64,000 bases of DNA from contig CAMPDV010000503.1 of assembly GCA_946699065.1 (NCBI GenBank), forward strand, positions 79,501 through 143,500, read 5' to 3'. Below the pieces are notes generated by a model. It was not told the DNA's origin and did no database searches. It was given only the letters and a program-made list of their open reading frames with translations. The DNA comes from Loxodes magnus (taxonomy: Eukaryota; Ciliophora; Karyorelictea; Loxodida; Loxodidae). Below, piece after piece: positions 1 to 64,000 of the stretch (within the stretch, counting starts at the first letter, position 1; each line of letters starts with the position of its first letter). The position numbers were made by a program, and so were the translations under genes.

Positions 1-1490
1 AGCTCTAATAACTATAAAGAAGCTAGCTTATATAATAAGAATAAAATAAAGCTAAACATTTATTAATCAAAAATGTTATAATTTATCTTAATTAATTATA
101 AGCCTTTAGCTTTACTTAGTTACATGTCTTTAGGATTTTAAGACTAAGAATTATCTTTATTTATAAGGTATTTTAGTAGATAAAATTAAGGCTAATTTTT
201 AATAATGCTAGATGTTGCTGTTAGAAAATAAAATTGAAGCTAGTTAAAATTATTAAAGATAAGCTAGCATGACTAATATGATTAAAACTAGATGATAATC
301 TTAAATCATAAAATCTAATAAAATGAGGAATTCATTAAATAGAACAAAATAAATTATACCTAGAAAATTCAAGCAAAGTTATAAATATTTAAGTTAAAGC
401 TGAAATTCCAGAATGCAATTCTGAAGAAGATTCCTTCAAGGGCTGAGAAGTTATATGAAGAAACTAATTAATAATTAAATTTTAGGAAAGATAAATAGCA
501 TAGAATTAAAAGATTACATGAGAGGGACAACAATAACGAAAATAATAATTTAGAGATATTAAGTTGCTACAAAATTAAAAGAATACATAAATCTATTTAA
601 AAAGTTATTCTGAGTTATTTTTTTGCTAGATATCGGTGCTAAAAGAAGAAAGAAATTTAAAACATGCTTAATATTAAGCATGACTATGATCAGAAAACTA
701 GATAAAAAGGCTGAAAAATCTCAAAATCAAATGATTCAAGTTTAAAATTAGTAGAATTAGCATTCATTATATTGCTGTAGAAATTCGCAGGAAATATATT
801 AGCACAGGAATTAGCTCTATTTGCTTCTCCCAAAGAAGTTATGATAATTTCAGATGCGGTTCTTTGGTTTATTTAAGCTTTTAACGTTTTTCAAACCTAA
901 ATTTTAATTTTATTTTTGCCTTTATTTATTCAAAAAAGCTGATTACGCATTTCTTTATTTTTTAGTGTTTCCCATTCTAATTTGTGCATTTTCATAGCTA
1001 TTCTATTTCTTAAAATTATAAGTTTGCTTAAAAAACTCAAACTGCTGAGAAATATAATATCTTAGAATAGCTCTTAAGATATTAATATTTGTAGGTCAAT
1101 GAAGACTAACTTATATAAATAGGTTATTATCTTCTATTATCTTCCAGTACCTATAGGTATTTATTTACTTACTTAAAATTTTGAAAATTCAGTTTTCTCT
1201 GATTTATTATAAACTTTAATCTCTTTATTAAAACTTTCCTAAATTGATGGATTCTTAAATCTTACTACCTTAGTAATTAAGATTCTTATAGGTTTATGCT
1301 TCTAATTTTTCTAAATTTATAAATACTTACTCTTTTATTATTGCATGCCTCGTGCTATATAGATTGTCTTTTGTCTTGTTTACACTTTTTATATTGTTCC
1401 ATCTTTCATGAATTTGATTCTTCATTTTAGCTCTAATAGGATATTTCTATAGGAATGTTTAGTTTTATATGTAAATATTCAGGCTACATT
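1..1490 (+). pseudogene. ARM-repeat-like coding relic inside a 1.5-kb direct repeat (copy A)
   Basis: This block recurs almost base for base at 52041-53531 in the same orientation and runs off the left edge of the window. Read with TAA/TAG as Gln, the second half holds helical stretches such as LALFASPKEVMIISDAVLWF (about 830) and EKYNILEQLLRYQYLQVNED (about 1045-1100). Their spacing recalls armadillo/HEAT repeats, and the upstream Arg/Lys-rich part faintly recalls an importin-alpha N-terminus. The frame changes at least twice, so it is a broken gene or carries assembly errors. The family assignment is a guess; the duplication itself is directly visible. Confidence 0.4.
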
Positions 1491-1518
1491 TTTTTTGAAA
1501 AAAAGGATAAAAGGATAA

Positions 1519-2375
1519 ATTAAGTTTATAGTTTTAGAAAAGAGCTCCAGGGTTCACTTCTTTTTGTTCCTGCTCTTTCCTGAACTAAAGGACTGCGTAG
1601 GAGTACATTAGTCCGCCATCCTTGTCTCTCCCTCATCCACTAATTATCGTTATAGTTTATTCTTCCATTTTTATAAAACTCGTTGTTTCTTGAGTTGTAG
1701 AATTTCTTTCTGTATACTTATCCTGTTCTTGTTGGTCATATTCTGAAAAGTTAGTCTAATATTTATTACTTGTTAATTTTTTTAATTTCTTGTTTCTTCC
1801 AGCATTTTTTCCAGCAATGATTTTTCTAGCATAAATAGCACCGAATCTTTTTGCGATAATAATTGATCTTATTTATTTCTTATTATTAGAATTCTGATTC
1901 GATTTCCATTGGGATATTTGATTATTAATCTTATTAATCTTATAATTTTTAAATTATTACTTGTTATTATTCTTGTTTTTCTTAAAGTTGCTTTATTTGA
2001 TATTCAATTTAAGAAAAATGAAATTGGAACATTTGAGGAACTTCGTTAAATTATTTATCAATTTATTCCAATTTAATTACTATTTACGATTAGATTTTAT
2101 CTAATGATTCATCTATGGATGGGAATTATAGGTTTAATTATTCCATTAATTTTTCTAGTAAGTTTTCTAAATTTTCTATTTTTTATCTTTGCTTTTTCAA
2201 GTCATATTGGATATTTGATATCCTTTGCTGAACTGATTATGCAAAGGATTCCTTAGATTATTAATCTTTATCTTATTAAGGGTATTCTTCAATTAAATTA
2301 GGTTATTCTTATTTTTTCAAATATTCGTTAATAGAGGTCTATTATTTCTTAGGTGCCATTTTATTTATAATAATA
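1519..2375 (-). repeat. Inverted repeat with 59690-60545 (copy A)
   Basis: The reverse complement of this segment matches 59690-60545 with few differences. The similarity begins just left of the GAGCTC site near 1545 and ends just past the start codon of the gag-like gene near 2375. The two copies face each other across about 57 kb. The flanks differ on both sides, so this is a dispersed element rather than part of the longer direct repeat next to it. Confidence 0.85.
1736..2359 (-). CDS. Zinc-knuckle gag-like protein of a mobile element (copy A)
   Basis: Opposite-strand twin of the gene at 59706-60329, with the same 624-nt length (207 codons plus TGA). The protein starts MAPKKQQTSINEYFKKQE, continues as a Gln-rich coiled coil of about 130 residues and ends with a cysteine cluster CYLCQKNHCWKKC, close to a CCHC zinc knuckle but one residue short between the second Cys and the His. 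Residues QTSINEYF near the N-terminus match the PCNA-binding PIP-box pattern Qxx[ILM]xx[FY][FY]. Zinc knuckle plus coiled coil is typical of element-encoded nucleic-acid-binding proteins. No polymerase is visible next to it. Confidence 0.55.
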
Positions 2376-2394
2376 ATTAAGTAATATAAATAAA

Positions 2395-2980
2395 GATAAT
2401 AACATCATACTTCTGTTGGAAATCTCTGCATAAAAATATTTAGAAAACTAAAAAGATAAATATGGCTCTATCACTTAGATTTAAGAGTTAATATCTTTTT
2501 CTACTCTCTAAAAAGATATATATATTAAATAAATTTAATTCTTTAATATTTTAATATTTTATAAGAATCATCAAATATTAATTTTACATTAATCATTAAA
2601 ATAACTATTTGCCTTCCGGCTTAATATTAAATACTAATTCAAATATTAAAATTAACTTAGATTTAAAACAATAATTTAATCATTTAAGTTACGTTAAATA
2701 AAAAAATTTTATTTAAAATAAATTATTATTTTGGAACTTTCTAAATATAATTAATTCATTAAAAATAAAATAAAAATTTTATAAATATCTTTTTAATTAA
2801 TTAGCTAGACATTAAATATTTTATTTTTTTATTTTGATCATAATTGAATTATTGTAGAAAAGTTTATGGCTTTTAAAAAAAAAAAAATAATAATAATAAT
2901 TTATTAAAATGACTTCACCTTTATTTGGTTTTTCACGTATTAATTTGTTATTTTATTGCTTAAAATTAAGTTTCCACTTA
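2395..2980. repeat. Direct repeat with about 32090-32640 (copy A)
   Basis: AT-rich, apparently noncoding block beginning near AATCATACTTCTG and containing ATGGCTCTATCACTTAGATT. The same succession of sequences, with scattered substitutions and small indels, recurs at 32090-32640, and a weaker relative lies at 12620-12850. It abuts the gag-like inverted repeat here but another element at 32 kb, so it is probably part of a dispersed element. Confidence 0.7.
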
Positions 2981-3099
2981 AAATTTGCTAGGATCTTCAC
3001 TGCTATGTTTCTTTATAATTTTAAGATTATTTTCCTTGATTTTTTCCGATGGTCGAATCTCAATTATTTTTGATTGGAATTATTTACTTCCACTTAGAT

Positions 3100-3630
3100 A
3101 TAAGGGGCTTCTTTGTTTAATTGGAGTATTTTTCTCCTATAGATTAAACCTTCATTTGTGCAGCATAGTCTAAATATATCTTATCATTTATTTTATATAA
3201 TTCTGTTTAATTTGTTATTAAAGTTGAAAGCAATTTCTTACTTTATGTTCTTAACGTTTACAATACAGCATATCAATATTTTCCAATAGGGATATATTTA
3301 ATTACAGTTTGCTATTCTATTTCTATTGGGTCGTTTTGTATTAAATTGTTCTGATTTACTTATTTTCGAATTTTAAATTTATCTTATTATTTATTCTGTC
3401 TGTAAAATTTTACCTTATATTTGTTGTAAGTGCAGGCTTAGAACTAATTCAATCACAATTTTTACATTTTTTCATAGATTTAATAATTAATTATTTCTTT
3501 AATAAAGATCTTTAATAGCTTTTGTTAATCTTAATTCTATATCTAAAGAAGGTAGAGATCACCGACTACATCCTTCTAAGTTCTATTAGGTTTTTTGGTG
3601 TAGTTTGTTATTTCTTAGGTACCCTTTTAT
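3100..3630 (-). pseudogene. Diverged gag-like relic
   Basis: On the minus strand near 3620 the codons PKKQQTTPKNLIELRRMQ follow a stretch resembling the start of the gag-like gene at 1736-2359 (TACCTAAGAAATAA is shared), but the initiator ATG is changed. Residues QSVISTFF a little downstream again fit a PIP box. The frame stops at a TGA after about 70 codons and the rest is not recognisable. I read this as an old copy of the same family. Confidence 0.35.
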
Positions 3631-4118
3631 AATAAAGCCTTTATTTTTTAAGTATTACTTCTATCAATATTTTTTAGAGATTATATCTCATTATTATATA
3701 ATTAGTAAACTTATACTTTATGTTTAATTAAAAATTTTAATTATTCATATGTTATTTTTATTGTTTCAAATAAATTTTATTTTGATCAATTTAAAATAGA
3801 AATTCTCTGAATAATATTTATTAAATAATAAAATTTACTTTTTTTATCATGTACTTTGCCTTTTTATAGTAAGAAATATATATTATAAAAAAATAAAAAT
3901 TAGATTTTTACACTTTATTTTCCATTTTAAAGTAATCTTTAACTTTAATAAAAAGTTTAATTTAAAAAGATATTTTTCAATTATGTTTAATCTATTCTAT
4001 CAGATATTTTTTAATTTTCTTTGCTTTTTATAGCATTCTTCCTCTTATTAAATTTATTATTCCTTTTATATATTTTATTTTAAATTAAATATTTATGATA
4101 AATAATAATTAAACTAGA

Positions 4119-4430
4119 TTATAGAGCGCGTAGTACTCTCGATGGTGCGCAGCTATTTAAATTAATTTTATTTAAAGTTAATAAAATTTCTCCTTGAAGT
4201 TTTCTTATATGCTTCACTCCTTTGAAAATTCTGTATTCTAATAGGGTATTGTCTGAGTGATGCCCCAAGAGACCTAATCGTTTAACATCTTTAAACTATC
4301 GTTACTCAATGACCCTCGTTATTTCCTCTTGGCTCCTACCAAGATTCTTACTCAGTTTATCGCTCCTGAAGTACTTCCTAATACTATTAGTTAAGCTAAT
4401 CTGAGTTTGAGGATTGTTCCTCCCTATTTA
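4119..4430 (-). repeat. Copy of the GTGCGCAGCT element family
   Basis: The segment begins with AGAGCGCGTAGTACTCTCGA followed by TGGTGCGCAGCT and is far richer in G+C than its surroundings. The same opening recurs near 14160 and 31374, in degenerate form near 33430, and in the opposite orientation near 11560 and 60660. No reading frame is convincing. Downstream it holds short GC-rich blocks but does not align closely with the full copies at 11186 and 14157, so only the conserved end is certain. Confidence 0.5.
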
Positions 4431-7400
4431 AAATATATATATAATATTTAGATAATTATAGTTAAATATTTTTTTATTTAATAAGTATTATAGAATATTC
4501 AAATTTCGTTCACTCAAGGAGAAAATCTGACATCCTAATAAAGCATTAAAATTAATTTTGGTAGAAGGTTCTAAATATAAGCAATAACATAAAAGAGCCA
4601 GCTTTTAAGATCTTTATGCTTCTAATTTCTAAATTCAGTCTAAATCTACTGAAAGACCAAAAACTTGAGAAATTTATTTCTATCTGGAACAAGAAATTCA
4701 AGAAGTCAAGATGATAGATTGAATATATCTTTAGGGCAAATTAATTGAATAACTATATATATAGAAAAATAATAAAAAAAAAGGAAATTACAAAGATGAA
4801 TATTTTAATGCCTAATTATAAATTATTTAAATACTTTTTTAATATTAGTTAATAACTTTTTTTCGCAGAATATGAGAATGAGTTTGAACAACTAAAAATA
4901 ACAAATTTAATTTATTTCTATTATTATAATAACAGCACCAATAAATAAATAGCTAGTAAAAGCAAAATTATAAAATTAAATATGCTATTTAAAGAAATTG
5001 AAAAGAGTAATAGATAAAGAAATATTAAAGTTAATATAAACAAGTGTATATAAGAAATATTTTGGTAAATAATATTATTTTAAGAAATAATATAAATGTA
5101 TGTTAGTATAAATTAAATTAATATGCATTATGTTAACAAAATATAATATATTCTAATTTTTTCCATCTTTTTTCATTTATATGATAATGAAAAGTCTTTC
5201 AAATTAAGTTAAAAAAGGAATTTTTAACATATTTTGATAATTTATTTAAATATTTATTTTTCTTAAACAAATTAATTAGATATTTACTAAATGGAATTAA
5301 TACCAATATCTTAGTGTGAAAGAAATTAAATATATAAAAGTACATAAAAGTAGACAATAGTTATAAATGATTATACATAAATTGTCCTTAAAAACGGAAA
5401 GTAAGTTAAAATTTGATTTAATAAATTAACTATTGATTATTAATTTATAATAAATTTTTGTCAAAAAATAATTTAACCTAATCCCTCTTTTACTAGAATC
5501 ATTAATTTTTTGGTAGTCTAATTTTATTATTGTTTATGAAATTTCTCTTACTACCTGAGAAATTGTTTACATTTTTCTTCTTATTATTTTTCTTTATTTC
5601 AGTTTTCTTTTTGCTCCTTTTAGGATTTTATTCTTTTAAATTATTTTATATTTTACTTATAAATTTTTTAATTTTTGTTTTTTTTGCGTTATTTATTTAT
5701 GCATTTCCATAACTTAATATAATTTTCTCCTATAAATTTACATTCTCTCGAGCAATTTATTAAACTAAGTTTGGTCCAGAATATTTTTATAATTTACTTT
5801 AATTAAAATATTAGTAATATTTTTAAAAGGTTTCCTGTTTTTCTTGTATAATACTCATTTTAATATATTTCTCTGTTTATAGTTCAACAGATTTTTACTA
5901 CTTATCAATACTCATAGAGTTTCTTTTATTAATTATTTGAAATTTAAAATATAAGAAATTGATTAATTCTATCTTCTATTTATTTTATTTGCAACTTTAA
6001 ATCTTTCATTTTAGAATTTATTCAAATTTTCTTTTTTAATTAGTTATTCTCATGTTGAAACTTCATCACAATTTATAATAAATTCCTTATTTTTAATTTA
6101 ATTCTATGACTTTAATTTTTAAAAGTTAATATTCCGAGAATGGAATTTTTGTTTCCTTTTAGAAACTTATGTTTAAGTACTTATTTTTTCCAATAGAAAA
6201 GGCATAATTTCTTTTTTTACTTTGATGTAAAGTCTTTCAAATTTCTTATTTTTTAGTTGTTTCAACATCATACTCTCATCCTGCAAGTAAATTTTCCTTA
6301 CAAATAATAAAAAGTTTATAAATTTTTTAATATTCTTCACATCATTCTTTAGCTTTATTTTTAAATATGTTTTTGCTCCTATACATCTCTTAATATTTTA
6401 TTTTAGAGTTCATCTTAGTTTTTTAAAAGTAGTTCTGCCTTGCTTTATTGACGTAAAAATCAAAATTTATATTTTTTAATTTTAACTTTCCTTTTTGTAA
6501 ATAATATGCAAATATTTAAGTATAGCGAAATATTCTTATCTTTTAAGGAGGAAGCTTTTTTTTATTAATTTATCTGTTTTATTTAACTAACAATTAGGAA
6601 ATTTTATTTATTAATAATTAAAATTTTAAAGTTTATGTATTACTTCAAATATCTCCAAATAACTCTAACATACAGTAAGTTTAATATAATTTTTAATATT
6701 TTGTTACTTTTCTCTTAATTTTAACCAGCATCATAATTATGCTAATATACAATAGTTTATTAATCTTGCTAATATGCGACAAAGCTTGATTAGTTAAACT
6801 TGTAAGATACAAATATTTCTATATTTGAATCAAATATTAAAATTAAGAATTTACTTCTTCATAATGTTAAGAAATTAATTGAATGCATTTTAGACTTCAT
6901 AATCAAAAAATAAGAAAAAAGGTAAAATCTAACTAAAAGCAATGAAAACTCGGAAATTAAGAGTCAAGAAATTACATGCTTAAATATAATAAAGCACTTC
7001 GTAAATTTCTCTCTAAAGAACTAATTTCTTTAAAAAATGCTTTTAGTAAGTTGGTATTATCATGAGTTAATCATATTTCAAAACTCTAAAAATGTCTTAG
7101 AGCTTTCTAAATAGAAGATTGAAGATGAAATAGTATAACTAAAATTTTAAATTATGAATTTAATAGGTAGAAAAGCTTACAAAAAAGTTTAAGAAATAAA
7201 TACTTCATCAGTAGTAGCTTACCTATCTTTGCATATCAATCATTAATTTATAAGTGCATACAAATAATCTGACTATTAATCTTCCAATTTTTATTTAAGC
7301 TAGGAAGAAAATTAATGTCTGGCTTAAGTAAAATAAAGAAATTCTTTTAAAAAGCTACTAAAAGTTTCATACATATGAGCAATATTAATGTCGTCTTTGG

Positions 7401-7815
7401 TCTATAATTTTTATAGGAGATTATTATTTATACATTAAATATTTATATGCATGCACTATAATACCTGTTTAATTATAACTAATGATATGGAAGTATATGT
7501 AATTTGTTCTAGCATTGATATAAATATAAAATTAAGTTAGACTTAAAATTAAATTTTCCTAAAGGATTATTAATTAAATTAGCTCTCTAAAAACTAAGAA
7601 AGCATTTATATTAAGCTTATTATAAAGAATAGCTATAAGATAAATAAACCATTTACGCTTTTCATTTAATTTAACTCTTTTATTTAATTTAAAAAGTTAA
7701 TTTAATTCAGTTACATAAATATGATAATCCTAATTTAAACCTTAAGTTTTATAAATATAGTCGTTATTCATAAATTAACTATAAATTGTCTCATTAAATC
7801 ATAAATTATAATAAA
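4431..7815. other. AT-rich intergenic stretch, no gene recognised
   Basis: Long A/T runs and short T-rich frames. In-frame TGA is frequent in all frames under the ciliate code and no conserved protein motif was seen. A T-rich zone at 5530-6500 could be a decayed minus-strand gene, but no stretch reads convincingly. Confidence 0.5.
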
Positions 7816-9654
7816 ATGTAAAGTGGGACTGGTTAATCAACTAGTAACTAAAATTATACACTAGGTAATGCAAACTAATAGTCCTCTTCTAATCAATAAA
7901 AAGAAGAATCTAATAAGCACCTCCAAGAAACTTAAGTAGCAGCCCAAATTTAAAAGGATTCAACTTAAGACTAAAAATAAAAATATAGTTAAATAAATTA
8001 AAAAATAGTAATAACAGAGTATTAAGATTAAGAATTAGTGCTTCCAATGAAGAGATTTCATGAACATTTAAACTAAGAAGAAGAAATTTCTTAATAATAA
8101 TAAAGCACTAAGCAGTTTAAAAGTAGTAAATAGACTTTATTTTCCAATTCTTATATTCTTTAAAATATTTGCTAGTTCCTTAAAAATAGAGACATAAGTA
8201 GACTATAATAAGTTAATTAATTTCTAAATGGTTTAAATATTAATTCCAGAAATTAGAAATTAAAGAATATTCAAGTAATAATAACTATGCTTAAAATAAA
8301 ATAAACGGAACTCTTAAACAAATTTTATAATCTGATACTAGAATTCTATATATTAATACTTAGGATTGATAAGGAGAAAAATAGCAAGAACAAATTAACT
8401 AAAAGATAAAAAAATAATTACAACTAAAATTAAATCTAAATCAAATAGGATTTAAATTAATATAAGAAATTCATTTACTTGGAATAACTAATTTAGATTA
8501 ACCCTTTCGAGAATATATATCAAAGTGTTTAAATCTAAAAAAAACTAGTTTTAGAGATTAACTTTTTATAGGAAGACAATTTAAGTTTTATGCAAAACTT
8601 GACTCATTTATAATCATTAGAGATTTAAGATATAAATAAGAATCAGATAAAAGGAAAGTTTTTACTAGACTATTGCCTAGGTTTAACTATAAAGGTACTA
8701 AAAATATTTAGTGAAGGGCTTAATCAAGAAATGCTATTATAATACTTAAAATAAAAAGGAAACTAATTAGAAGAAATAAATATTAACTTGAATGAGAATA
8801 TTGATAAATATATTGATTTTTGTCCTAATTTAAATAAAATTGAAACATATTATATAAATAGTTCTTAGGATTAATTCCTTTTGAAGTTAAAAAACTTTAA
8901 TCTTAGTTATTTAAAAATTAAACAAAACTTATAAGCAGAAACAATATAAGAGTTATTTTCTAAGTAGCATAATAAATTATAACATATAGATATTTATAAT
9001 TGCGATACCTTTAATAATAATCACCTGATATCTTTAATGTAAAACTGTCCTAATTTAAAGTCTCTAAATTTGAGCTTTTTATATTATTTTACTAATACAT
9101 CTTTGAAGAAAATAGGAGATTATGGATAGAGATATGAAGAAATATCTATTAAATATGTTAGATAACTTTCTAATAAAACTCTAAGTTATATTTTTTAGAA
9201 TTGTATAAAACTAACTAAATTATCTCTTACTGGAATGAAAGAAATAAAAAATAAGACTTTATAATCTATGAATTAAAACTGTAAGGAGTTAGAAAGTTTA
9301 AACTTGGTATATTGTTAAATGTAAGATGAGAATTGAATAAATGAAATAGTTAAAATAAACAAATTAAAATAATTAAAGCTTTATAGAATTTTACTAAATA
9401 ATAAAGATATAGTACAAATAGCAACTAATTGCAACCATTTAAATCTTTTAAAACTTTAGTACTCACATGGAGTTACATAGGAAGATTTTCCAATTTGTGA
9501 TTAAGAGGGATAGGAATATCTTTTTTGAAGAAATCTTAAATATTTAAATATTAGAGGAACATAAATAAAAGAATAATGAGCCAATTAACTTAAATAAAAG
9601 TTCAAAAGAATAACAGTTTGCCATAATGTTGAGGAAGTAAGAAACCAAACTTGA
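7816..9654 (+). CDS. F-box / leucine-rich-repeat (FBXL-like) protein
   Basis: 612 codons from an AAAATG start to TGA at 9652. Residues around 100-130 (LFSNSYILQNICQFLKNRDI) fit an F-box: a hydrophobic helix followed by FLxxxDIxxLxxV. From about residue 380 there are LRRs of the AMN1/FBXL kind with CPNLKSLNLSF, CIKLTKLSLTGM and CKELESLNLVYC, then LKYLNIRGTQI near the end. Such proteins are usually substrate adaptors of SCF ubiquitin ligases. Three internal TGA codons (9334, 9526, 9577) lie in a well-preserved LRR region and read well as Trp; no in-frame TGG was noticed. If TGA is always stop, the protein would end at residue 506 and lose its last repeats. Confidence 0.7.
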
Positions 9655-11185
9655 AAGAAAAATCCATAAACAACATAAATTATTAATTTTATATTTAATA
9701 AATAATTTATCTTAAACAAATAGAATTACTTAAAGCAGCTTATTAAAATACTTTTTATATTCTATAATAAATTATTAATTTTACTTACCTATTTCATAAA
9801 ATAAGTAGAATAAAGAGATAATAAATAATGTATAAGTTGCTAGATATAAATAAATGACAATTGAAATATGAATTGTAAAGCATAATAATAACTATTTAGC
9901 TTTTGATATTTTAGCATTATTTATACTTAGTTGATAATCTTTAATGATTGCACGATTGAAAAAGATAAAAAGGAAAGCAGCTTTAGTATATAATAAGTTT
10001 AGAATTGATGAGAAAAGAATAGTTTGGAAACAATAAATGGTTTAGGTGTAATAATTTAAAAGGATGTTATAATTATGCTCTAAATATCTAATAAGTTTAA
10101 ATGAAAATATCTCTTATTATAATATGAAACTAAGTTATTTTAATTTGGTCTAAAATTCTTATGTAGTTATCATATAAGCTATTCTTAAATAAGAAATAAC
10201 TATCTTAATTAAAGTTGCACTTTTTACAAAAAATAAAGAACTTATACTATGATTGGTAACATATAATTAGTTTAAATTAGCTATTATCTAGTTTCTATTC
10301 TAATACATTTATTAAATACGCTAATTATTATTAAATTAACAACTATTCTACATTATTTACACCAACCCAATTATCTAACCTATTACATTATTTATACCAA
10401 TCCTATAATTATTACCATCTCTTAAAATATCTACTCTTATTTTATTATATCAAATCAAGTCCTAAACTTCTATTATAATAAACTTTCAGAAGTATCATAT
10501 TAATAGTTTATTAGTAGCATACATATAGAGTGTGGGTAATATTGGAAGCTATTCTTATATAATAATTTTAAAATAATAGTAATATGTCTCTTGTATATAT
10601 ATCTTAATAATGAAAATGATATAGTAACCATATAACTATGTATTTATTTTTATTTCTAAGAGAATTTTTAAATCTTAGTATTTAAATAATTTTTATACAA
10701 TAATTACTTTTATCTTATCTCTTATAATTCAATTTAAATTTAAAAATTAGCTAGAAAAAAATTTAAGGAATTATAAAAAAAGTATTTTAAATAAAAGTAA
10801 TTAAATATAGGTATTTAGCAACTTATTAAGAGTATTTATAAGATAAATATAATAATTTAGCTATTTATACTTAATTTTACTTTTTGTTTAATTTAAAAAT
10901 CTTTATTTTCATTTTAAAATTTAAAGAATGACACTGTTCTATCGTTTTTTACTGTTAATGTTTTTGCCTACAAATATTTCAATTTATTGAGCTTTTAATA
11001 ATTACAATTATTATTTTAAATAGAATATCTAAAATTATTAGAATTAATAAACTAATTATTACTAGATATTTTATAGATCTTCTAAATATTGTTACTCTTA
11101 AGGCTATACGAAGATTTACTAAAAATATTCATATTTTATTTTACCAGTTTTAGCCTTGTTGTTAATTATATTATATATAAAAAAA
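9655..11185. other. Intergenic, no gene recognised
   Basis: About 1.5 kb of AT-rich sequence between the F-box/LRR gene and the first GC-richer element. No frame holds a recognisable motif; short pyrimidine-rich repeats occur around 10330-10440. Confidence 0.5.
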
Positions 11186-11582
11186 TGGATGTCAGATGTA
11201 GAAGGAGAATTAGTAGGTAATCTGATGCAGTGCATACTGTATTGAAAGTAATCTCACACTAAATACCACCACGGGGTGTATGAGCTCGGAAGAGACAAGC
11301 CTAACTTGACTGAGGTTTCTCGCTTGTAGTATGAACGTTTGATAGATGGGCCTAATAATAACTTAGTTACTAATTCTTTTTTTTAATCTTAATCAAGAAA
11401 CCTAGAACATTTGATTCAAGATTCGAGAATAATCTTTAATAAGCAGACTTCCTATTTGGAGAAGCTGACGTGACTCATTGGACGGCTAGAATGAAAGCAA
11501 GAAATATGATAACAATTTTTTGATTATTAAATATTAATATTGAAAGATCTGGGGCCAATGAGATGCTACACTATCTATAATC
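11186..11582 (+). repeat. Full-length ~390-nt GC-richer element (plus orientation)
   Basis: Starts at TGGATGTCAGATGTAGAAGG, passes through GAGCTCGGAAGAGACAAGCC and TTTGGAGAAGCTGACGTGAC, and ends at ATGAGATGCTACACTATCTA. The reverse complement of 14157-14543 follows the same order of blocks with about 75-80% identity by eye. It has no reading frame. The two face each other across 2.6 kb and could be the terminal inverted repeats of one transposon or two copies of a SINE-like element. No A/B-box promoter was recognised. Confidence 0.6.
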
Positions 11583-13045
11583 TTAATTATTTATAACAAT
11601 TAAAAACAAAAATTATATATAAATTTATATTTTACAAGATACCTATTATAAGAATTTCTAAATCAATTAAAAAATTTTAATCTTCATTATGAGAAAAGTC
11701 TTAATTAATTAACTAAAACTAAAAAATATAGATTAAAATAAATAAAAGTGAGATAATTAATATTGGAAACAAAGAAAAAAGAAATTAATATTTAATTGAT
11801 TTATTATTTACTAAGATGTATTAACTTTATAGCAATAAAATTAAATATCACTACTCTTAACTATTTACCTTATTATTTTTAAATCTATTCATTTCAATAA
11901 ATTAAAAATCTTTTAATATAATTGCAAGTACTAAGTAATGAATACTATTGAAAAAATAAATATAAAAATGCAAAATTATAAAAACTAATAAGAATTTTAT
12001 TTGTATCAATTAATTTTGAGAAAGCTTTGTAAATTAATAGCAATTAATTTAATTAATTACCAAGTATTTTTAAATTAAATTATAATTAATAACATATATC
12101 AAAACATTTTTGATATATGTATAATTATAAAAGGCAAAAAACATTTTTAATTTGATTATAAATAGTAATCTGGGAGTATTTTTCACTTTAAATGTAAATA
12201 TTTTTGATATTTAAGAAGCATTTTTATAATTTAATTAGGTAATAAACATTTTATAGCTGCTTTATAAATTATTCAAGATAAAATATCTTTACTTACTTTT
12301 ATTTGAAGCATATTTTAGAATGGTTCTATAAAATAGAATTAGAAATAAAATAATTAAAATAATTAAATGATATTTAGTAAAAATGTTTAACTATTTTTAA
12401 TAGTCTTTTAATTTATTTTGCTTTTTTGCTGCTTTTATGAAGAATTTTATTTCTGAATGATAAATAATGTTATTTTAATTGGAATTGGATATTAAACAAT
12501 CCAAATTATGATTAAATGAAAAAGGTTTTTGATATATTAAAATCATATTTTTGTTATAAAAATCTAACTCAAAATAAGTCCGAAAATTATAAAATAAAAT
12601 ATATAATTATACAATTGTTATCACTTAGATTGAAATGCTAATGATTATGTCTACTCTTATAATAATCTTCTTATTAAATGAATTTCTTTCTTTAATATTT
12701 TATAAGAATTATATGGATTAATTTAGATATAAAAATAATTTATATTTGATAAAATAAATTGTTTATTTAAATATTTATTAAATAAAATTTATCTGTTTTA
12801 TATAAATTATTATTGTAGAACTTTTTAAATATAATTGTTTAATTAACTTAAATTAAATTAAATTAAATAAGGAAATTACCTCTCAATTTGTGCTAATGAA
12901 CTAGGAGGATCTGTCAAAAAGTTGTTAAAGTCATTTGAATATACCAATGTTCTAGCTAACTTTTTTCTATAGAAATAACCTACTTAGTAGAATAATTTTA
13001 TCATTTTTCTTCATAATTCATCTGATTTTCTTTGTTATAATTTTT
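11583..13045. other. Interior of the inverted pair, no gene recognised
   Basis: AT-rich DNA inside the interval bounded by the 11186 and 14157 elements. Positions 12620-12850 are distantly similar to the repeat at 2395-2980. No coding frame was recognised before the coiled-coil gene. Confidence 0.4.
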
Positions 13046-13197
13046 TATATTCCTTTCATTGCTGTTGAAGGTGTCAAGTTGATTTGAAATATTATCATTT
13101 TTTTAATCTTGTGTCTTGTTCTTGGTTCATATTCTTTGCACTTCTTCTTATACAAAGGACAAGTTTTTTGCACTGTAACCCCAGAATCATTTCCACC

Positions 13198-13643
13198 TCA
13201 AGTATTAAAGGTTAAATTTAACTGTAACTCCAGGAAATTCTACCTTGGATCCTTTCAAGATATTTCTTTTTAATAGTATAGTGATGTCTGTAAATCTTAT
13301 AAATCCATCGTCTTTTGCGATATTTATTCTAGCCTTTCCCGCATTAAGGCATTTTCTTACCTTAGTGCTCCTACGAGTTTCCGTAGTTCTTCAACATCTT
13401 CCAGCACATTTCATTCTTCAAAGTCTTCTTGGAAATGGTCTGCTTCATGTATATTGAAAGGTCTAACGTTTGAGGCGATTAGGTTTATAGGTTTTTTTCA
13501 GGACCATGGTTAGGTTTGCCCTGATTCATGTTCGTGCTTTTGTGGCTTGTGAAAAGGAGTAATTTAATGAGTCACTCCGACTCTTTATTTTTTTCTTTTT
13601 TCTCCTCCTTTGCCCAAAAGTTCTTGCGGAGATGTTCAACCAT
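13198..13643 (-). CDS. Coiled-coil protein inside the inverted-repeat element
   Basis: Minus-strand reading from ATG at 13643 gives MVEHLRKNFWAKEEKKEKNK, a Pro/Gln-rich middle and then, in another frame, a clean heptad-type segment with VEELRKLVGALRQENALMRE before TGA at 13198. The frame switch in the middle suggests one or two indels. In-frame TGA follows KESE, EDFEE and KEIS and reads naturally as Trp. The gene lies between inverted ~390-nt repeats, so it may be an element's accessory protein. The helical part is clear; the function is unknown. Confidence 0.4.
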
Positions 13644-14156
13644 TTTATTAATTGTTTAATTAAAAGAATAAATTTCCTATACTTTACATAAAAATTAAGA
13701 TAAACATTAATCTTTTTATTTTATATTTTTTATTAACTACTTAGCTACTAGCTCGAGTAAGTTTCACCTACTTAACACAAAACATACAAGTTTAGCTCAG
13801 AGATGAAAGATAGAAAATATCTCTTAGGTTTCCCTAAAGCTAGTATTGTAGGTAATGAAAAAGAATAAATTCAAACAAGTTTAAAATACTTTAATACAAA
13901 AATAGAATGAAATGTCAAGTAATAGAAGACTAAAACAGAAACTCAAGAGAAAAAAGGAAATAGAAAGACAAAAGAGTTTTATTTTTGTATTATATAAAGA
14001 ACAGATAATTGCGAACTAGTTAAAGGTGGAGCCACTTAAATAAATTACTATTATTATCTATCTTAGAAATTAATTTTTATGCTTAGCTATTGATAAATAA
14101 TTTTTTTATTTTTTATTTGCATTTAAAAAAATTTAATTAATAAATAAAGATACTTA

Positions 14157-14543
14157 TAGAGCATGTAGCATCTCGTTGATGTGCGACTCTTTCAATATTA
14201 ATGTTAATATAAAAAAATGTTCACATATTTCTTGTTAAAATTCTAGTCTTCCAATGAGTAACATCAACTTCTCCAAATTAGGAATCTGCTTATTAAAGAT
14301 AATTATCGATTCTTGAACCAAATGGACAAGTCTTCTTGAATAAGATTCAAATAAGAACTAATAATTAAATGATTAGCGGTGTGTTAGTCAAACTTTCATA
14401 TTGCTAGCGAAAACCCTCGAGAAAGTTAGGCTTGTCTCTTCCGAGCTTATCCACCCTTCCCTGTAGTACGAGATTATTCGCAATGAAGTATGCACTGCAA
14501 CCAAATTATCTACATGTTCTCCTGATCACTGCCGACATCTATT
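14157..14543 (-). repeat. Full-length ~390-nt GC-richer element (minus orientation)
   Basis: Inverted relative of 11186-11582. In plus orientation it opens with AGAGCATGTAGCATCTCGTT and closes near GATCACTGCCGACATC. Shared blocks include GGCTTGTCTCTTCCGAGCTT, CAATGAAGTATGCACTGCA and AAGCAGATTCC. The conserved end (TGCGAC/TGCGCAGC) is the part found alone elsewhere in the window. Confidence 0.6.
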
Positions 14544-15689
14544 TTTGTAATAAAATAAGGTAATTATTAGTAAATTTATTTTAACTAAATAACAAGCACA
14601 CTTTTCTTGAAGATAAATTACTCTTAACTTAAAATTAGTTAAGTATTAAATTTAATATTATAAATTTATTCATGAATAATAAAAAATTAATTTTTTTTTC
14701 TAAGTGAAATTATTATTTATTATGTACTCATTTATTATGTATTAATTACATCTGATATTTTTAAATTTAAAGCCTCTCTTAATTTAAATTATTAACTAAA
14801 ATTTTATTTTATTATAACTTAATATTTAACTAATTTATTTATTATAAAAATTTAAAATTTATATCATATTAATAAGAAATTAATGAAAGGAAGGCTTTAA
14901 ATCTCTCTGAATCTCCTATTTTAAATTAAATTTCCTCTTAGATAAACCTTTACTGGTTTTTTTCTAATGAGTACTAAGATACTTAAATAGTTGCGAGCTT
15001 CTCCTACCATTATCCACTATTATAATAAAATTATTCTATAGTTCTTCTAAGGTCTTAATATTACACGTTTTCTATTTCCATAACACTCATAATTCATAAT
15101 TAAATGTTAAGTTAAATCTAAGGGATGATATTTCTTTTAGTGATTTTTTAAATTTAAAATTCATTTTTCCTTTTTCTCTTTTATTTTTTGTGATTATTTC
15201 TGTTCTTTATCTGCTACTATAATATTCATTTTAATTAAATTTACTGAGCTTTATTTTTACATAACAAAATGCTTTTTGCAAATATTTTTGTTAGCTTAAA
15301 TTATAGAAATTATGACTCTACTACTACTATTTTCTGATGGTTAAAGCAATAGTTCATTTATTTCAGTTAGCTTGAAATTCTTCTCTTATTGGTTACATAT
15401 CTTCCTCGTTTTCCTCTACATTTTCTGTTATTCTTCTTTTTCTATCTATCTACGCTTTATTAAAACTTTATTGCAAGTTTAATTTATTTTTTCTTACATA
15501 TCTTACTAATTTTCATTTCTAATTATTTTCTTTTTGAACAAGCTTTTATACATCCATAAAAATTATATTTTTCCTGCTCTAAAGTCTTTTCCTATTTCTT
15601 TTTTTCATGCAATTTTCTTTTCTATGTATCCTTTTTTCCTTTTTTCTGATATATCTTTGATATAATTTTTTATTATCAAGTCAGCTTTA

Positions 15690-16710
15690 GCTCATTTTTA
15701 CTCTTCTTAGAATCTAATTAATTTCTCGAATTTGGCCATACCTCATAATATATCAAATAGTTCCATTCCTTATCTCTCTACTCATATTGCTCTTAGACTT
15801 CAAATACATATTTATCTTCCTTCTTTGTATTCTGAACAATTTTCAATGATATGCCTTTCATTTTCTCTTGCATCGATACAGAAAGGGCATTGACTTGTCA
15901 TAACTAGGTGTCTTTCTTTTAAGCAATCCTAGCTCTCATTTCATATCGTTCTTATTCCAAATATGTAGCATATTTTTTTCTTTTCTTTTTTATTTTATCT
16001 CAAGTAGTTGGATGGTCTTACTACATATTTATAAAATCATGTTTTTCTATATTGTAATGTTGTTATCATTTTCTCCATTCTTTTTCTATATTTTACGTAT
16101 ACTCTATATTATCATATTGCACGATTAATGTTTTTCTTCCCTTTTTAATTGTTATACCATCATCTATAATTCTTTGTCCTCAATTTTAATTCTAATTTTA
16201 TTGCCGTGCTAATTATTCAAATAGAAAATTCTCTTTTTTACTTAGGTCGAACATTAATCCGTCTACTGTTAATAAGTTGATAAATCAGCTATTTATCTAC
16301 TAAGAGTCCATTTGTTCTATTTCAATATTGTCTAAATAAGGTAATAAGATCTATATTGAATTATCGTACTTTATAATCTTCGTTTTTTATTCATTTCTTC
16401 GTTATTATTTTTATCGATTCAGTTGAATGGTATCTTTTTCAGTTTTCAATGGAGGCGTTGAGAACTGTATTAAATTTCCTGTTCTTAATTTTTATCTCAG
16501 TTCTTACTTGTCCTTTGATGGAAGAGATCCGCTTTATTTTAATTTGTAGTATTTAGTATTTTTTATAAGCTCTTCTAATCTATTAGATAGTTCTGGTTTT
16601 TTTTATTAAGAAGAGCGTTAAGTTGAAGAAGACGTGGTGAGAATATGTGCTTCTAGTTTTCTCTCCTGTTTTGAGAGGTGGTAAAAGGCCCTTCTTGAAG
16701 GCAGGTATTT
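15690..16710 (-). CDS. 3' part of a LINE-type (non-LTR) retrotransposon polyprotein
   Basis: Minus-strand reading begins with a PAFKKGLLPP-like segment near 16700 and continues through LLTVDGLMFDLSKKENF (about 16250). It ends with SQCPFCIDARENERHIIENC near 15890, a C-x2-C-x8-H-x4-C cluster like the cysteine motif after the reverse transcriptase of many LINEs. The phrase VDGLMFDLSK recurs in the other LINE end at 63745-64000, tying the two together. The catalytic YxDD region is absent, so this is a 5'-truncated copy. Several TGA codons (after TI, ICI, RAI and DIL) fit Trp. One frame change near 15935 separates the zinc motif from the upstream part. Confidence 0.6.
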
Positions 16711-18600
16711 TTTTAATATATATTAATTATAAAAAGCTATATTGATAATAATAAGCATATACTTTATAATGCTAAATAGCTTATTTCCAAAAATTAAGCT
16801 AGAAACTTATATGATGAATTTTATATTTACTTTTAATTTTATTATATTTAATAATTTATTAAGGCAAAGAAAAATAAATTAATATTGTAGTAGTTATTAA
16901 GAGTGAGTGCAACAAAGGAAATAATATTTATATCTTACTAATAAATTTAAAAATATAAGCAAGGTTACTTTTAAGTTTTCCATGAGTACATACTTTTTTA
17001 AGACAATCTTTAGTAATATTATACTAATGTATTTTTAATTTATTAATGCTCGGATAAACTTCTATGTAATTAATTAGATGTCGCGTTGATATTTAACTAA
17101 GATCATCTTTCAAGCTTTCCCATTTGGCTTCAAATAAGCTTAACATGTCCATCCTCCTCTTTCTCTTTTATACCCTAGCTATGCTTTATCTATAAGACTC
17201 ATATTAGCCTTATTCTCCTTTAGTGATATCATTATTAGCTATCTCACAAAAGGGATGCTTACTTTATAAATCTGACTTAAATAACAGAATAATATGTATT
17301 TAAAAACTATCTTCCAATACTTAAACAGCAGAAGCTATAAACATTAATTAATTAAATTAGCATAGCAAGTTAAATAAGAAATGAGAACTCAGATTTTATG
17401 CTATTAATTAAGACCTGAGTAAGAGCAAGTTTTGATAGAAACAGTAAGTCAGAATTCCCCTTTTATTCATAAATAATAATATGGTAAATCATCTTCCTTA
17501 CGAAGGTAAGAATATACCTTGATCACTGTTTATTATTCTCTCTCTTTGATTTAAATCAAAAATTTTTTAGCTTATTAAGGTTTTTTTCTGAAATACAAAA
17601 AAGACTTCGGAGAGTTTAAATCTTAGATTTATAAAAATATGAGGCTAGTATTTAGGATGGTTGGTTGTAGGTAGAGCACTAAGTACTTTATGAATTATCA
17701 GTTTATATCGCTAGGTATTTCTACATAAAACTGCCTATTTTTAATATCCTTCTTCCAGCCTTTTACTTCTAATAATGACTTGGGAATTAATTTTTTAACC
17801 TCAGCTGATAAATATCATTATATGCTTATAATGCAACCAATTATTCCGTTAGAGATATAATATTTGAGAGTTTAGTCTCAGTTCTAATTACTACTAAAGA
17901 GACTAAGACTGTTTTATTAAGCTGATTGATACAAAAATAATGTGTCAATTACAAGTTAGAGTAGTTTATTTACAACTGCTATCAAGTGATGAAATCACTA
18001 CTCTGTAGTTTCAAGGTTAAGATCCATATACCAGCTTAGAAAGTAAAGCTGACAAATCTTGCTTGGTACTTATAGAAAGTGATATATATAGCATAGTCAT
18101 GATTTCAAATATAGCTACTAAGTTCGATAACTTCTATATATCAAACTATTTATATAGCCAACTAAATTTCAGCTACTAAAAATATATATGCAAGACTCTT
18201 TATGAAGCTAGTATATCAATCCTCGAACTGTATGACGAGAGTTAAAGTTGGTGATCGAGAAAATAGTTTAATTCATATTTGATTAAACGTAATAGAGTCA
18301 GTCTGTATTATTTTATCTTCATATTGATTGAATTAATATCGAAGTACATTGAGAGACATTCTTATACTTTATATCTCTTAGTCTGCTTAAGCAGCTTCAT
18401 TTTATCTCCATTTAGTTCTTAGATAGTTACTACATTGAGTTAAATAGAGATCAATATATTTTCGTTTACTTTAGAGATACATAATATATAAAAGCTATTA
18501 TAATTAAACCTACACTTTTTTGTATAACTAGCTAGTTAATCTTTAGCTATTGATTTCATTCGCGTTTCTACTAAAACGCTTAATCGTTATTCCAATGTTC
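16711..18600. other. Intergenic or unresolved
   Basis: Mixed-composition DNA after the LINE fragment. From about 17400 it becomes less AT-rich than the genome average. No frame could be assigned with confidence; a decayed gene is possible. Confidence 0.35.
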
Positions 18601-18841
18601 TTATCTGCCATCCTAGTTACTACCTTGCTAGTAGCAGTGGCTGATTTATTATGAGTTAAAATTATTTACTGTTACTTCTTTCCTTTGCAAGATCTGGATT
18701 TAAAGAACGTGAAAATGCATTTTAAAAGCTTAGAAAAACTATTTGAGATGCTAAACGAATAAAAGAAAGAGAGAGCAAAAGTTGATCTTTCAAGATTTGG
18801 GTTTAATTAAAGTTGTAAAAGACCAGTTAACGTTGGCTAAT

Positions 18842-19330
18842 TGACTAAGACTAAGATATGTTTAGTTAGCTCAAGTATATGAAGAGCTTGACATTAATTC
18901 TGTTTGATGATAGTAGTCACTTATTTGCTAAGAGCGAGTTTATAATCTGAAAAGATTAAAAAAAAGAGGCTCTTCAAGGAATTTAATTAAACAGCAAGGT
19001 AGTATAAATTACTACCGATTTGCTTCATTTAATGTAGTTGATTCAAAGTGAAAAGATGAGATGAGATATTAATCTGAATACTTAATGCTGATTTCACTTT
19101 TAGGTTCTCATTTAGCAACTTAGCATGAAAGAATAATCAAGATTTTTAGCTTTGACTTGTTTTAACTATTGATTAGTGCGCTCTAGATTTTAGCTGAAAT
19201 AGAGAAAGATACTTAGTTTACTGTTGAAGCTTAATTAACTTAATAGAGTCCTGAAGCTTATGAAATGGATTTGCTCCTTTTTGATTACCATCTTTATGTT
19301 TATATTTCCTTATTTAATTTCATTTTCTGA
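18842..19330 (+). pseudogene. Possible plus-strand coding segment overlapping the 19108 gene
   Basis: One plus frame reads as protein-like sequence, for example RYQSEYLMLISLLGSHLATQ followed by a helical segment with LLISALQILAEIEKD, ending at TGA 19328. It contains TGA at 18842, 18905, 18908 and 19049. It overlaps the better supported minus-strand gene by about 220 bp, so it is either a convergent neighbour with an overlapping 3' end or an antisense shadow. Confidence 0.25.
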
Positions 19331-20502
19331 CGATATTAGGTCATGTAATCTTAAATCCATTTGACTGAATAATGAAGAGCTGATAGCTTGAGGTTTAGTG
19401 AGCCAAAACTTCTGTGAAAACTGAGATTGAGCCTTGTAATTCCCAAGATTATTCTTATAGGATTTTCATCAAAGAACGACTCTTAATTTAGGCTTTTTAC
19501 TATAGATAAGTAGTGCATCTTGAAGTAGTTCGTGTAGATCAGCTTTTATCTGTGACTGACAAGCTTTATCTAAAATTAGCTTGTCTTATATACTAGCTGA
19601 AGAGTTTGCTTTATCCTATTTATTCTAGGACTGAAGTTAGACTCTAAATGCTTATTTGCCTTGAAAGAGACAACTTTGTCTTCATTCCTTAGAATATTTG
19701 AAGCTTAGCTTAGTAAGTAAATTAATATCCTTATAAAATTTACTTTATCTACCTTAGTCTTAGGTAAAGATAAAACTTATCTCCTTTAGTACTTTGGATG
19801 GAAGTCTGGATATTTTGCTTCACTTGGGTACTTTAAGCTTATAGTTCTATCTTTAAAGAGGTTTATCACCTTTGCTTGATCCTTTACTCATTTCTTTTAG
19901 TTTCAGCTGAGTGCATTTTATACCTTCCTGCATTTAGATTTGTAGTTCTAGTAGTGAAGTTTAGCTCTTTAAGGCTTAATCAGTGTAATATAGTTTGGCT
20001 TAAATTACTTTTTCAATCTATTTCCTTCTTTAAGTACAAACTAAGGTTAAATATTCTTTCAGCCTCTTTTTATTCTTTCACTTTCATGCTTAAATTACAA
20101 CTTATGCCTAATCTTCTTGATCTTCTCTATATTACTATCATTAACTGAAATCCAGATTACCTTTGACTATTTAAAGTAAGGTAGATGTTTAGCGTTTCTA
20201 TAGAAATCTATGAAGATCAATTTCAAACCATTAAATGAGATATTTTGTACTTTTACTGCCAATGAAGGGTGGAGAACTGCTGTTCATGCTTCGAGATTTT
20301 AATTACTTTAAGATCTTTAGACTTATATAAAAAACTAAGCTTTGAAGCTTTATTAGAAGGTTTAAGTTCTAAAGTCTTTTTATCTCTTAATCAAAGAGAG
20401 TAGAAGTTCTCCTAATCTGCCTTATTTCAAAGTATGGTTTGATTTGATTATTTGAAAGAGTCTGATTAGTTAATAAATAAAAGGTAAGAGATATATAGTC
20501 AT
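19108..20502 (-). CDS. Unknown protein, 464 codons, UGA read as Trp
   Basis: A single minus-strand frame runs from ATG at 20502 to TGA at 19108 and reads as ordinary Lys/Gln-rich protein, for example HPSLAVKVQNISFNGLKLIF, DFYRNAKHLPYFKQSKVIWI and RTISLKYPSEAKYPDFHPKY. TGA occurs in frame at 20286, 20061, 19905 and 19890 (first base on the minus strand), each in a Trp-compatible context (LEA-W-TAVLHP, KRG-W-KNIQ, ALS-W-NQKK-W-VKDQ), beside three TGG codons. About 260 codons after 19890 contain no TGA. No known domain was recognised. The ATG is the first in frame after another TGA upstream, so the true start may lie further out. Confidence 0.55.
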
Positions 20503-20796
20503 TACTCATATATTGGTCTTTAGTTTTCTGATGCATATAAGATTCATAAACATCACGTTATGTATTATTTATGCTATAAAGTATCTTTATTAAAGTAAGT
20601 TGGGCTATCTTCAACCATAACATAGATCTAGAAGTTACTTTTAGGTTAGTTAAGTCAATTCCTTTTCTCATTTTAACCTTCCTTCATCTAATTACTATCT
20701 TAAGGAGGATGAACTGCTTATGATATTTAGGATATAGTTTTATTCATCTACAGTCTAAGCATCTTTTTGAGCATTATATTGCAATAAAAGACTATA

Positions 20797-21135
20797 ATGG
20801 ATCAAATAGAGATAATAGAAAATTTAGCTGATAAAGAGATAAGATAGTCAAGAATGTTTCTTCAGTGTTAAAAAACATGAAAATGTATGAAATGAAATTT
20901 AAGAGTAAAATGCAGAAGTTAAAATAATGACCTACTAGATTTTCTTAAACTATATTAGGATCTTTATGCAAACTACTTCCTTATAGGCATTCCTAAATCT
21001 ACTAAAACCGTAAATCCAAAATCTTAGCCTAAACTTTTCTATTAAGTAGCAATTATAAGGTTTACCAGAAAGCATCACGAAGCAATAGCAAAATCTATAT
21101 ACAAAATGAAATTTTTTTTAGAGCTTAGGATTGAA
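20797..21135 (+). CDS. Possible small coding region, unknown
   Basis: ATG at 20797 opens MDQIEIIENLADKEIRQSRM, followed after TGA codons by a basic stretch (KMYEMKFKSKMQKLKQ) and a further 60 codons without TGA. Amino-acid composition is protein-like but no family is recognised, and the frame contains at least two TGA. The 3' end is not defined. Confidence 0.25.
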
Positions 21136-23032
21136 TCTTTAATCAAGGAACTGTCATGAAAACATTAATTGTTCATTGGGATAATTTTGGTATATTTAAA
21201 GAACTAAAATATAAAGCTCTATCTAAATTTTCCTTTTTCTTTGACATTACACGCAGAGTTATAAATATATAAATTGAAAAATATTAAACATAAGATTACT
21301 AATGATTAAGCAGGAATTGGATGCTTATAACTTGACTAATTTCCATTATCCTCTCTTTTTTCATTTAAGTCCAGTCCTAAGTTTGATTCTTCATAATTTT
21401 ACATTTCTTCGTTTCTCTCTTCCTAAATTTTATTCTCTTATCCTTGCTTTTCTTCATTTTATCCTCATTTTCTTATTCTTCTACCTCTTATACAACTGAA
21501 GTGAGTATAAAAAGTCCTGACTAACTACAATTTACACCTATAATAGTTAACTAGTTGGATTTTTTCTATTGAGCATGAAGTTCCATTTTCTCATTTTTTT
21601 TCGTTGATATCTCACGATTGGCACACTACATTTGAAGGTGTTTAAGTTTGGTTATAGCTTAGAACATATACGACTTAGATTTTAAATTTCTTCAAATTAT
21701 CCTTTTTATATAGAATCTATCATTTCAGATATTTAGTAAACAGAAGATTTAAATAATGGATATAACTAAAATCATCCATTTCACATTAATTGTTCCTTCA
21801 AATTAAAAGATTACAACAAAGCATCCTTTAATATCATTGAATAGCTTAGGAATTAGGCAGAGAAATTCCCATTATTATCATTATTTCTCCTTTAGAGTTT
21901 CAACGGTTGAGATCATAAAAAAGAAAAGACTCTAGTCTCGTAACTCTTTTCTTTAGTAGGAATTTCTTTCTCCTTTCATAGAATAGAAGAATTATTTACA
22001 AGATTTATCAAATTTAGATTTTAGAAGTTTTATATGTAAAAGTATGATTATTTATATAGTTAAAGGTACTTCACCTAGTTATTAGACAAGGTTATACTTC
22101 TTGTTCAATGTTAAATTTTATATATTAGAACTGTTTAATTATCTACGTAAGCAAAGACGTCTAATTTAAGGATATCTGGTACTTTGTTTGCTAGTTAAGA
22201 CATTGGTAGATACTGTCTATATAACTCTGCAGGTTTTCAGATATTACGTTTAGTTTTACTTCTTAGTAACTTGAAACTGCTATTGCCATCTATTCTTGCT
22301 TCTCTATTTTTTAGGATAGATATCATAAGAACTGTTTCATATCTAGAGGAGAAAAACTAAGAGTATTTAAATAACTTAAAGCTTTTAGTGTTAATATTCT
22401 TCATCTAATTTAAAGGAAATTCTTTATAGAATGATCCCATGCAAAAGAACTGGTATCTTAAGGGATAATCTTCATCCAAATCAGTAGCATCATCACACTT
22501 TAGAGTAAATAAGGTATCTCATGCTTTTCCTTTTTGAGAGCTCACTATAAAATTTTCAGCTTGAGGAGCTCTGTAAACATAGATTATTTTTGGCTAGTAC
22601 ACTTGATCACTCCTTATACTTCAAAAATAAATGTATGGTAATTTCCTTACTCAAGTTCTTATGTCTTAATTTATATAAACAATTTAGTGACAAAGAAGGT
22701 AGCAGATTATCAAAATCTACCAGAACTTTGGTATCAAGAAACTGTCTTTATATCTACACTTGAATTAGAAGCAACTCTATACATTATAAAAAATTAGATG
22801 GATTTATTTTGCTATATACTTTATTCTGTATCATTATAGCCACTGGAGATACCTTATTATTGGTTATATTTAAGTACATTTTATCAGAGGTTTATTTTTG
22901 TTTGTTGAAATAGGCACGTACATCAAGTTCTAAGAATGCTCATACTAGAAATTACTATCCTTATAACGTAATGGAAGATGTACAGAAATTACACTTTTCT
23001 TCTACTTCTTTTTTGATTTCCTCACTATATGA

Positions 23033-23974
23033 AGTCTATTTTTAGTCTATAGCTTAACAATTTCATTCAAATCTTAATTCTTCACTCGGAATATCAATCA
23101 CTTTTTAAACAATGTGTAGTTATCCTACAAAATAATCTCTCTATACTCATTACCAGATATATAAACCTTCATCATCTTAGTTAAACTAAAGTATAAGAAG
23201 ATTAAAATTTTCATTTTACCAGAAATTTAAAATAAGAAAATTACAAATTAGACCTTCATAATGCTATCTAAGTATCTTAATTTGAATCTTTAAGTCTAAA
23301 ACTATTTTACTTAATGTCTTTTTGATGAGTTAGAGATTCTATTAGTTAGTAATATTCTGTTTTTCTAAAGCTTTTAAGTAGATCCTTAATAGAAATACCA
23401 GTGTCATTAAAATCTTCTAATTTTGCCTCTGAGATATATTTTTGTAATGTCTTTGAAGTTTGATATCATTTAAAATATGAGATCAGTTTAGATATGTTAA
23501 TGTGGATTTGAAATTATTGAAGAGGTAAAGTCGAGAGAATTAGAAAATTTGGTTAGAAGCATGGAAGTTAACGATAATAGCATTAAGGATAAAGACTAGC
23601 ATGATTCAATTTTCATCAAGTGCTAGATAGTAGTAGCGTAAATAAAAAGCAAAAGCAATCTCTTCCTTCTCCTCCTGTAGTAGGAAGAAGTAAACCCTTC
23701 CAAAATATTTTTGGAAAGATTTTTACCTTCGGAAGCTTCAGCTAAATTACTGGCTTTAGAATAGATTATTCGATAATTTTTTCCTTCGGCAAAATTTATG
23801 CTTAATTAGGAAGGCTTCAATTTCCATAAGGCTTTGAGGTATAATACAAAGCTGAGGTAGCAAAAATAAAACAAGAAGATCTGCTTTACGCTTGATAATA
23901 AGAATTGGCAAACTAAAGAGATGCAAGCTTCGAAATGCAAGAAGAAGAACGATGCTTTGTATGCTAATAGGTGA
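23033..23974 (+). CDS. Unknown protein ending ...KKKNDALYANR
   Basis: A plus-strand frame is free of TGA for 313 codons, from just after TGA at 23030 to TGA at 23972. About 5 TGA per frame would be expected by chance at this base composition. In-frame ATGs are at 23261, 23447, 23477 and 23561. The C-terminal half is clearly protein-like: IIEEVKSRELENLVRSMEVN, VNPSKIFLERFLPSEASAKL and a basic tail with LRYNTKLRQQKQNKKICF. No family was recognised. It lies 750 bp upstream of the first RING-UBL gene on the same strand. Confidence 0.5.
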
Positions 23975-24725
23975 AGTTTCGACATTACCTTGCATGGTTG
24001 TTTCCAGATTGATTGCATAATGGCTTTTATTTTAAAGAAATAAATAATTTTTAAATATAAAATAGATTCTACACTTACTTCTGCTTAAATTATCTACTAT
24101 TTACTATCTTAAGATATAAGATGTGCCATTTATTATTCCTAAAAGTATTTCTTCTAGTTAGAATAATGAGCTAACTTTTTATATCAGCTTCTAAATAAAT
24201 CAACCTGTCTCTTTAATCTATTAACTTTAAATTATCTTATCTTTTCATTTGGTCTCTCATCTCTGAGGTATAGGTTTGGACATTATATATAAATGTTGTA
24301 AATAGAAAAAGAAATTAAAAAGGCTAGCTTAGTAGACTTAATAAAATAATTAAGTAGCAAAATAATCCTTTAGAAAGCTACTAATTATACTAAAAGTATA
24401 TCCTTCCTATTATAAGTAAAAGCATTATAAATAGATAACTATTATTAGTATACAAAAGCTATGATAGTAGCAATATTGATTGCATTAAAGTTCTAAATGA
24501 TAGACTACATGAGTATAGATAGATAGTGTTAATATGGATTAAAATGAATTAACTAATAGCTAAATGTTTAATTAAGTTAATATATGAATTCTTAATTTAG
24601 AAAAGCTTCTTAGCTTTAGACTAGTATAGTAACTATCTAATTATTAATAACTTATTATTTTCTTAAGCTTTAGAATTAAACATAAATAGATTTAAACTAT
24701 TTAATTCACTTTCATTATAATCAAT

Positions 24726-27700
24726 ATGGCTGAATCTAACAGGTGCAGCTCATGCTTAGTTCATTTCGACTCCTCAATACGAATTCCCGTAACCCTTCCT
24801 TGTGGACATCAAGTATGCCAAATTTGTATTCTTGAAGAATACTTAAAAGAGGGATCTAATCAGTGCCCAAAAAGAAACTGTAGAAAAGTTTCATTCAATG
24901 ATCCAAAAAGTTTAATAAGCTAAAAGGGCTAATCAAGTGAAAGTAAATAAGAATATAAATAACTTCATCTTGAAGAAACTAAAATTGAACTATCTTATTA
25001 GCAGAAACCGAAACTAATAAAAGTCAAGATTTTAAGTAAAAATAAAGAAGATATAAATTTAACAGTAGAGGAAGGAGAAACAATTGAATAACTGAAATAA
25101 AAAGTAGAAAGACTAGAAGGAATTGACGCTGATTTTTATGAACTTTATAGAGGATAAGAAAAATTAGATAGTTAGCATAGAATAAATAAAATGGAGAATA
25201 AAGATGAAGTTTAACTAAACTTAAAGTTGAAGAAATGTAATTAATATAAATTTAAGGAAGTGAGAAAATAAGATTTAGAATGTAAAAAATAAAGATAGAA
25301 AGTAATTAATAAAAAATTAGTTTTCGAGATAATGAGAAAATAATATGGTAAATAATATAATAATAGAATGTAAATAATAATAAAAATTAGAAAGTATTAA
25401 ATAATCAAAATAGGAGAAAGTAAGAAAATTTAAAAAAGGCTAAAATGACTTCGAAAAAAGTTAGAAATAAATGTATAGGAGGTAAATTTTAAAAAAGTGT
25501 GTAATATATTTAGCAAAAGTTAGTAATACTTTAAAAACTAGAAAGTAATAAATAAAATTTAAGAATGTAATAAAATAAATAAGATTGTAAGAATACTAAG
25601 AAAGGGAGTAATAATTAAATATAGCATGTATATAATAAAAAAGATTGTAAAATAATTATGTTAAGTTGGTAATTTAACAAATCCAGAAAGTAAATTATTT
25701 AATATATAGCAAGTAAAAAAAACAAATAAAGGAGGTAAAAATTAAAATAAGAGGGTGATTCTATTTAAAATAGAATGTAAGATATTTTAAATATTTATAG
25801 ATGGTAAGAAAATTTAAATATTTATAGAATGTAAGATATTTTAAATATTTATAGTGAGTAAGATATTTTAAATATTTATAGATGGTAAGAAAATTTAAAT
25901 ATTTATAGAATGTAAGATATTTTAAATATTTATAGTGAGTAAGATATTTTAAATATTTATAGTGAGTAAGATATTTTAAAACTTTCTAGCTGGTAAGATA
26001 TTTTAAATATTTATAGAATGTAAGATATTTTAAATATTTATAGAATGTAAGATATTTTAAATATTTATAGAATGTAAGATATTTTAAATATTTATAGAAT
26101 GTAAGATATTTTAAATATTTATAGAATGTAAGATATTTTAAATATTTATAGAATGTAAGATATTTTAAATATTTATAGAATGTAAGATATTTTAAATATT
26201 TATAGAATGTAAGATATTTTAAATATTTATAGAATGTAAGATATTTTAAATATTTATAGAATGTAAGATATTTTAAATATTTATAGAATGTAAGATATTT
26301 TAAATATTTATAGAATGTAAGATATTTTAAATATTTATAGAATGTAAGATATTTTAAATATTTATAGAATGTAAGATATTTTAAATATTTATAGAATGTA
26401 AGATATTTTAAATATTTATAGAATGTAAGATATTTTAAATATTTATAGAATGTAAGATATTTTAAATATTTATAGAATGTAAGATATTTTAAATATTTAT
26501 AGAATGTAAGATATTTTAAATATTTATAGAATGTAAGATATTTTAAATATTTATAGAATGTAAGATATTTTAAATATTTATAGAATGTAAGATATTTTAA
26601 ATATTTATAGAATGTAAGATATTTTAAATATTTATAGAATGTAAGATATTTTAAATATTTATAGAATGTAAGATATTTTAAATATTTATAGGGAGTAAGA
26701 TATTTTAAATATTTATAGAATGTAAGATATTTTAAATATTTATAGAATGTAAGATATTTTAAATATTTATAGAATGTAAGATATTTTAAATATTTATAGA
26801 ATGTAAGATATTTTAAATATTTATAGAATGTAAGATATTTTAAATATTTATAGAATGTAAGATATTTTAAATATTTATAGAATGTAAGATATTTTAAATA
26901 TTTATAGAATGTAAGATATTTTAAATATTTATAGAATGTAAGATATTTTAAATATTTATAGAATGTAAGATATTTTAAATATTTATAGAATGTAAGATAT
27001 TTTAAATATTTATAGAATGTAAGATATTTTAAATATTTATAGAATGTAAGATATTTTAAATATTTATAGAATGTAAGATATTTTAAATATTTATAGAATG
27101 TAAGATATTTTAAATATTTATAGAATGTAAGATATTTTAAATATTTATAGAATGTAAGATATTTTAAATATTTATAGAATGTAAGATATTTTAAATATTT
27201 ATAGGGAGTAAGATATTTTAAATATTTATAGAATGTAAGATATTTTAAATATTTATAGAATGTAAGATATTTTAAATATTTATAGAATGTAAGATATTTT
27301 AAATATTTATAGAATGTAAGATATTTTAAATATTTATAGAATGTAAATATTTTTTATTGACAGTTTGTATTTAAAAACTATTATAGCTAGTATTTTTTAT
27401 TATTATAAGAGGGTATTAAATTACCTCAGCCGGTAAGAATCTACTTCAGGTACCTTTTTAATTTTTGATTGTAAGAAATAATCATAAGATGGTTTTGATT
27501 TTATTGAAGCTAGTATTTGCTTATATGAGCTTGTATTATTTAACCTAAGTTAGTAATAAAATGATATAGAATGTAATATTATTAATATTTATAGGGGGTA
27601 ATGATTGATTTGAAAAGAAAGTAATGTCTAATAAAATTGATTAAAGAATGTTATAGTAACGATTAATATTAGATTATTTATACTAGGTAGTTATTTTTCT

Positions 27701-27841
27701 ATTTTAGGATGTAAATAATTTAATGATAAGTAAGTTTTTCATTATAGAGGGTAATTTTTTATATAAGCGGAGATGGAAAAAACATTTAACAACTTTAAAT
27801 ATTTATCTTAAATTAATGCTTATCTATTAATTAAATTTTGA
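24726..27841 (+). CDS. RING / ubiquitin-like protein with single-codon exon array (gene 1)
   Basis: Exon 1 (24726-25236) encodes a RING finger at residues 7-56 (CSSCLVHF, LPCGHQVCQIC, CPKRNC) and a ubiquitin-like fold at about 95-170 (VKILSKNKEDINLTVEEGET, ADFYELYRGQEKLD, VQLNLKLKK). After base 1 of a codon the gene breaks into about 98 GT..AG introns, mostly 16-24 nt, around 3-nt exons plus a 27-nt and a 21-nt exon. Joined in phase 1 the exons read IFEIMRKQYEQRERVFKKYW, then TYFETREEYELNELMTE, a poly-Gln tract with two WK insertions, FSKAGTFLIFDY, and a final exon (27768-27841) with AEMEKTFNNFKYLSQINAYL before TGA. One spliced codon near the start (KK-TGA-KQ) must be Trp, or exon GAA (25257-25259) is skipped. 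The role is presumably ubiquitin or UBL conjugation. The intron between AAT and GTA near 27650-27690 is uncertain. Confidence 0.75.
25237..25776 (+). other. Heterogeneous micro-intron/single-codon block, gene 1, 5' part
   Basis: About 22 introns of different sequence, each starting GTAA, GTAT or GTGA and ending AG, mostly 16-21 nt. They alternate with exons GAA, AAT, AAA, a 27-nt exon (25321-25347), AAT, AAA, GAGAAA, GAG, TGT, TTA, AAA, AAT, ATT, GGA, CAT, ATT, TTG, AAA, CAA, GAG, AGG and AAT. One intron is about 62 nt. Every exon length is a multiple of three. Joined in phase 1 they contain no TGA after the first codon. Confidence 0.75.
25777..27339 (+). repeat. 58 introns of 24 nt in a perfect 27-nt period
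   Basis: The unit GTAAGATATTTTAAATATTTATAG plus 3 nt repeats with no length change for 1563 nt (58 x 27 - 3). The triplets between units are ATG, AAT, TGA, ATG, AAT, TGA, TGA, CTG, then AAT throughout except GGA at 26692-26694 and 27205-27207. Units 2 and 5 share a variant intron (GTAAGAAAATTT...) and the ATG-AAT-TGA triplet series is duplicated, showing multi-unit duplication at the 5' end. In phase 1 the AAT exons give T|AA = TAA = Gln, so each added unit adds one intron and one Gln. Confidence 0.95.
27340..27767 (+). other. Heterogeneous micro-intron/single-codon block, gene 1, 3' part
   Basis: After the homogeneous array the exons are AAT, TTT, CTA, AGG, CCG, a 21-nt exon, ATG, CTA, CTT, TTA, AAT, GGG, AAA, AAT, GTA, GAT, TAA and AGG, separated by introns of 14-26 nt of unrelated sequence and one longer gap of about 37 nt. 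In phase 1 they give FSKAGTFLIFDYATFKWEKC and then RLK, continuing without a break into the last exon. This part makes the coding reading of the whole array persuasive. Confidence 0.65.
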
Positions 27842-29274
27842 TTTAGATACTTTAGCTATTTTAAAGTTACTAAACATATTAGCATTATATTTTAAGATCT
27901 TTGTTAACTTTGTTGCTTTTTTCACTTTATTGATGAAAAATTGATTGCTATTAAGGAGATGTTGGAATTAGTAATTAAGGTAATATTTTGATAATAGGTA
28001 TAGTTTTTTAGCTGATGTATTAGATTTGTTGATAGTAGTTGTTTGATTTTGAAATAATGTCTAGGTGTTAATTTGATATCCTTTCTATTAATGTTTAAAA
28101 TAGGTTTAGTAATTTTGAAAGATAATATGTAATGATCTAATATAGTCTCTACAAAATGTGTGTTTATGAATTATAAAATAGTTAGTTTAAATAATAGTAA
28201 ATAAGGATGTAGTTAGTTAGTTTGATTTAGTTATGGTTGTGTAATAAAGTGTTAAAGTGTTACTGAGATATTGTTGCTGGTATTTTAAAAATTTGTAATA
28301 GATAAGTATTTAATTTATAATCTATGTAATAATATGATTAAAGCAGATGTAAGAATTTAGCTTATATAATGATTGTTATTATAAACTACTACTTGAATAT
28401 GATTAATTTGAATTACTAATATTATAACACACAGTCTATACTTTATAACCCTATTTTATATTCTAATTAATATATTAACTACTTATTTTTACCTATTTAT
28501 TAATATCCTCTATCTATATCTTCTATTTTATTTAATCTACTAATATTATTAGTAAGATTTCTCTAGTTTAATACTATTAAGATGTAGTGTACTCTTAAAC
28601 TACTTTATTTACATATTTTATTATTAACTTCTAATTTATGTCTATAATCAGAGTTATTTATTTCTATTATCATTTCAAATCTTAAGTACACTCTAAAATT
28701 ATATTATATACTAAATTATTACTAGACATCAATCAAATCAGTTACCAACAAGTGTAATTGATAAGGACAACTAGAAAATGGTATTTTGATTTTAAAAGTA
28801 TAATATAGCATAATATAAAAGTAAACATTATAAACAATATAAATAACTAATAATCTAGCTAACCCTTTATAAATATAATAACAAAACATATCCTTAATTC
28901 AATTCAAAACACTATCATTTCCTTAATATATCCTAACAACATTATCACTCAAAAACTATCTAATACACTCAATTTTATATTACTATTCAATTCATCAAAA
29001 TCTTATTTTTCAAACTCAACTAGTCAGTCATAGATCAAAGCTATTATCAACCTAAACATTATTTATATTATCCAATAAACCTCTTATCAACCAAAAGGCT
29101 AACTATTTTAACTATCAATTACGAAAAAGATATATATATCAAAAATAACAAAAATCAAACCCTAAAATCCCAAGTTTCGGATTTAAACGAAAAATTATAA
29201 CATTTTTATAAATCGTTATGAAGATAAAGTAAGAAAATAAGTAATTAAAAAAGTAAATCAACTAAAAATCGGAA
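27842..29274. other. Intergenic, no gene recognised
   Basis: The first 400 bases are unusually G/T-rich on the plus strand and contain some further GT..AG-like spacing, but no phase could be followed. The rest is AT-rich. If TGA 27839 were read as Trp the frame of gene 1 could continue into this stretch. Confidence 0.4.
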
Positions 29275-29791
29275 ATGCAAAATGTAAACTTCCAACTAAA
29301 GTAAATAGAAGATAGACTAAATAATTAAATTATATTAACAATTAATAATCTAGAAAAATTAAAGCAATGTAAATCCTATGGATATTGAGAAAAATCTAAA
29401 ATAAGTTAAATTACTTAGCAGATAAGAATATTATGATGATGATTCTACAATAAAAAAGAATATCTAATAAGGATATGCTAACAGTTTAAAATTAAGTAAA
29501 TACTATAAGTAAAAAAATTTGAAGAAAACTGAGTTAAAATATTATACACAAGATGATTAAACTTTTTTATGATAAAACTATCAAGGAATGGAATTAATGA
29601 ATCAATAATGGAAATGAGCAATAAAATAATGAGGATAATATTTAAATGAGCTATAGAACGTATAGGATTAGAAGATGAAAAAAGGAATGATCTTCAAGAT
29701 GAAAATTGAACCGAAGAAAAAAGAAGAACAAGAAATCTACGAGCGAATTCGCAAGAAGTAGCAGAACTTTTATAAGAGCGAGTACAAGTGA
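29275..29791 (+). CDS. Small unknown Lys/Gln/Trp-rich protein
   Basis: ATG at 29275 gives MQNVNFQLKQIEDRLNNQII and continues to about 29380. There a neighbouring frame (ATG at 29378, MDIEKNLKQVKLLSRQEYYD) takes over and runs 137 codons to TGA at 29789, so one indel probably splits a single gene. The body includes NSLKLSKYYKQKNLKKTELK, QNYQGMELMNQQWKWAIKQ and a basic tail PKKKEEQEIYERIRKKQQNF. Internal TGA codons fit Trp. Another frame over 29608-29830 also reads as protein (ANSQEVAELLQERVQ), so the assignment is not unique. No family was recognised. Confidence 0.45.
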
Positions 29792-31370
29792 ACTTAAAGA
29801 GGTTAACCTTAGAAGCGTAGTGCCACTATTATTTATCTTTTGTTATTATTTATATTAAAAAAATATTTAGAATTAAAAAATATAGATAAATTTTCGTATA
29901 ATTATAATATATAAAAAGCGATAATTTACTTAGCCTCAAGTTATTTAAAAAATAATATTTAGCAATAAATAATATTTGAATATTATTAAAATAAAATTAA
30001 AATAAAAAATTAATATCAGAAATTATTTTATCAAAAATTATTATAAAAAAGCAAAAAAGATATAGATAAACAGAAAACAAAAATATATCAAGTTTTTAAT
30101 TAAGAGCAAACTAAAAAAACATAAGTCTTAAAGAAATTTCTCTTTATTGTGACTTAGTTTAATAAAGTAAATGATAAATAAAATTAGAAATTTATAAGAT
30201 TTTTTATCTCCTTATAACCTAAATTGGTTTAATTATTAAACATAAAATGTTTCTTGTTTTTTATGATTTGCTAAGATATATTTATGATTTAATGTCTATA
30301 ATTTTAATTTTTCTTATTTTTTTTGAACCAAAATTTTTAATATGCTATTTTTATTTTATTTAGCTATAAATTATATATAATTTATAGATTTATTTGTAAT
30401 CATGATTTTAGTTCTCTTTCTTTGTAATAATTTTAAAGCTAATTATAATTCTACTTACTTAAAAATATTTAAAACTAAAATAATTTTAAGTCTAATGTTT
30501 CACATTATACAGTTTATTTGATTAATTATATAAAATCATATTAAATGCTATACTAATATCTTAATTAGAATAAATAGAATTTATTAAAAATAATTAAATA
30601 AATTTAAATAACAAAATACAGTTATAAGTTAATTAGTTTCAAACACAAAAAAATAAGAATAAAAAATAAAGAAAGTAATAAATTATATTATAATTAATTT
30701 ATTATTTACTAACTAAAAGAACTTAATAAAATAGATAATTATATTTTAACTATTAACTTAGTTACTTTAACATTATTTATTTTAAATTTACTTTATTATA
30801 ATAGTAAAGGTGTTTAAATATAATTATAATTACTATGTAATTAACATTATTTAAATTGTTAACTATATAAAAAAATAAATAACTAAATTTAAAAAGCAAT
30901 TATGTTGTTATAATTTCTAAGGCTTTTTGTAAATTAATAGCAAATTTAATATGAAGTACTTGCTAAATCAAATTATATTACATAGCATTATCAATTTATT
31001 TTTAATATATAATTAAAATAAAAGAAAATTATAATTATAATATATAATTTTAATTTATTTTATAAAATCTTTCAAAATACATTTTAAGAAAGTCAAATAA
31101 AGTTCTATATTTTATTTTTTTCTTATCCTTTAAAATATTTTTTAATTCTACTATATAAAATAATAATATAATATTAATATTTTATTTTAAATTTAACCAT
31201 TTTTGGTATTTAATAAATATTTTTAAATACTTTATTAAGTTATAAGCATTTTATAAAATTGTTATTTCGTAAGATATTCTTGTATTTAACATTTTACTAA
31301 TTATTATATAAGGTATATTTTAGTTTTATTTTAAAAATAATAATTAAATAAATAATAAATAAATTTGATT
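29792..31370. other. AT-rich intergenic stretch, no gene recognised
   Basis: More than 85% A+T by eye, with many homopolymer runs and no conserved motif. Confidence 0.5.
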
Positions 31371-31860
31371 ATAGAGCGCGTAGCACTCTCGTTGGTGCGC
31401 AGCTCTTTAAAAAAAATGTTTCATACTAACAAGAATGTTTGTTACTGATAAAATTATCAGATACTGATAAACCTTGTTCAATACTGGTATAATTATTCAG
31501 TACTGATAAAAATGTTCAATACTGATATAATTTTAGAATACTCGTAATCTTTAATACTTGCTGGAGGTCCAAGGACATGGCAGGATTGTGTCTCATTGCA
31601 TCACCAAAGCAGAGGACGACATGTGTCAATTATGGGTACTTAAATTCCCCACCTCTGATGAAGCTCACAATATTATTTCTTTTTGTTCCAGAATTAAAAA
31701 TAAACGAAGCCAAGCCAAGTCAGTGTCGAAGGTCTAAGAATCTTATGTCTCGAGGTCAAACCAAAGCAGAGGAAGACATAAAGTCGATTATGGGTACTTA
31801 ACTTCCCCAACCTCTGATAAAGATGACCTTGTTGTTCGCCTTCGAACAACTATGGCGTTT
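31371..31860 (-). repeat. GTGCGCAGCT-family end followed by two internal tandem repeats
   Basis: Opens with AGAGCGCGTAGCACTCTCGT and TGGTGCGCAGCT like the copies at 4119 and 14157. Positions about 31440-31540 carry repeats of a TACTGATAAAA/TATTCAGTACTG motif. Positions about 31565-31680 and 31725-31820 are two diverged copies of a GC-richer unit sharing CCAAAGCAGAGGA, TTATGGGTACTTAA and CCCACCTCTGAT. An ATG frame over this unit (31577-31801) lacks TAA/TAG but is probably just the repeat. Confidence 0.55.
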
Positions 31861-32089
31861 TAAAAAATATATATATTAATAAATATTAAATACCTAGTTT
31901 ATTATTAAGATAGAAAAACTAGTAAATAAAAAACTTAGTAAGTTTTCTTAAATTAATCTTTTATTTATTTCATGCTTATTATTTTTATTTATAAGAACTT
32001 AACTTTGAGAAATAACTGAAGTTTAGTTTATGGAATTTGATTTAAATATACATGATGATAATTAAGTAAAAATTATTAAGAAAATAAAA

Positions 32090-32640
32090 TCATACTTCTG
32101 CTAGAAATTTATGCACGAAATTATTTAGAAAATTAAAAAGATAAATATGGCTCTATCACTTAGATTTAAATGTTAATATCTTTGTCTACCCTCTAAAAAG
32201 ATATATATATTAAATAAATCTAATTCCTTAATATTTTATAAGAATCATCAAATATTAATTTTACATTAATCATTAAAATAACTGTTCGCCTTCCAGCTTA
32301 ATATTAAATACCAATCCAAACATTAAAATTAACTTAGATTTAAAGCAATAATTTAATCATTTAAGTTACGTTATATAAAAAATTTGTATTTAAAATAAAT
32401 TATTATTTTGGAACTTTCTAAATATAACTATTTCATTAAAAATAAAATATAAATTTTATAAATATCTTTTTAATTAATTAGCTAGACATTAAATATTTAA
32501 TTTTTTATTTTGATTATAATTGAATTATTGTAGAAAAATTTATGGCTTTTTAAAAAAATTATAATAATAATAATTTATTAAAATGAATTCACCTTTATTT
32601 GTTTTTCACGTATTAAAAAAAATAAAAAAAATGGAATAAT
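32090..32640. repeat. Direct repeat with 2395-2980 (copy B)
   Basis: Same block order as copy A, including ATGGCTCTATCACTTAGATT and CCTTTATTTG...TTTTTCACGTATTA at its right end. A short frame starting at 32632 (MEQQVRLSKNQIRKTRKQAK, 38 codons) begins at the right edge and is cut short by TGA; it may be a truncated element gene. Confidence 0.65.
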
Positions 32641-33424
32641 AGGTTCGTCTTTCAAAAAACTAAATTAGGAAAACAAGAAAGCAAGCGAAGAAAGAGGAAC
32701 TAAAAAATTAAAGACAATAATAAGAATCTAGCTCTTCATCTGAAGGAAAATAATGATAGGTCCAGCTGTTTCAGTTAATCCACAAATTTAGAATAACGAC
32801 TTTCTTCAAGATTAAACATATTAAAAAAAATATTTCGTCCCAGAAATGTTTATCAAACAAAAGTTTTCAAAAAAATTCCTTAAAAAAAATTAAAAGGTTT
32901 TTAAAATTAATTTCCAAATTTTATTTTAAAAACCATTTTTGATTGCTATTTTCAAAATTATTTTAGAAACACTTTTCAAATAAATTTTAAAAACTTTAAA
33001 AAAAAAACTTCTTTCAAAATTTTTATTCCAATTTTAAAATTATTTATTCTGAAATAAAAAAATTTATTCCTATTTAGAATTTTTATCCCGAAATAATTAA
33101 ATTTATTCCGTCCCAGAAATCTTTGGCAGTATAAAACGCTGAGCAAAAGACAATTTTTTCATTTTCATGAAATTCATGCTCTAAACCTTAAAGATAAATA
33201 AAACTTATTATTAGAAAAATTAATTTTCCAATAGGAAACAAAATATTTAACATAAAATTTAAAATTTTATAGTTATAATAAATAAATAATTAATAATAAA
33301 TAATAAATAATAAATAATAATAAATATTAAATATCAATCATAAAAAATAAATTATAAAAAATAAAATTATAAAAAACAAAATTTAAAATAAAATAAATAC
33401 TTAATTAAATTTTTTAATAAAAAA

Positions 33425-33710
33425 AAAACTTTGATTAAAGTGCGAGTACCTCAATGGTGCGCAGCACTATAAGAAGTCAATTTTAAAGTCTTTAAATCCT
33501 ACTATTTCCTTTGCATTTTCTCTTCTAATTGGTCCAAGGTTGCGGTTCTAATTCTCCAAAGCACAGAACCCCAACAGGCGATTACAGGTAAATTTCCAAC
33601 CCATGATGAAGAGATAGTTTGGTCTAACACTTAGAAGGTTTGCTTCTAAGTCAGTTCATCTTTGGGGAATTCTTCTCGTATCCTTTAGAGGCAAGGTCCA
33701 CCCTATTTAA
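33425..33710 (-). repeat. Degenerate GTGCGCAGCT-family element
   Basis: Begins AGTGCGAGTACCTCAATGGT and GCGCAGCACT, then carries GC-richer DNA with an internal inverted segment around TTCTAAGTCAG / CTTAGAAGGTTTGC (about 33630-33650). Beyond the first 35 bases it is not obviously homologous to the 11186/14157 copies. No reading frame. Confidence 0.45.
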
Positions 33711-34079
33711 ATTAAATTATTTAATAATCTAAATTATAAACTAACTTTAACCTTATAAATAATATTTTAACTACTCCACAAAAAAAAAGAAAATTTTTTC
33801 TCAACTTGAAATTTTTACAAAATCTAAAAATAAAGCTATAAAATTTTATAGAATAAAATTAAACTTAAACTTATTATACATCTTCTTTTACTAAAATTAT
33901 ATTTTAAATATTTATAAACATTACCACTTTAAATCAACATACCTCACTAATTTCTATAACCTATATTACTCAACCTTTTTCTTAAACCAAGAATATTTAA
34001 AATATACAAATTTTAAATAAATAAATAAAAAACAAACACTTCATATAACTAAAAACATTATTAACATTAAACATTCATT

Positions 34080-36410
34080 TAAATGCATTACCAATATAAT
34101 AGCACCACCATATTAAGTGGTACTTGTACCTTTACTACCAAAAACGAGTTCTTTACTATAAAGCTAACTTATTTGTTCTTAGTTTGTATGCAAGCTGCAC
34201 TAATCGCGCTGTTATCTGAACAATATAGGTTTTCTATTAGAATAGTGTTGAGAGAGTCTAAATAGATCCCAGCAGATATTTAATTTACTTTATTGCTTTA
34301 AATTGTGGTATTACCAAAGATAATATTTGAGGCTTTATCACTAAAAACGCAACAAATGTACAAGTATTTCCAGAGTAAATTTAAAGCTCGTCCTCTATCA
34401 AATTGATTGAATCCGTTTTCAGAAACCACCTCCCCTATTGTTAAGGATTTAGCAGCGATATAAAAAGATTACGGGAGTAACTTTTCTTTGACTAAATGAA
34501 ATATCCATTACATATACAATACTTCCTAAATCCTGTGAAGAGACTATAATATTATTCTAAGATTCGCTGTTCATAATGTATAAGAAAGTGAAGCCCTGTA
34601 TTCCTTCTACATTTATCAGATAAACTCTTTACTGAAACTATTTTTTTATTACCTTTAAAGGTTACTTTATCAAAGATTAGAACACCTTTATAGCCAGATT
34701 GAGTAAATACTAACTATAGTTAATATAGCTAATTATCGTATTTTTAAGGATCACCTTTGAAATTTAATTAGCTATTTCTTTAGATTTGGTCGATTTACTA
34801 TCTGAAGTCGCTTAATTGTAATCCGTTATAATATGTTAGTCAACTTCAAGAAACTGCTATAAGAGTCATTGAAGATGCAGCTATTTATTACCAGGTAAGT
34901 CAACTAGATATTGTTATCCATGATAGATAAGAAGATTAGCCTTCCTTTAATTAACCAGTTCAAGTTGAAAAAAGAATTGACCATTTAAATATTTTTATTA
35001 GTTTGAGTTTAATTTAGAGTCAGTAAAGAGAGAATGCCAGCTTCTGATGCTTAATATTTAACTAGGGTTGGCAATGATATAGAAGGTATCTATAAGTACA
35101 TTGTCATTAGTTGCAAATATTATAGCTTAATATTCATCTGTATTACTAGAAAAAATAGAATTGAAAATACTGAGAGAAATGCAAAAGTCTAGTTAAATAA
35201 TTGACCTTAGCCAATGCTTGAATGTCAGAGAATATCGTAATTTATATGATAACGCTTTTAAAATATTGGAGATATAGTAACGAAGCATTATTCTGATAAC
35301 CATTTATATAATTTTGGGAGAATTAGCTTTCCTTTATATATAGTAGTATGCTAGGAGTTGATTATCAAAAGGAGAACACATTTTGGGAATTTTATTACTA
35401 TTAAGGCTAATTATTATCAAAGTATCAAAGTCTTGAGAGGTAAAGACATACAATCATATAACTCCTAAGAAAATCTTGTTATCGCCATAGAGAGAAGTTC
35501 AGTTACAAGTCTATTTCCAACACTAGATTCTAGATATCTCTGATTTAAAAAGAAGAAAGCTCGTTTTCTGAGAGATGGTATAGGAAATATTAATTACCAT
35601 CTGGCTAGTAGTTTAATGAGACTCCAAAATACTTTGCAAAATTTTAAGTTTCGAAGTAAGAATTACCCTTGGATTTTACCTGAAGTAGAGATATTTACAA
35701 GTAGTTTTCAATGCTGATAACTGTGGAGCATAAGTTGGAAATAAAGTTAGCAATCTGAATGAGTAACTTTTTATCTAAGTTAAATTTAGATCAGGAATCA
35801 TCTTTCCACTTACCTCCTTATTGATTATTTGACTATTATGAAAATCCGAACAGAAGAATGTAATTAATGTTAAGGATTTAATTCGTTTACTACATGAAGC
35901 AAGTGTTTTCCTCGAAGGTCGAATTCTTTATATTAACATTTGGAATAATAGAGTCTGAACTAGTTTATAAGGAAATAATGTATCTTGAGCTCTGATCTTC
36001 GTATCCACCGAAATTATTAGTAAATGAACAATTCTCGACATTTACAGTCAGATCTAAAATTTGTTTTGTAAGAACGTACTAATAAATATAATCTCCCCGT
36101 TCCATGCCAAGTTACTACTAGTGATACAATCCTTGAAAAATATTCTAGTTACATAATATAAATAAATAAAAGCTTGATAACTACAACATTAATCATTTTA
36201 GAAGCAATTTACGATCTTATTTTTATCAAAAGTTACTTAGGAGATAGTAATATCATTAGCAAAATAAGTGAAAAGAAAGCCATTTTAAGATAGTAGAAGG
36301 CTCTAATTCTTTTAGGTATTAAGGTTGTAATCTTATGATTTGCGTTATAAATCATGAAAAAAGTTAAGATCAGTTACTGTTCCTTAGTATCAATAAAAGG
36401 TTTATATTTT
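34080..36410 (-). CDS. Right-handed beta-helix (surface/secreted type) protein
   Basis: Minus-strand reading gives strand-and-turn repeats rich in Asn and Ser, typical of parallel beta-helix proteins: VNVENCSFTNNFGGYEDQSS, PNVNIKNSTFEENTCFM (about 35850-36030), then NYQPDGNQYFLYHLSENE (about 35570) and, near the 3' end, NIIFGNTTIQSN, GIYLDSLNTILIENLYCSDN (34150-34300). The frame changes several times and TGA codons occur at Trp-compatible places (DDS-W-SKF). The 5' end is uncertain: one frame has ATG at about 36282 followed by a hydrophobic MAFFSLILLMILL segment, while the better frame continues further upstream. It is divergent from the second RING-UBL gene, about 250-370 bp away. Confidence 0.5.
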
Positions 36411-36657
36411 TTTACTTCTTAATATAGTTTGCAGTTAAAAGCACATTAAATTTTTTTTATTTGTTTTAAATTAAATTTCATATTTTATTAAATTTAATTT
36501 TAAAATTATATCTATTTAATATAATTCTATAAAAATAATTAAATTATATTATTTTCTTTATATACATGTTTTCTTTTATTTTATTACTATTATTATTATT
36601 TAACGTATATATACGTGGATTTTGTTTAAAAGGAAAAGTTTTTAAAAAAAATTAATA

Positions 36658-38736
36658 ATGTAATCTGAAATGTCCTAGACTGCTAAATGTCTTTAGTGTC
36701 AAGGAGATTTTAATGGGGCGATGTAAATCCCAATGTTATTACCTTGCAATCACAACATATGTTATACTTGCGTCACTGATTAGTATTAGAAAAGTTAGGC
36801 GACCAAATGTGTATTCTAAAATTGCTAAAAAGTACATAAGGTTCATCCTATAAAAATTCAGGAAGACACATAGTTACTCAAGCGTCTTGAACAAAAGAAC
36901 CTCATGGGAAATATAACGATGTTATAGAATCAATCGTCAAGAGTTCGTCAAGCTTAAACTTAATTGTCCAAGGTCTACTCTCTTTTTATCTAGTAGTTGA
37001 TAATACACGTGAGCACTTATTTGTTTAAGGAGAATATCAGCTTACAAAGACAGTTGGTTTAGCAGGATAAGTAAATCTAAGAATAGTTGAAGTTTTTAAA
37101 AATCTAGAAATAGATGATGGACAAAAAAGGAAGCAGCTAGTAGTAGATCATTTGTTAAGAATCTCCATAGAATGAGCAATAAATTTCCAAATTGATAGCT
37201 GATGTTTAAAAGACCATCTAGAAGAGCAATCAGGTATCGGTTAAAGTTTTTGAGGAACTAGACTCTTGCAAGTTTAATCTAACTTAAGTGACATAGGAAA
37301 ATAGTTACTTAAAGAATGAGATGTAAAAGTTGAGTAGTTAAATCTAAAATTTGTAATAGCAGTTATCATCTCTGCAAGTTAAGTAAATCGAATAGTAATA
37401 ATAAAAGCCTTAAGTGATGAAATCTTAATAGATTCAATAACCTCAAAATATCCCTAAACAGGCTAAGCTATAGGACATCTAGATAACTATCGTATCGCCA
37501 AACAATAAAACGGTATAGTTAATAGTAAAATAAGAGACTACTATCAGTTAGATAAAGCAATAGATCTATTCATAAACTGAGTTATTACCTGACGGTTTGA
37601 GTATCGTTAAGAATAAGGTTATATTGGATGACAGTTAAGCAGTAGCGAGTTAAAAGTTGTTGAATGGTGAGAGGTTGCAAATGGAATTTAGTCAGTTCAA
37701 ATTTAATTTTCTCCAAAAAACTAATATAGACGGTAAATAGATTTTATAACTTTAATAAAGATCAAGGTGAGTTTAAGATCTACTATATTTAAAAGGATGT
37801 AAGTCTTAAATAATTTCAATAATAGGGGGTAAGGATTAATTATAATATTTAGATGGTAAGCTAGCATTTAATGATTTAGCATGTAAGTTTCATTTTGAAT
37901 GTTTCGCAATAAGTTTGTAAGTATCGGTTTTAATAAATTACGTTTAAAGGGAGTAAGCTTCATTTTAATAATTATCACTTAATTTAGGTAAGTTAAAGTT
38001 TAAGGTGAAAATGAAGCATGTAAGTTAAAGTTTAAGGTGAAAATGAAGAAAGTAAGTTAAAGTTTAAAGTGAAAATGAAGCATGTAAGTTAAAGTTTAAG
38101 GTGAAAATGAAGATGGTAAGTTAAAGTTTAAGGTGAAAATGAAGTTGGTAAGTAAAAGTTTAAGGTGAAAATGAAGAAAGTAAGTTAAAGTTTAAGGTGA
38201 AAATGAAGGGAGTAAGTTAAAGTTTAAGGTGAAAATGAAGAAAGTAAGTTAAAGTTTAAGGTGAAAATGAAGATTGTAAGTTAAAGTTTAAGGTGAAAAT
38301 GAAGATGGTAAGTTAAAGTTTAAGGTGAAAATGAAGCATGTAAGTTAAAGTTTAAGGTGAAAATGAAGAATGTAAGTTAAAGTTTAAGGTGAAAATGAAA
38401 ATGAAGGGAGTAAGTTAAAGTTTAAGGTGAAAATGAAGAATGTAAGTTAAAGTTTAAGGTGAAAATGAAGAATGTAAGTTAAAGTTTAAGGTGAAAATGA
38501 AGAATGTAAGTTAAAGTTTAAGGTTATATTTAGAAAGTAATGTTCTATTTTAGTATGTAAGTATTTTTTTTATAGGTTATTTTCAGATCGTAACGGGTTT
38601 AATATTGATTTAGGTGGTAAGTGTAATTTTATTGGTAATATAGAATGTAAGATATTTAAAAACGAAGGGGGTAAGGAGGCTTTAAATAAATATTAGGATG
38701 TAAGAAATAATACTATGGTATGTAGTGATGAAATGA
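36658..38736 (+). CDS. RING / coiled-coil / ubiquitin-like protein with single-codon exon array (gene 2)
   Basis: Exon 1 (36658-37732) encodes a RING finger (CLQCQGDF, LPCNHNICYTC, CVFQNCQKV; residues 11-60), a Gln-rich coiled coil to about residue 265, and a ubiquitin-like domain (IQITIVSPNNKTVQLIVKQE, LPDGLSIVKNKVILDD, LLNGERLQMEF) to about residue 350. It stops in phase 1 at GTAAAT. A 6-nt exon (37761-37766) and 29 single-codon exons follow, ending with 38726-38736. Joined, they read DQGWDAFWTQTYVERKNYAQ and then WKQQQIYREWGLMK before TGA, with no internal TGA. Without splicing the first frame stops at 37768. Expected activity: RING-dependent transfer of ubiquitin or of its own UBL. The RING and UBL match gene 1, and the tails share the pattern [YF]WT plus an acidic-basic stretch. 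Confidence 0.78.
37767..37987 (+). other. Heterogeneous micro-introns of gene 2, 5' part
   Basis: Introns of 24-36 nt starting GTGAG or GTAAG and ending TAG or AAG, with exons GAT, GGG, ATG, CAT, TTT and GGA. The last intron here ends ...TTTAG directly against the next GTAAG at 37988, leaving an exon of zero length. Confidence 0.75.
37988..38505 (+). repeat. 16 near-identical introns separating mostly different codons
   Basis: The intron GTAAGTTAAAGTTTAAGGTG plus AAAATGAAG (29 nt) recurs 16 times. The triplets between are CAT, AAA, CAT, ATG, TTG, AAA, GGA, AAA, ATT, ATG, CAT, AAT, GGA, AAT, AAT, AAT. One copy is 6 nt longer (AAAATG duplicated before GGA) and two have single substitutions. 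The 32-nt period (518 nt in total) leaves the coding phase unchanged. Confidence 0.95.
38506..38725 (+). other. Heterogeneous micro-introns of gene 2, 3' part
   Basis: A hybrid intron (repeat start, new end ...TTATATTTAG) leads to exons AAA, TAT, ATC, GTG, AAT, GGG and GAT, separated by introns of 17-30 nt, and a final exon at 38726. A second AG|GT junction without exon sequence lies at 38575/38576. Confidence 0.7.
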
Positions 38737-41700
38737 GAGTGAAGGACTTTACGAACAAATTAAAACTTTACTTAATTAAGAATTAAAAAATATCTATATT
38801 TATTATTATTTTCTAATATAGGTTAAGTAGTAAGTATACTTTAGAGTAAGTATTTATAAGGTTACTCTATAATTAAGTGCCTATTAAGATTTAATAATTT
38901 ATATAATATTACTAGTATTAGATGGCTGCTAAGTAAGTATTTAGGATATATGTTATTATATGTTTGTTTAATATTGAGAAGTAGGGTTAATCTTAGAAAG
39001 ATATTAGCAAAGAGTAGTTTAGAGAGTTAAAGTAATTGAGGTATATTGTAAAATGATAAGATGTAGGTGAATATAGGTGGATAAAGTTTGTATTTGAATA
39101 TTAAAAAAAGGCTATATTTTATGCTTTTAAAATTTAATTTATTTCTTAAGGTTTTATGCAAGTATACAATATTTAAATTATTTAAATTTTGAAGTAATTT
39201 AGAATTTTTAGAATGTGAATATTAAGAAAAATTAAAAGAGTTTTTAGAATTTTAGTTTAAAAATTTTAGGGAGTAATAGGTATATAAAAAGTTTGTATTC
39301 AAAATTTTTTTAAGGTATGATATTTGTTCATTTTTATTTAGTTGATTAAAATTTGTTTACTTTTTTTTTTAGAATTAAATTTAAACATTTTTTTATGAAT
39401 TAAATTTGATTTTTTTTGTAAGTTATTTAAGATTTTTTTTTTAGAAAAAGTTTAAAAATTTTAAAAATTTTAAAAATTTTCTGTAAATACAAAATTTTTT
39501 TTTCGAAAGAGAATTTCGAAATGGAATTTTTTTTTAATAAGAGGTTAAAATTTCCGTAAAATTATTTTATTGTTTGTAGTTTCAAAATTTTTTTTGATTT
39601 TTTTAACACAAACTATTTGTTTCGGATTTTTCAAACAAAAATTTTTTTAATTTTTTTGTCATTAATTCAAAAAGGATATAAGTTAAAAAAAGCAAAAATT
39701 TTATTTTTGTTTTTTTCTCAGCTTTTTACACTGCAAGAGATTTTCGGGACAGAATAAATCTTTTTCAAAAATTTTTATGTCTGAAATATTTTTATCTAAG
39801 AAAATCATTTAAAATTTAAATTTTTTTAGAAAAGATGAAAAATAAAGATTTTTTTTTATCGTTTTAAATTTCTTACTTGTTTTTTTTTACAAACAACTTA
39901 AAAGATAAAAAAAATATTTAGAAGGTTGATAAATATTTAAAAAAATGCAATTTTTAGCATAATCATCTTAAAAATATCTAGAATGGTTTTCAATGAGTTT
40001 TAAATTTACATAAAATATATTTTGCTTACCTAATTTTAAAAAGAATTCGAATGAGAAATAATAATATTCTTAGATTTTTTATTTATTTTTTTTAAATAAA
40101 TTAAGATCTAGTTTAAAAAAAATACGTACTCTGTTTTTGAAAATAAAAAAATAAAAAAATTTATAAATTTTAAAAGATTTAATAATTAAGTAAATAGAAA
40201 AAACTGTATCTGAAAAAGAAATTAAAAACTAAAGCATAAAAAATCTGAATTCATCTAAAATAAAAATATTGCTCTTACTTAATTTAAATTGAAAATATTC
40301 AGAACTAAATACAAAAAGAACTTTATATCGAAAATAAAAAATAAAACAAAATTAGAATCTTAGTTGAAGTAAAAATAAAGACATTAGTTGTTATATATAT
40401 AGCTATTTAAAAATAAGATTTTGTTAATCTTTAAAAACGCTTACAACATTTTAGATATAGTTACTTTAAAAAAATAGTTTTTTAAATTCGTCATAAAAAA
40501 ATTAACATTTAACTATAAACCACTAAGTTAAAGGTAAAAAATCTAAACGCCCTGAATTTAATTGAAATTTTTCATTAAAATATAATGTATCTTAATTAAA
40601 TCTATTATATCTAATATATTATAAAACATCGTTAAAGATTTAAATTTACTTAATTCTCAAAACAAATAAATTACTTAATAAAATGTTCTAAGTTTCTTAT
40701 AATGGACTTAGATGAGAGTAACATATTAAAAATCCTAAATGTAATAGAAACTATTGATTTAATCATAGTTTAAGCATAAAACTATTTTAATTTAATCTTT
40801 CATAAAAAATCATATATTTATTTTTGATAAAAGTAGATTAATAGAAGAAAATTAGTTCACAGTTAAATTCTCTAAGGTAAATATTTAATAATCTTTTTAT
40901 CTTTTAATCAAGATTCTTATGTACTAAATTTTTACAATTTAAATATTTGACTGAAATATAAATTCCAATTTATTTAAAAAAGTCTTACTCTACTAGTTCA
41001 ATGTTTTAAAACTTAATAGATATATATAATTAAAAAAAATATCAAATAAAATATTTAAATTCATTATAAAACTTTAAACTATAATTAAAAAAGAGGCAAT
41101 CAATGAATATTCATAGGAAATTTTATTAACATTTAATTAATCAGAAGTACATTTTTTATAATAATCATTTATGTATTCTTTTTATCGAATAGTATTACAG
41201 AAATAGTAATAATGAAAACATAACCTCGAAAAGTATTTTCTCATATTAATTTTATAAATTTATTTAAAATAGCTATAAATAAATATTATTAAATCATAAA
41301 TAAAAAATTTAATTAATACTATCTAAAATATTATTAAACTCTATTTAAATAAATTTAATAATAGTAAAAACAAATAATATAAAAGAAGTCTCTAAATAAA
41401 TAGAAATTAAAAATAATTTTCGAACCAAATTCATCAAAATTAAATGAAATTATAAAAAAAGAGTATTTAACAAAATTTTGATAAATTATTAAAAAATAAA
41501 TTATATCTTGATCAGAATTTATAGAATTAATTTTAAATAAAACTAAGATCAATTTTTATTTAAATCTATAACTTAAAATCTTAATCTAATTTAAAACTTC
41601 GTTTTAATAAATAAACTAATTTAATAAAAAAAGCTAAAAATCTTTATTGCAAATAATAAGAATTAAATTATCCTAATTATTTAATAAACTGATGATCTAA

Positions 41701-44700
41701 AATAATTTTCTTTATCTTAGATAAGAAAAATAAATTTTGAAAAAAAATTAATATCTAAAATTAGTTGAAGAAGATAATAAAAAGTAAACAAAAAAAAATT
41801 AGCAAAAAAATTACATAAATTTAATAAAATTTTCCTTTGCGTATGTACTTTTTTTTAATTGTAATAAAATACTGCTATTTTTTTCTAAATAAATTATTTT
41901 TGACATGCTCGTATCTTTTAAATTTTATAAATATTATTAAAAAATTTTAATTATTTTTTATTTTTTTCTACATAGGTAAATTTTACACGTTCTGACCTCT
42001 GTCACTTTTTAGATATTTGTAAAAATGTTTACAGATTAAAATAAAAATTTTTGTTCTGCTTTCTATTTATACAGTTTATCTAAAGATCAATTTAAAATTA
42101 AAAAAATTATTAAATCATAATTTTTCTTCTGAAATTAGTCTATAAATAATCAAACTTCTTAATTAATAAAGAAAATATCGACATCACGTATATTTTTTTT
42201 TAAATAATATCGAAAAGGAGTAATAAAAATTATTTGTATATTATTTGTTACTGAAAGGGAAAAGAAAGTAGGTTAAGAGTTAAAAAACTGTAAAAGCATC
42301 CAAAATTATAAATTTTATATTTTTCTATTGTAAAAAATTTAATAAAAAAATTTTCAAATTCTCAAAAAAGTAAGAATAGTTTGCTTTTAAGTTTATTTTT
42401 AAATTTTAGTCCTAAAGATAGCAGAATACTATCTTAGGGACATTGATTTATAAAATATTTTGTTTGAGCCTTATTAGCTCATATTATTTATTCAAACTAG
42501 CAAATTCTTCTTGCGAAGAAAACAATAATATTAAATATTTACAGAGAAGATGAAAATTTTTGATTTCTATTGCAAATTATCTAATATTAGTTTAAAAGAA
42601 AAAATTATTTGTATAGGCAAGAGAATGGAATTCGAATGTCTCATTTAAACTGTTTGATTTTATTTTCCTGTGCTAGATAACATCTTTAGTTCATGAAAAT
42701 ATTAAAGTACACTTCAAAGCAACTAAAAAATATGTGTGAATGCTTTTGAAGAAAATGTATTAAAAAACTTTTTATCGAAAATATATTTGCTTATAGCAAC
42801 TCTAGTAAAAAACTAGTTTAAGCTATTTTCAAAATTGTGTATTAAATTTTTTTAAAAAATGCGTGCTAAAAAATTTGAAATAAACGTAAAATTAATCATA
42901 ACAAGAAATTCGCTTTTATTTAAGGCAAAAAAAAGCAGAAGAAGAACTGATAATTTAAAAATGATCAGTTCTATAATTATAAAGAGCAAGCTTATTAAAT
43001 TTCTTTTTTTATATGAATCATTTAGATGAAAGGATACGTTTAAATAATTTATTTTTATTTATATAATTTCTTTTATTATTTAACTTTTTTGAAAATTGTT
43101 TATTTATCAAATAAAAAGTTACAGACATATATTATTTTAGATTTAATTTTTTATAATATTTTTTAATGCTTCTGATCTCTTATTTTTAAAGAGATACGTT
43201 TATATTCAAAAGGAGATGTTTTTAGATTTATTTTTAATTTTAATCTGCAATTTTTTTAATATTTTTTTATTAATGGAGTTTATTGAAATTTGATAAAATG
43301 ATTTTAAATTTCTTATTAGATTTATTCTTGCATATTTTCATCTTTTTTAGATAATAAACTTTTAATTTTTATTCATTATTATTTAAAAAAAAAAAATTTT
43401 TTTTAATTTTTAATCTTAATTAAAATAAAAAAATTATAAAAAAGTTAATTTTGATTACACACGCAACTTTTTATATAAATTTTTTAAAAGATAAAAAAAT
43501 TTCGTAAAATCAAGTTTAAATAATAAAATTTGTTGCCATATCTTTTTTATATAATATCCTTTTTAATTTGTATCTTTTTAATAATAAGGAAGTTTATATT
43601 TCAAAATTTAAAAAATTATAAATAATTATTTTTAAAATGGTAATCTGCTACTTATACAGATAATTTTTATGAATAGAAAAAAGAAAATCTAGCAATAAAT
43701 AAAGATAGATAATAAAATCAATTCTTATATTTCATGAAAATGAAACTTCTTAAAAAGAATTTAAAAAAAATATAGTTAGAATTATATTTAGGAAACTTAT
43801 CTATATTATTAATTTAAGAGGTTCTATTTTTAAAGTAAGCATAAAAAGCTATGTATTAAAATTATTTTTACTAATTATTTTTTCTAAGCTTTATTTTAGT
43901 TTTTATAAATTTTTATATTTTTTAGAAAAAAAATATAATAATTAAATTTTAATAACTTATGAATAAAACATAAAAAACTTATTTTTAATTATTTTTAAAA
44001 TAAAATAGCATTTTTTTGTTTTTCATATTTAAAACAAACATTTAAAAGAATAAACTCTTTGTTCTTTATTTCTTTATTTATAATGATAATATTCGACTTC
44101 GAATAAACGAAATTAAGAATCATTTTCAAATTCATAAAAATTCCAAAAAATATTTTTTAAGAATATATTTGAATTGTAAATTTTTAATATAAGTAACGCT
44201 TAAAAAGATTAAATTAATTTTAGGAAAGATAGTTAAAAAGAAATAGACCTTTTAAATTAAAAAACATTTAGATCATAAATTTGCTATTGGTGTTTTCTTT
44301 AAAAATTAATTTAATCATTTTTAATCGTATTAAGTAAGTTTATTATATAAATCATTTAAAATTTAAGAAATTCATTTTTTTATTTTTTATCTCTAAATTT
44401 TATTTTTATATTTAAAAATCAAGAAAAAAAATATTTAAAATTACATCTAAAACTTATAAAATTAAAAAATTAAATTTATTTATAATAAATATTTTAATAT
44501 CATTTAAGATTCTTATTTACACTTTATTTAAACTTAAAATGAGAAAAAGCATTTTTATCTTTGATATTAACAAAAATTCTAATAGGTAATTCTTAATCTC
44601 TTTTTCATCTTGAGAAATTAATAAATTTAGAAAAAAACTATTTTAAAAAATAAATGTTTCCTAATTTTTATTTGATATAAATGCAAAATTATTTTTATAA

Positions 44701-46690
44701 AATTTCTTGTATTTTGATAAATTATTTCTTCGAACTTTTAAATTAAAAAATACAGTAAATAAAATTAATGAATTACTTTTATTTAAATCCAATTAAAAGA
44801 GATTTTAAATAACTTAAATTAAAAGAATAAAAATTTTATTTTTTAAACAAATAAATACATTATTTTCACAATATTTTTATGTAATAAAAAACATATTAAT
44901 ATTTATAAATAATAAGAAAAGTATTTTTTAAACAAACAATTACAAATGTTTAACAAAATCTTAAATATGGAATAACAAAAAAGTTTATCTTAGTTTAATT
45001 ATTTATAAATCTTTTTCCAATTTTTATAAAATTTGAAAAACATATTTAAAATGAGAAATTTTTTAAATTTAAAGAAAAATAATCATCATTTTAATTTTTA
45101 TTAAATTATTTTTAATGATTAAAGAAATCTTATTAAGCAATAATTACATAAATTATAATTTATCACTAAGATAGAAAAATACTGAAAATTCAAAAAAGCA
45201 TTTGAAAAGATTAAAAAAACATAAACATTTATAGATAAAAATGTAAGAAAATATTGAAGGATGAATATTTTAACCTGAATATTTTTTAGTTATTTTTATA
45301 AAATTTATAAGCAAAAGATATTTCATAATTATGAAGGTACCGAAATTTGCTTGTTAAATCCAATAATACTACAATTATGTCTCAATGATCAAAATATTTA
45401 ATTTCTTGTAGTTTATTATTATGACTTATTATTTAAACTTTTAAAAGCGAATAATTATTTTAACTTATTAATTTTAAAAATTAGAAAATTTGTTAGTAAT
45501 TAGAATTTATTATTTTATTTTTTCATTTAAATATTTCAATTTTCTAATATATATGTTGATATATATATAATTAATTAAAATGATTGAAAAATAAAATTTA
45601 ATCTTTTAGCATTTATAATATTAAATGATAATTTTAGTTAAAATATTTTTTTAAATAATAGATATAAAGTAATTTAATTATAGTTATATATTTTATGTAA
45701 GCATGAATTTCTTATTGATAGCAAATTAATAACAATGGCTTATTTAAATTTTTTTACTGTCATTGATAAAATAATTAATTTTACATAATTATAATTATAA
45801 TATGTTTAATTAAATATTTATATATAAATTAATAATTTATAATTAACTTTAATATATGATACAAGTTAGTTAAGATTCTTATTATAATTACTTATATTAT
45901 TTAGAACTAAAACTTATATATTCATTAAATTTATAATTTTTTATAATTCTTTATTAATTTTATTTTATGCAGTTATCTCTAAAGATATGTTTAACTATAT
46001 TTACTTTTTAATTCCCTAAATTATAGTTTTAATTGTTATAGTCATTGATTATCAAATGTGAACCTTTTTATTTTTATAATCTAGTAATCAAATGCTTATT
46101 GCTAACCAATTTTTTAAATTCATATAAAAATTATGAAAGGCTTCCTTTTTATTAGTTTTAAATTATACAAAGATAATTAATTCTAGCTAAGCATATAATT
46201 ATTGAATTATTTTAGATTTTTGATATAGTATTTTTAATATTAATATCTTACTATTATAAAGGATTATTTTAAACTATATTTGCTATCATTTAGAATTTTA
46301 TATTATTAAAGTAATAAAGCTAATGTTTCGTTTGCTTTACTTAGAACTAAAATTCCTTTAAGGTATTTCTTCCTTTATATTCTTCATGCTTTATTAATTA
46401 AAGTTAAATAAAGAGTTATTTAAATGAATTCATTAGCAATTTAAATAGTTTTTAGAACTTAAATTTTAATGTTTATTTATAAAAATAAAGGGTATAAATT
46501 AAAGCTATTTAGTAATAATATTTCACTTTAATAAAAGAGTTATTGTAATAAACTGTTTATTTATATTTATATTTTACTTTAAAATTAAAAAAAAATGTTA
46601 ACATCTATAACTGCAAGAATTGCTTCCTTCAATGAGACTCTAATAAATGTTTTTAATGTTTTTTAATAATAATCTTGGTCCCATCAATTT
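38737..46690. other. AT-rich desert, no gene recognised
   Basis: About 8 kb with very high A+T, long T runs (39300-39900) switching to A-rich plus strand (40000-41800) and alternating afterwards. All frames under the ciliate code are interrupted by TGA or consist of Lys/Asn/Ile/Phe strings without motif. No tandem array or element end was recognised. Confidence 0.5.
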
Positions 46691-47850
46691 TTAATTATTC
46701 TTGTTTCAGTCTCTCTTTTATGTCTTCCTTTTTTACTTTTTCCATTTCATATAAATCTAAACTTTTTGACAAGTGAAAACGATTTTTAAGGGTAAAAGGA
46801 GGTTTATAAGTTTTTGTAGGAGTTGTATGTGGAATTTCTGATCGGAAAAGGCAGGAATGGGAGGAGTAGGCAATGACAAGTGAAAACAATTTTTAGTTTT
46901 AAAATATTTCATCAAGATTAAGGTTTTTTTATTGAAGTATGTATATTTTTTTCACGCCTTTTAATTTTTTAATTTTTTCAATTACATATTCAGATTTTTT
47001 TAATCTTTTTTTTTCTTATAATACTGTCTCTTATCTCTTGCAGCTTACTTTCAATATATTTTTTTAGCCCTTTATTTTTTTTATTGACTTTGTTTTCTGA
47101 TTAGTTTTTTCATAAATTTTTCCGATTTTAAAACTTTTAAAACATATAGCTTTTTTTGATTTTAAATTTTTTTCTCTTTGTGTTTTTAAGCGCTAATAAG
47201 TAAGTACTTATTTTCTTAAAAGAAATTAAATTATTTATTTAAGTACTAACTTTTTTTTAAATTTTAAATCGATTTCCCTCTTCCTTCGTGACTACTGAAA
47301 TAACTTTTATTTAAATACATTTTAGGGTTTTACTTCTATTTCTTCTTCGTTTTTTTTAATCTTTCTCTGTTTATTTAAGTGTTTATCTTTTTTATTAAAT
47401 CTTTTATCGCAGATACTTTTTTCTCTCTATTTTCTCAGTTGCCTTTTTTTCCTCCTTATTCTTATGTTCTTTTTCTTTTTCTTTTGTACTTATTTGATCA
47501 TAGAATTTTTTGCAGTTCTTCACTCAGATTTCTTTCGAATCGCGAAAGTATCATTTCTTCACTTTTTTTTTGTTTTTCTTCTTTTTCTTTTACTTCTCTT
47601 TTTTTACAGAATGTTACTTTCTGCGCTTGTCTAGCTTCTTTTTAGTTTTTCCAGTCTATTTTTTTGATCTTTTTGTTTTTTAGCTAGTTTTTTTTTCGGA
47701 ATTTTTTATTATGTTTTTTAATTTTTTTTCATGATGGTCTTAGTTCTCTTTCTCAAGTCATAAGATCGATTCTATTCCTTCCGCTAGGCTGAGTTTTACC
47801 ATTCGCTTCTCGTTATCCTTTCTCAGTTTCCTAACCTCTGCTTGGTGGTT
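46691..47850 (-). other. Low-complexity Lys/Glu-rich minus-strand frame, possibly the tail of the NACHT gene
   Basis: The plus strand is T/C-rich. The minus strand reads as a Lys-rich coiled coil, best just after the NACHT frame: QAEVRKLRKDNEKRMVKL and then LEKENQDHHEKK around 47700-47840. Further down only poly-Lys-like text is seen. It may be the C-terminal extension of the NACHT protein after a frame break, or noncoding purine-rich DNA. Confidence 0.3.
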
Positions 47851-47852
47851 TA

Positions 47853-50833
47853 TCACTATTTAATCAGCCACTCCAAGCTCATCTGGCTAGAATTTTTAAT
47901 TTTGGGCACACATATACCCGATAGATCCAAAGACGTAAATTAGTAATCCATCCAATTCAATATCGTTATACTATTAGTTGCCGCTATTTATAAAGAAACA
48001 TTAGTACTGGACATTCTCACTATCTCCAATAGATTTTATTACACACTTGAATTATTATTTGCAGAATTTGAATTATAAATCTCTCTCACAAACTATAGTA
48101 TCTCCAGATTGTCCACTATCAAAAATTTATTTATATTGTGAACCTCTATTGCTTATGCCTTAGCGGATGAAACTAAATCTATAATATTCTTTGCCACATA
48201 ATAATCTCTTACCGATGCATGAATAAACTCAAACCTCTTTTTATTATTCTATTCCTTTGTCTATATCAGACACCCTATATGGTTTTAATCGTCCGTAAAC
48301 TATTCTATCCACTTTTGATTCACTTCATCAAAGCTTGATATCTCCACCGAACCCTGTAACATCTTCCATGCCGCATTCTTTTAGATACTTTCAAACAACT
48401 TTATTTACTAGTTGAGCACTTTACTTTTTAAACCCTGATTTTACAATTTTTCTTAGGTTCTTTTGTTTCACTAAACTATGAAAATCTCATATATTCTAGA
48501 CTTTTAAACTACTTTACCACTTTTTAAATAATCTAATATCTCTTCCTCACTCAAACAAATATATAGCAGAAAAGGATTACTGATAATTTCTTTCAAACCA
48601 GGTATTCTCTATATTAATGCCATCATCTCTTATATTTAAGATGCTTCCACTTGACTTGAAACTTGACTTGCACTTTATTATTACTGGTTCTTCTTAACTA
48701 GGACTTTTTCTCTATATTTTTCTATCTAAACGATATCGAATGGCTTTATATACAGTTCCTATAACTCTTATAATTAGACTCTTTCGCTACTGTATGGTGA
48801 AAAATAATGTTGGTAATTTTTTCTTTTAATGCATAATTTACTCTACATGTTATTATATATTTTGTCTGAGGATACTTTTCTTTTAATTTATTATTACTGA
48901 TAATAGCCTTACATTCTCCCAACTCATCATACACGTCAAATAAGAACAGAATCTTTCTAAATTTAAATGTCTCATTTCTTTCTATTTAATAATTATCTAA
49001 AGCAGATTCTATTAATTTGTCTTTTAATGCTTTTATAGTTGGGAGATACACATATATGGATAATTATTCATGTTTCTAGTCTAGATATTTTAAGGCTAAA
49101 ATATTCAGGAACAAGGACTTTCCAGAACCGGAATCTCCCAGAAGTAATAATCCTGTCTTAGTATCGTTTTCTAAAAATTTCAAGGTCAAGATCATCCTCA
49201 GCTTATGAATTAGGATTAGGAGCGCAAAATAAGCTTACGTAATATTCTTGGTTCTCCGAAACCTCTTCTTTTAAAGTCCTTATCATATTTTAATATATAC
49301 TACTGCTAATGCCCTTAAGTGCCAACCAATTCTCTTCTATTATTTAAGTAAATAAAACAAAATGCTCTGGATCCATTAATAATTCTAGAATTATCTAACG
49401 TTCTTTTACATTCTTGCTTAAGTTCTCTTTTTTAACTTAAATATTCTTTCCTTATAAGTGCAAGCTATTTGGTTCTTTTCTAAAGTAAATTCTAAAAATG
49501 TCTTCACTGCATAGTACCTTATCTACCAATCCTTGTCGTCACATAGTTTTTCTAAAAGCTTACATGAGTCTTCTATCAATTCTTTATTTGTTTAAAAGTT
49601 TATTATCATGTGTTTTAGAAGATAGCATGCTCTAAATCTTAAGTCTATTTTTTCTTTCAAAACAATATCTCAAAATTGGTAAAAATTTTATTTTGAGTAT
49701 TGTCTCACTAAATCACATGCAAGAGCATCTAAGACTCGTAATCTAATAATCTTTTTATAGTTGAGCTTCTAATTTACCCAACCTTTTCCTCATAAGAAAA
49801 ACTCCTTTATAATAGAGATCGCATCTGACCCTATAACTCCAACTCCAAACGTCAAGGCAATTATTCATTAAGCAACTTTTAAAATCTTACATAGAATTCC
49901 AAAATATTCGGTTTCTTTGCTATCTGGAATATTCTCCAGAATCATCAAACTAAATCTTAAGTAAAAATCTAGTTCTGGGCCTCCAATCCTATTTTTATTT
50001 TTATTTTTATTTTTATTTACTAACTTTAAGCTATCATTTATTTTTAAAATGAGCTCTTCTTTTGTTTTTTCATTTATAAAGGAGTTTTACTCGTTCTTCT
50101 AAAGCAACACAGCCAATAACTCAGGAAGATTTCGTACAAGCTACTCCTTCAAGAGCTAAGACCATCCTTCAGCATACTTATGGGAAATAATTTCAATTAA
50201 TTGATTTATAAGAACTAATGGAACATTGATATTGGCAAACTTATTCTTTTGAATTGCTTGAATTCCTTGTAGAACTTTATCCATCTTTTATTCATTCAAA
50301 CCTTCTTTTAAGAGCTACAATCCTTCTTGATAAATATTTTGTTCCTTATTACCAAAAATTTGTTCATTTTCTTGATATTTCTAACTTTTATCATTGCTTA
50401 ACCCTTATTTTTATACTGGCTAATTACTCTACTTATCTTTATTTTTTTAATCTTTAAATTTTTTATCCTGAGAATCACAACAATTTCCTCCTTTTAGCTT
50501 CATTCTTTTCTAAATATTTAGCTTATCTCTCTTATTAGAAATAAGCTTAATTTTTTAATCTATAAGATTCATTTAATTATTCTAGCACTTTGTAATTGCA
50601 AGCCTTTTTGAATCAGCAAAATAAGAAATGTTTTGAAGGAAGTTATAATATTCAAATTGTTGAGATTACTATAAAGAGATCTCTATCTAATTATTTGGAA
50701 CTTGTTCATCTTATGAATCTAGGAAAGTTTAACTCTCTTTATGATTCTTGTATTCATATTCATTCATTTAATTACTTGAAGTTTAGCGTTCATCCCTTTC
50801 TAGTGTCTTTTAATGGTTATTAATCGTCTTCAT
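47853..50833 (-). CDS. HEAT-repeat / NACHT-domain NTPase
   Basis: About 990 codons from ATG at 50833. Residues ~180-500 form HEAT-like helical repeats (ELLAVLLQKNEQ, DFYLRFSLMILENIPDS, KLLEKLCDDKDWQIRYYAVK). A NACHT NTPase follows with P-loop LLLLGDSGSGKSLFLN near residue 565, Walker B LFLFDVYDELGE near 630, sensor YIITCR and a winged-helix-like part LYIKPFDIVQIEKY. FEFIHASVRDYYVAKNI and a SITILN...LDLSG segment follow. NACHT ATPases act as oligomerising signalling switches. Three frame breaks sit in single-base runs (T at 49428-49433, A at 49173-49177, T at 48817-48822), each cured by one base, so assembly errors are likely. In-frame TGA at 49867, 49792, 49672 and 48470 (first base, minus strand) fit Trp; the last lies at the usually conserved Trp after the NACHT helical part. 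Confidence 0.75.
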
Positions 50834-52040
50834 AAAGAAAGGTGAACCAAATCAGATTAAAAGAACATGTGACTTTAAGAATTCATTTTTCTAGCTTTAT
50901 TACTGAAAGCCTTGATATTTTCTCAGAACTTAACTAAAAAGATAGCAATTCGAATTGCAAATTCCAGTAAACATTTTATTATCTTAAAGACTAAATTCTC
51001 TTAAATACCTTAAATTATATAAAACATTAAATAAAATCAATTAATATTAGCTTTATCATCTATAACTGTAAAAGCTAATTGTCTATATAAGAAACAATTA
51101 AATCATTTTATACTCTAACTCTATAAACCTAAAACTAATTAAAGTCAGTTAGCTTTAAATTAAGTCTATTAAATAGATTTAATTCTTAAATATAGTAAAA
51201 AGAAAAAGAATCTAATGAATCACAATTAAAAAGCTAATAAATAGATAAATAGCAAAGTATCAAATTGAAAAACAGCTAATTTATACATGGTAAGCATTAA
51301 ATTTATTAATTTAATAGGCTTTGCTGATAGCATCCTATTTGATATCCAAGTAACTTATAAAATAGCCAGATATTTGCTTATTTTTGACATAGCTTAAAAT
51401 AAATCTAATAATTAAGTCTAAAATCTTTTATTTTCTATTTAACTGAGAGTATTTTAAGTTCCTAACTGAAAAATATAATTAAGATACTAATTGTAATACT
51501 AATTGAAGAGATTCTACATAATTAAAAATAAATTATTAGTTTCAAAACAAATTCTTCCCTAAAAAAGAAAATCTGAAGAAGACAGTCTTTTAATAAGCTC
51601 AAAAAATAGATTTAAAGTAAAAAAGCTTTTTATTAGTTAAATAAGGAAAATGATTACTATTTAATATATTATTTTCACTAAAATATCTTAATAATAAAAA
51701 TAAAATAAATAAGCAAAAGAAGGTTATTATTCTAATTAAATAAGGTTTTAATAATAGTAGAATCATATATCTAATATAATAAAATATAATAATTTCTATA
51801 ATTAAGGTAATAATAATTAAGATTATATATATTATATTTAATAAAAAGTAAAGCATAAGATAAAAGAAAAACTTATTTTAACTAGTTAACTTTATTTAAA
51901 TTATATTAGATGTATTATCTAATTTCTACTATTCAGATACTCACTAAATTTAGCAATTATAATAAAATGTCTTAATGAACTAAAGAAAAATTAAGTTTCT
52001 AATTATTTTAATAAATCTATTTGAAACTAAAATTAAGACA
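50834..52040. other. Intergenic, no gene recognised
   Basis: AT-rich DNA between the NACHT gene start and the second copy of the 1.5-kb direct repeat. The reverse strand at 51599-51856 has a hydrophobic frame of only Ile/Leu/Tyr-type codons, typical of AT-rich noncoding DNA. Confidence 0.5.
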
Positions 52041-53531
52041 AGCTCTAATAACTATAAAGAAGCTAGCTTATATAATAAGAATAAAATAAAGCTAAACATT
52101 TATTAATCAAAAATGTTATAATTTATCTTAATTAATTATAAGCCTTTAGCTTTACTTAGTTACATGTCTTTAGGATTTTAAGACTAAGAATTATCTTTAT
52201 TTATAAGGTATTTTAGTAGATAAAATTAAGGCTAATTTTTAATAATGCTAGATGTTGCTGTTAGAAAATAAAATTGAAGCTAGTTAAAATTATTAAAGAT
52301 AAGCTAGCATGACTAATATGATTAAAACTAGATGATAATCTTAAATCATAAAATCTAATAAAATGAGGAATTCATTAAATAGAACAAAATAAATTATACC
52401 TAGAAAATTCAAGCAAAGTTATAAATATTTAAGTTAAAGCTGAAATTCCAGAATGCAATTCTGAAGAAGATTCCTTCAAGGGCTGAGAAGTTATATGAAG
52501 AAACTAATTAATAATTAAATTTTAGGAAAGATAAATAGCATAGAATTAAAAGATTACATGAGAGGGACAACAATAACGAAAATAATAATTTAGAGATATT
52601 AAGTTGCTACAAAATTAAAAGAATGCATAAATCTATTTAAAAAAGTTATTCTGTGTAATTTTTCTGCTAGATATCAGTGCTAAAAGAAGAAAGAAATTTA
52701 AAACATGCTTAATATTAAGCATGACTATGATCAGAAAACTAGATAAAAAGGCTGAAAAATCTCAAAATCAAATGATACAAGTTTAAAATGAGTAGAATTA
52801 GCATTCATTATATTGCTGTAGAAATTCGCAGGAAATATATTAGCGCAGGAATTAGCTCTATTTGCGTCTCCCAAAGAAGTTATGATAATTTCGGATGTGG
52901 TTCTTTGGTTTATTTAAGCTTTTAACGTTTTTTCAAACCTAAATTTTAATTTTACTTTTGCCTTTATTTATTCAAAAAAGCTGATTACGCATTTCTTTAT
53001 TTCTTAGTGTTTCCCATTCTAATTTGTGCATTTTCATAGCTCTTCTATTTCTAAAAATTATAAGTTTGCTTAAAAAACTCCAACAGCTGAGAAATATAAT
53101 ATCTTAGAATAGCTCTTAAGATATTAATATTTGTAGGTCAATGAAGACTAACTTATATAAATAGGTTATTATCTTCTATTATCTTCCAGTACCTATAGGT
53201 ATTTATTTACTTACTTAAAATTTTGAAAATTCAGTTTTCTCTGATTTATTATAAACTTTAATCTCTTTATTAAAACTTTCCTAAATTGATGGATTCTTAA
53301 ATCTTACTACCTTAGTAATTAAGATTCTTATAGGTTTATGCTTCTAATTTTTCTAAATTTATAAATATTTACTCTTTTATTTGAAGAATCGTGCTATATA
53401 GATTGTCTTTTGTCTTGTTTACACTTTTTATATTGTTCCATCTTTCATGAATTTGATTCTTCATTTTAGCTCTAATAGGATATTTCTATAGGAATGTTTA
53501 GTTTTATATGTAAATATTCAGGCTACAATTT
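52041..53531 (+). pseudogene. ARM-repeat-like coding relic in the 1.5-kb direct repeat (copy B)
   Basis: Same sequence as 1-1490. The first ~600 bases look identical, after which there are a few per cent of differences (for example one extra A near 52643, TTTGCGTCTCCC for TTTGCTTCTCCC near 52862, a different GAAGAATCG block near 53385). Similarity ends abruptly near AGGCTACAATTTTT. The coding relic shows the same frame changes as copy A, so they predate the duplication or were copied with it. Confidence 0.4.
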
Positions 53532-54122
53532 TTTGGAAAATAAAGTGTTAAAATATCTATTTTCTGCTTACTTGAAAAGCTTAAACCACCCCGTTAAATT
53601 TGTAATAAATGAAGATTTCACTGTAATAAAGGTTACTTATGAACTGTTTTCCTAAGCTCTATTTTAATAAATAGACACTTACATTTGTTTAATTTTTAAA
53701 TTAAATTAATTAAAAAAGGAAAAGCTGAACATTAACTTATTAAAGCAAATAATTATCTTCTTAATAAAACTTACTAAACAATTCCATAGTTGTAGAGATT
53801 AAATCTTATTATAGGAGAGCTATAGAATCAGTTAAGTCTTCTATTTTTTTGATACTATATTCACAAGTTGTGACAGTTAGTATATAAGATTGAAAAAAGA
53901 GATTTAATTCTTAATAGAATAATATAAACATTAAAAGTAACAAGTCAAGATTAAGATAACAACACTTTAATATCCTTAATATATACATTTATAACCTAAT
54001 TCAAATGCAACTTAAAGGTGTGATATTCAACCTCCACTTAAAATTTTATATCCTATCTGCTGAGACATCGACCCTTAAAAAATGTTCTGGACTTAATTTA
54101 AAGAAATAATTTTTAAACAGCA

Positions 54123-55664
54123 ATGAAGATTCCAGAAAAGATGCTTAAAAATATCGAAGTTAAATGAAGAGATAATCTGAAAGTTTTAAATTAAATTCAA
54201 GGATTTTCTAGAAGTGAAACCTCAATAAGACGGAACATCAAGAACTAAAAAATTAAAAATAACTAAGAGGCAGTAGAGGTGGAAAAAGGAATAGTTTAAG
54301 ATCATAATATAGATAGGAATAATGTCTTAAGCTTACAAGTTAAATTTGATTTATCTAATAATTTTTAACTTATTGAATTATTTAGAATAAGATCATTAGC
54401 TTGCTTGATTATCTTTCAAACATTATTTAAATTTAATCTTCTAGTTATAAATATTAGATCAAAATTATAGTATCATCTTATTTAAAAATAAGAGGGTTAT
54501 TAAAATAATAATAATGAGACTAAAGTTTAGATAAAGAGAGTTAGTACTATTTAAAGAATAAGGAAAATAATAATTAGTAGATTATTAAACTAAAAGTATT
54601 TCTATTAATTAATATATTAATATATCTTTAATATACATCTTAATTAAATTAAACAAAACTTACTTCTTCACTTTAATTCAACAATAGAACATTTAACTGG
54701 GACCAATCAAACTTCCAATGCCTTAGAAATTTTAATTCAAACTTTATCTGCGTCTAAACTAACTGAGAAACTATTCCAAAATTAGAATTGGAGACTTAGC
54801 TTATTAAATAAGAATGATTATGATAATTTACAAATAAGAAAGTTTAAGTCATAATCTAAAAGAAATTAACAGATATTACAAAATTAAAATCTTAAGATTT
54901 TAAGGATTTACTGAAGCTATTAGAAACTATTTTTATTTGAAAGAGAAAAACATTTAATTGGGCAGAATAAGTATAAAGCACTTTAAAATATTCGCTGAAA
55001 GTAAAATCAAAAAATATAAAATAAAAAAGAAGAAAGAAGAAAGTATTATAATCAGATTAAATTTCATTTAGAGACTCAGAAAAATCTTCAAAAAAAGAAA
55101 GGAATGCCTCATTAAATAACAAAATTGACTAAAAATAGATATAGAAAAATAATTTAAGACCATAAAAATGAGCTACAGCTTTCAATTCTATAAATGGAAA
55201 GAGGAAAATGGAATTTAAAGAAAGATATTTAATGTAATAAAAAATAGGAAATAAGACATAGATAAAGATAACTAAAATGAAATCAATCTAGAAACCCAAT
55301 TTTAATTTTCTCTAGTCAAATTTTGTTAGCATAAACTGATAGAAAGTGACTGAGGGATTTTTAGCAATGATTTCACAAAATTATTTAAGATATCTTAAGT
55401 TTAAATTAGGATTATAAAACTTACCTTTGAATATTTGCAAAAAGCTTAAGAAATGTAAAAAAGATTAAAGGTAGAATATAAATATTTAACTAACTATATT
55501 TAAGTTATTGTTCTTTACAATCTTTAAAATATAAACTTTATAAATAATAGATAAAAGAAGCATTAACTAATCTATAACTACTAAATACATTTAATAATTG
55601 GAAATGTCTCTAGCTAAAATAATAAAGTATTATAATTAAATAAAGGAAATTAATAATAAAATGA
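54123..55664 (+). CDS. Unknown protein of 513 codons with seven UGA codons read as Trp
   Basis: ATG at 54123 opens MKIPEKMLKNIEVK-W-RDNL and one frame continues to TGA at 55662. TGA occurs in frame at 54165, 54912, 54996, 55278, 55347, 55368 and 55428, beside three TGG. The contexts are convincing for Trp, for example RK-W-LRDFQQ-W-FHKII and KTYL-W-IFAKSL. Between 54168 and 54911 (248 codons) there is none. The protein is Lys/Gln/Asn-rich with a helical C-terminal half; EHLTGTNQTSNALEILIQTL lies mid-protein. No domain was recognised. If TGA were always a stop, only fragments would remain. Confidence 0.6.
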
Positions 55665-56407
55665 AAGTTAAAAATAATAGCATTAGTAAGCTTATATATG
55701 TAAATTAACTAAGGCTAAATAACTAATACTAAGAAGCTTAGTATTTAAAAGTAACTAATAAATTAAATATTCCTTTCTTAAGTTAATCTTAATAAATAGA
55801 TATCTTATATTACTATTATTACTATTTATTTTATTACCATATTATTTATTTTTACTTATTAAACCACATTTCCATTAAAATAATTGAATGAACTACATTA
55901 GCTGATAGTTATCTTAAAATATTAGGATACTAAAGATTTTAAAATATATGAAATACTGTGCTTGATACACAGTTAGAATAATTAAATAAAAATAATGATA
56001 GATATAATCACTAATATAACTAACTATTATAAATTTATTACCTATAGTATTTAAGCAGTGTCTTAAATTTGGATATAAGATTTATTAATTGAATCTACAG
56101 TTAAACCTTAATTATTTATGTGGTTGACTCATAAGAAAGAATTAAAATAAAAATAAGAAATACTTATAAATTTAGAATAAAAACACAAAAATAAAACTTA
56201 GGATATTAAAACTAGAATGCTTATTATTATTTCTATAGAGCTAAGATCTTCCTCTAGCTTTAAGAATCTTTTTTATTTAAATATATTGATATATTTAAAT
56301 AACTTTAATTATCTCTTAACTTTAATATTACTCTATTAATTTGCTTTAGATGTAATCTAGCTTAATAACTAATTCTAGTTAATTTTAGAATTCAAAAATC
56401 AAATAAA

Positions 56408-57720
56408 ATGGATAATATTCAAACTAAAGCATAGAAACACTAATCCTCAGCAAAAAGTAAAGATTTGCCGATATTTAGCAAATAAAGAAGAGATGAAAGA
56501 TTGATCTTTCTATTTAAAATAACTAAATTGATAGAAGATTCTTATTCTATAGTCCATCTGATACTTTTACTATTAAAAATACTATGAAAGTTTAATCTAA
56601 GTAAAATGAGCTAAACCTAAAATAGAATTAGGAGATTGAGGAAAAACTTTAGTCTATTTTCTTCTGATTGATCAAGATTAATTACATTTTATCTCCGGGA
56701 AAAGAATCTCCTTAAAAGCATAATTTTATAGTATTAAAGAGAAGGAAAGAAAAAGATTGGAACTATCTTTCGATCAAAAAATACTTAAAGGCAAAAGGTG
56801 ATAAGGCCTGAAAATTTTAATAAGAGTAGAATTAGTTTAATGACTTTAAGATGAGTTAATTTAAGCAAATATTGGAATATGCCTAAAATTTTATCAAATC
56901 TGATGACTTTTTATAAGAGTTTGAATTTTACACAGCAATTAAAATTCTGAAAATCACTAAGACTTCCTGCTGATACTAAATTAAACTGAATCTCATTAAG
57001 TTCATAAAAAAGTAGAGTTTATGCATATCTTATAGCAAATAAAGAATACTGTAAGTATTATTTATTTAGATGCTAGAAAAATATCTATTTATTCTAGAAC
57101 TTGCCAAGCTTTTTGATCTTAAAAGTTCAAGAGGCTTAGTTCTATAACAAGCTGAAAAAATAGCAGCTATAAAATCTAAAAAGCAATTAGGAGTTTAAAA
57201 CGGATTCTAAGAGATAATTTATAGCTTAGCAGCAAAATTTAAATAAATTTAAAGAGACATTAGAAAAGCAACTCTTTCTTTTTAACAAGCTAGACTTCAA
57301 GTGCTCTTAATTCCTCACAAGTAATTTTGAATTTTTTAAGTTAATTTATAAAGTACAGATCTAATTAATAAAGTAAAGAAAACTTAGTAAAGATAGAGAT
57401 ATTAAAGCTTGACAGGAAAAATTATAAGTGTAAGTGAAACTTGTAAGTTTCTTTTTAAATTCTAGAGAATTAAGAAAAGCAGATTCTCGGGTCTGAGTGT
57501 TGGGGAGAGAGTTGATAGGTTGAAATAGTTAGCATGATTACTTTAGAAAATGTTGCCGACTGAAAATAGTCACTAACTAAATATGAAGAAGAAAACCCTA
57601 TTGATTCTTTAATAAACTTAAGAAACATCTTTTAGCTTTAAAACTTTAGGACTAATTCCTTTAGATAGCAAAACAAGAATATCAAATGATGATAATAAAT
57701 TATTGTCTATTTATTAATGA
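56408..57720 (+). CDS. Unknown protein with five UGA codons read as Trp
   Basis: ATG at 56408 (MDNIQTKAQKHQSSAKSKDL) is followed by a one-base frame change near 56497-56510 in an A run. From there a single frame runs to TGA at 57718. Characteristic stretches are SPSDTFTIKNTMKVQSK, ILSPGKESPQKHNFIVLKRR, EQNQFNDFKMSQFKQILEYA and SGLSVGERVDRLKQLA. In-frame TGA at 56665, 56809, 56971, 57328 and 57535 fit Trp (for example GDKA-W-KFQQ, KQLA-W-LLQK); TGG is used in EKDWNYLS. No known domain. Confidence 0.5.
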
Positions 57721-59689
57721 TTAATGAAAAGCTCTATCTATTCTTACTAAGCAAGCTAAAACATGAATAGATAGTTTTAAAATAATAGATTTATTGAAGT
57801 ATAATTAAATAAGAGTATTGAGAACTTGGCTATATAATGTTTTGCTTGATATTATGGTTATTAAGGATGATTTGGTAAAATGATAGATTTAAGTTAGTTG
57901 TATTAATGATTTAATAAGTTATAGTAATAATATTGACTTAAGCACTTCTAACTATGACTAAGATTGGTTATTAAATAATAGGATTAATTTGAATTATGAA
58001 TATATTAGTTTTACAAGCATTTTACTTACTGTTTTAACTAAAGTTATATAACTGTTAGATTTCTTTTATATTAGTAGCTATTTTAAATAATCTAGCAGTC
58101 TAATATTAAACATATAATTAGTATAATTGTAAGATTAATTAACTTAAGATATTATAAAGCTACTTATTAATATTCCTACTAATCAATATTACTAACTACT
58201 CTAATACTCTAGTCATCCTTTAAAATCAAATCTATTATCTACCTATTACCAAATTGTTTTAACACTTTAACCAAAAAAATCTAATCTTGGAACTAAAATT
58301 AATTAGCTATAATGAAAAAGCAAGACTGACTTACAAATAATTATTATAAATTATTAACCTGGAATGCAATCTTCTTTATGCTTAAAATATAAGCTATAAA
58401 GGTACAAGAAATTTAGAAATAAAAAATAATTCTTTGAAGCAAAATTATTTGAAATATATGAAGAGTAGATATAATGAGAGGGTTATTCTTTTGTAATAAA
58501 TAAAAATTTATTAAAACTAAACATAAAATTAAGGAATAAGCAAGTCTATTAAGATAAGCTTATATTTAAGTTTGATTTACTTAGCCTATATTTATGTTAA
58601 TAAATTACAATATCTATCAATTATAATATTTACATAATATTATCATATCTTCTTAAAATTATAACCTCTTTATACTCATCTAATATTTATATATTTATAA
58701 CATCCAAATAAATAGTCAAATTAATCTTAAAGTCTACAACTCTTTTATTTAAAAAAGGCGGGAGATTTAATTAAAGATAGCATTCAAACAATAGAGTGTC
58801 TTTCTATTTATTAAAGATAATTAATAATTAGATACTTCTTAATTATATTAGCTTTTAACTATTTCCTCTTCATCTTTTTATTTAAATACATACTAACTTA
58901 AATAGCAAGCTATTAGATAAGTAGCTACTTTTTTGTTACTTTTATCCTTCTTCATAGCTTTATTACTTCATAACTTTTCCTCAATTTTTAGATTAAGATT
59001 CTATTAATATAAGCGATAAATTCTTATGAATCAATCTTAATTCACTTCCAACCAATCTAGGTAAAATTTTATATTTTCCAAGGTACCAAAAAAAGAGGAT
59101 GTTTAATAGTGAGGAATAAACAAGAGATATCATCAGAAATAATAAAATTGCAGAATGGATATAAAATTTATAATAGATAAGATGCGATTATCTTTGAGGC
59201 TCATAAACTTAACTAGAAATTTAATCCTAAATATTGCAGTCCATTTTATTACATTCTATTTAAGATTCTAGTATTCTCACAATAATACTAGTAAATTTGA
59301 TATATCTCTAATTGACTAAGACTTTTACTTTAATCTTTCTTTAATAATATTAGTGATATTGATATTTTCTTAAAAGCTTAGTAAATATTTTCTTTATGCA
59401 ATAATAGATTTAATGTAAGTTATTGCTAATAATTAATTTAAATGCTTTTATAGTTTGCTTAGTATTCATTTTAGATAAACCTTATTATCATTTTACTAAT
59501 TATATAGTGTATTCAATATAATATAACTATATCTCCCATATCTTAACCAAATCATCATCATATTATATATATCTTTTTAAAAACCTTTTATATATAACTA
59601 CCTATCAAACAAACAGCGCTACATTTTAAACCAACTTATGCTTATTAGATGAAGATACCTTTAATCATCTAGTTTTTAAAACTATTTAA
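57721..59689. other. Intergenic, no gene recognised
   Basis: AT-rich. The first 400 bases are G/T-rich on the plus strand, in the same manner as the region after gene 1 at 27960-28380, but no alignable block could be followed by eye. Confidence 0.4.
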
Positions 59690-60545
59690 TTTAATATCAA
59701 ATAAAATGGCACCTAAGAAATAATAGACCTCTATTAACGAATACTTTAAAAAATAAGAATAACCTAATTTAATTGAAGAATACCCTTAATAAGATAAATA
59801 TTAATAATCTAACCAATCCTTTCCATAATCAGTTCAGCAAAGGATATCAAATATCCAATATTACTTGAAAAAGCAAAGATAAAAAATAGAAAATTTAGAA
59901 AACTTACTAGAAAAATTAATGGAATAATTAAACCTATAATTCCCATTCATAGATGAATCATTAGATAAAATCTAATCGTAAATAGTAATTAAATTGGAAT
60001 AAATTGATAAATAATTTAACGAAGTCCCTCAAATGTTCCAATTTCATTTTTCTTAAATTGAATATAAAATAAAGCAACTTTAAGAAAAACAAGAATAATA
60101 ACAAGTAATAATTTAAAAATTATAAGATTAATAAGATTAATAATCAAATATCCCAATGGAAATCGAATCGGAATTCTAATAATAAGAAATAAATAAGATC
60201 AATTATTATCGCAAAAAGATTCGGTGCTATTTATGCTAGAAAAATCATTGCTGGAAAAAATGCTGGAAGAAACAAGAAATTGAAAAAATTAACAAGTAAT
60301 AAATATTAGACTAACTTTTCAGAATATGACCAACAAGAACAGGATAAGTATACAGAAAGAAATTCTACAACTCAAGAAACAACGAGTTTTATAAAAATGG
60401 AAGAAGAAACTATAACGATAATTAGTGGATGAGGGAGAAACAAGGATGGCGGATTAATGTAGTCCTACGCAGTCCTTTAGTTCAGGAAAGAGCAGGAATA
60501 AAAACAAGTGAACCCTGGAGCTCTTTTCTAAGACTATAAACTTAA
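59690..60545 (+). repeat. Inverted repeat with 1519-2375 (copy B)
   Basis: Reverse complement of copy A, covering the gag-like gene and its 3' flank to the GAGCTC site. Here the right end runs into TTGGAGAAGCTGACGTGAC and the GTGCGCAGCT end at 60546-60705, which copy A lacks. Confidence 0.85.
59706..60329 (+). CDS. Zinc-knuckle gag-like protein of a mobile element (copy B)
   Basis: 207 codons from ATAAAATGG to TGA at 60327. N-terminal PIP-box-like QTSINEYF, a long Gln-rich coiled coil (YYLKKQRQKIENLENLLEKL), and C-terminal CYLCQKNHCWKKC. The related gene near 63.4 kb has the canonical spacing CYLCQSRFHRFKSC (C-x2-C-x4-H-x4-C), so one codon may be missing here. A second frame overlaps the end and continues to about 60570 (TERNSTTQETTSFIKMEEET, then ISG-TGA-GRNKDGG, reading as Trp), which suggests a frameshifted downstream domain. 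Confidence 0.6.
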
Positions 60546-60705
60546 TTTTTATCTTTTTTTTTTAATAGGTGAATTTTCCACTTGGAGAAGCTGACGTGAC
60601 TCACTGAATGAATAAAATGAATTATGAGAACATTTTTATATAAATATTAATATTGAAATAGCTGCGCACCAACGAGGTGCTACGTGGTGTATAATTAAAT
60701 TTATA
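60546..60705 (+). repeat. GTGCGCAGCT-family end adjoining the gag-like gene
   Basis: Contains TTGGAGAAGCTGACGTGACT, AATATTAATATTGAAATAGC and GCGCACCAACGAGGTGCTAC in the same order and spacing as the ends of the 11186 and 14157 elements. This links the short element family physically to the 3' flank of the gag-like gene. Confidence 0.6.
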
Positions 60706-62880
60706 TATTTATATAGAAAAATAGAGATAAATTAACCAAATTAAATGAGATAAACTTAGATTATATAAATTTATTTTATTGTATAATTGTCAACTTTTTT
60801 TCATATTCATGTTTTTAAAGAATTAAATAAATTAATTATGTAGTTTAATTAATTTAATCTCAAATACATTTTTTAATTACTAAAAGATTTATTTTTACAT
60901 AAAAATATGTAGTCGATAGATGCTAAAATTTGATAAAATAAAGATTTAAACAAACTTTGGTAAATTAATATAGATATTTAACTTATAGAAAAATGATTAT
61001 GTTTTTTGTTTATTTATTTAATAATTAAAAATATAATTTTCATATTTTTGTAAAAATTTAAATTTAAATAAGTTATTTGTTTAAATATTTTATCTTATAT
61101 TCATTTATTATACATTATTTATTTTAATTCAGCAGAACCAATCCCACAACTCAGATTTACTAAAATTTTGGCATCAGGAAATACCCTATGGGCGAAGAAC
61201 TGAACAATAATTTTGATAGAAGCTAAGAGAAGACAAAACTGAAAAGACATCAAGTAGTGTTAATGTTGAAAGATGCCAGATACTAAGATTAAGGTAGCAT
61301 TCTGATCACAGTCCTATATAAGACAAGACTCGCAAGGGAATGCAAACACTTCAGTAATAATTTTTTTAAGTTTAAAAACTTGATTAAAGAGTTATACACC
61401 ATTGAAATGTTATGTGGTTCATAATTTTTTTAATTTTAATTTATAACCTTTTTGATTTAAAAAATAATTTAGATTAATTTTTCTTGTTTTAATTATTAAA
61501 AAATAAAAAAATATAATTAAATCTATTCTACTATTCTTCAATTCCTTATTTAATTTTTTCGAATATTTTAATCCAATAAATCTACATTAAACTCAGACAA
61601 TTGATTTATGATTTGAAAAAATGAAATTTAATTTATTCTAATTAATATTAAAAGTTTTAATTAATTAGTTGTTTTGAAGCATTTTATTCATAATTTAATT
61701 TCTTATTAATTAAAATATTATTGCATTTACATTTATTTCATTTAGTTTATTACAGAAATTTTTTATTTAACCTATATCTTTTGCTTTAAAACCTGATTTT
61801 TTGATAAATTAAATAAAATGATTTTAATTTTTTGAAAATGCTTAAAGTTGGTAGTTAAAACTTGCATTTACGATAAGTTTAAATGAGTAAATTTAGTTTT
61901 GATATATGATTTGATATATTAAATAATGAAATTTGATTGATATAAAACTGAAATTAGTTTTGTTAATTTGAATAAAAAGAAAATTTATAAGATTTTAAAT
62001 TAAATTCTTATACAAATATAGTTTCCTTTATACTTACTTTATAATATTTCTTTTTATATTTAATATAAAATTAATATATTTTAGAAATTTTGCAACTTAT
62101 TTTAACTATCTTTTAGTTAGAAATATTTGATTAAAAAATTGGAATAACGTTAATTTTATGAATGAATATGATTTATTTTGAGTTTATCAAAGTTAAATTT
62201 TATTTTTGATAGTTAAGATAAAAAACTTTAATTAAATAAAATATTCTATTTGACAAAAAAGTAATCTAATATTATCCAAAATTTATAATTATTTGAATAT
62301 AGTATTTTTATAAAATATTTAATAATCTTTTTTACTATAAATATTGTAAAAATAATTTTATTCTTTTTGCTTACATTTTTTTACTAAAGAAAATATAAAT
62401 GCTTAGAAACATATGAAACTATCAATTTTTAAGTTAAAAATGTTTGAAAATATATTTAAAAATTAATTATTATTTATTTGATAAATAAGGATTATATTGT
62501 AAACGATTAATTGTACTTTCTGTTTGTGGTTCTTTTATTTGATACTTATCATCAATTTCTTATTTTATTTTTATATCAGCTATTTTATAATTTATTGCTT
62601 ACTTTAAATAATAAAATTATTTTATACTTTAATCACTATAGGAGAATGACTGAATATAATAGCAAATTAAACTTTAATTTTAAGACAATAGCGAACTATA
62701 CTATAAATTGTTTACTTAATAATGATATTATAATTATATATTGCTCATTAACTTTTAATAATTATATATTATAATTACGTTTATTTAGATTTATACTTAC
62801 TTTATTTTAGATTTATTTGCATTTATCATTTAAATACTAATTATTTTTAAATTACCACATATTTTTATACTAACTGCTCA
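60706..62880. other. AT-rich intergenic; a weak element end near 61400
   Basis: No gene recognised. At 61130-61450 there is a GC-richer patch ending in ACCATTGAAATGTTATGTGG, a weak match to the GTGCGCAGCT family end. The remainder is A/T runs. Confidence 0.4.
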
Positions 62881-62899
62881 TTTTAAACATCATTTTTCC

Positions 62900-63776
62900 T
62901 TTTTACATTCTTAAAATCATCAAAAATCAAAGAACCTCTCAAGAAAGCTTTTTTCCAGCTATAGATAAAAGAGCAAAAATCAGATACTTCTAATTCTTCA
63001 TCCATCACGTCTTCTTTAATAAAATAATAATCTTCTTAATCTTAATAACCTCCAATAGTTGAAAATTTAAGAAAATCTTAAATAATATAAGAACTAAAAT
63101 AAGCATAAGCAGAATAAAACTAATAATCAAATATTTACTTTCTTCCTAAACCGAGAACAAGTAACTATAGGAAATAAGAAAATCCAAAAAAGATGCAAAA
63201 ACAGACAAATGAAGAATAATTATTAATTGAAAGTCTTTTGAAATATGTACTATGTAAGAAGAAGTAAAAATATTAAGATAAGAAAACAAAAAGTTATTAG
63301 AAAAATAAGAAATCGAAGTTTAGCCACTTGGACAAAAAAGAATAGAGTCTCTAATCTAAGAAATAAAAATGGAAGTAGAAGAAGATAGGCAAAAAGAACC
63401 AACCAATATTAGAAGAATTTCTCAAGAGATGTTACCTGTGCCAATCAAGATTCCATAGATTCAAGAGTTGCAAGATATACAAGGAAAAGATGAAGAGAAA
63501 CAGCGAAGAAGTCTGAAGAGAATTAACAAAAATTATCGTGACGATAGAAGGAAGAATTTACAGAAGAAGAATTTTTTATTCGAGTTCCAGAACTCCGAAA
63601 AAACTGGATGGCCCGAACTTTTATTTTAAGGATCCAGGAGCGATCACTGGATGTCAATTTGCTTTCTTGAAAAATTTCCTATAAATTCCGTATTCATTAC
63701 TCAAATTTATAGTTTCCTCACACGATATCAACTAGGTCCAGATTTCATTAAAATTTTAATCCTTAACTATCTTTGA
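62900..63776 (+). CDS. Second gag-like gene with canonical CCHC zinc knuckle and downstream frame
   Basis: One frame, open upstream of ATG 63193 (MQKQTNEEQLLIESLLKYVL), ends at TGA 63514 and carries CYLCQSRFHRFKSC, a canonical C-x2-C-x4-H-x4-C zinc knuckle, in a Lys-rich context. A second frame overlaps it (IRRISQEMLPVPIKIPQIQE) and continues through KRINKNYRDDRRKNL and FQNSEKTGWPELLFQGS to TGA 63774. The arrangement of gag-like frame then overlapping frame parallels 59706-60570, suggesting a two-frame element protein or a shared indel. No polymerase is visible. Confidence 0.45.
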
Positions 63777-64000
63777 AGTTTTCTTTACTTAGGTCGAACA
63801 TTAATCCATCTACTGTTTTTCCTTAGTTACCTATTAGTCTGCCTCTTAATCTCAGCGTTTTCTGCCATAGGTAATGTTTAAATTTCATAAACTGTAACTC
63901 GTGTTCTAGCATCTCATTTTACACTTAGAAAGGGGTATCTATGATTGCTCGTAAAGGTCTTCTCTATATTATTTCTAATTGCTCCATCACTTATTTTTCT
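63745..64000 (-). CDS. C-terminal end of a LINE-type protein (partial at window edge)
   Basis: Minus-strand frame entering from beyond 64000 and ending at TGA 63745. It reads EQLEIIQRRPLRAIIDTPFQ then NEMLEHELQFMKFKHYLW, the pattern found after the reverse transcriptase of many non-LTR elements (IQRRALRAIL..., N..L..EL). TVDGLMFDLSKENFKDS follows, shared with 15690-16710. It overlaps the end of the gag-like gene on the other strand, so the two elements are nested or abutting. Confidence 0.5.

Follow-up and report, generated by a model that had tools for sequence, protein, structure and literature searches.

How can a protein be encoded by DNA that, behind an ordinary first exon, continues as a series of tiny putative introns set three bases apart? 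This question is raised by two genes in the window, the whole 64-kb stretch of Loxodes magnus DNA that was analysed. A sequence-only reading had proposed that in both genes a RING-UBL exon 1 is followed by short introns and phase-1 single-codon exons. It counted about 98 introns for a tail of roughly 125 residues in gene 1 and about 31 for roughly 34 residues in gene 2. We built curated models of both genes (Table 1). Gene 1 (24726-27841) has 96 introns and 97 exons, 92 of which are 3 nt long, and a predicted product of 304 residues, 134 of them behind exon 1. The model of gene 2 (36658-38736) contains 32 introns and 33 exons (30 of 3 nt), and its product has 379 residues, 35 of them behind exon 1. 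The earlier counts agree well with these models, because three modelled introns, two in gene 1 (56 and 58 nt) and one in gene 2 (64 nt), are merged stretches that may hold two introns each. A tRNA scan with bacterial settings and an Rfam scan of the window found nothing.

Table 1. Positions of the parts of the two modelled genes in the window.
Feature	Position	Strand	Description
Gene 1 exon 1	24726..25236	+	RING finger ~24744-24872; ubiquitin-like domain ~25017-25226
Gene 1 array, 5' part	25237..25776	+	23 introns of 16-21 nt; exons: 20 of 3 nt, plus 27, 6 and 21 nt; starts with a codon split as T and GA (Trp if translated)
Gene 1 array, middle	25777..27342	+	24-nt intron + 3-nt exon, repeated 58 times in tandem
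Gene 1 array, 3' part	27343..27767	+	15 modelled introns; those of 56 and 58 nt may be two each
Gene 1 last exon	27768..27841	+	TGA stop 27839-27841
Gene 2 exon 1	36658..37690	+	RING-like ~36688-36810; Q-rich/coiled region; UBL ~37483-37686
Gene 2 array, 5' part	37691..37987	+	predicted to encode N-D-Q-G-W-D-A-F-W; first modelled intron 37691-37729 has donor GTCAG (GTAAG at the same place in L173, L159 and L165)
Gene 2 array, middle	37988..38505	+	32-nt repeat in 16 units, each of a triplet and a 29-nt intron (35 nt in one unit); near-identical introns between diverse triplets; AG followed by GTAAG without intervening triplet directly before the first unit
Gene 2 array, 3' part	38506..38725	+	single-codon exons; conserved C-terminus Y-R-E-W-G-L
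Gene 2 last exon	38726..38736	+	TGA at end

The domains of exon 1 were assigned with Pfam profiles. In gene 1, the RING was matched by zf-C3HC4 with 25.3 bits (cut-off 21; residues 7-49) and by zf-RING_UBOX with 25.6 bits (cut-off 25.2), and the ubiquitin domain PF00240 (residues 98-167) scored 23.4 bits, just under the cut-off of 25.4. In gene 2, zf-RING_UBOX gave 23.3 bits (cut-off 25.2) and a second RING profile 16.9 bits, both below cut-off. The Pfam search returned no PF00240 match for gene 2 at E<=0.01, and its UBL was placed by phmmer homology to the paralog L159. PF00240 exceeded the cut-off of 25.4 bits in L159 (28.5 bits) and in three further family members, L176 (42.6), L164 (41.6) and L166 (28.1).

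The spacing of the putative splice sites was determined by counting AG-N(k)-GTAA in both genes, in those parts of the arrays that are not repetitive. A spacing of k=3 was found 36 times (16+7+6+7), and the runner-up among k values of 0-15 was k=9, found 4 times. In dinucleotide shuffles of each non-repetitive part, mean counts were 0.18-0.78, and the highest count was 5. The strict three-base grammar claimed previously was thus upheld, and it holds on a larger scale than claimed. A chain search was run on 22 sequences; its scoring did not favour 3 nt and charged slightly for every exon base. Exactly 3 nt separated the introns in 1034 of 1326 gaps; gaps of 1, 2, 4 and 5 nt numbered 20 in all and those of 6, 9 and 12 nt 43. 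When the 3-nt gaps were excluded, 141 gaps were multiples of three and 151 were not. Some of the gaps longer than 3 nt conceal introns with other donors. The automatic chain of L176 has 170 introns, all different, and 139 three-nucleotide exons, up to 39 of them consecutive. Zero-length exons were considered as a class and rejected: the triplets NAG and AGN are numerous enough to account for the excess of k=0 and k=1, so that only a few sites need a zero-length exon or an intron of 56-64 nt.

RNA-seq-based introns of Loxodes magnus have a mean length of 19.3 nt and a mode of 17 nt, with a negligible share below 16 nt (PMC11441545). The array introns were compared with these by length; they are GT..AG introns, mostly of 16-25 nt, and their removal from RNA is predicted. 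All 184 introns of eight aligned gene-1 paralogs measure 16-26 nt. The 617 distinct array introns have a mean of 24.5 and a median of 23 nt, longer than the published mean, and 384 of the 1349 introns in the chains measure more than 25 nt, compared with 7% in the published set; 12 are of 14-15 nt. The G content of the triplets is 19-24% by position versus 7% in the intron interior. The intron density of the two genes had been regarded as far beyond the ordinary. The counts stand, but the number for gene 1 is inflated by its long repeat. The middle of this gene repeats a 27-nt unit 58 times, so the gene owes much of its regularity to one tandem repeat. In 50 of the 58 copies the triplet is AAT, which in phase 1 reads TAA (Gln) and would give polyQ.

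Code table 6, with TGA as stop, was dropped for table 27, as TGA lies in frame at the gene-1 junction: T and GA flank the first putative intron directly behind exon 1 in 8/8 aligned gene-1 paralogs. In karyorelicts, TGA is read as Trp when it is far enough from the poly-A tail (PMC11441545). The tails had also been described as stop-free. Gene 1, however, has in-frame TGA at codons 171 and 279, and a stop-free tail is a weak argument because TAA and TAG encode Gln and TGA may be Trp. The TGA counts per frame by offset (28/801, 40/721 and 13/721) look favourable but were set aside, because TGA can be Trp.

Whether the triplets behave as translated exons was assessed by comparing paralogs. In the eight aligned gene-1 paralogs (statistics omit L178, which is only partly aligned), all 45 distinct gap events fall inside introns and none in exon columns, and 41 of the 45 have a length that is not a multiple of three. 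Between these paralogs, the GT differs in 2.7% and the AG in 1.6% of comparisons versus 24% for the intron interior. The C-terminus YREWGL, assembled across introns, is found in gene 2 and five relatives, with synonymous codons for R, G and L. This comparison covers six of the ten gene-2-like arrays; L159, L167, L168 and L172, whose sites are damaged, were omitted. Among the 90 codon comparisons there were 52 identical, 25 synonymous and 13 non-synonymous ones; 25/38 differing codons were thus synonymous, against 7.5 expected (5000 draws, maximum 16; the pairs share ancestry). The introns of the same region have an identity of 0.58 (0.56 without the close pair W2-L173), compared with 0.55 after shuffling. 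In their sequence behaviour, the triplets appear to be translated exons. By eye, the C-terminus of L159 reads R-V-W-G-L. For the tail of gene 1, pN/pS was 0.61, similar to exon 1 (0.58), and one shifted frame gave an equal value of 0.62; a column permutation was not significant (109/1000 as low; 322/1000 for split codons only). Dynamic programming with forbidden codons was too permissive and did not discriminate.

We consider it very probable that both are protein-coding Loxodes magnus genes whose post-UBL part consists of serial phase-1 single-codon exons joined by splicing. The ordinary spliceosome, which already handles introns of ~16-25 nt, would cut out the tiny introns and ligate the triplets into a message that closes at a TGA acting as stop. 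The predicted joined triplets of gene 1 encode, for example, WKQIFEIMRKQYEQRESQNDFEKR, and those of gene 2 YREWGLMK followed by TGA. Removal would have to be stepwise, since an adjacent donor and acceptor 3 nt apart can hardly be bound simultaneously. Nearly all exons are multiples of three and share one phase, so the skipping of any of them would preserve the frame. The arrays may expand and be rearranged when intron-plus-codon units are tandemly duplicated or unequally exchanged, so that codons are gained or lost whole and in frame. Most likely, the products are RING E3 ligases, and in at least one case a kinase, that carry a UBL, with the fast-changing tail as a predicted recogniser.

Two alternatives dispense with the splicing of the triplets. 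The arrays could be coding tandem repeats that are read through, as the 27-nt unit of gene 1 would allow; frames of 789 and 660 residues in table 6 do cross the array, although the former is not in the frame of exon 1, and in 7/8 paralogs the 23-intron stretch, introns included, has a length divisible by three, which splicing does not predict. We regard read-through as hardly credible, because the repeat units of L159 and gene 2 are 31 and 32 nt, not multiples of three, nearly all gap events would shift the frame, the introns of L176 are all different, and C-terminal introns are close to shuffled identity while their triplets are conserved. Very improbable, too, is a non-coding array, whether one long intron or a 3' untranslated region behind the TGA that spans the exon 1 junction in gene 1. 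This TGA is present in every aligned paralog and is the stop of the code, yet it would be Trp far enough from the poly-A tail (PMC11441545). A non-coding array would moreover leave unexplained the 3-nt exons, the lack of exonic gap events and the synonymous conservation up to the final TGA. The evidence speaks against elimination of the array DNA in the somatic nucleus: at 705.7 Mb the assembly fits the published macronuclear one in size, and canonical IESs were not found in Loxodes magnus (PMC11441545).

If splicing is accepted, the question is why the arrays exist, and here the codons proved far more variable than their own introns. A block of 12 contiguous units in gene 2 has 2 changes in 348 intron nucleotides versus 21 in 36 triplet nucleotides; in the L159 block there are 2 in 448 versus 28 in 48. 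The excess is ~25- to 130-fold in four contiguous blocks of hand-chosen arrays. These blocks replaced earlier triplet/intron ratios, which were biased by selecting pairs for intron identity. A neutral ratchet with a functionless repeated middle is a serious possibility, although we would not call it probable: selection would hardly see a single intron-plus-codon unit, and arrays could therefore expand like satellites, in keeping with the polyQ-encoding middle of gene 1 and with the many near-identical copies in the family, some with broken splice sites (L172, L177). The conserved flanking triplets argue against it, and neutrality alone cannot account for the codon excess. Alternatively, identical introns may have invaded existing codon junctions by reverse splicing, reverse transcription or recombination. 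This would explain the same intron between different codons in gene 2 and L159, and the Loxodes magnus genome is rich in reverse transcriptase domains (PMC11441545). It is nevertheless improbable: gene 2 and its close paralog L173 share the block intron and not the codons, which suggests that the intron was already settled when the codons changed. A more speculative proposal than the ratchet, and a rather doubtful one, is that triplet exons are movable codon cassettes, making recombination and exon skipping a codon-resolution diversity generator for RING/kinase-UBL tails. With homogenised introns, recombination could insert, delete or rearrange individual codons without leaving the frame, and any triplet might likewise be omitted by alternative splicing without a frameshift. 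This resembles immune-receptor diversification in spirit, but would be splicing-based.

The two genes of the window represent only a small part of a family found throughout the genome. In the 705.7-Mb host assembly, the three-site grammar gave 39,808 matches versus 696 for the reversed pattern; the version with 4-nt spacing gave 624 versus 224. Size, genetic code and intron length mark this as probably the macronuclear assembly of Loxodes magnus. Among L3 proteins, the closest named full-length match was from Blepharisma (69% identity), with a fungus at 68% and two longer records placed higher by E-value, so that L3 fits a karyorelict without singling one out. An origin from Tetrahymena was rejected, as the Tetrahymena chain 4v8p was outscored by many eukaryotic L3 proteins. 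Twenty arrays were then fetched by splice grammar alone, hand-picked from the first 100 places of each of two genome listings and thus not a random sample. Seventeen lie behind a RING/UBL-type exon, one behind a kinase-UBL exon, one behind a weak RING match and one behind nothing recognised. Protein-database searches with the joined tail, among other queries, returned no relative.

Several known systems share features with these genes. Schistosome MEGs have serial short symmetrical exons with lengths in multiples of three, ~6-36 nt, and ordinary introns, and encode secreted proteins; the exon symmetry is largely shared by the Loxodes arrays, and exon 1 begins with a RING. Tetrahymena LRR genes, a ciliate family of tandem exon-intron units with an extreme bias to phase 2, have 90-bp exons, whereas the Loxodes exons are 3 nt long and it is the intron that repeats rather than the codon. 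Introner-like elements are many near-identical introns dispersed by insertion at unrelated sites; the near-identical introns of the Loxodes arrays lie in tandem within genes, with fixed 3-nt spacing and phase. Aphid bicycle genes have ~17 exons on average, with internal exons almost all in phase 2, and megacycle has >100 microexons for ~2000 residues (PMC9168663), so its mean exon is far longer than a codon. Like the Loxodes genes, they form a large, fast-evolving family with many tiny exons, but in Loxodes the exons that follow the RING/kinase-UBL exon are single codons in phase 1, and the two genes have 97 and 33 exons in all. Heterotrichs and karyorelicts have introns of 15-25 nt (PMC11441545), a size range like that of the array introns. 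Serial single-codon exons are absent from the intron section of that paper, and the term "microexon" from its main text. In a literature survey, no report of serial single-codon exons was found among the matches listed.

Exons of 3 nt between introns of 16-30 nt are about the limit of exon and intron size. Because adjacent splice sites can hardly be co-occupied, such genes would test how the spliceosome orders dozens to perhaps 170 removals per transcript. Routine annotation is likely to miss them, and short-read aligners require longer anchors than 3-nt exons give. In the published gene set, introns were taken from read mapping and predictions overlapping tandem repeats were identified (PMC11441545). 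Near-frozen introns with variable codons invert the usual rule, and intron origin and protein variation thereby become testable in one system.

Matches in a viral collection (at least 120 stretches) were rejected as candidates; the four that were inspected, from among the five longest runs, are simple tandem repeats. In L177, an acceptor has lost one base, a loss hidden by the aligner.

The sequence-only reading held that, in each of two genes, a RING-ubiquitin-like (UBL) exon is followed by a chain of 3-nt exons parted by tiny introns, and both the curated models and the spacing counts uphold this structure. The model of gene 1 comprises 96 introns and 92 three-nt exons, and that of gene 2 comprises 32 introns and 30 three-nt exons; the RING and UBL domains of gene 2 fall below the Pfam cut-offs and were assigned by homology. 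In the non-repetitive array parts of both genes, AG-NNN-GTAA occurs 36 times and every other spacing from 0 to 15 at most 4 times; the maximum in shuffled sequence was 5 per array part. The joined length is a multiple of three in both models, and each is terminated by TGA. The earlier argument from stop-free tails carries little weight in the table 27 code. According to the available text of PMC11441545, Loxodes magnus uses this code, with TAA and TAG as Gln and TGA as Trp or stop by context. TAA and TAG are likewise read as Gln in the window. The code, in-frame TGA and intron lengths agree with Loxodes magnus as the probable source; the L3 protein, 69% identical to Blepharisma and 68% to a fungus, is consistent with it without being diagnostic. 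Codon 171 of gene 1 is a TGA split by the first intron (T|GA), as in all eight aligned paralogs; if the tail is translated, this codon must be Trp, the first of the joined tail.

Features of the window (coordinates in nt of the window)
Feature	Position	Strand	Description
Gene 1	24726-27841	+	long RING finger + ubiquitin-like domain exon, then GT..AG intron chain
Gene 1 codon 171	25236 + 25257-25258	+	TGA split by first intron
Gene 2	36658-38736	+	long RING finger + ubiquitin-like domain exon, then GT..AG intron chain
NACHT-like frame	48623-49195	-	open frame, NACHT-like NTPase match, E 2.5e-5, slightly below curated cut-off
Near-identical frames	292-2359 and 52332-60432		open frames (MAPKKQQTSINEY.. 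and MIILNHKIQQNEEF..), near both window ends
GC-richer segments	~31370-31405 and ~33440-33470		short, common GGTGCGCAGC core, surrounding DNA very AT-rich

We regard synonymous codon conservation at the C-terminus of the gene-2 family as the strongest evidence that the triplets are likely to act as exons. Six members carry a terminal YREWGL or a close variant, followed by 1-3 residues and TGA. The codons of this motif vary (Arg CGT/CGC/AGA, Gly GGA/GGT, Leu TTG/CTG/CTT), and among the 38 codon pairs that differ, 25 are synonymous, against 7.5 expected. The introns between these codons show an identity near that of shuffled sequence. Since introns split the YREWGL codons, the synonymy is present solely after splicing.

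The 5' stretch of the tail, with 23 introns, was compared in eight gene-1 paralogs (gene 1 itself as W1, with L169, L175, L162, L177, L174, L160 and L171). Each of the 45 distinct gap events is intronic: 24 fall in gene 1 intron columns and 21 in inserted columns inside introns. Exons make up 114 of the 540 nt, which gives P ~2e-5 under even gap placement, the events being not fully independent. In L177, a one-base loss at an acceptor was masked by the aligner. Within the introns, the ends are conserved but the interiors vary, and the joined tail W-x-x-I-F-x-x-M-R-K-Q-Y-E-x-R-E-S-Q-N-D-F is similar in most of the eight. The pN/pS of these tails was not significant by permutation, and a forbidden-codon test failed, giving no discrimination. 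Before splicing, the stretch measures 3n nt in 7/8 paralogs, though most single gap events are not multiples of three; this may reflect chance plus shared ancestry. The whole gene 1 array does not follow this rule, its 96 introns totalling 2201 nt.

An automatic chain search that gave no bonus for 3-nt spacing found exactly 3 nt in 1034 of 1326 inter-intron gaps. Gaps of 1, 2, 4 and 5 nt numbered 20 together and those of 6, 9 and 12 nt 43; when the 3-nt gaps are set aside, 141 of the remainder were multiples of three and 151 were not. Where gaps of other size were inspected by eye, they concealed introns with donors outside the search rules. Among the 617 distinct introns, donors are strong and GTAAG-like, and the ends before the AG are G-poor. 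The automatic chain of L176 has 170 introns, no two alike, and 139 three-nt exons (up to 39 consecutive), so the pattern is more than a side effect of a recent repeat.

Contiguous blocks of four arrays were compared internally. Changes affect 2/348 intron bases versus 21/36 triplet bases in gene 2, 2/448 versus 28/48 in L159, 4/319 versus 11/33 in L173, and 7/1392 versus 22/174 in gene 1. L159 switches between triplets, AAT and CGA for example, with no intermediate forms. Such a contrast is hard to attribute to neutral point mutation, and we prefer unequal exchange that shuffles units, combined with selection on residues. The alternative, spread of a single intron type into existing codon junctions, is disfavoured by the comparison of gene 2 with L173, a close paralog that has the same intron but other codons. 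Removal of the arrays as DNA is also unlikely, since canonical IESs were not found in Loxodes magnus, whose macronuclear assembly is 706 Mbp (both from the available text of PMC11441545).

The 705,730,643-base assembly, in which the window is G000:C503:79501-143500, was searched for GTAAG-N8..36-AG-NNN-GTAAG-N8..36-AG-NNN-GTAAG. This three-site pattern matched 20,137 times on one strand and 19,671 times on the other, compared with 339 and 357 matches of its reversed version; with 4 bases in place of 3, the numbers were 252 and 372 against 119 and 105. Twenty arrays were fetched by splice grammar only, without regard to the preceding exon, and contain a mean of 8 three-site matches each; gene number is not derivable from the match count, because this sample is non-random and the assembly holds near-identical copies. 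Seventeen of the 20 adjoin an exon similar to the window RING/UBL exons, one of them (L163) only via the coiled and UBL part. L167 is preceded by a weak RING match only, and L170 by no recognised exon. In L176 (G000:C89:612000-620000), a protein kinase C-lobe (PF07714, E 1.4e-17) and a ubiquitin domain precede the array. The occurrence of a tail after the UBL in RING and kinase settings alike suggests a shared module, perhaps with a recognition role. With gene 1 exon 1 as the query, 150 of 2624 candidates were scored; these 150 listed matches, which include gene 1, show 75-94% identity. Contig C156 bears seven gene-1-like exons on one strand, and C77 three near-identical array copies ~20 kb apart, which points to growth also by large segmental duplication.

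We know of no gene built of one-codon exons, and none was found in a literature search judged at listing level. The nearest known systems are bicycle genes and the schistosome MEGs. We file the arrays as an extreme variant of microexon genes; the codon-cassette behaviour is possibly worth a separate category. As described in the available part of PMC9168663, bicycle genes have ~17 exons in phase 2, and one of them, megacycle, has >100 microexons for ~2000 residues. In the Loxodes paper (PMC11441545), a search of the main text gave no occurrence of 'microexon', 'ubiquitin' or 'RING'. That paper, in its available text, gives RNA-seq introns a mean of 19.3 and a mode of 17 nt, those <16 nt being negligible; array introns are longer, with >25 nt in 384/1349 chain introns versus 7% in the published set.

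The spliceosomes of this organism process introns of 16-25 nt. With donor and acceptor only 3 nt apart, adjoining introns could hardly be processed together, so that their removal would presumably be stepwise or alternate. Because nearly all exons are multiples of three in phase 1, a missed exon would cost whole residues and keep the frame. Tolerance of such skipping errors probably permits the arrays to exist.

The near-identical open frames recurring toward the window ends indicate that a dispersed repeat flanks the region. The two segments with the GGTGCGCAGC core perhaps belong to an interspersed repeat.
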